DNA from: Liolophura sinensis
Lineage: Eukaryota > Mollusca > Polyplacophora > Chitonida > Chitonidae
Reading direction: 5' to 3'
NCBI RefSeq assembly: GCF_032854445.1
Contig: NC_088300.1
Span: 13,113,191 to 13,177,190 of the forward strand
DNA: 64,000 bases
This document shows positions 1 to 64,000 of the stretch, piece after piece. Position numbers and translations under genes: made by a program. Positions within the stretch are counted from its first letter, which is position 1. Every line of letters begins with the position of its first letter. The notes under the pieces are model-generated. The model was not told where the DNA came from, searched no databases, and was given only the letters and a program-made list of their open reading frames with translations.

Positions 1-982
1 TTTGTCGTAGCTAAAGGTTCTTTATAATGAATGAAAACGATTCTGATTTGGTCGTGTAACTATGCATGATCGTCTGCAACATACCATTTCTCCTGAAAAC
101 AGCCATTATCGAACGAAATATTTGAAACAACGTCTCATCTTTATTAGAAGACACCTGTGGCTATTGATTACTTTCTGCTCGGTAAGTGTAATATAATTGT
201 GTTACATCTTGACACAATTCGTGCTGATCTTTGTTTTAACTTCTTCAGTGTCGGTGACTTTTAGTGCTAAATATTTATCTCCAGTTGTCTGTAGTGTATT
301 GCAATAGTTTGGGAATCAAATACTACGTGATTCTGCTTAAATTTGATGCGGCCACATTCTAGTTCGCATAAGGAGATACACTTTGTACCTACTGTGTAAA
401 AATAATTCCATGCTGAGAAAACAATTATTTCACAGTGTGGATATACTTTTGGAAATTTATGCTTTAGTTTAGTTACTTCCCCTGTACTATTATCCCCCTT
501 TATGCCTTACGGGATAAATCACTTTTCACATACCCCTTTCCTTGGGCAGAATTTTTTCCTGTAACTTTGCTCTAAGTGGATCATTCCACAACATTTGCTA
601 TTGTTATGACATTAGAATTTTTATCCTGAGTCGATTAATTCCTTAATCTGTTTTCTCAGGTACCCGACAGAACAGGCAGGATGAGGCATTACTGATATAC
701 TTTATGACAATTTCAGGAGCTCCATATTATAAACCAAATCGTAAATAGGTAAACAATTCAAGAACATTTTCTGTATCTGCCATAAAGAGATGACTCAAGA
801 AAAGATGCCTTTGTGTTACTTTTTTAATACTAAAAACCAGCACACAAATTTTAAAATTTTGTTCTGGTAATGCTTGTGCATTTTTCTTTTGTTCTGTAGT
901 CTTGTTTGTTCTCTTTTTTTAATTTGTCAGATAAATGTATTTCAGTATTAATTCCTGAATCTATATTTGCAGATACCTGACA
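1..982. other. no gene seen; AT-rich intergenic DNA
   Basis: Open frames here are short, lack splice context and resemble no family I know. No RNA gene or repeat structure was recognised. The last part, from about 983, is the start of a segment duplicated in inverted orientation at about 12.3 kb. Confidence 0.6.
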
Positions 983-1091
983 GCGCAAGGCCTTGCATAA
1001 TTTGTAAGTATTAGAGAGGTTACAGTGCCTGAAATGGAAATGGGTAAAACATTTGTGAGCTAATTTCCCTCTATCTTCCTGTCCATAAGTT

Positions 1092-1347
1092 CTTCGCTTG
1101 GCGTTCAGCATGAAGGGGATAGTGCAACGACTGGTTGACTCATATCAGTATAATGGCTCGGGCGGGGCGGCTTACTTGCCTTCGGTAAGTGGTCTCATTG
1201 ATGCAGCACTAGATAAAAGAGCGGAAAGAAATCCGTCCTGCTACAAGGAGGTACATTACATACACCCTAAGGATTCCTCCGTCATCATATGACTGAAAAA
1301 TTGTTGAGTACGACGTTAAACCCTAAGCACGCACTCACTCACTCACT
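1092..1347 (+). mobile_element. SINE family A copy, 5'-truncated, with 14-bp target-site duplication
   Basis: The body (GGCGTTCAGCATGAAGGGG onward) recurs at 4.6, 12.1 and 60.1 kb. It ends in the shared tail TTGAGTACGACGTTAAAC followed by CACT repeats. A perfect 14-bp direct repeat, CCTGTCCATAAGTT, flanks it at 1078-1091 and 1348-1361, which marks a genuine LINE-driven insertion. The tRNA-like head seen in the 60.1 kb copy is missing. Confidence 0.9.
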
Positions 1348-1361
1348 CCTGTCCATAAGTT

Positions 1362-4300
1362 ACAAAAAAAACTGTATACCTTGTCATGTGCTGCATTTGC
1401 AAGCTCATATAAAGTCTCGTTGTCACAACTCAAATGCTGCTTTCTAAAATAAGTACATTACGCAAATCAAAACTTAATCCTGTATAAATCAGTTGCATTC
1501 TTAGTTATTGTTTAAACGACAGTCTTTATTTCTGCATGCACTCTTCTACCATAACCATTTACTATCTGTAATTTGGCAACAAATCAGAATAAGAAATTTT
1601 CAATAATAAAATTTGTTACAGTGATTTAAACAGTATTTTTAATTCAGTATTGTTCTCATTCTTATTTTGTTGTACGAATCTAGATTGAATACTACTAACC
1701 TAGTGTATCGTGTTAAATGGACACACGTATTCTTGGAGTTGGTAGACTTATATGTACCCCTATGTATTGGGGGTTATATATATTTATATGTATATATATA
1801 GATGTATTGTTGAAGTTTTTCCACTTTTGTGGGATTTAATTTTTGTCTTTTTTTTTTTTAAATTTATTACAGTATCTGTTATGTCTGATCTGTTCTGGCC
1901 TGTGCCAAAGGACAAAATGCTGTTATTGCCTACAAGAGCGAAGCTTGATTTCCAGCTATGAAGACAACCTGGACAAATGTCTGATATACCAGAAACGTGT
2001 TGACCGGATTGTGAGTATCTGTAGGTAACATCCTACAACTTCTTGGTTCACATAATTTACAGAGTTTGGCACCTGGTCTGATGATTTGCTTTAATGGCCA
2101 ACCTCCATTTCGGATTTTAAGACTTTGTCCAAATTAATCACAGTGATATTAAAATATTAATGATTAACTGTACTGGGCGATTCCTTTTAGTCTGCTCAAG
2201 CCTCATCGTCAAGTAAAGTCTGTGAATGACGTTTATGAATAATCCTTTGTGGGGCTCACCTTACAAGAAACTGATGCGATGAACTGTTTAATGATTGGTT
2301 AAACTGATTTGGTTACAGTAACATATACATGTGTGTATGTGTATGTACTGCTTACAATGTTTTCTGCATGCAGTTAAATTTCGCAAGACAAATTTGTCTT
2401 CGTAAAATATTTCTTCATGTATACTGTTGGATTTAACATTTAAATAGTTTCAGAGCTTTAAATGATATTAGAACAGTTTGTCTTCCTAAAATATTGTGAC
2501 CGCTTCATCTGGCTGAGCAGATTAAAACCATGTGTCGCGTGGGGAATTTCTTGGATGGAAAGTCTACAGTTTATCCGGAACCTCCGGTTTCCTCTACCCA
2601 CAAACTGACTGCAACATATAATTGCAGTGGTGTAAATGGTACATTCAGTGAAATGCGGTACTTTGAAGAACCATTGCTAGTCGCGTGTTCAAATTTAGAT
2701 ATCGCTCCTTCGATTGAAGGGGGGGGGGGGGGTTGTGTCATTTCATCCACATATAAACATTATATTCGTCATAAAAATTAAATTCTTTAGTACGCCTTTC
2801 AACATGCACTAACCAACTTACATCAATGCTCTAATCCTCTATTCTGCTGAATGTGGGGCATAATGTTGCATAACCGAGATGTGCAAGCTTCTAGAGTTGA
2901 TTGACTTCTGGTGACATTAATGTGAGTTATGGGACACTGCAATTTAAAAGTTTTTACCGTCTTGATAAGGTTAATTGCTAGGCCTCTGGAGAAATATATG
3001 TTCCAGCCATACACAGATATAAAGACCGACATAACTGCCAAGCAATTTTTAGACAAGGAAACTTCCCCAATAGTAACAGACACGATTTAACACTATATGC
3101 TCCTACCATATGCAGAATCAACGGTCAATGTAATTGCCAAGCAATTTTTAGACAAGGAAACTTTACCTATAGTAATAGACATGATTTAACAGTTTTATGC
3201 TGTGCATCATTCGTACATACCATGCAATGCCTTCATTCAACAGTTTGTTTTAGAAGAGCTGGATGTAGTTTCTGTTTTCCTGCATATCGTTCATTTCCTG
3301 GTACAACTAGTCTGTTGAGAAGATCATAGACTATGCATAACCCACGTATTCTTGAAGACCAAGTATGGCTGGATTCAAAGCAAAGCTGCAAAACATAAAT
3401 GCCCAACAAATTATCGGGTTTTACAGACATGTAAATCTAGTTTATTCAATTTTCATGTCACTGACTTACCACTGAATTATTATGGATTTGTGAAAATATT
3501 AAATATCAAAGCAAAGTGGAAACTGTGCTTCAGGAAAGAATAGCATAGCTGGGAAATGAGTAGAATAATTTATTAGGCGCCGTTTATATGTTTCTCTGTT
3601 AGAGCTATTGGCCTTTAAAAATGTTTTCATTTAAACTTAATATATACCGTACTTAACAAGACTGAAGTTTATTAAATTTCTGAGAAACAAACCGATTAGT
3701 TGTCGAAAGATACCATACAACAAACTATATACAGGGTACTCGAACGCACTCTTCTAAAGGTAAGACATTCGTCTTTCATGAAGAATTTAAAGATGTTTAT
3801 TCTTAATAATCTTTGTATATTAAATTGGTAAGAATAATAATTTAAAGAAAACAAGCAGATGACTGCCGACCGCAAAGTGCATGGTCAGTGTACATGTGGG
3901 GTTTACATTGCTGGCATGTGTAGTGGAACTTCATGGGGGTGATAGCATATCATTATTTAGCTTCTAAGTCTTTGTCGAATGTTCATGCCAAATACTGCAA
4001 TCCTATATAGACGACATGACTGACAGCAGTAAGTGCATACTTAATGTAAACCACATTCGTCTGTCTTGAACTGGCAGCGTTTCTATTTATCCGCGTTTTT
4101 TTGATGAAGTCGAAACTGCGCCCTACTACTACACGAAAGCTGTTTTATACAGAGTCATATGCACAGTCTCAAAGCAATCGTGGTGGCATTATATTTGGTT
4201 AATTAAACCGCCCGTAATTTAACATCAGCGTGCAGAAGCATTTGAGTACATTTCAAAAGTTATCTCTTACAGCGTTACTATTTGAATAAAAAGCAAACTG

Positions 4301-4599
4301 ACATTTTCATTTTAATGCAATTCAAGTCGTACCCATGGTCTCTGTTTCTCTGATAGAGCCAGTATAATAAAGCTGGGAAACTGCCATATTTTCTTTAAAC
4401 GAAGTTGCTGACTTCATAGCGGTGAGTTGTTGGATGACGTTCGAAAGACACGGTGAACAGCTACATGTACATTGCACGCCCCACATCCTATAGCCAGAGC
4501 CACTGGAGAGTTACCTCATCCCTTCTGCAACCCATAACCTTAAATAAACCCAATTTACAATGCCGTACAGGACCGGTCCCGATAGCACAGTTAAAACAC
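1362..4599. other. no gene seen; intergenic
   Basis: Only short non-conserved frames are present. There is a 14-base G run at 2719-2732. The sequence just upstream of it (about 2575-2625) looks like a very decayed SINE 3' region. A diverged 57-bp direct duplication lies at 3036-3191. Confidence 0.55.
3036..3191. repeat. diverged direct duplication, two ~57-bp copies 99 bp apart
   Basis: Copies at about 3036-3092 and 3135-3191 share GCCAAGCAATTTTTAGACAA and the following CAATAGTAA/CTATAGTAA...GATTTAACA stretch with a few substitutions. No coding potential was seen. Confidence 0.8.
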
Positions 4600-4818
4600 C
4601 TTAAAAGAGGAAGTTGTAACTTCCTGCCTTGGCGTTCAGTATAAAGCGGATAACTGGTTAACCCCTACCAGTATAATGGCTCGGGAGGGGCGCCTTACTT
4701 GCCTTTGGTAAGGCGTCTCAGTAAAGCAGCACTAGATACAAGAGCGGTGGAAATCCGTCCTGCAACAAGGAGGCACATTACATGCACTCTAAGGATTCCT
4801 TCGTCTCACTCACTCACT
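4600..4818 (+). mobile_element. SINE family A copy, diverged, internally deleted
   Basis: It carries the family-A body: TTAAAAGAGGAAGTTGTAAC, GGCGTTCAG, GCAGCACTAGATA, GAAATCCGTCCTGCAACAAG. It then jumps from GGATTCCTTCGTC straight to the CACTCACTCACT tail, so the usual 3' tail block (TTGAGTACGACG) is deleted. I found no convincing target-site duplication. The segment just upstream (about 4571-4600) may be a diverged head. Confidence 0.85.
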
Positions 4819-7162
4819 TACCATATAGGTGTGGCCGATGTTAAGATTGCAAGATATTGCTATCTCCTGCTGTAGTGTCGTACGAATCTTGTGATTTACA
4901 AATATGTTATGCAAAACTTGTGGACAAGTTTTGTGCACAAGCACTTTAATTCCTAACTTCTTTCAGATCGCCACTTCAGCAGCAACAGAGTGTGTATAGT
5001 CACATGAAGACGCCTCTGAGTTGTTTATCAGACATCAGTCCGAGTCCGGTACCACGAAGTTATAATAGCATAAATTAAGTTGAATGTAACTATATATCAA
5101 GGCAACATAAATGTTTTTAACTTGTATTAACATACTAGCTGCAAAAGTATGGTCTGCAAATTAACGTATTTGACTATTCAGATATTTCTAACACATGCCC
5201 ACCGCGACTTTTCGACTCCCGAAAGCAGAGGATACAATCAGGCAGTGGGGATGGGGGTATCTGAGGGTTGGATACTCCTTTCCGCTGTTATGAGAACGAA
5301 GACCACCAGCTCTTGTCCTAGTTAAAAAGTACGAGTTGTCATAAAACACTTCTGAGTTCTCGCCGGTTCGAATGAAGCTTTGGGGTCAAGGCACTCCAAC
5401 AGGTCTGGTTTGTTTCACAAGGGTTAACCACGCCTGAGAAATGACAAAATGCACCAAAATAATATGTTGTCTCACTCCAAAGTGTCACGATTATTTTGCA
5501 GTACTGTAGCTATGTGGTCTACAAATGCTCGCGCTGTTCAAACATAATAAATGACTTTTCTGAACAGATACATGCTAGGTTGGTTGCGTTATTTCTTAAG
5601 GGGCAAATTAGGATGTGTCCAAACTAATAAAAACGCGAAGTCTTCTAGGAAGTGTGGGAGGAGAGGGGAGGGTTGCCAGAAGCCGTGGAATTCAACGATG
5701 ATTTCTGTCAAAACTATGCTAAGCTGGTATGTTCATAGTTGACGTCTTTTCCGAAAATTTCCCACACCCAGCTATTTCTGTTTCAAATTATAATAATATG
5801 AGGGCCAAGAAGGAGCGTCATGGGAGAGGCGACAGTTTCACCGATGACACAAATTAATTTGGAAAAGTAATATAAATTATAAGAAATGTAACTTATCCCA
5901 TGAAGAATGTTGATTGCTAACGTAGATGTATGAATAAAGTATTCTTGAGTTGCAACAAAAGAAAAAATAAAACCAAAGAAGCAACGATCAAGATATGAAA
6001 AAAAAATTATATAGTTGTTTATATATCAGGAAGAGACTTACCGGTTGGCAGACAGATAAACAGGCTTTCCCCTCAAGTGTTCTGATGCACCGTTGGAGGT
6101 TTGGAATGTTGAGCCTGTTCCAACTCCTCTTTTTGGTCTTGTCCATTTCATATCCAGGAATATACGTAGGCCTACGAGTGATACATTAAATTACATGTGT
6201 CCACGTTTTTGCTTCTTCCCGAAGTGGTACATCCCCAAAGAATCGCATAAGATTTTCCGTTATTCATGCATGGATGTATTTCAAACGACGTCTTCACGGC
6301 AAATGTTCATCTACCATGCAGGAATTCAAACGTATGCCACATTGCCAATTGTACTCTGCAGATATCCAATGTTGTCGGGGAAAAATCTTTCAGTCTCCTT
6401 TTCGGATACTTGCTCTTTAAACTGAGATTCTATGCCATCGATCTGCTGCTTATGCTATTCTTGGTATATCGGAAGTCGCTTCCCTTCATTTCTTCAGATT
6501 TGCCCCTGGCACTTTTGGTGGGTAATTTGAGTTCAGTTCAAGTACGTGTATAAACCATTATGACAAAGTGCCAGAAAATAAGAAAAAACGCTGGTACCAA
6601 TCAGAGTATCTGCCTTAAGAGCATTGCAGACTTGAGGTTACTTGGTCACACGAACATGTGACTGAAGTTATATGCTAGGAGATTTCATTGGATGACCCAG
6701 CTAACCTGTAACGGTATCGAACTACCTGCACTCGTAATGACTGGTCACAAACCCCCATGACTTAAGTGTAAGTGGTGATATATGGTCAGCAATACGTGCA
6801 CTCTAAACAAAATCATGTGACATCGTGGTAATATTATACGTACAATGGCAATATACATGTACAGAGGCAATATTTTCATTGCAAGGCGCGTCATATTTAG
6901 CAATAAGCATGTGAAAAGCGGACAGCAAAAAACCGAGCAGCAAAAAAGAGAAACACCTTTCTTGAAAAGCAAATTATTGTTGTGCGGATGATGCATTACT
7001 TAAGTAAATGAAAGTACAGAGTCTGCTTATAGTTTAATTGAGAATTAATTTTAGAAACGACACAGTTTAAAATAAACAAATAACCAAAATGAGCCTAAGG
7101 TACAAATGTGCTATATTTGACAAACTGTTTGGTTTTGTCTTCCGTATTACAAGAGGCTATTC
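4819..7162. other. no gene seen; intergenic
   Basis: Frames at 5551-5742, 5995-6553 and 6745-6996 are short, and I see no domain or splice structure in them. No tandem repeats were recognised. Confidence 0.55.
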
Positions 7163-7174
7163 AAGTACCTAAAT

Positions 7175-7308
7175 ATTTATTTATTTATTTATTTGATTCG
7201 TGTTTTACGCCGTACTCAAGAATATTTTACTTATATGACGGCGGCCAGCATTATGGTGGGAGGAAATCGGGCAGAGCCCGGGGGAAACCCACGACCATCT
7301 GCAGGTTG
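7175..7308 (-). mobile_element. SINE family B copy, 5'-truncated, with 12-bp target-site duplication
   Basis: Read on the minus strand it is the family-B 3' domain: CAGATGGTCGTGGGTTTCCC, CCACCATAATGCTGGCCGCC, the tail TTGAGTACGGCGTAAAAC, then AAAT repeats. AAGTACCTAAAT flanks it at 7163-7174 and 7309-7320, so it is a separate insertion. The tRNA-like head is absent. Confidence 0.9.
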
Positions 7309-7626
7309 AAGTACCTAAATGTAGATCCTCGTCATCGCAATTGTGGAAATCCCCTTCAGAAACACAAGGGGAATTCCAATTTGGAAATATATTTCCCTGC
7401 TTTCTCTGTACCAAACATTAGCAGATATACGACCTATACATATCACATTCGCATACATCTCCACAATAACTTGAAACCCCATTCCCAACACGAATGTAAA
7501 CAGTAATGTCTGCATAAATCGAAATTTATCTGCCATCAGGTATTTCTCTGAACCGAAAAGTTTTATGAAGAAGGATGTCGCAGCCTGACAGGTCTAACAA
7601 GCTGTCTCAAAACCGACTATTTAGCG

Positions 7627-8835
7627 ATGAGTTTGTCTCAGAAGGGGCAGCTCTATGAAGGGGTCCATCTGAGAAGGGAAATATCTATCCAAGGGACCGT
7701 CCCACAGGAGGAAGGTCGATCAAAGTGTCCGTCTCACAAGGGAAAATTTTGTCAATCAACTGATACGTCTCGCAAGGGAAATGTCTGTCAAGGGGACCGT
7801 CTAAGAAAGGACAAGTCTATCAAAGGATCAGTCTTACAAGGGAAATGTGTATATGTCTGTCCGTCTTACGTGGAGAAGGGAAAGGTCTATCAGTATCTGC
7901 CTTATATAAATGTGTTCGGTGGCCTGGGATCAAACCCGGGTTGGGTCATACCAAAGACTTTAAAAATGATACATGTTGTTGCCACGTTTGGCGCTCAGCA
8001 CAGCGGTTAGAGTAAGGAAACGGGATCCGTCTCACAAGGGACAGGTCTGGCTATGGGATCCGTCTCATAAGGGACAGGTCTAGCTATGGGATCCGTCTCA
8101 CAAGGGACAGGTCTGGCTATGAGATCCGTCTCACAAGGGACAGGTCTGGCTATGGGATCCGTCTCACAAGGGACAAGTCTAGCTATGGGATCCGTCTCAC
8201 AAGGGACAGGTCTGGCTATGGGATCCGTCTCACAAGGGACAGGTCTGGCTATGAGATCCGTCTCACAAGGGACAGGTCTAGCTATGGGATCCGTCTCACA
8301 AGGGACAGGTTTAGCGATGGGATCCGTGCCAGAAGGGACAGATCTATCATTGTATCGTTTCACAAGGAAAAGTTTTGTCAAGTGGTCGCAAGAGAAATAT
8401 CTATCAAGGATAGGAGGGACAGGTTTATCAAATGGTCCGTGTTAGAAGGGACAGCTAGGTCTTTCACAGGGGACGGGTCTACCAAAGTGTTCCTCAAGGG
8501 GTCCGTCTATCAAGGGAATGTCTATCAAAGGGTCCGTCTTTGAAGGTATTGGCCTATCAAGGGGTTTGCCTCTGAAGGGACAGGCCTATCAAGGTGTCCG
8601 TCTCTTTAGGTACAGGTTTATCAAGGGGTCCGTCTATGAAGGAACAGGTCTAAGGAGTCCGTATCTGAAGGGACAGGCCTATCCAGGAGTCTGTCTCTGA
8701 AGGGACAGGCCTATCAAGGGGTGCGTCTCTGAATTAACGGGCACGTAGGTCTACGAAGAGACCTGTCTCTGAAGGAACAGGTCCGTCAATTGGTACGTGT
8801 ACCAATGGTAGAAGGTACAGATCTATCACAGGGTT
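7627..8835. repeat. minisatellite, ~33-bp unit
   Basis: The core at about 8022-8345 holds about ten close copies of a 33-bp unit containing GGATCCGTCTCACAAGGGAC. Flanks at 7627-7910 and 8345-8835 are degenerate versions with shorter units (CTATCAAGG, CCGTCT, AAGGGACAGG). Since 33 is divisible by three and the unit lacks stops, both strands show long periodic open frames (an 11-residue period). I regard these as artefacts. A family-C SINE fragment sits inside at 7915-8017. Confidence 0.95.
7915..8017 (+). mobile_element. SINE family C fragment inside the minisatellite
   Basis: It matches the copy at 31.6 kb: CTGGGATCAAACC-GGGT-GGGTCATACCAAAGACTTT, then GGCGCTCAGCAC, GGTTAGAG-AAGGAAAC. GATCAAACC resembles a degenerate tRNA B-box. 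It breaks off directly into minisatellite units, so the array either expanded next to it or was interrupted by it. Confidence 0.7.
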
Positions 8836-10344
8836 CTTTTCAGAAGCGGGCTTCAAACAGTCAAAATACTTACGTGAGATAGTGCAGGCCAGTCTTATGG
8901 GAAATTTCTAATTCTGACTGAGCAAAACCAACTGCTCTCTCTTTCTCACTCCTACAGCCTTAGCGGTCACGTGGTATTTGTAACCAACCAGCAGACATTT
9001 TTACCACGTAGGGACAAGTTAACTGTCGATCTATACTTGAATGCAAGGTAGCTAAAATGAAAAAAGCTCATTACATTTCTTCTAATTACGAAGGCAGCCA
9101 TTGGAAAGCTCAAAACAAAGCTTGTTTTCGTGTCTCGACGCAATGTAGTACGAGTCATTACTATATTTTTTGTCTACTCCATTTGGTTAATGCTCGCATT
9201 AGTGACTTAAGGGTTGGGATATTGTCGGCTCAGCCACACAGCGCATTAACAGCCAAAAAGGCCCTTCAGTCCAACATTTAAATAACAGGAGTGAATTTGA
9301 ATGTTTATTTACATCAGATTCTACATTTGTAAGTTTATTGGATTGGTTAATAATGAAACCCTGTTAATTGTCGCATATTGTCGATGTCACATAGTTGGAA
9401 ATCCCCCAAATATATTTTTGGCGCAAAAGTATGTAGGTCAACAGTGCATGGCGGTGATTTCCAGGTATAAAAGTGGGGATTTCCAAATGAGATCATTTGG
9501 AGTGTATGCGAGTATATGCGATGCTGCTTATTCTCACAACACTAATATCAGCCCAGCGAACACTGCAGTTCATTTTCCAATTAGGCCTACTTACATATTG
9601 ACGTTCATTGTCGCTGAACAGTCTCTTAATCAGCAATTCCCCTTAGTTTGTTGTTAAGCCGTGACTGATCGACAAATTTGCCTCTGAAACACAACAGCGG
9701 ACTAGAGGTGTTCAACAGTGACGAAGACTTTTCCCTATACAAGTCCGTGTGTATACGTAAAGCCTATCCGCCCCCGTCTAAGTTTGCACTACTATGTACA
9801 TACATATCCAACATGTTAAGCCTAGGCCTACCTCTTTTCCTTTCAACGGTGGCAATTTGTAGCTAGGCATTGCGCGTTCTTCACCCTGAATTGTCCAACA
9901 GTCAACTGTATGGGTAATGTTATCAATTCGCCATTTCAGTTTTCGTGGTGTAAATGTCTTGCGAGTCTATTTCCAAGTCGTATGTTTCCACATTGTGTAT
10001 AGGCTAAATACATGTAGGTATTACTTGATTCTCCAGCTTGCGTGGGTGTTGTTTTGTATGTGGCTTGTCCTGACTCTTACAACACTTACCGGTATAAATA
10101 GAGAAAATGTGGATTCATATATGACGTAGTAACGTAATATATCAGGTTTCCTTGTAGACTATAAATGGCAAAGGTATTTTAAGAAATGAGGCTGACAAGC
10201 GACATCATTATATAGTTCCTATAGAGTTAGTAATGTGTGTTTTTGGTACAAACATCAGCAAGGGTGTAACAAGGGAGTTAACTCTTACCGCCAAACTCAG
10301 TCTCTTGATTTTCGGCTTGTCGTAAATCAGTGCTTCCCCGAGAT

Positions 10345-10386
10345 ATTTATTTATTTATTTATTTGATTGGTGTTTTACGCCGTACT
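10345..10386 (-). mobile_element. SINE family B tail fragment
   Basis: Only the extreme 3' end is present: AAAT repeats plus the reverse of GTACGGCGTAAAACACCAAT. It fits severe 5' truncation. Confidence 0.75.
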
Positions 10387-10485
10387 AAGTTTTTGCTATG
10401 ACTGAATGTTGTATATGACTGACAAGCTGGTTCTCAGTTCAAACAATGTTTTGATTAATACTTAGTAATGTTTATTACATTGCAC

Positions 10486-10517
10486 CTGGGATTAAGACAG
10501 ATCTATCTTAATCCTAG
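10486..10517. repeat. near-perfect palindrome (CTGGGATTAAGA...TCTTAATCCTAG)
   Basis: Twelve-base arms with one mismatch surround an 8-base loop. The same arms recur at 25497-25534 with a 14-base loop, so this is a dispersed hairpin motif rather than chance. It may be the end of a small inverted-repeat element. Confidence 0.7.
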
Positions 10518-12061
10518 ATTGTACATCTTTAAAACCCATCAAATACAGTAATTACTGTTCCAAAAAATGATCGCTATACTTTACCCTGTCACCCCAGACC
10601 ACGGAGGTATTGCAAGGGTTGTGAAAAATCGTTGTCAAGAGGTGAAGTCCAGGGCTAAAGGAAAAAAATTCCAGTCGGACGCTTCGCACCACAATGAATA
10701 TAATTACGACATACAGCACAGACAGAAAAGTTGGAGTAGCGACCACAGTGTGATAGCTGGCAAATGGCCACAAGTAACCGGTGAAATACGGCCTCAAGTC
10801 AATTTACCTCAGAGTTTTATTCTAACTATAGATGTAAATGTATAAATAGTAGCAAATTACACACCCCCTGGCACCATGTGTGGCTTCAGCAGAATTAGGT
10901 AAAAAAAGCAATTTATCAAACGTCTCTGGTCTAAAACTACTCACAATGTTGTGTTTTCGTCACATTTAACATACAGTAATATTCGCTGCAGTCAGGATGT
11001 AGGTTCGTTCAAGTATGCTACTCTTTCAGATCGTGTAGTATTTTGGTTTATTTTTATATTATATGTAGCTGTATTTATTTTCAGAATAAAGTTAATTAGT
11101 GTTTCGTACATACATTTATATACAATATTGTTTCAAAATTTATAGTATTGTTTATGTATAGGTACATGTATACAATTATTTCCCTGTGTAGGCCTGATTT
11201 TATGAATGGCCATTCGTATTCGAACAGATATTGTACCGGATTATAATGGCATATCGTATTACTATGTGGTTTAAGTACAGTTGTAAGTATATTGATGCCG
11301 ATCAATCTATGTAGTCAGTAGGCCTATAATTAAAGGGATTATCCTCTAGACTTTCAACGATTACATTTTCTTTAACTCTTTTATGACTCTCATTCATATC
11401 GGACATAGGCCTAAATAACAGGTATGGGCCATTTTCGCTTCTGTGCATGTCCCCATTTATTCCACTTTTGATTGTCGTTTAACGCCAAGAAATTTCCATT
11501 AATGCTATGGCGGAATGTAACTTTCTGTAATAAAAAGATATAGAAAGCCAATTGCCCAAGCAGCGTAAACCAACGATGTTGGCAAATTACTGGTAAACTT
11601 TCTCACTGATGTTCGACTTAAGCCTAAAGACTTACACGTCAAATGATTGGAGGACAAGAGAGACTGCCAATCCGTAAGTGGCTGCACAAGCCTTGTCTAC
11701 AGCCTAGTTACATGTTTATTTCACCGCGCTGGGCCTCATGAACAGTGAGGGTCTGGTGCACAAGACTGGTCCAATACTTTGACTCAACTCTCCATTTGCC
11801 ATGCGCAAAACTTTACTGACGAATGCAACTACGTATGCTAGTGATATTGGTATGTCAATGGAAGAAATCAACCAGGTGGATTTGGTATGCCAAGGGACGA
11901 GTACAACCACTTGGCAATGGTACATCAAGGGACAAATACACACAGTATTGGTGTATGCCATACACTACATTTGCCATGCGCAAAACTCAACTGATGAATG
12001 CAAATGGTATTGATTAATCAAGAAAAAAAGAATACACTCACGTGGTATACTTATGTCAAAG

Positions 12062-12309
12062 GAGTGAGTGAGTGCCTGGGATTTAACATCGTACTTAAGA
12101 ATTTTTCAGTCATATGACGACGAAGGAATCCTTAGAGTGCATGTATTGTGCCTCCTTGTTGCAGGACGGATTCCCATCGCTCTTTTATCTAGTGCTGCAT
12201 CACTGAGACCACTTACCGAAGGCAAGTAAGGCGCCCCGACCGAGCCATTATACTGATATGAGCCAACGAGTCGTTGCACTATCCCCTTCATGCTGAACGC
12301 CAAGCGAAG
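12062..12309 (-). mobile_element. SINE family A copy within an inverted segmental duplication
   Basis: This is the same truncated SINE as at 1092-1347, in opposite orientation. It is followed at 12310-12418 by the reverse complement of the host flank 983-1091, with about three differences in 109 bases. Unlike the 1.1 kb copy it lacks the second target-site duplication, so it is probably a secondary copy made by duplication rather than a new insertion. Confidence 0.85.
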
Positions 12310-12420
12310 AACTTATGGACAGGAATATAGAGGGAAGTTAGCTCACAAATGTTTTACCTATTTCCATTTCAGGCACTGTAACCTCTCTAATACTTACAAA
12401 TTATGCAAGGCCTTGCGCTT

Positions 12421-12487
12421 TACCGAAGGCAAGTAAGCTGCAGCGCCCGAGCCATTATACTAATTCGTGTCAACCAGTCGTTGTATA
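12421..12487 (-). mobile_element. internal fragment of SINE family A
   Basis: It matches the segment between the CAACGACTGGTTGAC and TTGCCTTCGGTAAG blocks of the element, reversed. It directly abuts the end of the inverted duplication at 12418, marking the rearrangement junction. Confidence 0.7.
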
Positions 12488-15400
12488 ACCACATGCAAGG
12501 TAATCGTACATGTGTATGTCAAAGGATGAATACAACCAGGTGATTCTGATATATGCAATACATGGGAAGAATACAACCAAGTGGTATGTCATGCAAGAGA
12601 CGAACATAAGCAGTTGGAAATTCTTTTGTTAAGAGCCAACATGGACGCCAAAGCAAGGCCCTTACATTGTAACCAAGACCTCATCAACAGTGACAGCGGG
12701 AAAATCTACAAATTTCCTGTCCAATAGTGGTATAACCCACATTTAATCCATGTGCCTCTTCATTTGGAATCGGGTTTCATGTTCTGTCCTCAATAAAGTT
12801 AATTGGCCTATTTATATGCATTTGATTGTACATGTACAATAGCTGCAGCAATCAGAACTGCACGAGTTCCGCAGAAACAAGGCTTTACTATATCTTTCTG
12901 TCTACAAGGATTGTGACATTAATCCAAGGTTAATTGCGAGACCCTAGTCTGGTTAAGACTGATTTATCAGACTGCCTTGTACGTTGTCATGATACCACGG
13001 TGCGCAATGCATGAAGCCGAGGGTATGAATAAATCAAACTTTCATCAATAAACATTTATTGATGACGTCTGTATCACGTCAACTCAAATTAGACAGCCGG
13101 ACTGAATGTGGGGTTTGAAATCAAACCGACAGATGCACAGTACGAAGGCGGAATAATGATCGTGATGGTTAACTCTTTCATGCTCATGCAATTAAGGTTT
13201 TTCAAATCCATTTTAAATCTCTCATTGTACCATTGTCAAATACTAACTGAATATTGGATACGACAAACCACAAAGTATACCTGTATCCACCTTCCACTCC
13301 CATTTAGTTCAGAAATACATGTCCAATGTATATGTAGGTGTGAGCGACAAAGTGAAAGTCGGCCTATACGGACAATATCAGTACAATGAATGAGACAATG
13401 AATTGTCTTCTTGTGGGTTTTTTCATAACATGGATCTCTCCTACCTCTATTTCCATGCAAGGACAGGTCATAGGCCTATAGTTTTCTCTGTATAAGCCTA
13501 TTAATAGTTGGAAACCATTACATAGTCAGTGGCTCTTTAAGACACTAGTTTCCATATTAAAACGTGATTACCTTACATTTATACGTGTGTTAGGTGCCCT
13601 CCGACAACAGAGCATGAATGCTGAAATTATATGAGAGCAAGGTGTTCCGTGTTCACTCAAGTGTGACATTCAATCTCCTCGTTGAGTTAAACTCGAGTGT
13701 TTACACCGTTTTGTGAGACCTCTAGAAAAGCCAACAAGACAAGATACAAAAGGTTCTTTATAGTGTTCTGTTCTCTTAGTAAAAGGTCACATAAGCCCCA
13801 CGCCAGATAATACATTTTATTCACCCTATATACGCTTTTATGCAGATTTGCAGATATACATTTTGACGACAGGTCCAAACTCCTGGTACCTCAGTCAAGA
13901 TTTCTACGCCACAAATAGGCTTATGCCTAACACATGGTTGAAAACTCCAGATCAACCTGACCTGCTCATTAAAGGCTATCAGGAACACACAGAAGACAAA
14001 CTTTGTCAAATACTGATAGTCCATGGTTGCCGTAATGCTATTGTATATGATGGCCTATTATCCGACACTGTACGGCCCAGAGTACATTCATACAGAACAA
14101 TTCACCAGCAAGAAAATCTGTGCTACACGTATGGTCCAGTGCTTCGGCAACATTTTTGACGTTCAGAGCAGGGCGTTATTTGCTGCGTGGGGGATTACCT
14201 TATTGCAGGCCTACACATATGCATCTCGCACCACTAACCCCACTGGCGTGTCATTATTATAGAGTTCAAATACCATGAATCAAAGAAAAAAATGAGGACG
14301 TATAGTAGCGATGAATCTTGGTTAATCTGCTAATAGTGGGGCGTCTACAGCTGTAATTCCACAGCACGGGCCATGACCAGCGACCTGCCGGATGGACGTA
14401 ATTGATTATTGATCGCTTCATGTCAAACCCTTACATTCTAGGGCACAGGGAACAGCAAAGGGGATGTGGGGAGATAAAAGCCACCCAACACCTAACAGAC
14501 ACAGACCCATAAATTTAAACTAGAGGGAAATCCGCTGTATCTCTGCCGACAGACAAATCTACTCCAGTGACCAGTGCTAATTGAGTTTGGAAATTGGCCG
14601 GGCAATACATTTCTGATATCAACACATCATTGGGTGCTCTGCCGAGCATTATACTGAAATCCCTACAGCTAACCAATCATCAACAGCTGCCCAAGCCCAA
14701 ATAGTTATCCAAATCCCCACAGCTACACGGTACTGGGGATTGCTTGTCCTTATAGCATACTTACATGACTGTTTGGTAGGCTATAGGCATACTCGAAATG
14801 GAAATGTGACTAAGGAAACCTTTATAGTTTTTACTTAGGACGTACCTAAAATATAAATTCCTTACTTATGGGTGGTGTTTATACAGTATTTCAACCAGTG
14901 TGTCCAATAGAAAAACACTTTTAGAAGCACATGAAATGGCCTTAAAATGGAAAACAAATAAAACTTTATACAACAGGTGTATACAATAGATGAATCATTC
15001 AGAATCAAGCAAGAAGTGTCCCTTTAAAAGTGAACTTGAGGTGAAATACAGTCATTCACATATAAAAAGCACTTATTTGTTGCTACATGAATGAGGCAAG
15101 TCCCAATCCAAAGAATTGGTACTGTCATGACAAAATGTGTACACTAGAATTTTCATGACCAATAGTATCATCTGGAAAATATCGCTGCATGTCGATCTGG
15201 GATGATTATGTGTGTCCAGTCTGCCCAGTATTTGTGTGCTTATATATTATACACACAGCTAAACAGGGGGGAAACCTCAGACAAAAATATCTGGGACAAT
15301 GTAGCTGAAAAAGTAATGAAATTTTGAATACGAGCATGCAGTTATTGTGTTGGTAACCTTAGGTATACTGCAGAGAGCAAATAACTGTTGTCAAGACAAG

Positions 15401-16551
15401 ATAATGTACACATGCACCGTGCCTGGGATTAAATCACATAATTCACTCATTGAAATATGTAATATCTGTCCTTAAAACCCTTTCCTTTAATAGTTACATA
15501 TATATGACGCATGTTCATACATTTTCCCATCATGCTGTCTGGTTTTAGTGCATTAGTGATTCTTCACACAATGCAACTGTTCTTGATGATTTCTTTCCAC
15601 TGGTTAACAATGCTTCTTTTACAGAAATAGTTTATATATTTTTTGATTGGTGTTTAACATCCTACTGAAGACTTTTTTAAAATTCATACAGTGGTTGTCT
15701 ATACTGTGGAGGATGAAGGATACCAGTGTGCTTTTGGCAGTTGATTAACAAACTTTCCCACCTGTCACACACACATTATCAATACAAATGCGAGCTAATA
15801 GCATACACCATATTGGTGGTAGGTAAATGACCTTCCACAAACTTCATGTAAGGCCATCTGAATAGCCCCACAAACCGTAGATACTGTATGTATCTGAAGG
15901 ATTCTGCCAATGACTAGGATTGAACCTACACCTTGTGAGCCCTGGTCATTTTGACAACAATTAATCCAGACATCTGTTTTGATACAGGAAAACATACTTC
16001 TTCTCAAGAAAACACAAGTCACTGGGGGTTCTGTTAAGAACCTTAATGAAATGCATATTGCGAATGGCGATATGTGTATACCATGCCAAAGTAAGCATAA
16101 GTGAATAGCTGACACCCTGTATCTCTTTTGGTGTACATGTAAGCATAAAAGAACACAGAAAATCCAGAGAGTTCCAGAAAACAACAAAACAAAACAGCAA
16201 ATGTGTAAAAAATAAGTGATTCTTTGTCAAAATGTATTTCTCCATCATTCTGCCAACCTTTTTCTGCTTGAGTGATACAAGTGGATGAGACCATGATCAT
16301 AAGAATAAACTCCATTTCCTGGTAAACAGTGATTATGTTCACCGTAATGATAAGGTGATTTACCAGTTTTGTATACAAAACAAGATATTTTTAAGTCATG
16401 TAGCTTGTAAGGGAGGATGTTAAATATTCATATGAAAAGTCAATAAGTTTGTAAAAATATATAGCATCAAAACATGAAGTGAATATTTTTTCTATTTACA
16501 TAATCTCAAATGAAAATATACATTGCATGAATTACTTATGATAAAAATATT
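12488..16551. other. no gene seen; includes region downstream of the sulfotransferase
   Basis: Frames at 13848-14159 and 15795-16378 (minus) have no recognisable domain. About 15638-15672 resembles a decayed SINE 3' tail on the minus strand. The sulfotransferase 3' UTR must lie immediately below 16552, but I could not place its polyadenylation site. Confidence 0.5.
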
Positions 16552-17841
16552 TCACATCTGATCATAGCGTTCTTTAATTTTTTCAAACAGGTTAGTTAGC
16601 AATAATTTACAATCTTCTTCAGCAGTAAAATTAAACGCATTGCTCCATGGACTTGCAGGAATTTGAAGAGGTGGACGCCCCTCTGTTCGATTACTTCCAA
16701 AACAATAAAGTTCCATCTGTGTTTCCACCTGAAACAGGAAATAAACTTCGTCCCTGAAATTATCTCCTTGCTCGCCCACGTTTTTCCAAAAAGTCTCGTT
16801 AAAATGGTCATACAGCATATAATCAATGCGACTCCACTTGTAATATATTTCCAGATTCCTGGGTTTTGGAAAGGACCTTTTGTAGCGGTACTCCTGTCTG
16901 TTCACCGAATGATACAGTATGTCCTTTATGGTCCAGCACATGAGGCGCCTGAGCATCACCAATGACTCCATGAAGTACTCCAGGATCATAACTAGGGAGA
17001 ATTCACTATCCAGCTGCTCAATGTAGCTCTGCACAGCCAAAGTGTCTGAGGAAATGTCTGGGTGCCCAGGAGGGAACCCCAAGGGCATGCCAAGACAGCG
17101 AGACAGCAAGTTTTGCGTCATGGAAAAGTTATTGGGAATACAATACCGAATAGGAGATGCTTCCTGTGACTTGTAAAATGCGTCATATTTCTCAATATTA
17201 TGCAGGTATTCCGTCAAAGTATCTGGTCCAGGGATTTTGGCCACATTTGCAATATTAAAATAATTGAACACTGACTTAAAGTGATTATAAGGCTCACGAA
17301 TAATAGTAACATATTTGGTGTCTGCAGGCATTATCTGTCTCATCACAGTTTTGGTATAAATGGAATGTTCCACAAGGATGTTGAATCCACTCGTTTTGGA
17401 AGGCCTGTAGTCTTTATGCGTCATGGGATAGGGCCACCCCAGATACAGCAATTTGCCGTTCGGCACAACAAATGATAAATTGCGTATATATCCGTACCTA
17501 CGCAAAATTGTTCCCATTGTCTCAGTAGCACACTTCATGCATTTTATAAACACAAAGTTGGTCTTTTCCTCACATGTTTTCACAAAGTGCTTATTGGCTA
17601 GATGTGGTAATTTTAAATGGAAATATGGATCATAAAAGTTACTCTGAGCAGCAGCAGTGTTATCTTCCTTTGGAAACACATCATGTGACTGTCGCAAGGC
17701 CACCTGAATGTCCTGCCCAGTGCCACCTAAATCCCTGCCAGACAGGTGGTAGTAAGACACCGCAGAAATGTAGAGTGACACCAGTACTAGTGCAGACACC
17801 AGCTGCAGCCGCATCCTGAACAGACAGTGTCTCAACCTCAT
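16552..17841 (-). CDS. galactose-3-O-sulfotransferase family (Golgi type II membrane enzyme)
   Basis: An intronless 429-residue frame with the Gal-3-O-sulfotransferase family layout. These enzymes move sulfate from PAPS to the 3-OH of galactose on glycolipids or glycoproteins in the Golgi lumen. Residues 14-31 form a single membrane anchor after a short basic tail (type II). The 5'-phosphosulfate-binding loop is at about 97-116 (FIKCMKCATET), where vertebrate members usually have His-Lys in place of Met-Lys. The 3'-phosphate-binding motif is at about 178-194 (VTIIREPYNHFKSVFNY), with the conserved R-x-P and Ser. Family-typical stretches follow at about 286-312 (EYFMESLVMLRRLMCW) and 334-355. 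N-glycosylation sequons lie near Asn 121, 238, 348, 384 and 404. Length is normal for the family. An alternative start is Met10 (17814). A good acceptor (TTTTTCTATAG) lies just upstream on this strand, so a non-coding first exon is likely. Substrate and GAL3ST subtype cannot be assigned. Confidence 0.93.
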   Translation of the reverse strand: MRLRHCLFRMRLQLVSALVLVSLYISAVSYYHLSGRDLGGTGQDIQVALRQSHDVFPKEDNTAAAQSNFYDPYFHLKLPHLANKHFVKTCEEKTNFVFIKCMKCATETMGTILRRYGYIRNLSFVVPNGKLLYLGWPYPMTHKDYRPSKTSGFNILVEHSIYTKTVMRQIMPADTKYVTIIREPYNHFKSVFNYFNIANVAKIPGPDTLTEYLHNIEKYDAFYKSQEASPIRYCIPNNFSMTQNLLSRCLGMPLGFPPGHPDISSDTLAVQSYIEQLDSEFSLVMILEYFMESLVMLRRLMCWTIKDILYHSVNRQEYRYKRSFPKPRNLEIYYKWSRIDYMLYDHFNETFWKNVGEQGDNFRDEVYFLFQVETQMELYCFGSNRTEGRPPLQIPASPWSNAFNFTAEEDCKLLLTNLFEKIKERYDQM

Positions 17842-18010
17842 GGTAAACTGCTGAAGGCCTATAGAAAAAGCTTCTTAAATACAATGGCTGGCAAACTACT
17901 GATGAATATTTTCTGTCATCCCATCTGAAGGCTTTATGCTGGCTTCCCTGATGGAAACGATCAGCAAAGTATGGCAGAAGTCAGTCAGTAATCAATATAG
18001 TGACCAGTGA

Positions 18011-18125
18011 CACTATATATGATCCATTCTGGCTTTTCATTTTCAAGCTCCACGGGAGGATGGCGGGAGAAGTCCGCACAGCGGAAGTGCCCTGTTGTGA
18101 TGTGTATGAGCTCAGTAACAGCAGG
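18011..18125. promoter_or_regulatory. probable promoter region, possibly bidirectional, upstream of the sulfotransferase
   Basis: Three elements cluster in an otherwise AT-rich region. A TATATA stretch (18013-18018) would suit minus-strand transcription. A YY1-like GGATGGCGGGAG is at 18058-18069, and an ETS-like CGGAAGTG at 18082-18089. On the plus strand the YY1-like ATG opens a 65-nt frame ending at a usable donor (AG|GTAAAA, 18124/18125). Assignment to the sulfotransferase rests on position only. Confidence 0.4.
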
Positions 18126-19775
18126 TAAAATCATGTCCGATCAAATCACATAGATGTTCACAAGCTTGTACAACTTCAGCAGAAAGAAAGCCAACCAAAT
18201 TCACAGTTGCCATGGCTACTGGATCTCTGCATCCGCAGAAACTCAGCTGGAGCCTGGGTAATCTAAAAGCACCATCAGCTGAATGTCCCTAAATATTTAT
18301 CAGGATGTTTGGTGGCACAGGAGAGGCTTGTATCACCATCAGCCTGGTGGTTTGCCCAGGGGTAAACAGAAGTGGCTAATTTCCTGACACTGATGATCTC
18401 ATTCACAACCAGAAAGCTGAGGTTCCTTGTGGTGAGGGGGATAACTGTGTTGCTGATAGTCTGTCCAGCACCAGTGGAGCTGTGTGTCCCCTGCAAATCT
18501 CAATCCACACATACATTCTGAAGAGTTGCAAATCCAGTAATGCCACTCCTAATCAAGCTTGGCTGTCTCTGACTTACAAAGTCCTGCACTGTTCATTCTT
18601 GCCCTCACAAAAAACTGTTACTAAAAATGTAGCTTAACCTAAGTAGCCTGTGGCTATATGGACAATAGAGCTTTAGTCCAAGTCACATGGTCAGCCTGTT
18701 TCTCATCTCCTTTTTTTTCAAACACTGACTTGGATTTACATCTTTTACATGTACAAAACAATTACATATGTAGGCTCCTTGCCTAAGCCAGTCTCTATAG
18801 TTTCTGGTGATCATACATCTGCCCTGGAATTTGATATTAGGCCTACATGCACCACAGCTGAGCACTTCAACATGAAGATTTAATGAAAACAGCAGTGCGC
18901 AGTCATATGTATCTCACTACTTAAAATCATGAAGATCAGCATGTGTAGCAGCCTATATTCATTCATCCACACCATATAAGCCTACTGATTTGCATCACAT
19001 GTTCGGATATATGCATTTGTCTATTCAGAGATATTAATGGTCTATACTTCACATTCACTCCATTAATAGACACAGGCTTTATGAGTGCATGAATTAAACA
19101 TTAAAACCAGATGTCCCTGTAACCACATGCTGTCACCTTTACAATTTCTATAGCTGTATCTACCCCCGTGTGCTACATACTGTTGTAAACAAAGTCAGCT
19201 GCAGTACAGACAAATCTGACATAAGCTTCTTAGGCATACCTCCTACTGTTAGTTTGAGTAATATGAACAGGCTAATGACATAGGACACCAGGTATTTATG
19301 TGCCCAGTCACAGACAGCCACCCACAATCCTGGCCTCAACTCATTTACAATGTACACATGTATTCCACGACAGCACTCAAGCTTAACAGAGCATCTGTGC
19401 TAAAGGCCAGCTTGCAGCATCCTTAAACATGATGTATTTTGTGTCGTCCTGTCGACCTTAATTTGTGGGATGGGTGTACAGGTTGATCTTTGTCACTCAC
19501 TGTCACACTGACACTAATCCTCAGCACAAAATGTAAAGAGACCAATCAGTCTAGTACTATGACAGAATTATGCAAATGGGTTCACGTAGCACGCTTACAG
19601 GTTCAGTCACATTTTAGTTGTTGTTGGGCACTGCAAAAGTCTCTGTATAAATAGTGACATAACTTGTCATTGGACTCCCACCATCTCATGTATCACCGCT
19701 CTGCTGATGCTGACTTCATGAGCCATATACACTGGCACTAGGTTGCAAATGTCTACAGTGAAACGCATATACCCT

Positions 19776-19945
19776 CCACATTTTACCACATGTAGGCTTT
19801 CAAATGTCCACATATCACCACATGCAGGCCTTCAAATGTCCACATTTTACCACATGAAGGCCTTCAAATGTCCAACTTGTCCCACATGTAGGTCTTCAAA
19901 TGTCCACATTGTACCACATTTACATGTAAACCTTTCGAATGTCCA
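19776..19945. repeat. short tandem array, ~32-bp unit
   Basis: Five to six diverged copies of a unit containing TACCACATGTAGGCCTTCAAATGTCCACA-type sequence, allowing for substitutions. Units vary by a few bases in length. Confidence 0.85.
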
Positions 19946-22039
19946 TACATACAGAGCATGGTCATTTAAAACGTCCAGGATTTGTCCTCAGCAACACCTA
20001 TACAACACCACATGCAGTGGTATGCACTTATTCCTTACTTAATACTGTCATTCCCGGATAAGCATGTACCCAACACACACAGCTGTCACATAGCATACAT
20101 GCCTTATCCTAGCCTTCCTTCAAGCACTTCTAGCCTGATTTCCTCCCCTACCACAACAGTGATCTGCCTACACACAGACCCTGACTTCTAGGCCTGGGAT
20201 CACATTCACTACGTGTGTATAGCTACCACATGTACCATGTCTGAACATGGTCTTGTACTCTGGGGGCTGTCAGCCACCCCAATACCAACTGTCAGCCTTG
20301 TGGCAGGGTTGACCTAAATAAGAGTCCTTCCTGCTGGGCTCCTTCAGCCTGTGGACTGGCCCAGCTACTCTACCCCTGCCACCTGCCTCACCCTGGGGAA
20401 TTCACCCTCCCTCCAGCCTGAGTGTGATCAGTCATGGCTTACATCCAGATGATAAGGAAACAAAGGGGCTATCAAAGCCACTGACTGTCAAATAAGACTG
20501 ATGTATCAGAGCACCTCCACTAATATCCACATGTCCAAACATGCTGCCCGCATAACAATGCTTTCAGTTTACACAGACCACACTTCACTGGGGCGCCTTA
20601 TTAACCCATAACGCAGACACAATAAAGCACACAGCTCAAATCTTATTCACCAATGTCCTCATAAAAGGAAATCAATACATGTTTAGGCAGATACAGAACT
20701 GTTAGGCTGGTAATACAGCTGTTGTGGACAGCCAGTAAATATCAATACTACCTCTCTCTGAATTATTCATATAAAAGCACTCAATGCAAGAAAAAAAAAA
20801 CTACCAAAAATCTGAAGAAATATCCAAATAAACAAGCAATGTGAACCAAAACAGTAAAATAAACAACAACAAAATCGATCGATAAAGCAAGGAAGTATAA
20901 AAATAAATGTTCCTCTTTTTTGTAAAACAAAAAAATTCACCACAAAAAGACTTATTTTTTTCAGTTTTTCTTCACAAGTATGCCTACAATTAAAGTGCGA
21001 GTCATTACATCCCATACAGCCAGTCCTGACTTCACCTCCACAATTACCAGAAGAAAATACTGGAAACCCTTCAGCTGTTGCAGAAAAACATGTACATGTA
21101 TGTGGGATTCTAGGCTCAATCTGGACACAGAAGATATATATGCTGTAATGTTCATAGCAACCCGCACGGTGTGAACAGCTCATTTAATCATTAAAGAAGA
21201 AATATTCATTTGACTGTTGTATAAAGCCATAACCAAGAATTTCCCACTTTGTATACCATGGTGGTCAGTTTAATGGATTGAGGAAACCAAGAACACAGCA
21301 CCCATGATAAACCACTGACCTTTGGCAATGTTACTATATATCACACTTTCCTGCCCATGACCTACTCATACAGTAAATGATCCAAAACTGATCCCAAAAA
21401 TCCACTTTTTCAGTAGGAATATCACCGTACTTTCCAAATACTTCAAAACACCTATAATAAATATAGAACTCTCATAATCATGCAGAATGAGCAAGTCATA
21501 GTCTCAGAGAAAGTTTGAGCAAATGACTAACTAACGGTCTCTGAACGCTTATAGATGTTTTCATGTATTATTGTTACCAAGGCCCCAAAAACAGCTATTG
21601 AGAGAGCCAGAATCCCCAAATTCCATGTCCAAGGCCAGGACTGAACACCCACATCATTCGTCCCAGGAAGAAAAAAATAAATACAATTGAAACCAATTTG
21701 AGAAGATCTATTCAATAAACCATTTGCTCAATCTAATTTATTAGTTTGTGCATGTACTTTGAATGTATTGTGGGTAGAATTACAAAGTGTGAATTACAGA
21801 GACTATATTTTCTCACCACGGTCAGTCACTGCACTCATAACTGTTGAATTTATCTGGCCTGCTTAAAATGCAAATCACATCTGTTTCTCTTAGGCACACA
21901 TATATTAAAAAGTAAAGTGTATCCAAACTTCAACAGAAACTGAATGTATACAGTATGAATTTCATACTAATCCTTATTTTTCAGGTCAAACTTAGATAAA
22001 TTGACGTCATTCCAGCATAACTGCCTTACACAACGTCCT

Positions 22040-22170
22040 ATCAACCTGATTCATTGTCACATAAGGAATATTACTACGTCACATCAGAAAAATTTTACGG
22101 AAACTGCCGAAGATTTTGTCTTTCAGGACTCTTCACCTGTAGAGTTAAATAGCGTTATTCAGCATAATTT
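22040..22170 (+). repeat. dispersed repeat, copy 1 (partner near 37470-37585)
   Basis: It shares AAAATTTTAYGGAAAYTGC, AGAT-TTGTYTTT-AGGACTCTT and TTAAAYAGYGTTATTCA with the 37.5 kb copy, in the same orientation. The family was not identified. Confidence 0.65.
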
Positions 22171-23202
22171 TTTTTGGACAGTGGTGCTAGCTATAATCAT
22201 TATCAGTTTAATATTTCATCCTGGCATCTCTTAGGAGTGAAGTACCACTTTAAATATTTTAACCATATATTTTTAATTGCATAAAATGAACGGGTTTTAA
22301 GAAAGCTATGAAACTCAAGTTTGTGCACAACATATATGTAGATTCAGATGAAATATTACATAATGTGCTGCTTCACTGAAATACCATTGTCAGAAAGACC
22401 AGTGGAGTGATGTAAAAATAAATGACCACTGACTAATGTTCTCCTACTTTGGCCTTCTCAGACAATAACTAGGCACTGGTTATTTTCATTATAAAATAAG
22501 TATAGCAATATACAGGCAATTTCAGCTTAATTAATGCTGAAAGATTTACTGTAATTGTGGACAGTTATGATCATTAGTTAATTACAATTCAGTTGTACAC
22601 CTGACAGAAACACATTCCTCATTAAACATAGCTTGTATACAATAATGTACACAGCAATGCAGCTAGAGTGTAAAATGAGTGGCAAAAGTCACATATGTCA
22701 AGTAAATAGCAAACATATACTTTCTAAAAATGATACTGTGCAAGCAAAGACTGAACAAAAACAAAAACAACAAAAAAAAAAAAGCAAGAGAAAAAAAAAT
22801 TTACTTTTGTCAACACAAACTGTGAAATACATGTTCATGTAACAACAGTTAACAAGAATGAATAACTCATACTGTATCTGACATACTTGTCTGTCAGTGC
22901 ATTTAATATTCTGATTTATATACTTTTAGGCATACAATCATATATTAAGACAAACTACGAATATGTTTCTCTGGTTTACAAATCAAATAAGTCGCAATTA
23001 AAATGGGAAGATATGACAATTTCTCAGTGTTGACATCCACTTGTATTTTTCCTACAGTATTGTATATACAAATGATGATGGGTGTGATATTTCAGGTAAT
23101 ATTACACAGACTTCCCACAGTGTGTGTCTGCAATACTTCTGTGACACGTCAACCAATGAATAATCAAAGCAACCCATGCATGAGAGATTATAAACAAAAG
23201 GC

Positions 23203-23203
<1 letters not shown>

Positions 23204-23233
<30 letters not shown>
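23204..23233. repeat. (AT)n microsatellite
   Basis: About 15 uninterrupted AT dinucleotides. Confidence 0.95.
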
Positions 23234-23236
<3 letters not shown>

Positions 23237-24708
23237 AAGATGAGTGAAGCTAATAAGTGCTGTATACCTACCTCTGACTGCACTACAGGATAAGCTTGAG
23301 GTGATTGACAAGTGTATATATGTCAGCAGTTGTACCTGAACGTTCTGTACAGGGTACATGTACATAATGCGATGTATCCACCTGGAAAGAGTAAAATCAC
23401 ACGTATTGATCAGCAGATTCAATGCTTAATTTTGCCAGACTGCATCTTCAGTTGCACATGAAGCCAGGTATAGGATGCGTGCAATGGTGAGATTCTAGGT
23501 GTCTTCTGTTTATACTGATGATTACAAGTGTTTTGATGACAGTTCCGTTCTACTTGAATATCAGTAAAGCTGAATGTCATATTTGTTATTTATAAATGAA
23601 TCTCTATGTATGTCATCAACATCTGGATACAGGTATAAATGATATGTATGTAATTACATATTCTCAATAAGCATTAAGTTCAGTTTGCACTGGTAATGAC
23701 AATGCATGTTGAAAGACTGTTATAACCTTTTTTCACAAACAGACATAGGCCTACATGTAAATGTATACCAGTTAAGTAAGTCTGAAGCATTTGTTCACTA
23801 TTATAAGCCTAGTGTGATTTAAAAATCAAAACAAATACCTGTATGGTCAACATTCTGAAGACACAAAGTTAAAAGAACTCTTGTTTTAATTAAGTATTAA
23901 ATTAGATCAGTTAAATTAAAGTGTTGATTGTGGCCTTACTCGACGATCTGATACTTAATGAGCCACATGCGGCCCTTCAGCAATCAGATCACAGGTGTGA
24001 ACTAGCTATCAGATGGTCAAATATTTAACTTAACTACACAGGACTAATTGAGCCTGAACTTCAAATATATTTCCTCTGAAATGCATCCAGGTATTCACCA
24101 CAAAGTTAATAAACCAGGCAGACAGCACACTGACAAGTTAATCATGGTGGTACAGCAAGTCAACTGTTTAACAAAAAATCCTGCTATATCAGAGGCCACA
24201 CCAATTTAAACTGTTGATTTATGGGCAGAGTAAATCTTTCTCCATTGTCTGAGGCAGAAATGAAAATAAAGACAAAATTTAAAACAAAAAAATCAAATGC
24301 CAAAATTGCCTACTTTGTTGGAAATGTGGAATGTCCCTGGCATCATTTTTTTCCAGTTGAAGACATATTTACATGATCTGAAAGCCTTGAAAAACAGGGA
24401 GAATCTTTAAAAATATCAACATTGGACAAAATAAAAGGTAGCTTTCCAAATTTCATTTTTGGATTTTTTAGCATTGGCTCACCTGTAAAATACAAAATAA
24501 ATTTTGTTGCCTTACTTATGACTTGAAAATTGGCCAAAAAACTATGGATAATTTCTTTGAGGTCAGAGCTGACAATGTTTTCTGGGGTGACGAAAAAAAT
24601 CAAACCCAGAATGCTGTCACCTAATCAAGATTATGGGTTGGGTTGTACCAGTTATACATATGTATTCTGTTCAGCAATTTTCAAATGACACAGGTTTGAT
24701 TCTGATTC

Positions 24709-24840
24709 ATTTGGCTGTATGTGGGAAGGTCTCCAGCAACATGCGGACGGTCATGGGTTTCCCCCATGGTTTCCTCCTGCTGAAATGCTGGCCACCATAA
24801 TATATATGAAATATTCTTGAGTAGGGCGTAGAACACCAAA
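24709..24840 (+). mobile_element. SINE family B, 3' domain only
   Basis: It carries the family-B 3' domain (GTGGGAAGGTCTCCAGCAAC, CGGTCATGGGTTTCCC, ATTCTTGAGTA-GGCGTA-AACACCAA). It runs directly into a second family-B element at 24841, giving a head-to-tail pair. Confidence 0.85.
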
Positions 24841-25064
24841 CGGGCCTCCGTGGCCGAGGAGCTTAGCACGCCAGCAATGTGCAATGACCAAGGAGCTTCC
24901 CACCAATGCGGTCAATGTGATTGGCATGTTGGCTTCATCTCTGGCCGTACGTGGCAAGGTCTGTCAGCAACCTGCAAATGATCGTGAGTTTACATCGGGC
25001 TCTGCCTGGTTTCCTCCTTCAAATAAATAAGTAAATAAAACACCAATCAAATAAATAAATAAAT
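24841..25064 (+). mobile_element. SINE family B, near full length with internal 3' deletion
   Basis: A tRNA-like head is present (GGGCCTCCGTGGCCGAGGAG, with a degenerate A-box). The middle domain follows, and then the CCACCATAATGCTGG to TTGAGTACGG block is missing. It ends in AACACCAATC plus AAAT repeats. Confidence 0.85.
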
Positions 25065-25142
25065 AAAATTCATCCAACTTTTATGGCCATTTAAGGGTGT
25101 TTTGTGACGTTCTTTTCATAAAAGCCTTACGTGTTGGCATCT

Positions 25143-25207
25143 AAAGCATCATTTTAAGGCCTGTGTGTGCTTCTGAAGTTTAATTTTTACATACCAATCT
25201 TCAGGTG
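25143..25207 (+). repeat. dispersed repeat, copy 1 (partner at 26610-26675)
   Basis: CTAAAGCATCATTTTAAGGC...GTGCTTCTGAAG...ATTTTTACATACCAATCTTCAGGT is matched with a few changes about 1.47 kb downstream. The two copies bracket the ninein promoter and first exon. No known family was recognised. Confidence 0.7.
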
Positions 25208-25496
25208 AAACAATAGTCTTACATAAACTCAACTTTGTTTCCGCTGTGTCTGTGGCGTAAACTACGACTAAGGGGAGACAATCTACAAGTAAATGTGATG
25301 ATCTATTCAGTTCCATCTCAACAGTTGTAGCCCTTGGAACAGTTGTCATACATTTTCGTCACTAATTCGCGGTAATTACCGGTAGAATGAAACTTAATCA
25401 CAATTGAACTGCTCACTGCGAATTCACCACGGCTCCATATCAATCAGTTTTTTCTTCTGGTTAAATTTACAATAAACAGACGCAATGGGGATCCAT

Positions 25497-25534
25497 CTGG
25501 GATTAAGATAGACGGACTCTTCTCTTAATCCCAG
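25497..25534. repeat. perfect 12-bp-arm palindrome upstream of the ninein promoter
   Basis: CTGGGATTAAGA and TCTTAATCCCAG surround a 14-base loop. The same arms occur at 10486-10517. It lies about 220 bp upstream of the TATA box. Confidence 0.8.
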
Positions 25535-25661
25535 CATCCATAGGTTAGCTTACCAAAATGTTTATTTACCCAAATAAAACCCTATAGAGAAGAAATGTAA
25601 CCTCTATTACTTAAGCGCCGTCCAATTTGTTCTGTTGTGCACTCAAAGTCTGAACCACACC

Positions 25662-25821
25662 GATTGGTTAACGTGAAATGCATCTTACACCAACCCCTGC
25701 AGCAACGGTGTCGCACACCGGTTAGTCGTGCTCTTTAGGAATGGAGGCGAGGAAGGTATAAATCTGAAGACAGTTTTGGCGCCACACGCTGACATTCAGC
25801 TATTCAGAGTCACCAGGCAAC
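25662..25821 (+). promoter_or_regulatory. candidate ninein promoter: CCAAT boxes, TATA box and RFX X-box
   Basis: GATTGGTT (an inverted CCAAT box) is at about 25662, TATAAAT at 25757-25763, and GTCACCAGGCAAC at 25809-25821. The last matches the RFX X-box consensus GTNRCC-N(0-3)-RGYAAC with a 1-base spacer. X-boxes mark ciliary and centrosomal genes, which fits ninein. If the TATA box is used, the X-box lies just downstream of the start site, 19 bases before the first ATG. Function is inferred from motifs only. Confidence 0.5.
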
Positions 25822-25840
25822 ACGTGTATCAACAAGCCAT

Positions 25841-25919
25841 ATGTTTGCGAAAAGCGAGGCGATTCTTTTATCTTTACCTCATGCTCTCACTTTCATGTTC
25901 TTAGTGACACAATCATTGG
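25841..25919 (+). other. candidate first exon (5' leader with upstream ORF)
   Basis: The ATG at 25841 opens 26 codons (start MFAKSEAILLSLPHALTF) plus one base, ending at a good donor (TTGG|GTAAGC). The hydrophobic reading resembles a signal peptide. Joining to the acceptor at 26802 gives seven more codons and a TGA at 26826-26828, overlapping the first ninein ATG. So in ninein mRNA this would be an overlapping upstream ORF. It could instead start a separate secreted-protein gene, but no matching second exon was found. Confidence 0.4.
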
Positions 25920-26557
25920 GTAAGCATATCCACACAGAATCGTTTTTCATTTTATCTGCTTTGTTATTTGACACTCGGTCAACAACGATATCAAAATACA
26001 AATGACTCATCACGACGACAGTGTCATTGACGCCACACCGAATTTCCGAAGATTGCAGTCATTATACATGTTGGCAGCCACCACATTCACTTTTGCATGA
26101 GGGATAATTAACTGCACTGGTTTGTCCAGACCTGGTGCTATTTTCTCACTTAAAGAGCCTGATCTGAATCCTACTGCAAAGTCAAATGAACCTCAATTCA
26201 TGTAGGCCTATTCCCCCAAAACACCAATGAAATAAATAGGCCTAACCAGAAATAAAGGGTCCATGGTTTGGATGTGATTTGAATCTGTGCCTCAGTAGAG
26301 AATTTCAAATATAATGTAAATTTTGCAAACTATAATTTTGTTCTGACGTTCTTCTATAATTATTATAAACTGGATTACACCCAGTGTGTTCAAGCAACTG
26401 TAAAATGTGTAAAATGTGGTCAGATTACAATATTTCACGTAAAGTACTTTAGTATTTTTCAAGTAACAAATCTTACTCGAGTCTGATCAGGTCATCCACT
26501 GTTGTTCCTAGTTTTTTGTGAAATTTGATTAATTTTTTATCAGACAAATTTAAGTGA

Positions 26558-26595
26558 TGGCATCAAAAGTAACACTTTAAGGCCTTTTGATGCCA
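26558..26595. repeat. perfect 12-bp-arm palindrome
   Basis: TGGCATCAAAAG and CTTTTGATGCCA are separated by 14 bases, immediately beside the second copy of the 25.1 kb dispersed repeat. It could be an end of that repeat. Confidence 0.75.
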
Positions 26596-26609
26596 ACACT
26601 TAAATTATG

Positions 26610-26675
26610 TAAAGTATCACTTTAAGGCCTTATGTGCTTCTGAAGGTACATTTTTACGTATCAAACTTCAGGTAC
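26610..26675 (+). repeat. dispersed repeat, copy 2 (partner at 25143-25207)
   Basis: Same orientation as copy 1, sharing TTTAAGGCCT, GTGCTTCTGAAG, ATTTTTAC and TTCAGGT blocks. Confidence 0.7.
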
Positions 26676-26811
26676 AGTTATAGAATTGACAAAGTGAAGA
26701 TTTTGGATATCAGACTTCTGTCATGCTTTTTGTTTTCATATACATTCATAAAATACATGTTAATTATGTACTGCATAGGAAGAGGCTGATGTCTATATTC
26801 AGTTGTTGTGA

Positions 26812-27060
26812 ATGGATTTGTGCACTGACACTAGAGAAGTTGAGGTCTTGAGCCATCCAGGAATGGAGGAAACGATTCAGCAATACACAGAAGATGATCC
26901 GTATGTCGCCCAACTCCAGGAAGTCTTCAACAGTTGTGATGTGAGTGGGAGTGGCTTCCTGGGGGAAGCAGAACTTCAGGGCCTGTGCTGCAAGCTGCAT
27001 CTGGAGAATGATTCAGAGTCGCTAATTAGACACCTGCTTCACGGGGATTCACTGGCAAAG
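26812..27060 (+). CDS. NINL: ninein exon 1 (coding): EF-hand 1
   Basis: 83 codons, ending K|GTATGT in phase 0. It contains YVAQLQEVFNSCDVSGSGFL, which strongly resembles the NINL N-terminus. An acceptor at 26802 (TATATTCAG) would start the exon 9 bases before the ATG. Translation may instead begin at 26863, which has G at -3 and G at +4. Confidence 0.93.
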
Positions 27061-30000
27061 GTATGTCAAGGTGACATGCTGGAAGCCTGCCCCGCATGCC
27101 AAAAATTCTTTTGGATGATTTACTACAGTCACTGTTTCATGAACATTATTTCTTGGTTTAAAATTTCACATTTTACAACTTGTACCCAGGCTCCAGGATG
27201 GCAAAGGATTATTGACTTAAGTCAAAAATTTCAGTCATTAAACTTGATGTGTTCCTTGCCGTCATTTTAACTGAAATGTGTATTACAATAACTTACTCAG
27301 GATTTACCTTGCCGAGCAACATTTTGACATTGTTACGTAAGAAATAACAATGATTATGTTAAAGTGATTTGAAATTTTGACTTGTGTTCAATATCGCTTC
27401 GTGATCCTTGGGCCCGGTGATCATAGGCTATGTTGATTGTCACAATGGTGATTTATGTTAAAACATATGTTGCCGTGGTGATTAATCGACTAAGCCAATA
27501 ACTGTTTTCAGTTTGTGCAAGAGGCCCCTGCACATTTCTTATTGGACCTTGTCTTAATACCACTATGTCAATAAACAATCTTTTGTAAGGTTTTTGGCCA
27601 AGTTAGTCAGAAATAGGGGCCATAGACATGTGTGGCGATTTTGTCTTATTTTCCAGGAAGATTTGGGTATTACTGTTCATATTAAAATGAAATAAGCCAT
27701 TGATCAGAATGCTCAGACCATGTGATTTATTTTTTCAAACTTTACTTTATGTTTTAAAATCATTGTTGGGTATAGTTATAAGAAATACACATTGATTTAT
27801 TTCTTTACAGGTTGACTTCAGAGCATTTAAGGAGAGGATTGTTCAATACTTGTGTGAGACAATGACAGACTGGTGTCCTGTGGTACAAAATGACTCCTTG
27901 CAGGAAACAGATTACACTAGTAAATTATTGCTGTTCTTTATTTATTTATTTTTTTGTTTCTTTTTTTTTAGAAGACTTTGTTTGACTTCTGGTTTTAAAC
28001 TGGTCTACTTAACTTTTAGAAAACATAGTTTTGAAAGTGGATATATTTCAAACACACATATGTCTCATTACCAGTGTTTTCCTCTTTATATTTCAGTGAT
28101 TATAGTACAAATTGTGATAGAAGATATCGTCAGGTGTGATTCATGTATCTGTATTAAAATCTGAGTTTTCAGGTTTCAGATGTGCAGAGATATGCCAAAT
28201 TTTCTGTCCAGAGAATAAGTGCAGTCTTGTCAAATTCTACTTTACCTTTCATGCACATTTCCAGCATTTGATTTTTTCACCTTTCGCTGTCCAAAACTGA
28301 TTTACTTTATGAAGTAGACAGGTTTTCCAACTTTTTGAAATTGCTTCACTGCATTTGTTTGTTACGTCCCAATAGCCATATTGTCGATCAAGGTGCTGCA
28401 AAATTGAACCCATAAAATGCCATTCCAACATGGTGATTAAAAAGATTAGTTTGAAATCTATTTGAAAATGTAGATAAAATCATCATCTAGAGCTGATTTG
28501 TTAAATCATGGCAAATAAACAGATCTAGTACTGAATCTTTTCACTGAACTTGACTTTTTGTGAAACAAGAGCTCTCTGCGTTATAATAATTCTTTAGATC
28601 ATTCCCTTTCAGGTATAAATGGTAGAAAACAGTACAAATTAGCCTTACCTAGACACAGAACAACAACCCTTACTGTTGAAAACAGCTGGAAAATCCCTGC
28701 AGATAATACAGTAAGTAATTAGTGCATGTGTAGTAATTATCCTTCACCTCATTTTGTTTTAATTTTTTTTTTTTAAGTTGCAATCAGATTGAATATGTTA
28801 AATAAGAAAAGCTTAATCATCCCAGCCAAGTCATTGGACTTTTAAGGTTTCAGTTGACTTGTGTTTAGTTTGCTATTTGTCTTCCCTTGTCACATGTACA
28901 GCAGATGTTGTGATCAGCTGTGCCGTTCATCTGTCTACCTGTTTGTGTGGTGTGCTGTCCACCTGTGTGTCTGCATTTGTTGGTAGCACAATTCCCCAAG
29001 TTACTGCTATAGTGCTTGTGTTTGAAGATAATATAAATATATGGACTTCAAATAAGGCAGGGCTTGTCAACACAATTTTAAACAGATAATTTTCGTGTAA
29101 CTTCGTAGAACTGGTTGGGATGATACGTGTGTTGTAGATGTGCTTGGATATTGCATGGGTAGCAGTTAATTAGTTGCTTCCATTTGAAGGTCGAATTTGA
29201 GAGCTTGTCAACACAACATCTTATAGAGCTTTAAACAACTTTGTGTAAATTATTATGGCAAATGTCTGAGGATGTGTATGGGTTTCATGTGTTTCAATGG
29301 ATCAGTTGTTTTTAAAGCTACTTTTATGAAATTGCAAGAAGGGATATGTCATTTTCAAGTGACGAATGGTTTAGGTGTATCTGCATACTCAGAAGTTTGC
29401 ATTTCGCAATTGCTATTATAGCAATGTCTGTTTTCATGATACATAATGAATGCCTGGTTTGCTCAAGTACTCACATAATGCTCATACATGTAGTAAGGTG
29501 TAAAGTGCCAATCAAATAAATAGGATACGTGGTGACGTAATAATCTCGATTTTTTAAACTGAATCATCTCAGGTACACACACGTGTACAAATGTTGATAG
29601 GTGTAAATGTTTGGATGTATGTATGTAAAACCATTCACTGTGAAATAGCACATGAAGAAATACTGTGTTTAGAATGAAGTTGTTAGCCATGTTTTTTTTC
29701 CTTTCACAAATGTCACTAGCCTCTTCCAGTCAGTTAAATAATTAGTCATTGCTAAAAGCTCTCTTACAGGTTCAAGCCAAATAATATTAGTTTGTGGGAC
29801 TGTTTCGTAACCACACTCACCAGGCGACTGTATAAATAGCTCACATACATGAAGTATTGACTTGTCTTCCCATTTCATCTCATATGACAAGTACATATGC
29901 TCAAAGCAGAGTTGGATATCTGTAAAATAAACACTGTACCATTTTAGGGGTGTTCAGATTTTGCTTACGTATAAATTCATGTAACATGTAAGTTGTGAGA

Positions 30001-33000
30001 CCTCCACAAAAAAATCATACAAAAAGTAATTGATTTAGTATTTATCTCGTGGACTCACATGACATACATTTGCAATTACTGGCAAGTACCTGGTTTCAAA
30101 AAGTAAATGTGTTTTCATCTGGCTTTCATAAACCTCTTTCTATAAAGGTGGAAATTCTCACTTCAAACACCAGTCGGAGAAGTAAATTAACATACTGGAA
30201 CTGATCTGTTACAGTTGTCGCATGGCATGGTAGCCTTTTTCTGCAAAGAGATTATCATTAGAATGGATTTATTATATAATAACCTGTTCAGTACATATCA
30301 CACTAGGTGCTACTGACAGTCGGACACTTTCTGATGTTATAAAAAGAAAACATCTGTGATTGTTTGACTGCTGTCAGTCAAAATAACTGTCAGTCAAAAT
30401 AAGCAGATCAGTTGCAGCTGATATATCAAGATATGTCAAGATATATGGGGCAGTGATCAGCCCAGTTTTCTTGTGAAGTATACAACTTTGAATAAATTGA
30501 TGTTTCGTTGCCATGGTTTTCATTGCTCTGACAATAAGTCAACCAAATCACATGTGAATAATTAAAACCGTATTCACAGGATATTTGCAGAATTTAACCA
30601 AATTAAATTGTGTGAAAATAGGTAAGTATCTTTAGATTTTTTTCCTATTTTAAATTTGGTGGCTTCAAAAGACTACATGTAGATCAAGCTGTAAATTAAA
30701 CCACTTAATCATGTTAATGCCTTAATTTGGACTGAACAAGTCAGAAAATACAGTTTATGTGTCAGAAAAATGAATTAAATTTTGAACGCGAATAATCAGT
30801 AAGATGATCTTACAAGGGAATATTATTTATTCTTTTTGTTCTTACAGAATCATTTCTCCTTTGGCATAAAACTCCAGATTGTTGAAATAAAACCAACTAA
30901 TTAGAAAACTGTCAAAATCCTGCATGAATAAGAATGGTATAGAGATAAATGAATATGTAAATGTAAGCCTGGGCATTCATCCTGCTGATATATCTGAGCT
31001 CCAATATTGACCCTAGAATTGTGCATGTGTGTCCCTGTATATCCGTGTAGCTATGGTAATAATGTTCTGCAGGGGGCTGTTGATATTGACCCTGTGTGTG
31101 AGCGAGCAGTGTGACAGGTGTTGTAGGCACAAGGCTGTGACTCAGTCACTCACATCTATCCTCACATACATACACACACACCACAGTTAGTGGTAGTGCA
31201 TCTACGGCCCCTGGGTGTGAACAGTCATGCATCCTCCGTGTGTACACACATGTACAGAACTTCAGTCATTTCTGCAGTGGTCTTTTTGATGAGAGACTGA
31301 TACTAGTTGCCCACCTTCATGTCATGTTCAAGTAAGATATTATTTTGTATTGGCACATAATATTCACACTGCCATGAATGTAGGCATCATAGGTTATCAT
31401 TGTCTACAGGACTACAATTTTGAGACCTTCGTTTCAGGGAAATTAGTTATGCATTTAAATCCAGTGAAAGACATGATGTTGATACTACTACATAGTTCTT
31501 CTGTTAAAGCCATAGGTTTAGTGAAATCAGCTGTATGTGTTTAAATACAGTTAAAGGTAACCAACATATACTACATCTTAGTATCATGGTTTGACTCTCC
31601 TGGGTTTAATCCAGGATCCCGAGACCCTGGGATCAAACCTGGGTCGGGTCATACCAAAGACTTTGAAAATGGTTCTTGCTGCTGCCTCGCATGGGACTCA
31701 GTACTGAGAGGTTACAGCAAGGAAACATGACTGGTTGGCCTGGTGTCAGTATGTGACTGGGTGGGTGTCATGTTTGGTGTTTTCGACATGATACTTCAGT
31801 GGTGGCAGCACTTTGGCAGCATGGACTTGTCCTGCCACAAGAAGACATAGTATATGTACACATTCCTCAAGGTTTGCCAGCAATCCGTGAATTGTCTTGG
31901 TTACCCCCTCCCCCCCTCCCTCCCCAGGTTTCCTCCCACCATAATGCTGGCTGCCATTGTGTAAAATATTTTTGAGTACACCAGTCACATAAATAAATGT
32001 ATTTAAATTCAGTGAAAGATTACCAACATATAATCCATCTTAGTATCATGTACATGCAGGTATACTGCCTTCACTGTACAATCCTTTGGTTAGGTTTTCC
32101 TGGAAGACTTTAATGACTCTGGACCATGGATGAGGTATATACATGTAGTGTAATAAAGTACCAAAGTTGCCAATTCTATTACCCTTGATTCCTTTTTATT
32201 ACATACAACGCACTGCTTGGCTCTATGCCAAGTGCACATTATCTAGGTCGTTAGATACCCCCCATCACGAGACAGAAGTGTTTGACTTCTGGATGGGTCT
32301 ATTGTACTTCTGTGGGTGGATATAGGTTGTTGTTTACATTGATTAAAGCAGACGACATATTTATTTTCTGTCGGAGCGAATGTTCATTTTAAAAAAGAAA
32401 AGTATCATGTTACAGATAATTTAAAGTCCATAATTTAAAGGGACGTTTGAATGCACAGGATGCAGTTTAATTTGTTGGTGACTTGCAGAATTTAACCAAA
32501 TTAAATTGTGTGAAAATAGGTAAGTATCTTTTCTCACCGAAGCCTACCCTGATAACAGAGATAATAATGGTTTCAAGAAATTATTTTTTTTTTACATACA
32601 GACCTGATAATTCTTCCTAAGAGTCAGTCTTTCAGCGGCCTCTCCTAAACGTCCCAGTTGACCACACACCATGGTATGGGAATCAACCAATGGGTCTAAA
32701 AAAGATCGGATCCATGATGTCTGATATTTCCCGCGATGCAAAACTTAGCCGCCGGTACACGAATCACTGCGTCTGGGTTATGACAGCCACAGTTCTTGAC
32801 AGCTGATGCCGGATTTTCTGTTATGGACATTAAGTCTCTGACAGGCCACCGCAATGAATCCAGTGTACGGAGTTATGTCACCAAACGGTCCATTTCAAGA
32901 CGCCGTGAAATCAGCATTATCCTGCATGCTTCAAGTGTGTTATCAGAAAATGCCAAAAGTGAAAATAATCCCATGTCAGTCACGCCACTCCCCGATGCTG

Positions 33001-36000
33001 TCGACTATGTTAAACGTAACAGTAGCAATACCATCCAAATGGCAAAATCCCAGTTTTCAGTCACACCTCAAAGTTTTGGAGGGCTGTTCAACAATGCAAC
33101 AATAAATAACAGCAGAGTTCACATCAACTTCACACCTCTAGACAGAGGTGTTAATAAGCATTAACACATATCTATGATGTTGTTATTGTTTTGTTATTTA
33201 TCAACATATGTTGATAAATTAATATTGAATTGAAAATGTGAACTGAAGTGTTCCATTACTTCAGCATTCGTTACCCAGTGTTTATGAATTTGATACAGAA
33301 TACAACACGACCGCAAAGCATTTACACAAGTAAACCAAATAAAATTCAGTATCAAACTATTGTTAACCTAATTTTGTGTGTTTCAGTTATTTTTTTTCAT
33401 ACGTAATTCAAACTTAAATTACGTTTAAACAATTGAGCTCCCCACTTTTGTTGTCGTTTTGCTGATGCCAGAGGTTTCCAGCTCCCTTAGCTTGTAAGAC
33501 AGAGTTTGGGAAAACTTTTTATCTGCCCGAACTCTCGCTTCCAGCAACGAGCGACCTCCCCGGCTCGCTATCAGTGTGGTCACTGTTTGACATCGTGCCT
33601 TTCTCACGGAAGCCTACCCTGATAACAGCGTCTTAGCTGAAATATGAAAGCCACCTTTGCAGATGTATTATTTTATAGTGCTATATTTTATAGTCGGAAT
33701 TGTTTTCGAGAAACAAACGTATTCTTTTCACTTTTCCATCCTAGTCATGAAGCACGTCCGTAATATTTAGCATCGCATTTTCACACCCCATGTAAAACAC
33801 ATTATGGTTTCGTCGAGAATTAGGTCGCCCCTTTATAACGTTCGGTTGGAAGAAAACAACGCGTCTGGGAAAGTGGAGGCGTTTTCTGCTGTTAATTTAT
33901 ACCCCAATGGCGTTTTTGTTATAATTAGGAAAACATTTTGCTGCTACCAAGGTAATAGAATAGAAATAATGTTCGCGTCAGGGTAGTCTAACGGTAGTTT
34001 TACATCAAATCGATGTGGAAGAGTTTATATTTTAGGTCGAAGGCGAAGCTCTTCCACTTCTGTGTCTTCTCTAAACTCTTTTACTTCTGTGTGTTGTACA
34101 TAAAGTTGATTGCAGACGAGCAGGCCTATTTCTCACTGTGACTGGTGGTTCCTGACTTACAGGTTAGAAGTCAGCACAATGATGGAGATGATGACAGATA
34201 CGGCCTGACTGACTGTATGAGGTCTAGATCCTGTTGACTATCACAGTGACTTGTGGTTGCTGACCTACGGGTTAGAAGTGAGCACAATGATGGAGATGAT
34301 GACAGATACGGCCTGACTGACTGTATGAGGTCTAGATCCTGTTGACTCTCACAGTGACTTGTGGTTGCTGACCTACGGGTTAGAAGTGAGCACAATGATG
34401 GAGATGATGACAGATACGGCCTGACTGACTGTATGAGGTCTAGATCCTGTTGACTATCACAGTGACTTGTGGATCCTGACTTACAGGTTAGAAGTGAGCA
34501 CAATGATGGAGATGATGACAGATACGGCCTGACCGACTGTATGAGGTCTAGATCCTGTTGACTCTCACAGTGACTTGTGGTTCCTGACCTACGGGTTAGA
34601 AGTGAGCACAATGATGGAGATGATGACAGATACGGCCTGACTGACTGTATGAGCTCTAGATCCTGTTGACTGTCACAGTGACTTGTGGATCCTGACTTAC
34701 AGGTTAGAAGTGAGCACAATGATGGAGATGATGACAGATACGGCCTGACCGACTGCATGAGCTCTAGATCCTGTTGACTGTCACAGTGACTTGTGGATCC
34801 TGACTTACAGGTTAGAAGTGAACACAATGATGGAGATGATGACAGATACGGCCTGACTAACTGCATGAGCTCTAGATCCTGTTGACTGTCACAGTGACTT
34901 GCGGTTCCTGACCTACGGGTTAGAAGTGAGCACAATGATGGAGATGATGACAGATACGGCCTGACCGACTGCATGAGCTCTAGATCCTGTTGACTGTCAC
35001 AGTGACTTGTGGATCCTGACTTACAGGTTAGAAGTGAACACAATGATGGAGATGATGACAGATACGGCCTGACTGACTGCATGAGCTCTAGATCCTGTTT
35101 ACTGTCACAGTGACTTGTGGATCCTGACTTACAGGTTAGAAGTGAACACAATGATGGAGATGATGACAGATACGGCCTGACTGACTACATGAGCTCTAGA
35201 TCCTGTTGACTCTCACAGTGACTTGTGGATCCTGACTTACAGGTTAGAAGTGAACACAATGATGGAGATGATGACAGATACGGCCTGACTGACTGCATGA
35301 GCTCTAGACCCTGTTGACTGTCACAGTGACTTGTGGATCCTGACTTACAGGTTAGAAGTGAGCACAATGATGGAGATGATGACAGATACGGCCTGACCGA
35401 CTGCATGAGCTCTAGATCCTGTTGACTGTCACAGTGACTTGTGGTTCCTGACTTACAGGTTAGAAGTGAACACAATGATGGAGATGATGACAAATACGGC
35501 CTGACTGACTGTATGAGCTCTAGATCCTGTTGACTGTCACAGTGACTTGTGGTTCCTGACTTACAGGTTAGAAGTGAACACAATGATGGAGATGATGACA
35601 GATACGGCCTGACTGACTGTATGAGGTCTAGATCCTGTTGACTCTCACAGTGACTTGTGGTTGCTGACCTACGGGTTAGAAGTGAGCACAATGATGGAGA
35701 TGATGACAGATACGGCCTGACTGACTGTATGAGCTCTAGGCCCTGTTGATTCTCACAGTGACTTGTGGATCCTGACTTATAGGTTAGAAGTGAACACATG
35801 GCTTGATCTGTTGATTTTAAAAGTGACGTGATTTCTGACTTACAGGTTAGAAGTGAACACAATGATGGAGATGATGACAGATACGGCCTGACTGACTGCA
35901 TGAGCTCTAGATCCTGTTGACTGTCACAGTGACTTGTGGTTCCTGACCTACGGGTTAGAAGTGAACACAATGATGGAGATGATGACAGATACGGCCTGAC

Positions 36001-39000
36001 TGACTGCATGAGCTCTAGACCCTGTTGACTGTCACAGTGACTTGTGGATCCTGACTTACAGGTTAGAAGTGAACACAATGATGGAGATGATGACAGATAC
36101 GGCCTGACTGACTGCATGAGCTCTAGATCCTGTTGACTGTCACAGTGACTTGTGGATCCTGACTTACAGGTTAGAAGTGAACACAATGATGGAGATGATG
36201 ACAGATACGGCCTGACTGACTGCATGAGCTCTAGATCCTGTTGACTGTCACAGTGACTTGTGGATCCTGACTTACAGGTTAGAAGTGAGCACAATGATGG
36301 AGATGATGACAGATACGGCCTGACTGACTGTATGAGCTCTAGATCCTGTTGACTGTGACAGTGACTTGCGGTTCCTGACCTACAGGTTAGAAGTGAGCAC
36401 AATGATGGAGATGATGACAGATACGGCCTGACTGACTGTATGAGCTCTAGATCCTGTTGACTCTCACAGTGACTTGTGGTTCCTGACCTACGGGTTAGAA
36501 GTGAGCACAATGATGGAGATGATGACAAATACGGCCTGACTGACTGTATGAGCTCTAGACCCTGTTGACTGTCACAGTGGCTTGTGGTTCCTGACTTACA
36601 GGTTAGAAGTGAACGCAATGATGGAGTCATGGCTTGATCTGTTGATTTTAAAAGTGACACGTGATTTCTGACTTACAGGTTAGAAGTGAACACATGGCTT
36701 GATCTGTTGATTTTAAAAGTGACATGTGATTTCTGATTTACAGGTTAGAAGTGAGCACAGTGAAGACAATGAAGACAGACATGGCCTAACTGACTGTATA
36801 GTACAACTTAAGGACCAGGAAACATTTGAAGCTGATGGTAAGTACATGTAAACTAAGACATCCTAGGTTGCCATATGCTTATTAAGTGCATTATTTTCAA
36901 CAGTTTTTCTGATGTGGGTGATTTATTGATTTGGTCAGAGCTGAGTATAGAGCGTGATCATCAGTACAGGTAAAGGCCATCACTGGGGTGTGATTTATGG
37001 CACTGTTATTGTAGGCCTCTTACTATCAAATCTCAAGTCTTCATTTAGACAGCCAGTAAAGAGGTACACCAGTGTCAAGACATCTTTGTTGTAAAAGAAG
37101 GTGAAATGATGAGAGATTGACATTCCTGCTTTGGTCTGTTGTGATGTCACATCATCGATTGCTGACGTATAGCTGCCAGTATCGCTGCACTTCCAAAAAC
37201 TAATTGCGTCATTCCAGCATAATGAGAGCCTTGAGGACGAGCTACGCAGAAGGCCCAAATAACATTAGAAGGCATCGTTTTCTTCTGTGACATTGCAATG
37301 TGTATGTGCTTCACATATGTTTTATGACCACACATGCATCAATAATTGTGATGTAATAAAGGAAAGAACAAATGAGTTCACAGCTTTGGACCATCTTAAT
37401 GCAGATGGGATGGAGTATGTTTAATGGTTCCCCATTGCCAAACTTGACGTCATATGTGCCGGTCACATGTAATAGTATCCATGTCAGGAAAATTTTATGG
37501 AAATTGCTAAAGATCTTGTTTTTGAGGACTCTTTAGTTTTTGAGGGCTCTTTAGTTATACGTGTTAAACAGTGTTATTCATCTTAAATCCTTTTGAAGCA
37601 TTGTGTCACCACTGTTCCATAGGATTTTCATCATATCATTTTAATACTTCTACCCAGTTTAATTGGAGCTGGAGTAAATGGTTTAGTGATTGTTTTGTGT
37701 CCACAGGTGAGCTAGAGATCAGGATGGGGGACGTGCCGCACCTTGAACCTGAGGATGAACCTCTGAGGGAGATATGGCGACATCTCAATCTCCACATTGA
37801 CCAGGATCTCACAATGGCTGATCTCAAATTGATCTGTGATCACATTGGGCTGGACATGCATCAAGAGGTCTGACAACTTCTACTCTAATGGATACAACTA
37901 TTTCATTAATTGCATTTTAAAACCTAGTACAATACTTTGCCAGTGCTATTGACGTAATGTTCTTTTTTCACAATCCCCCCATAAGTTAAGGTAAATTTCT
38001 GCTTCCAGTAAGCCCAATATTCTGTTAAAATTGCAGGCTGTACCTAGTTGCAAATGGGTTGTTGTCTGTTGATTCACCCACACTTAGTATAAATGCCTAT
38101 AAGCAGTGGATAGCACCGGTGATGTGGCTATTTGCCCAATCTATGAATGTTTGTTGACTACCACTGGTCATGCAGGTGGTTTTGCAGCTGGAACTCCTGT
38201 TTTTCTCCACCCATAGAACTGATCACCATTTTATGAATGAAAGACTCTTGAGTATGACACACAACAATCAAATAAATAAATATCTTTTTTAAAATTTTTT
38301 TTGTACAACAGAAGTTGTACATTCATAAGAAACTCGTTGCTGTCATGTCACTCCCAACTTTTAAATGCCACTGAAAAAGTTGAAGCGAAACCTTTCTTGT
38401 GAATTTCTTTTATGATGATGGTATTGTGTGTTTGCCTGCCTGAAGTTAAAAACCCCAAAAATTGAAATTGAGGTAAAACTAGGGAATAATTTCAGGGGGC
38501 TTCCTGTATGTGGTAAACCTGGAATACGTGTGTGCTCAGCACTTCCGCGGGTTAAGTGGAAAACGAAAGATACCATCATTATATTAGTCTTATGTGTTCA
38601 TTGTTTTTTTCCTGACATTATATTTTCTTTTTCCTTTGTGAGCAGGAGTTGGAGGACTTATTTAGTCGCCTGGATACTGATGGAGATGGGAGAATTGCCT
38701 TTGCTGAGGTTCACGAGGGTCTTTTTCAGCACGGTTTATCCAGTGGTCAGACTGATGAAACCTTCTCTCAAGACCCCCCATCTTTACCTCAGTCTAGTTC
38801 CCCCAAACGTCTATCCAGCCTCCCAGGAAGACTGTCTGGGCTGGATGACAGCCTTAGGAGCCAGCCCTCCTCACTAAGAGGGACACCTTGTGGGATCTTC
38901 TCAGCACTTGACACAGAGAAAACAGGGTGAGTGAAGCAAGGACTAGAACAAAATCTAGGCTGGATTTTTGTGAAATCTACACATCATTATTTGCCAGTTG

Positions 39001-41419
39001 AATTAATGAACTAGAAAATTCCAAGCCTATTTATATAATGACTGCAGCTGATTTGTCCTGAAAATTTTAGCTTTGTGTACTTACATGCGTAAAAGTACTT
39101 CATATCTCGTCTCCACTTACTTTGTGGTGTCTAAGGGTCAGCAGTAGTCTAAAGGCCATTTATGTGGTCTTACATGAACTTGCATCAGCTGCCACAAACC
39201 AGTATAGCCTACACACTTACATGTAACTTGTTGTGTGTTTGTTTGGAAGTGTGTCAGTTGCTTGCCAAAGGTTGGCCACTTACTATTGGCATTCCGATTT
39301 TCTTCTCCCTTCAAACTGTGATAACAAATCCTCTTGAGTATGATGTTAAACACCAATCATTTTGTCATTTGTTGTTATATATATGCAAGTGTTTTATTGT
39401 TTATCTCCTGTCTCCTGTAACTTGCAGGCAGTGTTTTGCCAATGAATTACTTGAGTACTGGGAATCACTTGGGGTTTCACATGGAGAGGAGATCCTCATG
39501 GTGAGAATTATTGTCCTAATCAAAAGACGAAAGACAATATTTTGATACCTAGTATGTATTTACTGTTACACTTTTACAGTGTAGATTCAACTTGATGTGT
39601 ATGTTGCTAGTTTTGTTGCAGACAGGTGTTTTTGATTTTCTGTTAGCCTTTCTAAACTGAATATGCTTTGGCGTTATTAATATTTGAGTGATAACTGAGA
39701 GACTTGTGTCACAGTATTTTATGTCCTGTCTATATGGTAATATGGTGTTGTTGGACTATTTCTTGTTTCAGGATCTAGGGTTTGATCCTCACAGTACCAG
39801 TAAAATCAGCCTGGGAGAGCTTTCCTTCCTCCTCACACAGGAGATGGCAGGGCTTTCTAATCAGAGTGGCAAGTTCCAGGCAGCATTTCTTTCTTACCAG
39901 CAAGAGTTCAGCCATTACAGGTTAGTGGTACTTCTGGGTACAGCTAGAATATAGACTATATGGCATTCCAGTGATGTTGATAGGTTTTCATTGAAATGAG
40001 TCGGTGAGACCCACAGGTGGCTGAATGAAGGGGCCCCTTGGAGAATGAGTGGGTCCAGAATAAAACAGTTTTCTTTGGGATTAAACTCGTGTTTGATTTC
40101 GTAATTTTAATAATTATTTGGATAGGTGATGATTGAAGCTATGAACATGAGATGTCTTCTGCGCCTGATAGATGCCCTATGAGGACCATAGTGTACACCT
40201 TAGTGTGAGGTATAGATGAGTTGTACACCCCATCTATATTATCTGTGGTGTACTGTACCTCAAGTACACCTCAGCCATATGTTTATATCCCAGATGTACC
40301 TCAGGAACTTTGAAAAAAATCAACACTTTGAAGATGTACTTGAAATACTTCAAGAGTGTTTGAGCGGTTTGTGAACAAGAGGTAATGTACCTCAGGTACA
40401 CCTTAAAAGCTTTGAAATTTAAAAAAAGTAATTTAATTAATTTTGAAAATTGCTGGTCTGAAAAGAATCTGGTCATGAGGTTCTGCTTCACACTGTATAA
40501 AGTATCAGCTGGACAGGATTTTGGTTAAATTTTCACATGCTCACCCCCTCTGTACAGGATCTGAAAATGCAAACTGTTGACTAATTTAAGTCATCCTGTA
40601 GCCCTCACAAAATGTTTGACAAATGTTTACTTTTTATTTGTTTTATTATAAAGACCTAAGAATATGTATTTTAAGAATTGCCAAATATTGGGTGACATAA
40701 TTTAGTACTGCAGTCTGATCAATGTTGAGGAAGGTTAATTGTGATCAGTCATTTAAGCAGTATTGTGCTCTCTTGTGCAAAAAAAAAGAACAACCTACCT
40801 AACCTTTTGTTATAAAGGGCTTGTAACATCAAACCAACAATATTGGTATTTTAGCCTTAGTTTACAAATTTTTATATAGAAGTTAAAGGTTTTTTTGTGA
40901 TGATGTTTAAATGATGAGTTTTTGTTCACTCCTCAGTGTATTAATATGCAATAACACGCACTGCAGAGATGTATATACACTGTACTGGATTCCCTTGACA
41001 CTTTCTTTTCTAGGATTTTGCTGGAACAGTTAACTGCAGAGCGAAAGAAACTAAAGAAAGACCTGGTTGATGCTAACAACAGAAATGACCTGCTGGTAAA
41101 AGAGGCGGATGAGCGTCATCTCAAAATTGACCAGACAACAAAAAGCCAAGTGTTGTGAGTACTTTTTTGCACGCTTAAATATTTCCGAAAACACTTTTGA
41201 AGAAATAGCTCAAAACCCACATTGTTTTCTGATTGTGACACCAACTATAGTACCAGGGATTCAAATTTTTATAACCTGAAACTCAAAATTGAGTTTTTAC
41301 CTGGTCAAGATTGAGTTTATTTATATTTTAAACACTGACTAAAACCTGGTCTTGAGTTTAATTCCGCTTAAGTGACCGGTAATTTTTGTGAACATGAAAG
41401 TATATGTATGATTATTTCG

Positions 41420-41466
<47 letters not shown>

Positions 41467-44400
41467 AGGGGGAAAGTTGACTTTATTTGAGGTTCGCTTC
41501 TGATCATGATTTTATTGTTGGTACGTACATATAGTTTTACAGGTATATTATCCTGATGAGAAATATACTTTGTATAATAAAACAGTTGTAAATCATGGTG
41601 ATGCATGTTCAGTTATGTTAACGGAAAGAAAGGAACTAACGAACATTATATCAAAGAAAATATGAAAAATATGAAGAATAGGCTTATCCTGCTCAGAGGT
41701 ATATAATGAAACAGTTATAAACCATGCATGTTGAGTTGCTGTTATAAATATTAGAAGAAAGAAAGGAACTGACAAATAGTACATCAAAAATAAACATATA
41801 CAGGCCTACAGACACATGAGACAAGGCTTATTCTGGTCAGAGGTATATACTGTCAAATGTTTATTAACACTGGAATTTATTTTCATGGATTTACTTCAAA
41901 GATGGATTCGCAAAAATCAATCATCGCATAATGAATCAAGGAAATACTGAAATCTCTTTAATTTTACGAGTTACAATATGGCCGAAATTACTCCAGCATG
42001 TCAAACAGGTATTGTCAAGAGTTGTCGTAATCATCTTTTGTTTCCTGCAGTGTCGCCAATGCTCGTGATCTGGATCAGAAATTAAAACAATGGAGGATTG
42101 ATTATCACTATGTTAGAAGACATTCGCACCTACTGTGAGCAGTATTCAAAGAGCCTAAGAGCTGTGATTTGTTTTCGCACCGACCTTTGACTGGCTAGCG
42201 AGTACATGTAGGCCTACTTTTACTCAAGTGGCAAAGTGACCGGTCACCTTTCGAGCAATTCAACATGAAACATATAAATTCACGGAGCCAGTCATTTATG
42301 CAGTCAGGCATCAAAATTAGTTTTTGATTTAATCATCCTCTGTAGCTGGTCAGAAACTGCTAACATTGTGTAGCTGTCAAACGGGCATTGAGTTGTTGTA
42401 TACAGTTCATAATTCGTTAAAAGCTCACTCATTAGTCCCCAGGAGACACACAGCCAATAGGATAGCGTGCATCAAAGCGACATTCATTGGAAGCCAGCAT
42501 GTGTCATATCTACTTTTTTTCACGTTCGTGGCATACTAAAGATTGATGAAACTAAATACAAATGGACTCCAACTTAGTTTTATATCCATTAAACCTTATC
42601 ACCATAGTTTGAATATATTTAAAGCCTAATTTTAATTTAATTACAGCCAATACACACAATTTGATCCCAATTTTCAGTTTTCACCTAAATTTTACCACCA
42701 AATACCGGGGTCTATAACTAACGTGTGCGAATCCCTGAGTACATGTCTAAATTTTGTGGACAGGTGTGTTTGTATATGTCTACATGTACCATAGTTATTG
42801 GTTAATACACATATACTTCCATTAAAAGTTAAAAGTGATTTTCTTATTTGCTATTCATAATTTTTGTGGTTATACAGCCGTGAGTCCATTCTCTTCATAA
42901 TACGACATATACGTGAATCTGATGTTGACACAAATATGTTGACATAAATAAGTTAAAATAAAGACAGTTAAATACACAAATTTCCTCCAAGCAAGTGTGA
43001 ATGTGTATCAAAGTGACTGACCAATGGAATGCTTGTATCTGTCAAATCTCAGACACATAGAGCAGAAGTACCAGGCTGAGGTGAAGGCTTTACAGTCTAT
43101 AATTGATGAGGAGAGAGACGCTCACTCTCGTCAGCTAGAGAAGGTGCAAGACCAGATGGAGAAAAAAATAGAAACCTTGAAACAGAAAGAAGAGTCACTC
43201 AAGGAAGACCTTGGGGCTGCACAAAGGGTGGGTGAAAAATGCTAGGTTTTTAATCTTTCACCTTCAATTGTTACTGTCACTGTTTAGCTTCCATGAATTC
43301 CATGTATAAAGGGAAGCAACTCTATAGATAAGGATCTCAGCTAATAGTCCTCAAGCTTATTTGATATACGGTACATGTAGCTTACAAGATACAAACGGAA
43401 AAGAAAATGGGTGTTTTAACAAACATGGCACTATATTGTACATGTATGTGATATATCATGCTTGAATGGAATAGCCTATGTTATCATGGAAAAGCAACAA
43501 TTTACAGCTGGCAAGTTTTCTGAAAACATTTTACCACACAAATCAATCTGTAACAGTGTTAAGATGTGCATTTAGAACATTGTAAACTCTTATTTAAAGG
43601 CGGTACATATACATGTATGTCGCAGTTATGTTTGTGATTTCTTTTTAGTGATATGAGTTATCATTTTTCAGACTACCCTAATTCTTCTAAAATTTTGGGA
43701 CAAATATTAGTGGAGTTGAAAGTAGAATATTACATTTCATTACTGGCTGTTTGGAAGAGTAAAGATATGGGTATGTTGTTCATTAGATGGTCTAACCACG
43801 TGAGAAAAAACTCAATATACATGCTAGAATTACATATATATTGGCTGAAATGAGCAAACCATGTGTCCCAGGTTTGAATGAAATAAGCTAAAATGTACGA
43901 CATTTTGTTGTAGGAAATAGAAAAACTGGAGAGGGATATAGGAGAGTTGATGGAGCAGCTGGATGAGTCCGAGACAGCTAACGAGAGACTTAGGAGAGAT
44001 CTGCAGTCTGTAAGTGGAGGAACTTATCAGTCGAGATTGTATTGATATCTGTAAATCTTACCCAGTCATTTCCTTGTGTATGATTGACCTACATATATGT
44101 AATAATCCTCAGACTTCATTACTTTTTACTTTTCCATAAGTACAGATGTCAGTGTGAAATGCTGTATCTCAATCACAAACATTACCTGGCCAATAAGCAT
44201 TGGTGCCTACCAGTCGGTCAGGAAGTATCCATGGAAACATTGACATATGTTGACTGTCAAAATCCGGATCTTCCTATGCCAGCAGCCTCATTACTTGTCA
44301 CCAAGAATTTCAAAGTTTCTTCAATAAGACTCCTACCTGGCCAAAATTTGGACAAAATTTGCTCCTGTGCACGATAAATGGCCAGCTGGACTTTACACAC

Positions 44401-47400
44401 TCATATACACAGAATTACATTCCAACAAAATGGAATGGAGCTGTGATTAAAGTTAGAACATCAATGCGCATTTGTCCATGCTAGTAAACAGTTTTTGAAA
44501 AAGTATATGAGAAAGACATCCTGTGACACATTCTTGCGTTATTCATTACCCACCCCATCCCTGGACGCTCCTCGAACTTCTGGTCTGAATCCCATATTCG
44601 TAAGAAAGTCAAGCTCCATTTTTCATTCTATTCTGAGGGGCCTCTATGGTTCAGTTGGGTAGCATGCTAGCGCAGCGTAATGACCCGGGAGCCTTTCACC
44701 AATGCGGTCGATGTGAGTTCAAGTAAAGCTCATGCTGGCTTCTTCTCCGGTCGTACGTGGGAAAGTGTACCAACAACCTGCAGATGGTCGTGGGTTTCCC
44801 CCGGGCTCTGCCCAGTTTCCTCCCACCATACTGCTGGCCGCTGTCATACAAGTGAAATATTCTTGAGTACGGCGTAAAACACCAATCAAATAAATAAATA
44901 AATCATTCTATGATGTTGATTTAGTTCAACAAGAGTTGATTCTGGTTTCAGTTATCAGAGGGGCAGTCTCCAGACGATGTACCTGGTTTTAGTCCGGCTA
45001 CGCTCCAACAGCTACAGCAAGAAAACAAAGTGAGTATTGACTGAGATAATGCGGGATAAAGCTGTTATAAATTGTAAATGTTGGTAAAGACAGTCTATGA
45101 TGACACAAGTAGGCTTATTTCCCAAAATGATGCTTTAAAGATGTATGTGATAAGGCCTGTATAGTCTTATGAGAAGGCAATCAGCGGATGTAATCAGTGT
45201 GGTTATATATTCTGATTTAGCTGCTGTCATTCTTTAAAAGGTATTGTTTCCTCGTAATATAATAGCTTTTACGTTACCATTTCCCTTTTTGTCTTCTCCT
45301 TGCAAAACCAAACACGGAAATCAATTCTACATTATTTAATGGTTGTTGATCTTCTTGTACCTGTTTTCATAACCTTAGGGGCTGAAGGACAAGTGTGATG
45401 AGCTGATGACAGAGGTAGAGAGGTTAAGACAGGAGTTAAAGACTGCCAGACGTGCCAGTGCGAGTCTAGTGGGGAGTGAGAGGGCCTCACCAAGCTCCAA
45501 GAGGAGGAGACAAGTGTCCATAGGTACACCAGTCAACTTCTGATGTTACATAGTTTTACATTTCTTAGATTTCGTATTTCGTTTTTTCAAATAACAGTTC
45601 TTGTTATGTACAACCATTCCATTGAATTTGGCTAGTGTAAAAACAGTGCATCAGTTCATTACAGTGATTTTTATCTAATTCCCATTCTCGGAATGACTAT
45701 CAAATGAGTTTGTGGAAACGCACCATAAGTTTGAAACAGTTTTACACTCTCGGCCATTCATCATGCAAAGTTAGAGAAGGATAGGCACAAGAAAATGAAA
45801 ACTCTATAGTGAACATTGTTCTGATGATTCTCTTTTGATCTGTACATTCTGGTTAAAGTTTCCTTTTTCCTGACTCTTTCCTCATTACCTGCATGTGCAT
45901 GTAGTGAGAGATTTGCCTGTAAGTGGTTAGTAAGAGTTTGACTGACTGTTGTCAGAATACCTGACCAATGAGGAAGCAATGGATGAGGACGACGACTCAT
46001 CATTCCTGCCATCAGCAACCAAAGGTAAAGCTTATTTTTGGGTGTGCTCACACTGTTCATCTGAAATACGGCTAAAATTGTCTCTTAATCGTTTAATTGC
46101 TTCATTCTTCATTTAGGCTTCATTCTTCATTTAGTCTTGAAACTTTAGCAATGGATGAAGTATACATTCCCGTTAATGTGTTGTCTTTATTGTTTGATTC
46201 AAGCATTATGCCCTATAAACTTGAAAAGGTTTGCCTGACTGACTTCACAAATCTCGCAGCTCTAAACCTCGGTGTACACACCTCTGTTTATTTTATTCAG
46301 TATGTAATTTTAAATTTTAACTTTGTGTCATATTTTAGATAATTTATTATATATATAAAGGTGAAATGTCAGGATTTCTGTCACGGATAAAAATGATATC
46401 TCACTGACTAAAGTTAGATATCACTTTTGTTTTTACACACCCCAACGCCATGGCGTCATGAAAAAATATTTTGCTTTATTACGTTCCGATTGAAGCTTGG
46501 CAGAATGACGCCATAATACAAGTTCAGTCAACGTAAACGTTTCTTATGTTGATCGCATGATTGTGAGAACCTGGCAGAACCAGGTTTTGTCAGAGATGGA
46601 CTCTCCTGTAGCAAGAATCCCTCTGCATATATTTCCCTATTTCCCTGAAAGCTGACTGGATATCTGTGATAGAATCTGGTTGATGCAATTGTTTTCTCAG
46701 GACCAAACTTCTCGCTGTGGAAAACTGAGTTCATTTCCCAGAGGTCACACACCTTCTAGTAATTTTCCATCTGCATATTGGATCAGTCTTCCGTATCATT
46801 TCCTGTACACATATAATAGGCGATGCCACCCTCTCCACAGAACCTGACTCTCATCTGCTGGAGCTGGTGAAGGAGTTAGAGCAGCTGAAGAACAACTTTG
46901 AGCTGGAGAGGAGAGACATTGAGGAAGCCTTCAAAATGGAGATAGTGGAGATAGAGGAACGTCACGATAAGGACCGCAAGCAACTCCTCAGCTCATTCGC
47001 CCAGGAAAAGGTTAGGAAAGATACTGCATTACTGTTTCATTATAAGCTCATCGTCATGAAGTACACCGAGGTTCATGTATATTATTGAATGCGAGGGGAA
47101 ACATGTCAGCTGTCCAGTCCTAACCCTTGTGATGTGTTTTATGGCTTCATTTGGGTAAATTACAGAAAACGACTGTTTTGGAAATAAACGTAATCTGCAC
47201 CTTTTAGTTTGGTTTGACATGCAGAGGAATGTATGTGTTAATTTTTCTGTATATATCTTCATGTGTGTCTGACAGAAATGAAAACTTAAAATTAGCTTTA
47301 CCTTATTTCCATTCACGCACATGGTAACTGATATTTCAAGAAACAGCATACATATATTTTCCAGTCCGTTTTGCCGAGGCTTGATTTTGTAATTCGTGTA

Positions 47401-50400
47401 CGGTAAATGATCTAAAGTTTCCCACGTGAGTTTCTGTTGTTTATTTTCACACAGTATGAGTTGGAGGCATGATGACAGAGGAGAGTGATAGCCCCTCACC
47501 CTTTCATTACCCTGCGTGGCGCTTGGCAGTTCTGGCTGCTAATCCTCGCAATGTGGGGTCAAGTCACTGACAGTGAGGTGTACAGGCCTCTCGACTTGTA
47601 GACCTACATGTGCATCTCTAAACATTCCCATGAATGAAACTGAAGAAAGTATCAAGACAGGCATTGTCTGTTACAAACCTTTAAATTTCAAACAAGGAAT
47701 GTACATGTACAATGAACTCTGCAGACGAACCGATTATTGGGGTTAGGCCTACATGGAAGTCACCTTGCACCATTATCTGGCACTCAGTTGTCTACTGAGA
47801 GCTGTCATTATGCAATGAATATGTGTACAAATGTATTTCATCTAAAAACGAATTTCACTGAGAACTATTTGTTATCAGCTTCCCGTGTCCATGTAATTCC
47901 AATATAGTACCGGTAGGTCCGTCTACATGCACATTTTGTTTTGTTACGATTGAAACTGCCCTCCTATTGCAGAAAAGTTACATTTTCTACGTTTTGAAAT
48001 CGGGAACTCTCCAGAAACACAGAAAACATAGTTTCCAAAAACAACAACGATTGACTTTGATCCCTTTTCGGTAGCGCTATATCGAATCAGACAGGATTTG
48101 TCCATATAGCTGACAGCTTAGAAGTTGACACAAATCTGACTGGCTGTATATCATAATAAAGTACATGTTTTATGATTACCAGTATGCAAATGTTCCCATA
48201 TACTTGTAATTGTAAGTTGACGCTCTAAATGCTGTTTGAGTCATCATCTGTTGGTAATTGGCAAGGAAATGATTTGCTGGGCGCTATGTTCTGTTATGGC
48301 TGTGTACATGAAAGGCTCTGTGTGCATATTAACAGATACTTGACATGCCACTCCACATGGGTAAAGGTACTGTGTGCTCATGCTCACGCTCCTCCATCTC
48401 CAGGAATTTTTTCCCTGAATTCCCTGTCATCATAAAATGGCGATCATAAAACAATCAAGATTCAGCTTCTATGAGGTAAACCTTTATGTACTAAATTCAT
48501 TATGTATAAAACTAAGGAAAACATGAACTGTTCGTGGCAGGAACGTAGACTAACTGCAAAGTGAAGTGTGAGCTTATTACATTTGGGGACAGTCCACATA
48601 ATTCCCTGACCACTCTCGATATTTTCCCGCGGTGTCCAGTTAGTAAAAACCACAATCAGCACCATGAATCCTGGGATACACTCTCTGAGTCCCAGGGCGA
48701 CACTTAAGGTCATTTACTGTAAATTTGATAAAAAAAATATCGGGCAGGAGAGAGTAATCAGAGGAGCGGCATTTCTTCAAGGTGGCATCACCGATGCCTG
48801 CCCCTTGTTACGTGACTGTACTGTATCAACAACAACGTTCTTCAGGCCTAATATAGCTTAGTCATGTTGTGATTGGTTGAGTGCTTGTTATCCAGTCAGA
48901 ATTTGCGTTACTAATTTGCGTGGCAGAACAAAATTGTGTTCAGCGTTATCTGCATGAAAAATCCGCGTAAAAAGGATCAAATTTCTGACCGTGGTGTGAA
49001 AAACAAATTCTCATGGTCGTGGCTGGAGAGATCTGTTATTGTTAGGGCAAAAGTAGGGGAAAACATCCAGGAAGTAGTAGAAAAGTTGGCAGATTTCATA
49101 GCCAAATGCGACGTGCCAGGGGGAAAAAAGCAGTGTAGTTACTGTAATGACGTAATCAGTTATGGATGGAGGTGATGTGCTGCACTGACAGAGCATGTCA
49201 CTCAGAGCCAGAAACGTGAACACGGTGTCAATACGAACGACAAACTACTCCCAGGGTTCAGCCTTCAAACTTCAGCCTACAGCAACAACAACAACAACAA
49301 CAACAACAACATGCAACATATAATTTAATTGTATAGACCATAAATTGGAATGGACAAAGATCAAACCTTTTGAACATAAATAGTAAGTAATCTGTTATCT
49401 TAGTATAAATGTAAATGCAATTTGGTTGCCTGTTAAATCTTGATTTCAGGTACATACATAACTTTATGTTGTCTAAATTGCAAAACTTGGGTCCTTAAAA
49501 GCTTAAATGCCTGGAACTTCTGGGGGCCGTCCCACTATCCCCGCCCAACTCCCCCCCCTCACACACACACACACATAGACACACACACCTGCACCCTCCA
49601 ACAAGTTCCGTTCTGGATCCAGCTGGAGGCCGTTGTCCCCTTGACCCCAGCTGAATTTCCAACTCGTTCACATCCCTGTATGTTTAATTCAACTCTGTGG
49701 ATTTGTAGGAAAAGATGAAAGAGGAGCTTACCTCTGCGCACCAGGAGAAGTTAGCTGAGCTGGAGCGAAGTCTACAGAATGAGTTTGCCACAGTAAAGCA
49801 GGACATGATTTTGAGACATGAGTCAGAGAAAAACTATATCCGTGTGAAGAATGAAGAGGAGAAAGAGGAGATGGCCAAGGGGTAAGAATATTAACATTTG
49901 ACGCCCTGATCTGATTAGCACAGCTTGAGTTTTGCCATTCTAAGCGGAGCTTGATGTGATGGAATATTAAGACAAAACTTGTAGAGAGAGAACTAAGATT
50001 TGTAATTTTTGTCTGCATGGTGCCTTCTGCTTTGACTGAGGATCTCTGTTTGTATAATATTAGGAAGAGAGTCCCTCAGAAGGTGCCCCTGGTAGAATAT
50101 TTGTACCTTTCTCTGCTCTCACATGGCTTGGCTGAGTCTTCAAGGTAAATTTTGACAAAACCTGCTTGGTGCACGATGGATAACTTCTTGCTGCATAACC
50201 TATACCATTTCATGTATAACCAGGTGTGTAGGGCAGCCAGCACATGGTGTACAGGTGTATAGGGCTGTCAGCACAAAGTGTACAGGTGAATAGGGCAGCC
50301 AGCACAAGGTGTACAGGGCAGTCAGCACAAGGTGTGCAGGGTTGTCAGCACAAGGTGTGCAGGGTTGTCAGCACAAGGTGTGCAGGGTTGTCAGCACCAA

Positions 50401-53400
50401 GTGCATAGGGTAGTCAGCTCCAAATGAACAGGGCAGGTAGTGTGCACCTTATGCACAGGTTAGTCAAGACCAAGTGAACAGGGCAGTCCCCAGCTCCAGG
50501 TGAAAAGGTTAGTCTGCACCAAGTGCTCAGGGTAGTCAAGACCAAATTAAGAGGGCAGTCAGCAGCACCAGGTGAACATGGTACTCTGCACCAGGTGTAC
50601 AGGGTAGTGTGCACCAACTGTACAGGGTAGTCAAGACCAAACAAACAGGGCAGTCAGCAGCACCAGGTGAACAGGGTAGTCTGCACCAAGTGCTCAGGGT
50701 AGTCAAGACCAAATGAACAGGACAGTCAGCAGCAGCAGGTGGACAGGGTAGCCTGCACAAGGCAGTTAGCAGCAGCAGGTGAACAGGGTTGTCTGCAGCG
50801 GGAGCACAGGGTAGTCAGCAGCAGGAGCACAGGGTAGTCTGCACCAGTTGTACAGGATAGAACAATTTTTTGAAATGGCGATAAAATTCGAAAATATGCG
50901 AATGATTTTGGTGACGAATTTATTTACCAAAGAAAATGTAGAAACGCTATACACTAATTACCTGGTGAAGTTTTCCTAGTAGTTTTCAGGCATGAGAGTT
51001 TTCTGTGGTTTTATGTGTACATATATTTTCACTATTTTTCTGATGAAAACAATCCATTAACTTTTATTTCAAAGGGCTTCATTTCGGCAAAACAACAAGA
51101 ACACAGTCACGGTGATTTTAATGGACTAAAATCTACAAAGAGGGTTCAGCATTCTTGGAAGTTACCCTAGATAATGCTTGAGAATCATTTTTGTTAACTA
51201 ATGAATGAGAATCATGGCATTTTGGGGGATGCCTTTCATAGCCAAATCTAAAGAAAAACAATTAAATTAAACAAAAAGATTATTAAGGGAGATAAATATA
51301 GATAGTGTTAGATGTGTAAATGAAGTTACCTCCCTTGACATTTAACCCTTCCACCCTGGGACTACATTTACAAATTTATTTTGTAACAAATTTTTATGAT
51401 TGAGGAAATTGCATTTTAATAGGACCCTACACAGGTAAATTGATAAAAGGTTTGATTTTTTTCAAAGAACGGAAACACTCTGCCATTATTTTAAGGGCAA
51501 TAGCTCTAAATGTGGCATGGGATGTACTCCAGATATAGTTGGAAGAGATCAAACTGATTCTAGCAGCTTTACCAAGGCAGATAAAACGAATTACAGACGG
51601 AGACCACTAAGAGTCGTAGATACTGCTCCCATTCAGTCAGTTGAAGGTCACAAAGATTAAGTCAAGTATTTGAAAGTATTGACCTGACACAGATACGTGT
51701 ACCTCCAATTGTTTTTTCTTGTTTTAAACATAACAAGCAAGGTGTTACAGATATTTGCTTAATTTGTTTTATTTAATCCAACAGTGAAATTTTAGGCTTT
51801 TTTGTGCATATACGTACAGGCCTACATGTACCCACCTGTGTGAAATTGTCAAACATTTTTATAGTATTGATCAAAGGAATGTTTGAAATCACTACCTGTT
51901 GTATGAGAATCATCACATTTGATTTGGTTTGTATGTATTATCACATTTGACTTCAGTTTCACACACACAAACATATAAATATATATATATATTTTTTTTA
52001 TCATTTACCTATCATCATGTGATGTTGTCCTTCAGGATGCAGGCAGACAGAGAAATGAAAGAAACTCAAGTTGCAGTCATGGCTTCTGATAAGGTATGGT
52101 TGCTTATAAATTATTAAGCAATTAAAACATTACAATAGTTGCAGAATATTGTCTCATACACGTGTGCACAATGCAAGCTCAGTTTGGTAGTTTTTGAGAG
52201 GGCACACTCTTAAAACATGTCTAAGCCATTGTGCACTTTACATGGTATAAGTACAAATAGCATCTTCCAGCTTGTTTAGCTTCAACTTTGTCAGCTTGTC
52301 AACCACAACTTTGTCAGTTTGTCAGCTAATTTGACTGCCTTTGTACCTGTGAAACATTCCTGAGTATGTTCCAAAACAAGATTTAAACAAATAAAATACA
52401 AAACAGAATGGTACATGTAAGATATATATGGTGGTGTATAACTTCCATTGTGATTTCGTTTGACTTGTTCACCAAGTTTCTTTTTTGTAAAGATACATTT
52501 TTCTCCAAGCACGTGGCTAGTAATCAGTTAAATCTTATGTATAAAAATATATAACAACAGAATATAATATGATATATAATATTTGTGAGCTTTATAACTG
52601 GTTTGTTTGCAGTCTTCCTATGTAATAAAATGATGTACATGCACATCATTTTAACATTGTTGGCTGTCAGGTGAGTCTCAGTTATTAGCTCAGATTCTCA
52701 TGGAGCTGAGTAAATTAAATAGTGAAGTCTGTGTAGTTCATCCCTACATGCAGTTTCTTACATTGTATGTTTTCAAGGGCAGGCGTAGGTCTTCAGTGAG
52801 TCAGTTTGCGGAGGATTTAGGGAGAGAGAAGGCTGTACTGCTGGACCGCTTTTTGAAGGAGAAGAGAGAGCTGGAAGAGGCCCATTCTCAGGAGAAAGCT
52901 GCTCTCTGTGAGTTCTTCTGGTCTTCTGGGCAGTGTATGGTGTGGAGTCGATGAAACTATTAAACCCTGTCCCACCATAATGCTGGCTGCCATCGTATAA
53001 GTGAAATATTCTTAAGGGGAAAACTTGAATCAAATGAATACATGCGATCAGATCTGGTTAACCTTTATTGTTGGATTGTGTCCACACCCTTTGTTCAGTC
53101 CAGTGTAATCACTTTCATTATTACTCAACCCAATGCCATGACTTCAAAAAGAAACATTTTGTTGTATGATGTTCTAATCCGAGCTTAGCAGAATGATGTC
53201 ATCATACCAGTTTAGTCAACTTTAACATTTCTTACATCATGCAACAAGACACAACATCACGTCTAATGTCACACTATATACACAAGCAGAGATTCATACA
53301 TGCGATTTGAGACTGGGTGTTCAGTGGTTAAATTGAGTTAAAAACTGAAACCTCTGGTTACAAAAACTCAGTTCTGTGTTTTTCTGGTACAAATACTCAA

Positions 53401-56400
53401 GTTTTTGGAGAAGCACTGAATTTCATGTGAAAATATAGGTGTAGCTTTGAGCAGTTTTTAACATCACATAAAGATGGCCCGACATGGGTTGAGTAAGTGG
53501 ACTCAAATCTGTAGCTCCCCCAGCTGCAGTGTTCAAAGACAAACTGCCGTCACGGAAGTCTGTCACTGTCCTTATTTGAGACCAAGCATCCTTGTAGGAC
53601 GAAATGCTAATCACATAATCATCTGTGTTCAGTAAACAGTATGGTCTGTCTGGCAGAATCAGGTTAATCTGGCTACCTCATTAAATCCATGTGTTGACCT
53701 TCATAACCCAGTAGAAGCACAGAGCCTTGTCTGCTAAGCAATTGCAGTGTGATGCTGTATGTAAGATTTAGGGATTCTTTGTGTCAAAAATTATTGACTA
53801 CAGTGCAAAGAATAGAAAGCTGGGACATCAGTTGGTTATATATAGGGAGGAGGCAGCTGTTTGAATCAATTACTGCATGAATCTAGCCTACTGTGTGAAT
53901 TTACTAGTTGTGATTTAAATTAGTTTAGTGATGGACTGGTGACAAATTGAAACTGATTTTTGTAGATCTTTAATTTTGTAATAACAGGCTTAAAAGGAAA
54001 GATTTTTGCTTAAAACCTACGTCATCAAATCTTCCCCAAAAGAGCCACCGTTTTATTATTATTTTTTTTTTTGATTGGTGCTTTATGCCGTACTCAAGAA
54101 TATTTCACTTATACGACAGCAGCCAGCATTATGGTGGGTGGAAACCGGGGGAAACCCACGACCATCTGCAGGTTGCTGACAGACCTTCCCATGTACGGCC
54201 GGAGAGGAAGCCAGCATGAGCTGGACTTGAACTCACAGCGATCGCATTAGTGAGAGACTCCTGGGTCATTACGCTGCGCTAGCGCGCTAACCAACTGAGC
54301 CACGGAGGCCCCGCCACTGTTTTAAGTTGACATCAAGCTGTTCTCCCCAGCTTGAGGCTCCCACTTGAGCCCCTTGTTTAGGGGCCAGAAATGTACAGTT
54401 TGGGAAGTCCAATATTAAGCAAAAAGGTTTATCAGGTATAAGGATCACCAACCCAATAATTCCAAGGAAACTTTGGTACATAGAAAATGTATCCTTTTAC
54501 TGATACATTGTTGCCATGTGAAAACCAGCAGTAGGGGCATTTTCAGATGCATTTTCCTAATCTATACAGAGAAGCTGATATTTCACCCTTGAACTTCGTG
54601 CAACACAGCGTGATCTTGGCCCCCCAGTTCCTGAAGTATGAGTGTTTTACCGGCAATGTAAAGGCCATTCAGTGATCTGAAGTGAGGATTTTGTAGTGCT
54701 GCTTTGAGGGTTCCTTTGATGATAATAAAAAAGTTATCCTTCTGATGAAGGGGGAATCTTTAACATCATAAACACTGCTTAATTAAGATGACAAAATTTG
54801 ACAAGTAACAACTGAACATGCATGGTTTATAATTGTTTCATTATATATGTATACCTCTGGTCTGAGCAGGATAAGGCGTATCTTACGTCATGTTTGTTAG
54901 TTCCTTTCTCTTCTTTAATATAACAGCCAATAACTGAACATGCATCACCATGGTTTATAACATTTGTTATACAGTGTACATGTATATCTCTGATCAGGAT
55001 AATATACTTGTAAAAGTAACTGTACCTATCAGCAATAAAACCATGATCAGAAATGAACCTCAAATGAAATTAAACTTTCTCTATCTCTCTCACTTTCACG
55101 TTCACAAAAGTACCACCGGTTAAAGTGGAATTAAACTTAATACCATGTTCTAGTGGATGTTTAAAATATAAATAAACTCAATCTGGACCAGAAAAAAAAT
55201 TCTGTTTCGAGTCTCGGTTGTAAAAAATTGGAATTCTGTGAATCCCTGACAGGTCTCTGAAGGCTTTAGCTAAACACATTGCTTAAATTTGTTCAAATAT
55301 ACAAAATGCTGATATTGTCAAAAAATAAATAGTAGAATATTGCTCAGTGAAGGTTAAATATCATAAATATTTTACTTGTGAAAGATGGAAATTTTCACCT
55401 CACTCGAAAAGTATATGTGATAGTCAACCTTTATTGTGCAATATCCACTATTTATTTTACACTTGTAAGCTTGTCAACATTTTGTCTTAATTAAGGGCAT
55501 GATGCTTCCCAGTTTGTTCTCTACAACAGACGGCAATCCTTGCTTCCCTACTCAGTTTGTCACGTCTATATCTACCTGGACGGTATTTTCATTTACCCTT
55601 GTTCTCCATGTGGCCTAACCTCAGTACTGTAAAGCAGGAGTGAACACGGGTCTGTTTAGTTTTATGCTATCTCCTTACTGAAGTGTTCATTTTTCATTTC
55701 AGTTCAAGAGGTAGAAGCTGAGAGGAAAGAGCTTGTACAGAAGTACGAGAAGCAGATAGCAGGTTTAGAGGCTGAGATAAAATCGGTACGGGAGCGACTG
55801 GAAGCAGCGAGGGATGCTCTTCTGGAGAGCAAAGCTCGTGGGCAAGAAGCTACACGGGATCTTACGCAGCAGGAGGGAGAGCTTCGGGAAAGATTGGGCA
55901 AGGAACTGCAAGAGCAACTGACACCAGAGATACGAAAACAACTGACACCAGAGATACGGAAACAACTGACACCAGAGATACGGAAACAACTGACACCAGA
56001 GATATGGAAACAACTGACACCAGAGATACGGAAACAACTGACACCAGAGATACAGAACCAACTGACCTCAGAACTGCGAGAAAAGATCAGACAGGAGGTC
56101 AAAGAAGAAAGTGAGGTAGCTATTAAAGTAAAAGAATGCTAAAATATGAAGTAAAGCTCATCGTACAGACAACTGCCAACTATGCGAAAAAATACTTTCA
56201 ATATTTATTTAGATTTTTTTTGAAGAGTGTGGAAGGGCATTCAAATATTTGAATTCTATGGTGGACTTTATCAGCCATGCTCACAGTATCTCTGAACGTC
56301 ACAACACCTTTTTTCTTGATGTTCACCAGACGGAAGAAATTTTTGGGAACATAATTTCAGTATAAGCTTTTAATCATAAGTGAAAAGAGTTATTTCAAGA

Positions 56401-59400
56401 TTCAGTGTCGTGATTAGAGTTGGATAAACTTCCTGTGACGTCAGCGGTCCCAAACTGTGGTAGTATGGTCGATATAGCCCACCTTAGAATTCAAATGTTT
56501 CAATGCCTTTAACTCTTTTCACAAAAATCTAAAAAATAAATGAAAATATCACTGTGCATAGTTTTCAATGGTCTAGTTGGTGATGCCTACTTAGACTTTA
56601 GAGGTTTTTTCCTTTAAGATCATGAGGGTCGCCTTTATCTTTTCATTATCATAATTCTGTGAAAACAGTGAGCATCAGTGCACTAGCCATCTCTATTCTA
56701 CTTGCTAGTAATACATGTTTTCAAATTCATCATCCCTGTAGTTCCCATGTCATAGATTCACTTTGACACCTTTATTGTTGGCCAGGAACTTTTCATGGCT
56801 TCATTAGTATATCATTTGTATCCATTACAGGAATTTAGGGTAATTTAAACACATACACTAAATTTGATTCAGGTGAATAATTTTTTTCAGCCTGAAAATT
56901 TAGTTTATTTACCTGTGAAGTGTTAAAATCAGTCTTTGACGTACTGAAGTCCTACTCATACATTAATCCATTGAACTCAGCTTTTAACTTTTGAATATGT
57001 CATTCATCTGTTAGAAATTCATGTACATGTATCAGTTGAACATATACATACCTGAGTTGTTGAATGATCATTGTCGTGTTGAAGCCTATTGGTGACTTGT
57101 TGAGATCCTTCATTGTTCTGTGGAAGCTTGTTACTGACCTACAGTGTACTTCTCCTTTCCTCAGGAGAATTTTGTGTCTCAGATTCTGAAGATGCAGACT
57201 GAATTTGACGAACAGAGGCATCTGATGGAAACCAAACAGAGGCAGACTGAGGAGGACCTGGCAAAGGTCAGACAGGTGGAGAGAGAGCTGAGAGAGATAA
57301 ATGAGACCCTCAGGCAGTCCAATACACAGGTCAGTAACACGGTCCATGAAACCCTTAGGTAGACCAATACACATGTTAGTAACATTGTCTATGAAACCCT
57401 CTTGCAGACCCAATACAACAGCCAGTACCGCAGTTCATAAAACCCTCTTGCAGACCAATACAGGGGTTAGTAACACAGTCCATGAAACCCTCAGACAGGT
57501 CAGTAACACAGTCCCTGAAACCCTCAGAAAGTCCAATTAGACAGGTTAGTAACACAGTCCCTGAAACTCTCAGACAGTACAGTACACAGGTGAGTAACAC
57601 AATCGATGAAACCTTCAGACAGTCCAGTACACAGGTCAGTAACACAGTCCATGAAACCCTCAGACAGTCCAATACACAGGTCACTAACACAGTCCATGAA
57701 ACACTCATACAGGTCAGTAACACAGTCCCTGAAACCCTCAGTCCAATCAGACAGGTCATTAACACAGTTCATGAAACCCACAGACAGTCCAATCAGACAG
57801 GTCAGTAACACCGTCCATGAAATCCTCAGACAGACCAATCAGACAGGTCAGTAACACAGTCCCTGAAACCCTCAGACAGTCCAATCAGACAGGGCTGGAC
57901 GTGTTAGAGATGTCAGACTCCTTAAGTCGGACTTGTTATAAGCATAATTGATGAATAAAAATGATGTTCGAACATGTTTAATCATGGAATTTATTTTCAA
58001 CTTCAATTTGGCTTTAGGTCAGGAGGTTTTTCAGACATGATGATGAGGTCAGGTATTTTGCCAGGTTTTAGATTTGTAGATGTTAAGTACTGGCAGTGTA
58101 CTGGGTGCCAGTGTGACGAGTGTGGTGGCAAATGTGGTATACTCCACCTTGAAATACTAATGTGGATTTTGACATTGATTATGTAGTTCAGCTACATCGA
58201 CCTCTTCGTCTGTTATTGATACAGCTTATGACGGATTTGGCAAGGTTTAAAGACAATCTGGAAAATGAGAAGACGAAGTTGAGAAGAGAGCAAACTGAGT
58301 ATAATCGGGAAAACATTGAGCTTGAGAGAGTGAGAAAAGAACTGGATCGTGTGAAAAGGACGCTGGAGCAGGAAAGAGCTGATGTAGCCAAAAGGGAGAG
58401 AACTCTGCATGAACAAAAGCGAGCTGAGCATACCTTGTATGAGGATAAAGTGGATGAGTACCAGAAAAACATGGAGCAGTTGATTGCTGACAGAGACCGA
58501 GCCTTACAGAGCAAGGCAAGAGGTGAAGAGCTACTAACAGCAGAAAAGGTGAGGAACGTGAAAACATTTTATTTGCTTCCAATGCTATATCTTGCCCATC
58601 CCTTTTAGCCTTGTGTCTTTTTTACACCTTCACAAGGTATTTACTTTAGCATTTCAAATATGGTTATCTGAACTTTAGGGTTTCATTATCACAGAAATAA
58701 GTATAGAATTGGTTTTGTTGGCCGTCTTGCATAGAAGAAGACTTCTCTGTTAATATTTACGTGAACATGCTGTACCATTGTTACCTGGTGAAGGGTGGTG
58801 GTATAGTGTAGGCACTCCGGTTTTTCACCACCAACTGACCTGGCCAACAGACTATTAAAGAGAACAGTCCTAGGAGAGGGTTCCACACTAGTTAAGTAAG
58901 AAATTAAACAAAAAACAAACAAAAAATACCTCACATCGAATTTCTTATTACAGATTTTAAGTGGAAGACCATTTGATCTTTTTATCAGTTTATCACAAGA
59001 TTTTGTCTTCATTATACAGCATGGCTACCAGAAATTGCTGGAGGACAAGCAAAGTTTGGAGAGTCAGTTGAGGAGTTGTATGGAGGAGTTAAGCCGAGGC
59101 CAGACATAGCCATCAGCAGTTAGATGCCACACAAACCCAGGTATGTCACAATAAGAAATCACAGAACTTGTTTCGTAAGGAAAATTTACCTGTGCACTGT
59201 TCAGCTTAGGAGTTGTGCAGAAGAGGTAAGCCAGGCAGTTAGAGACGACTCAAACCCATGTACATGAATGTTACAACTAGAAATCACAGGTCATCTTTCA
59301 GAATGAAAATTTAAAAAATCATTGAAGGGGTTAAAAAAAAAAAAAAGCACACTCACTCTGAATTCCGAATTGGACAATTTTTTCTTATACATGTTTGTGC

Positions 59401-61878
59401 AGTAAGTTTCAAATATTTTGAGACCTCAACTTCAGACTAAATTATATATGTTTATCTCTAAAATTATTAGTCGTGTTTTTTTTTTTTTTGTTAATGTTAG
59501 GGTTTTTTTCAGTTTTCTTTTTTAATTTAAAAATTCATTGTATACAGTCACTAGTTAACACACATATATGTATGTATTTAGCTCTTCTATGTGGTGGTTT
59601 CCTGATACTGAGGAACTCCATGACAACATGGGCCTGGATTCTTCATCTGTCCAAAGATAATCATAACGACTATGTGAAACAAAGATCCTTATATTCACTG
59701 AGAAGTCATCACAAAATCATGAGTTTATATTGTCTTGTTCAAGTTATATGCCAATATGTTTACAGCATAGAAAATTTACTGTATTCTGAAAACCTTTTGT
59801 TCTGTCTGTAGCTTAGGGAAGCCATGGCAGCAGTGGAGAGAACCAAGGCTGAGCACGCCCAGGAGATTCAGTCCATCAGAGGAGGGAGTGAGGCACCTGC
59901 TACAGTGGAACAGCTTACCAGCCTTCAGTTAGCCTAACTGATTGCAGAGGAAAAAATGTGGAGCCTGGAAAATAAACTGCGAGAAGAGCAAAATCGAACC
60001 AAATTTTCGGTCCTCAGTAAGTAAAGGAAGTTGCAGCCATCTACATGTATGGCTCAGAATACATCAATGTATATTGAATTTCTAACACTGACCGGCCTGG
60101 ATAGTAGAGCGTCTGCTTCGGGACCGGTAGATCCAGGATCAATCCTTAATCGAGTCACACCTAAGACTTTAAAAGAGGAAGTTGTAACTCCCTTGCTTGG
60201 CGTTCAGCATGAAGGGGATAGTGTAACGACTGGTTGACCCGTATCAGTATAATGGCTTCGGCGGGTCGTCTCAGTGAAGCAGCACTAGATAAAAGAGCGG
60301 TGGAAATCCGTCCTGCAACAAGGAGGCACATTACACGTACATGCACCCTAAGGATTCCTTCGTCGTCATATGACTGGAAAATTGTTGAGTACGACGTTAA
60401 ACCCCAAGCACTCACTCACTCTAACACTGAAATATATATCTCACAACCAGTTCCGAAATACTGGCTCGCATGAAACTTAAACTCATGACCTCTGAACTTT
60501 CAACATATCCAAGCCAGATTGGAATAGCTCACTTGTTAGAGACCACCTACAATGTACATGAAGGTGAATGGTTAACCAATGGTTAGGTGACGGATGATGC
60601 GTGTTTAGCTCCATTCTTAGTCACAGACCCTGTTAAAAGAAGACTGTTAGAATCCTGGGCATTTCCTGTTTTTCACCACATGTTATACTTCACCACATGT
60701 TATACTTCACCACATGTTATACTTCACCACTGTTGTATACATAAACATGTAAGTGGATTAGTTTGGAGTTTGGCGCACAACGTGCGGATAAATAAACTCT
60801 TTCTTTCTTTCAGATGCTGAGATGATTCACAAACATCAAATGTCACAAGCTGAGATTGAAATTCAGCAGTTGTCACGACGATTGACCAATGCCCGGTCAG
60901 AGTTGGACGAGCAGGCAGAGAAACTCAGTAACCAGGTACATGCCGGCATGTTGTTATGTAATCAAATAATACGTCTTTAAGTAGAATAAGCCTTCTTTTG
61001 AATGTTGCGGAGGGTATAAAAATGAAACTTGAAAATCTGTTTTGTCGGAAATGTAAGCTATCCATTTAGATGACATTTAGATGATTGGAAAGCCTTAAAA
61101 AAACTGAAAAATCTTGAAAACATCAAAACACGACAAAAACACATGTGAAAGGTGCATTTTCATTTTTACGTGTACAGTAAAGTGGGTGTCTCCTGTAAAG
61201 GTGATGTTCTTGGAACAGCTGTTTGGCCCCTTTCTAGTCAGGTTGCAGGCTCAAAACCAGGTCTTGCTGTTTTTGCTGCAGGCTTTTGTAATTGTGAGGC
61301 CCATGTTTAATGTTACAAAGCAACATCAAGTGTATTTAACATGGTGATGTATCTGTTTACTGTATGTTGGCTTGGATGTAATGGCAGGCACAATGTTCTG
61401 ACTTCTGGGCAATAACAGGACCCAGGAGGTTTGACAAGTAGTGGGGAAAGGCCTCTTCAGTCTCCGCCACTGGTAAACCTAACTGATGTCATGCATGTTA
61501 GTGAAGTATTCTTGAGTAAGGCATGAAACAAGAATCAGAGAGATAAATAAGAAGTAGCACTACGTCTTGTAGTCATGCTGTTTTCTCATTGCACACAGTC
61601 TTCAGTTCATGAGCACCAGTCCTAATCAGTTTCTGTTATCTTTTAGCTAAAGCCGGAAGGACATGGTGTTTTTGATTATGTTTCAGTATCAGAGGTCCAT
61701 CAGAACGGATAAACTCCTGCGGGATCTGACAATGGAGAACGCCCAGCTAATGGAAGCCCTGCAGGTCACAGAGAAGAGACAGAAAGACGCAGAGGAGAAA
61801 TACTACAAAATGGCTGAGAGATGCCAAGCCTGGCAAGATGTGACAACCCGCGTTGCCCGATCAGCCATAGTTAGGTGA
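26812..61878 (+). CDS. NINL: ninein / ninein-like protein (centrosomal EF-hand and coiled-coil protein), 25 coding exons, two lesions near the 3' end
   Basis: Ninein-family proteins sit at subdistal appendages of the mother centriole and at basal bodies. They anchor microtubules and bind gamma-tubulin complexes and dynein. The coding exons are listed as separate entries and total 3,991 nt; removing the one surplus base in exon 22 gives 1,330 codons including the stop (1,329 residues; human NINL is close to 1,380). Architecture: EF-hand 1 with loop at about residues 43-54 (DVSGSGFLGEAE); a canonical EF-hand loop at about 247-258 (DTDGDGRIAFAE); degenerate EF-like repeats at about 320-390; charged coiled coil from about 400 to 1300; and a conserved C-terminal block (ENAQLMEALQVTEKRQKDAE). 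Every exon junction is GT-AG and phases agree throughout. The Met codon at 26812 follows an in-frame TGA. A second Met at 26863 has better initiation context. Lesions: a 1-nt frameshift near 59,098-59,101 and TAA at 59,935. N-terminal wording is closer to NINL than NIN; invertebrates often have one ancestral gene. Confidence 0.93.
27811..27919 (+). CDS. NINL: ninein exon 2
   Basis: Acceptor TTCTTTACAG; begins VDFRAFKERIVQYL, the continuation of the EF-hand region seen in human NINL (VNFEEFKE). Phase 0 in, phase 1 out at CTA|GTAAAT. Confidence 0.92.
28613..28710 (+). CDS. NINL: ninein exon 3
   Basis: Acceptor CCCTTTCAG; NGRKQYKLALPRHRTTTL corresponds to the NGSKWYGRR region of NINL. Phase 1 in, phase 0 out, with strong donor ACA|GTAAGTAA. 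The next intron (28711-36743) is 8 kb and holds most of the odd repeats. Confidence 0.88.
30585..30633 (+). repeat. 49-bp cassette, copy 1 (mini-exon-like)
   Basis: Identical over 49 bases to 32483-32531. The cassette has an acceptor (TTGCAG), 31 exon-like bases and a near-perfect donor (AG|GTAAGTAT). Flanks of the two copies are unrelated. Confidence 0.85.
31541..31588 (+). repeat. 48-bp flanking direct repeat, left copy
   Basis: It matches 32003-32050 with several differences, sharing CATCTTAGTATCATG and ACCAACATATA. The pair encloses a composite SINE. It is longer than a usual target-site duplication. Confidence 0.75.
31612..32000 (+). mobile_element. composite of SINE family C (31612-~31885) and family-B-like 3' end
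   Basis: The family-C portion matches 7915-8017 and continues with GGTGTCAGTATGTGACTGGG and GACATGATACTTCAGTGG. The 3' part (CCCACCATAATGCTGGCTGCC, TTTTTGAGTAC, AATAAATG) is family-B-like. It is either a chimeric SINE or one insertion into another. Confidence 0.7.
32003..32050 (+). repeat. 48-bp flanking direct repeat, right copy
   Basis: Partner of 31541-31588. Confidence 0.75.
32483..32531 (+). repeat. 49-bp cassette, copy 2 (mini-exon-like)
   Basis: Identical to 30585-30633. Its 3' end abuts or overlaps by one base the left 28-bp repeat that borders the recombinase relic. Confidence 0.85.
32531..32558 (+). repeat. 28-bp direct repeat, left copy, bordering the recombinase relic
   Basis: TTCTCAC-GAAGCCTACCCTGATAACAG matches 33601-33628 with a single C/G difference. 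The copies are 1,070 bp apart, start to start. Confidence 0.9.
32611..33163 (+). pseudogene. Crypton-like tyrosine recombinase, C-terminal fragment, inactivated
   Basis: Two frames together give the C-terminal half of a tyrosine recombinase of the Crypton / KIAA1958-ZMYM type. About 32619-32795 reads WYGNQPMG, ISRDAKLSRRYTNH and CVWV. About 32796-33163 reads GFSVMDIKSLTGHRNESSVR then SYV, and ends with the family's low-complexity FNNATINNSRVHINF-type tail. A one-base frameshift lies near 32,795. The catalytic H-x-x-R reads HCVW, consistent with a CGG-to-TGG CpG change, and the N-terminal half is missing. Signature motifs (TGHR...SY) are intact. It was once a DNA-transposon or domesticated recombinase gene and cannot be active now. 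Confidence 0.8.
33601..33628 (+). repeat. 28-bp direct repeat, right copy
   Basis: Partner of 32531-32558. With it, it brackets the recombinase relic and about 440 bp of 3' sequence without a recognisable gene. Confidence 0.9.
33629..34130 (+). other. intronic sequence, nothing recognised
   Basis: Only a small 9-base inverted repeat (GTGGAAGAG...CTCTTCCAC, about 34,013-34,056) was noticed. Confidence 0.5.
34131..36743 (+). repeat. tandem array of the ninein exon-4 acceptor plus exon start (108-bp units)
   Basis: Including the real exon 4 at its end there are about 26 copies of (C/T)T(G/A)AYYTAC(A/G)G|GTTAGAAGTGA. Most units are 108 bp; a 64-bp variant carrying ATGGCTTGATCTG occurs near 35.8 kb and 36.6-36.7 kb. 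Read from each acceptor in exon phase, a unit gives VRSEHNDGDDDRYGLTDC, plainly related to the true exon 4 (VRSEHSEDNEDRHGLTDC), then a TGA after about 25 codons. About 19 copies keep the AG acceptor and seven have GG instead. No good donor lies inside the units. The minus strand is stop-free because 108 is divisible by three. Confidence 0.95.
36744..36837 (+). CDS. NINL: ninein exon 4
   Basis: Acceptor TGATTTACAG; 31 codons plus one base, VRSEHSEDNEDRHGLTDC onward to LKDQETFEAD, with strong donor ATG|GTAAGTAC. Phase 0 in, phase 1 out. It is the terminal, intact member of the 108-bp array. Confidence 0.85.
37470..37585 (+). repeat. dispersed repeat, copy 2 (partner near 22040-22170)
   Basis: Same orientation as copy 1; it contains a short internal duplication of GAGG(A/G)CTCTTTAGTT. 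Confidence 0.65.
37707..37867 (+). CDS. NINL: ninein exon 5
   Basis: Acceptor TGTCCACAG; contains LREIWRHLNLHIDQDLTMAD, the EF-hand-like helix pair preceding the canonical EF-hand. Phase 1 in, phase 0 out. The donor GAG|GTCTGA is weak, but the join to exon 6 restores the conserved EELEDLF wording. Confidence 0.9.
38646..38926 (+). CDS. NINL: ninein exon 6: canonical EF-hand
   Basis: ELEDLFSRLDTDGDGRIAFA gives a full calcium-binding loop (D-x-D-x-D-G-x-I-x-x-x-E), the best preserved in the protein. A Ser/Pro-rich linker and IFSALDTEKTG (the start of a further EF-like repeat) follow. Phase 0 in, phase 2 out at AGG|GTGAGT. Confidence 0.93.
39428..39500 (+). CDS. NINL: ninein exon 7
   Basis: Acceptor AACTTGCAG; QCFANELLEYWESLGVSHGE corresponds to the VLAMWTQEGIQNGREIL region of human NINL. 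Phase 2 in, phase 0 out. Confidence 0.92.
39772..39920 (+). CDS. NINL: ninein exon 8
   Basis: DLGFDPHSTSKISLGELSFL matches the SLDFSVDEKVNLLELTWAL region of NINL (degenerate EF-hand). Phase 0 in, phase 2 out. Confidence 0.92.
41014..41154 (+). CDS. NINL: ninein exon 9: start of coiled coil
   Basis: LTAERKKLKKDLVDANNRND onward aligns with the first coiled coil of NINL. Phase 2 in, phase 2 out at donor TT|GTGAGTAC. Confidence 0.92.
41255..41790 (+). repeat. intronic dispersed element, plus copy of an inverted pair
   Basis: The reverse complement of about 54785-55245 aligns here over most of its length. Shared blocks are TATATTATCCTGAT, GGTGATGCATGTTCAGTTAT, GAAAGGAACTAAC and GATCATG(A/G)TTTTATTG. 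A TG/TA microsatellite (41421-41464) interrupts it, and its 3' part is itself partly duplicated. Confidence 0.8.
41421..41464. repeat. (TG)n(TA)n microsatellite
   Basis: About 6 TG followed by about 16 TA dinucleotides, inside the dispersed element. Confidence 0.95.
42051..42134 (+). other. possible cassette exon with IS3-transposase-like reading
   Basis: A strong acceptor (TTTTGTTTCCTGCAG) and donor (CT|GTGAGC) bound 84 nt that enter and leave in phase 2, matching the flanking ninein exons. The reading includes WRIDYHYVRRHSHL, which resembles the conserved W-R-x-D-Y-N-x-x-R-P-H-S-S-L C-terminus of bacterial IS3-type transposases. Vertebrate ninein lacks any counterpart at this point, and exons 9 and 10 join well without it. 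Confidence 0.35.
43053..43227 (+). CDS. NINL: ninein exon 10
   Basis: HIEQKYQAEVKALQSIIDEE aligns with [20 protein letters not shown] of NINL. Coiled coil. Phase 2 in, phase 0 out (AGG|GTGGGT). Confidence 0.92.
43914..44009 (+). CDS. NINL: ninein exon 11
   Basis: EIEKLERDIGELMEQLDESE, coiled coil; 32 codons, phase 0/0, strong donor TCT|GTAAGTGG. Confidence 0.9.
44636..44902 (+). mobile_element. SINE family B, full length, sense in ninein intron
   Basis: The tRNA-like head (TGGTTCAGTTGGGTAGCATG as A-box region, GAGTTCAAGT as B-box) is followed by the full family-B body, tail and AAAT repeats. TCATTCTAT flanks it at 44623-44631 and 44903-44911. Confidence 0.92.
44952..45029 (+). CDS. NINL: ninein exon 12
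   Basis: LSEGQSPDDVPGFSPATLQQ onward; 26 codons, phase 0/0. It is less conserved, and identity rests on phase and position. Confidence 0.85.
45379..45523 (+). CDS. NINL: ninein exon 13
   Basis: LKDKCDELMTEVERLRQELK parallels the CRDLQDRNDELQAELEGL region of NINL, then a Ser/Arg-rich linker. Phase 0 in, phase 1 out. Confidence 0.88.
45956..46024 (+). CDS. NINL: ninein exon 14
   Basis: An acidic linker exon (EYLTNEEAMDEDDDSSFL); 69 nt, phase 1/1, so it could be skipped without changing frame. Confidence 0.8.
46438..46560 (+). repeat. dispersed repeat, copy 1 (partner 53128-53245)
   Basis: Direct copies share CCCAA-GCCATG, CTTAGCAGAATGA-like and GTTTAGTCAAC-like blocks. Copy 1 has more CG dinucleotides where copy 2 has TG or CA, so copy 2 looks more decayed. 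Confidence 0.7.
46841..47010 (+). CDS. NINL: ninein exon 15
   Basis: LVKELEQLKNNFELERRDIE resembles the [20 protein letters not shown] stretch of NINL. Coiled coil. Phase 1 in, phase 0 out. Confidence 0.92.
48936..49262 (+). pseudogene. BED-like zinc-finger protein fragment, inactivated
   Basis: The frame reads KNKFSWSWLERSVIVR, VEKLADFIAKCDVPGGKK, CSYCNDVISYG, then a TGA at about 49173, and continues in the same frame as CAALTEHV...KREH...LLPGF. The C-x2-C...H...H pattern with KFSW and DVPG wording resembles a family of BED-like zinc-finger genes common in marine animals, often transposon-derived. The TGA probably replaced CGA. It lies in ninein intron 15. Confidence 0.6.
49283..49311. repeat. 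(CAA)n microsatellite
   Basis: About nine CAA triplets just after the zinc-finger relic. Confidence 0.95.
49559..49588. repeat. (CA)n microsatellite
   Basis: CA dinucleotides interrupted by TAGA. Confidence 0.9.
49709..49881 (+). CDS. NINL: ninein exon 16
   Basis: EKMKEELTSAHQEKLAELER and following charged heptads. Phase 0 in, phase 2 out (GGG|GTAAGA). Confidence 0.9.
50220..50860. repeat. intronic minisatellite, ~23-37-bp variable units
   Basis: The first part has a 23-bp unit (CAGGGTTGTCAGCACAAGGTGTG). Later units are longer and mix GGTAGTC(A/T)GCA, AGCACCAGGTGAACAGGG and TCAAGACCAAATGAA. It does not resemble the neighbouring exon edges. Confidence 0.9.
52036..52093 (+). CDS. NINL: ninein exon 17
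   Basis: A short exon (MQADREMKETQVAVMASDK). Phase 2 in, phase 0 out; acceptor GTCCTTCAG. Confidence 0.85.
52778..52907 (+). CDS. NINL: ninein exon 18
   Basis: SVSQFAEDLGREKAVLLDRF and EEAHSQEKAAL, coiled coil. Phase 0 in, phase 1 out (CTCT|GTGAGT). Confidence 0.88.
52965..53040 (+). mobile_element. SINE family B 3' fragment
   Basis: CCCACCATAATGCTGGCTGC through GAAATATTCTT, then a decayed tail ending AATCAAATGAATA. Confidence 0.8.
53128..53245 (+). repeat. dispersed repeat, copy 2 (partner 46438-46560)
   Basis: See the partner entry; same orientation, more decayed at CpG positions. Confidence 0.7.
54056..54312 (-). mobile_element. SINE family B, full length, antisense in ninein intron
   Basis: The complete element is reversed. 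The head (GGCCTCCGTGGCTCAGTTGG on the minus strand) lies at the right end and the tail at the left. GCCAC(C/T)GTTTTA flanks it at 54044-54055 and 54313-54324. It forms an inverted pair with 44636-44902. Confidence 0.93.
54785..55245 (-). repeat. intronic dispersed element, minus copy of an inverted pair
   Basis: Reverse complement of 41255-41790 over several hundred bases, in a different intron of the same gene. Confidence 0.8.
55703..56115 (+). CDS. NINL: ninein exon 19, with seven 8-residue repeats
   Basis: 138 residues of coiled coil (EVEAERKELVQKYEKQIAGL onward). At 55915-56082 are seven tandem 24-nt units encoding QLTPEIRK or variants. Units are almost identical at DNA level, implying recent expansion. 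Each has Pro after Thr, a typical helix start, and an 8-residue period does not fit a heptad coil. The stretch probably forms a hinge of short helices. Phase 1 in, phase 0 out (GAG|GTAGCT, a weak donor). Confidence 0.9.
57165..57329 (+). CDS. NINL: ninein exon 20
   Basis: ENFVSQILKMQTEFDEQRHL onward to INETLRQSNTQ, with donor CAG|GTCAGTAA. 55 codons, phase 0/0. Its last ~29 bases plus donor are the source of the array that follows. Confidence 0.9.
57330..57892 (+). repeat. tandem array of the ninein exon-20 end plus donor (~45-bp units)
   Basis: About 13 units, each reading like GT(C/T)AGTAACACAGTCC then GAAACCCTCAGACAGTCCAA and ending CAG. The period is 45-46 bp, with shorter 33-bp-class variants. 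Nearly every junction re-creates CAG|GTNAGTAAC, so intron 20 opens with a ladder of plausible donors. A 45-nt unit would add VSNTVHETLRQSNTQ in frame with exon 20, but the first unit has a TAG. Confidence 0.93.
58225..58548 (+). CDS. NINL: ninein exon 21
   Basis: 108 codons of uninterrupted charged coiled coil (LARFKDNLENEKTKLRREQT onward). Phase 0/0, acceptor TTGATACAG, donor AAG|GTGAGG. Confidence 0.92.
59020..59140 (+). CDS. NINL: ninein exon 22, carrying a 1-nt frameshift
   Basis: It starts HGYQKLLEDKQSLESQLRSC onward to LSRG in frame, then hits TAG at 59107-59109. Shifting by one base after about 59,098-59,101 (GGCC) gives RHSHQQLDATQTQ up to the donor CAG|GTATGT. It also makes the exon 120 nt, which fits the phase-0 start of exon 23. 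So one surplus base is present relative to the ancestral frame, either a real mutation or an assembly error. Confidence 0.8.
59812..60016 (+). CDS. NINL: ninein exon 23, carrying an in-frame TAA
   Basis: LREAMAAVERTKAEHAQEIQ onward to LTSLQLA, then TAA (59935-59937), then in the same frame LIAEEKMWSLENKLREEQNR. The pattern is that of CAA changed to TAA by one base. Phase 0 in, phase 1 out (CTCA|GTAAGTAA). Confidence 0.85.
60091..60419 (+). mobile_element. SINE family A, near full length, with target-site duplication
   Basis: A tRNA-like head (GGCCTGGATAGTAGAGCGTC as A-box region, GATCCAGGATCAATCC as degenerate B-box) precedes the family-A body and the CACT tail. TCTAACACTGA flanks it at 60081-60091 and 60420-60430. 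It lies in ninein intron 23, sense. Confidence 0.92.
60672..60735. repeat. 17-bp tandem repeat
   Basis: TTCACCACATGTTATAC repeated about 3.5 times. Confidence 0.9.
60814..60935 (+). CDS. NINL: ninein exon 24
   Basis: AEMIHKHQMSQAEIEIQQLS, coiled coil close to the C-terminus. Phase 1 in, phase 0 out; acceptor TTTCTTTCAG. Confidence 0.9.
61687..61878 (+). CDS. NINL: ninein exon 25 (last): conserved C-terminal block and stop
   Basis: TDKLLRDLTMENAQLMEALQ then VTEKRQKDAEEK matches the end of human NIN and NINL (LYVENAQLLKALEVTEQRQK), the most conserved part outside the EF-hands. It ends with TGA at 61876-61878. No new lesion is visible, so the lesions upstream would remove a conserved domain. 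Confidence 0.93.
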   Translation, partial: YQRSIRTDKLLRDLTMENAQLMEALQVTEKRQKDAEEKYYKMAERCQAWQDVTTRVARSAIVR

Positions 61879-63960
61879 CATAGCATGCTCTGAAGTCAGT
61901 GTTAGATTTTCCTCTCGTGTAAGATAATGAATACGAGTGATTATCAGCATGTATTGATTATGTGTACCTGTATATCTCAAGTCAGTTTAGTTGAAGATAA
62001 TGTTAATCTCTGTACAAGGTGCAGCAATCTGTCCAAATGTTAAGCTGTGGCATGTGCATTGACGGTGATATTGGAAAAAGTGTTACATTTAATTTGAAAT
62101 TGAATATTGCATCAGCATTATGTGCCTTATATATGTGTTTGTAGTGAGAGATTGATCATAGGATATGACATCTTCCATGGAACATATACATGCAGAACAA
62201 GACATCTTCCATGGAACATATACATGCAGAGCAAGACATCTTCCATGGAACATATACATGCAGAACAAGACGTCTTCCATGGAACATATACATGCAGAAC
62301 AAGACATCTTCCATGGAACATATACATGCAGAACAAAACATCTTCCATGGAACATATACATGCAGAACAAGACATCTTCCATGGAACATATACATGCAGA
62401 ACAAGACGTCTTCCATGGAACATATACATGCAGAACAAGACATCTTCCATGGAACATATACATGTAGAACAAGACATCTTCCATGGAACACACAGAACAA
62501 GACCTCTTCCATGGAATACATAGTACAAGACATCTTCCATTGGACACTTACACTAGAACGAGACATCTTCCATCGGGCACATAGAACAAGGCCTTTCCCA
62601 TGGGACACACAGAGCAGTACAGCCATGGGGTGATAAGTGTTTATCAGTGCATTATATCATTATATACTTGTCCTCATTCTGTGATATTAGGGCGTTAGGG
62701 GATTATGCATGTAGTTACATCATTATAAATACTGGAATGTTTGTCTATATTTATAGAGACCTGTGTCTAGTACATTATGGTCAATGTTCAATGATCATTA
62801 CAATGCTCCAAAATGAGAAAAAAAAAGTATATTTTACGACTCAAAGTTAAAAAATAAATTTATCTTACATGTGTATGTTACTATCATAATTTGAAATGTG
62901 CAATATATTTATTTTTTTAATGTAAGAAGATTCCCCAGTGCATTCCTATCTCGGTTGTATTTTTTTTTTTCGAAATTTTTTGATGTAATGTTTATTTATT
63001 ATATGTACAGTTACATTGTTATTTTTTAAGTGCAGTTATACATGATAACCAGATAGTGACTGATATTTGAAGTATTCCACTGTATGTTGTCAGAAAGACA
63101 CTGTCATGTTTTGCAAATTCATATCCAGCCTAAATTTCATCTGAAATTGTTTTACGTAAACTATGTACAATGTTTGCAAAACTTCATACAAACATACATT
63201 TTGTGTAACGTTTGTCATAAATGCTGTCACATACATACATATGCAGACGTTTTTACGACAAAAGAAAAACGAAGTTGAATGTTTGTGACTGTAACTCCAG
63301 TGTCCTTCCTTTCTATGATACTTTTTTGCAGCTTCATTGTTTGGTGACTGTTCTTTTATCTGTCTCAGAAGTGGCGTGTTAAGTTTTATGATAGTCGCCT
63401 TACATTATTTTACTGTCGCAGTGTACCATGACCAATTTAGTGCTTATTTGTTCATTTTGGCCTCTCAGGAATAGACCATGATATTTGTCTGCAATCTTAA
63501 AGATTCGCTAGTTTTTATCTTATCATTTGCTGTAAGTCCAAGGTTATTGTCATATCTGACCCTATTAAGCCGTATGTCCGCATAAATGATAGGAGTACAG
63601 TGTAAATTAGCAAAACCATCATCTACGTGGTGATAATGAACTATCTCCACAATATACCCATTATATTGTTTTTACATTTCACATTTCACCGAATTATCTG
63701 TTTAGTTTATTGATAATATTTTTTCACCGTTTCATATTATTTTAAATATCTTTAAATGCAACAATGTGTTGAAACTGTTTCTTACAGCTGTGTGCCATTT
63801 TCCATCTTATAAGCTTACATTTACTGATAATCATTTTTTCACTGACAGTTTTCTTTATATGTATGATTATATAGTATTTACCTTGCGGATGAGTTTGTTT
63901 CTGGTGGTTTTAATACGTCCTTAAGTTTTATTTTGTTGCTTTATATTTATATGGAATAAA
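61879..63960 (+). other. probable ninein 3' UTR
   Basis: No coding sequence was recognised. AATAAA occurs at 62853-62858 and 63955-63960, giving short or long 3' UTR options. The long form would include the 34-bp array at 62167-62600. Extent is inferred, not seen. Confidence 0.4.
62167..62600. repeat. 34-bp minisatellite with a palindromic core
   Basis: About nine close copies (GACATCTTCCATGGAACATA then TACATGCAGAACAA) and about four degenerate ones. Each carries the perfect palindrome TTCCATGGAA. The unit has no stop in any frame on either strand, which explains the many overlapping open frames here. Confidence 0.95.
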
Positions 63961-64000
63961 CAGTTTAAGAATTTATTTCTCCTTTGAATTCGTTATCTTT

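Follow-up and report, generated by a model that had tools for sequence, protein, structure and literature searches.

Results

The gene and its two arrays

The window, the whole stretch of 64,000 nt that was analysed, carries a chiton gene which we take to be ninein; a search of Pfam and the PDB for this identity found EF hands only. Because exons 1-8 form a single open frame of 387 codons with EF hands, exon 4 fits the transcript as predicted from the DNA. The donor of exon 2 is weak (3.7 bits). An array of repeats sits within intron 3, the join of exon 3 to exon 4 is in frame, and as judged from the DNA there is no new intron position. A second array begins at the end of another exon. Tandem duplications of exon-intron boundaries have been named "mirages" in amphioxus (PMC3087553, PMC3902484), and the name is used here for both arrays (Table 1).

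Table 1. Positions of exons and arrays in the window. A slash within a motif marks the exon-intron boundary.
Feature	Positions	Strand	Basis
Exon 3; end phase 0; donor ACA/GTAAGT, 5.8 bits	28613-28710	+	Open frame and splice sites
Acceptor-type mirage with 25 tandem copies (intron end and exon 4 start)	34131-36743	+	Anchor matches, TRF, alignment
Short 63-bp unit; some 15 bases of the exon start are followed by an intron end that has the real intron's TTT tract	35783-35845	+	
Units of 77 and 65 bp adjoining the true exon; intron end resembles the real one	36602-36743	+	
True exon 4, entered in phase 0 and left in phase 1; donor ATG/GTAAGT, 11.5 bits	36744-36837	+	Open frame and splice sites
Exon 5; carries the open frame on into the EF-hand pair	37707-37867	+	Open frame and EF hands
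Exon whose 3' end and donor appear to have seeded the second array	57165-57329	+	
Donor-type mirage, same gene; units of about 45 bp (exon end and CAG/GTCAGTAAC)	57301-57893	+	

The anchor GGTTAGAAGT occurs 26 times in the whole window, always on the + strand and with all exon starts within 34163-36744. These are 25 decoy copies and the true exon 4 acceptor, an arrangement that agrees with the initial annotation, which had described a minisatellite built from the acceptor and exon start of the gene itself, with the real exon last. All 25 decoys lie upstream of the real acceptor, and none was detected downstream. TRF gives a period of 108 with 15.4 copies, 95% match and a score of 2884, and a second row that is also of 108 bp, with 7.4 copies. 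The copies are spaced by 108 bp in 22 cases and by 63, 77 and 65 bp once each; the initial annotation had given 108 bp and, for some units, 64 bp. Two of the odd-length units adjoin the exon and the third lies inside the array. The exon-like part of the unit consensus, which also carries an alignable intron end, is 56 bases long, and 47 of these are identical to exon 4; the homology to the exon start had been recognized earlier, at a somewhat too generous 65 bases or so. Pairwise difference among the units is about 5.0%, compared with 16% (9/56) to the real exon 4, and neighbouring 108-bp units are more alike than others (permutation P 0.038).

Tandem arrays are error-prone, and the copy number could be off. 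That the assembler simply inflated a short duplication is nevertheless highly improbable, since 19 of the 22 108-bp units are distinct (there are three identical pairs), three units are of odd length, the window contains no N, and a whole-genome DNA search with a 501-base query, which scores only its best candidates, listed this locus alone. Long frames of 337 and 495 aa that cross the array on the minus strand were set aside and attributed to a period that is a multiple of three.

The AG is kept in 18 of the 25 copies, and seven (copies 2, 3, 5, 8, 15, 18 and 23) have GG; with the real site included, these counts match the 19 AG and seven GG sites annotated before. Because the seven GG copies have the context GACCTACGG in common, they may represent one mutation that was copied around. 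In this array alone, mismatch at the AG dinucleotide is 0.14, compared with 0.022 at neighbouring bases, which could reflect selection against working decoys.

The donor-type array contains four boundary copies at 25/30 bases and six at 22/30, and GT is present in all six of the latter.

Strength of the decoy sites

Splice sites were scored with a matrix derived from this genome, using 52 donors and 58 acceptors (78 chaperonin and 32 ninein sites); donor scores were computed with the scored site left in the matrix. With its own site excluded from the matrix, the exon 4 acceptor scores 10.2 bits (12.0 bits if included), the highest of the 26 and slightly above all 25 copies. The 18 AG copies score between 6.0 and 10.0 bits, at the 24th-60th percentile of the genome's own acceptors, and are ordinary acceptors by this matrix. 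Weakness alone therefore lacks the power to explain their presumed silence. The initial annotation had stated that no copy has a good donor, and this is too strong. GTTAGA directly follows AG in 18 of the 25 copies, and the copy boundary read as a donor, CAG/GTTAGA, scores 7.3 bits, which is the 21st percentile of the 52 donors and above the donor of exon 3.

When exon 3 is joined to a copy, an in-frame stop follows in all 25 cases, after 7 to 28 codons. The stop comes after 24 codons in 21 joins, close to the TGA after some 25 codons annotated earlier, but the remaining four differ: 28 codons for copy 9, where TGA is changed to TTA, 7 for copy 16, 7 for copy 25 and 11 for copy 24. Regarded as poison exons, the copies combine a stop on inclusion throughout with AG acceptors and a donor in the ranges given above. 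The array might act on dosage: decoys would capture splicing, the stop within 28 codons would lead to nonsense-mediated decay, and array length would set the output. The universal stops, the plausible acceptor kept in 18 copies and the moderate donor at the end of a 108-bp unit that precedes an AG copy are in keeping with such a device. The loss of AG in 7 of 25 copies speaks against it, as do the survey results below.

The juxtaposition of AG and GT, together with the score of CAG/GTTAGA, would also suit a ladder of recursive splicing, in which a copy regenerates a donor after a wrong join and is respliced copy by copy to exon 4. After a join to exon 3, however, the regenerated donor ACA/GTTAGA is weak because exon 3 ends in ACA; it scores 1.1 bits, less than any of the 52 reference donors. 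On this score an escape by recursive splicing was rejected, and the ladder is very unlikely.

Mirages at other splice boundaries

Arrays of the same kind were found at 11 of 226 splice boundaries, about one in twenty, in 40 further loci in which exon detection was incomplete. Nine are at donors (of 107) and two at acceptors (of 119), so the acceptor type is the rarer. Set 1 of the survey comprised 78 hand-picked chaperonin boundaries, scored with a generic splice matrix, and in the third set, compiled automatically, 68 exons supplied 60 acceptors and 51 donors, with sites under 4.5 bits dropped. The matches used were 47 of 50 (one of the 47 outside the retrieved DNA), 21 of 21 and 68 of 105, the last being compact clusters chosen by coordinates before the DNA was seen. 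The AMP-binding family, many of whose matches look single-exon, was excluded. An amphioxus host was considered for the gene and rejected, as a single 11-kb cluster of the genome encodes eight hemocyanin beta-sandwich domains (PF14830, a molluscan family). Eight TGA codons lie in frame within mitochondrial COX1 and are read through, which suits a mollusc but does not decide the matter, and the lack of any match to the GFP family carries little weight because the control gave no match either.

The 11 arrays and the two in the host gene together contain 139 decoys on the intron side; on the exon side, none was detected within 3 kb at these 13 arrays. AG or GT is kept in 126 of the 139. Decoy donors often equal the real donor in strength, and at locus L029 the intact decoy donors exceed the presumed real site (median 8.6 versus 5.7 bits). 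A myosin exon (locus L032) has about 50 decoy acceptors when counted with a 19+11 window that was picked after the 32-bp unit was seen, and two copies only at the standard 15+15 bases.

Among 134 decoys from the 10 arrays with at least four decoys, mismatch at the dinucleotide is 0.049, compared with 0.044 at the other 18 positions. The pooled AG and GT letters of decoys vary like neighbouring bases. Of the three readings offered by the initial annotation, two, a special tuning or stop-generating device, find no support here, as the same build recurs at many unrelated boundaries, the pooled letters differ little from their surroundings, and arrays of this kind are known in amphioxus. We consider a dosage device unlikely.

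If 71 arrays are placed at random, 2.8 straddled boundaries are expected, compared with the 11 observed (P 7e-5 for at least 11 and 2e-4 for at least 10). The third set alone gives 7 versus 1.5 expected (P 0.0004), while sets 1 and 2 alone give a weak excess of 4 versus 1.3 (P 0.03). An earlier simulation had stricter array and margin cut-offs, which were loosened for the later one, and gave 0.8 expected with P 0.004. These seed-placement simulations replaced a per-position control, in which 18% of intronic positions (1957/10755) and 39% of GGTNNG sites (109/281) had a local copy. In that run 5 of 110 boundaries had a local copy, below both control rates, which argues against enrichment at boundaries, but the control was judged unfit, since it counts a long array once for each of its positions. 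Arrays that do not straddle a boundary are only slightly closer to one than random, with 19 of 61 within 200 bases versus 14.5 expected, and no excess of donor-like motifs was found in arrays away from boundaries (3/21 sense versus 2/21 antisense).

The excess of straddled boundaries, overall and in the third set, raises the possibility of a mutational bias beyond chance in a repeat-rich genome, by which splice junctions would be preferred seeds for the birth of minisatellites. The proposal is tentative: the first two sets give it little weight, the boundaries of set 1 were hand-picked, exons were incompletely detected, and retention after birth could differ rather than birth itself. It is compatible with the origin proposed below.

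Discussion

The array in intron 3 is probably a mirage, a minisatellite that arose by tandem duplication of a segment across the boundary of intron 3 and exon 4 and was kept within the intron. From such a seed, the copies would have multiplied and been homogenized by unequal exchange or slippage. Since the AG copies are ordinary acceptors, exon definition most likely silences the decoys, and this makes tolerance, the third reading of the initial annotation, the likeliest of its three. The spliceosome would pass over the decoys mainly because the strong donor of exon 4 pairs with the nearest acceptor, 94 bases upstream. The slightly higher score of the true acceptor may be a further reason for their silence. 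If the copy closest to the exon's opposite end is always the one used, this would also explain why arrays of donors lie downstream, and arrays of acceptors upstream, of the real sites.

Near-identical, one-sided decoys in up to tens of copies would put exon definition to the test in vivo, as strength often cannot tell real site from decoy but position can. It is conceivable, though we hold it with reserve, that minisatellites in this mollusc arise preferentially at splice junctions, and at donors in particular, with about one junction in twenty carrying from one to about fifty intron-side decoys. If so, the genome would be a natural experiment on how the spliceosome chooses among near-identical sites, and mirages would arise in distant animal lineages rather than being a lancelet peculiarity. 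If the frequency holds genome-wide, mirages would be what generally results when minisatellites are born at exon edges; they would offer a way for introns to lengthen and raw material from which new exons and introns could form. Gene predictors may call decoy copies exons.

Recursive splicing uses ratchet points and zero-length exons. The 18 AG copies share with it the AG directly followed by GT, but the array differs in the very weak donor that would be regenerated after exon 3. Mirages were reportedly first described by Canestro in 2002. In the openly available literature on repeats at splice sites, the name was found for amphioxus only, and the accessible text of a paper on Conus introns (PMC3862624) mentions microsatellites but not repeats at splice sites.

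Tandem duplication of a segment containing AGGT can create new AG and GT sites, as described for ATP2A1, potato RdRp and 24-bp repeats in fission yeast (PMC4974935). In contrast, the seed here straddles a boundary that already existed, and its copies lengthen an old intron. In human segmental duplications, internal tandem repeats include minisatellites at exon-intron boundaries, which in primate paralogs can give rise to new introns and alternative transcripts (PMC2812944), whereas the frame of the chiton gene appears unchanged.

The closest resemblance is to the amphioxus mirages, which are described in Adh3, the globins BflGb6 and BflGb9, TnC and PGBD5 (PMC3087553, PMC3902484). These arrays also consist of minisatellite units across an exon-intron boundary, at both 5' and 3' boundaries, with AG or GT in many, though not all, units and with homogenized inner units and differing edge units. 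PGBD5 has units of 60 and 108 bp, and 108 bp is also the main unit here. At exon 5 of lancelet PGBD5, the authors suspect that a decoy copy was predicted as an exon (PMC3902484). In amphioxus, splicing was checked by RT-PCR, which suggests that it is undisturbed (PMC3087553), while the chiton array is known from the DNA of one assembly. The host is a mollusc, and the copies number 25, or about 50 in myosin, compared with 6 and 3 in two BflGb6 haplotypes. The mirage is known in kind from amphioxus, and its frequency in a mollusc is new.

The acceptor array and its age

Along the plus strand of the window there are 26 instances of the anchor GGTTAGAAGT, whose exon starts run from 34163 to 36744. 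They mark 25 copies followed, last in the row, by the start of the true exon 4 of a gene that we presume to be ninein from similarity to the vertebrate protein. The steps between anchors are 108 bp in 22 cases and 63, 77, and 65 bp once each; TRF gives the 108-bp array a score of 2884 with 95% matches. Exon homology in the unit consensus covers the first 56 bases, of which 47 are identical to exon 4, and the consensus end can be aligned with the final 46 bases of intron 3. AG is present in 18 of the 25 copies, and the remaining seven carry GG in the common context GACCTACGG. When the genome was searched with a 501-base query consisting of the array end and the exon, no other loci were listed among the best candidates, which alone were scored. 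Two long open frames cross the array on the minus strand, which probably just reflects a period that is a multiple of three.

Among the 22 complete 108-bp units the mean difference is 5.0%, and between list neighbors it is 4.3%, neighbors being more alike than in random order (permutation P 0.038). Because the consensus differs from the true exon at 9 of 56 bases, the seed of the array seems old compared with today's copies; these would since have been homogenized or re-expanded. Three odd-length units, two of them adjoining exon 4, retain a TTT tract of the intron and are perhaps the units nearest to the original duplication.

Features of the window
Feature	Position	Strand	Remarks
Acceptor-type array	34131-36743		intron 3
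True exon 4	36744-36837	+	start is the last anchor
Two open frames	34171-36672	-	337 and 495 aa
Donor-type array	57301-57893		TRF row, period 45
In-frame minisatellite	55915-56066		24 bp, QLTPEIRK-type repeats; predicted coiled-coil exon of ninein
Peptide-sharing frame 1	31746-32039
Peptide-sharing frame 2	44696-44907
Peptide-sharing frame 3	54014-54250
Minisatellite 1	8022-8733		area without a placed gene model
Minisatellite 2	50221-50860
Minisatellite 3	62167-62573

Splice-site strength and outcome of decoy joins

Exons 1–8, from 26863 to 39920, form a single open frame of 387 codons with phase-compatible sites, and the product contains an EF-hand pair by Pfam. Some of these splice sites are weak, the exon 2 donor scoring 3.7 bits with a matrix trained on 52 donors and 58 acceptors of the L. 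sinensis genome (ninein and nine chaperonin-family genes). The true exon 4 acceptor scores 10.2 bits (66th percentile, its own site left out of the matrix), and the exon 4 donor is strong (11.5 bits). The AG copies score 6.0–10.0 bits, from the 24th to the 60th percentile, and are therefore ordinary acceptors by score; the GG copies reach at most 2.8 bits.

Joining exon 3 to a copy leads to an in-frame stop in all 25 cases, after 24 codons for 21 copies, 28 for one, 11 for one, and 7 for two. The decoys may, though with low probability, take a share of splicing, with decay of the resulting product. Recursive splicing was considered as an escape from such joins: CAG/GTTAGA scores 7.3 bits as a donor (21st percentile), above the donor of exon 3 (5.8), but the join leaves ACA/GTTAGA, which at 1.1 bits is lower than all 52 donors, so that this route is unlikely.

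Other repeats of the ninein gene

The donor-type array starts where exon 57165-57329 ends, and on the downstream side it repeats the last bases of that exon together with the donor CAG/GTCAGTAAC. Four local copies of this boundary were found at 25 of 30 matching bases; with the threshold lowered to 22 of 30 there are six, each of them with GT. Minisatellites 2 and 3 do not straddle any of the 32 ninein boundaries tested. The three peptide-sharing frames translate into similar peptides, which suggests an interspersed repeat family in the ninein introns.

Survey of other boundaries

A 30-base stretch across each splice boundary was compared with its surroundings, a further copy being 25 of 30 bases at most 2.5 kb away. 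The 40 loci (238,840 bases) comprised nine chaperonin-family genes, 13 proteasome regions, and an automatic sample of 18 myosin and tRNA-synthetase regions. Local copies were found at 11 of 226 boundaries (3/78, 1/37, and 7/111, respectively), more often at donors (9/107) than at acceptors (2/119; Fisher P 0.027), and each positive boundary has a matching TRF tandem row. Merging overlapping rows gave 71 arrays, 10 of which belong to positive boundaries; random placement would straddle 2.8 boundaries, compared with 11 observed (P 7e-5 for at least 11, 2e-4 for at least 10). The automatic sample is significant alone (7 versus 1.5 expected, P 0.0004), and the first two together are weak (4 versus 1.3, P 0.03; with stricter cut-offs, 0.8 expected, P 0.004). 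Non-straddling arrays lie within 200 bases of a boundary in slight excess (19 of 61 versus 14.5 expected). A cruder control, which counts every position of long arrays, opposes the enrichment, with a local copy at 18% of intronic positions.

At L032 (G000:C2:5375600-5380000), TRF array 1546-2906 places about 50 decoy acceptors, counted with a comparison window fitted to the repeat unit, before a myosin P-loop exon in 32-bp steps, 47 with AG; this exceeds the number in the ninein acceptor array. At L011 (G000:C8:53403700-53413200), the donor at 7227 in gene orientation, of a chaperonin exon, is followed by ten decoy donors that score like the real one; the first unit is open in frame, so use of the next donor would insert 22 residues with no stop. 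The 82-bp x 12.7 array of L034 (G000:C11:2675000-2684600, 4168-5211 in gene orientation) contains AAG/GTGAGT in its unit, preceded by a stretch that we read as myosin-like peptide. It is possibly another donor-type array, at an exon absent from the family-search list, in which case the survey may undercount. Contig G000:C99 has COX1 matches at seven places, spaced by about 15.5 kb, and so carries head-to-tail mitochondrial genomes, probably an assembly concatemer.

Selection on decoys and likely working of the array

The 11 survey arrays and the two of ninein contain 139 decoys on the intron side, 126 of which retain AG or GT; no exon-side decoys were detected within 3 kb in these 13 arrays. 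For the 134 decoys pooled from the 10 arrays that have four or more, the rate of difference from the array consensus is 0.049 per site in the dinucleotide versus 0.044 at the other 18 positions, and the pooled data give no sign that decoys are retained or eliminated. Taken by itself, the ninein acceptor array shows the opposite trend (0.14 in the dinucleotide versus 0.022 at the other positions), for which a single GG mutation copied around could be the cause.

Structure, side, pooled neutrality, and the ordinary strength of the AG copies are direct observations. Exon definition would keep the decoys silent, the acceptor used would be the one nearest the strong exon 4 donor, and the array would have grown by unequal exchange. 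The main array is probably of no use to the gene.

Comparison with known mirages

In a literature search on repeats at splice sites, published mirages under that name were found in amphioxus only. The present host is a mollusc, not amphioxus, as its genome contains a cluster of eight hemocyanin domains, which we take to be of the molluscan type. Mirages were named in amphioxus as minisatellite-like duplications of exon-intron boundaries, and the work on them describes units from both boundary types, AG or GT in many but not all units, clusters homogenized internally, haplotypes of 6 and 3 units, and RT-PCR suggesting undisturbed splicing (PMC3087553). A further account gives 60- and 108-bp units for PGBD5 and cites Adh and TnC (PMC3902484), and human minisatellites at exon-intron boundaries have also been published (PMC2812944). 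The ninein array shares all four structural features compared with the amphioxus mirages and is assigned to that class by its DNA structure.
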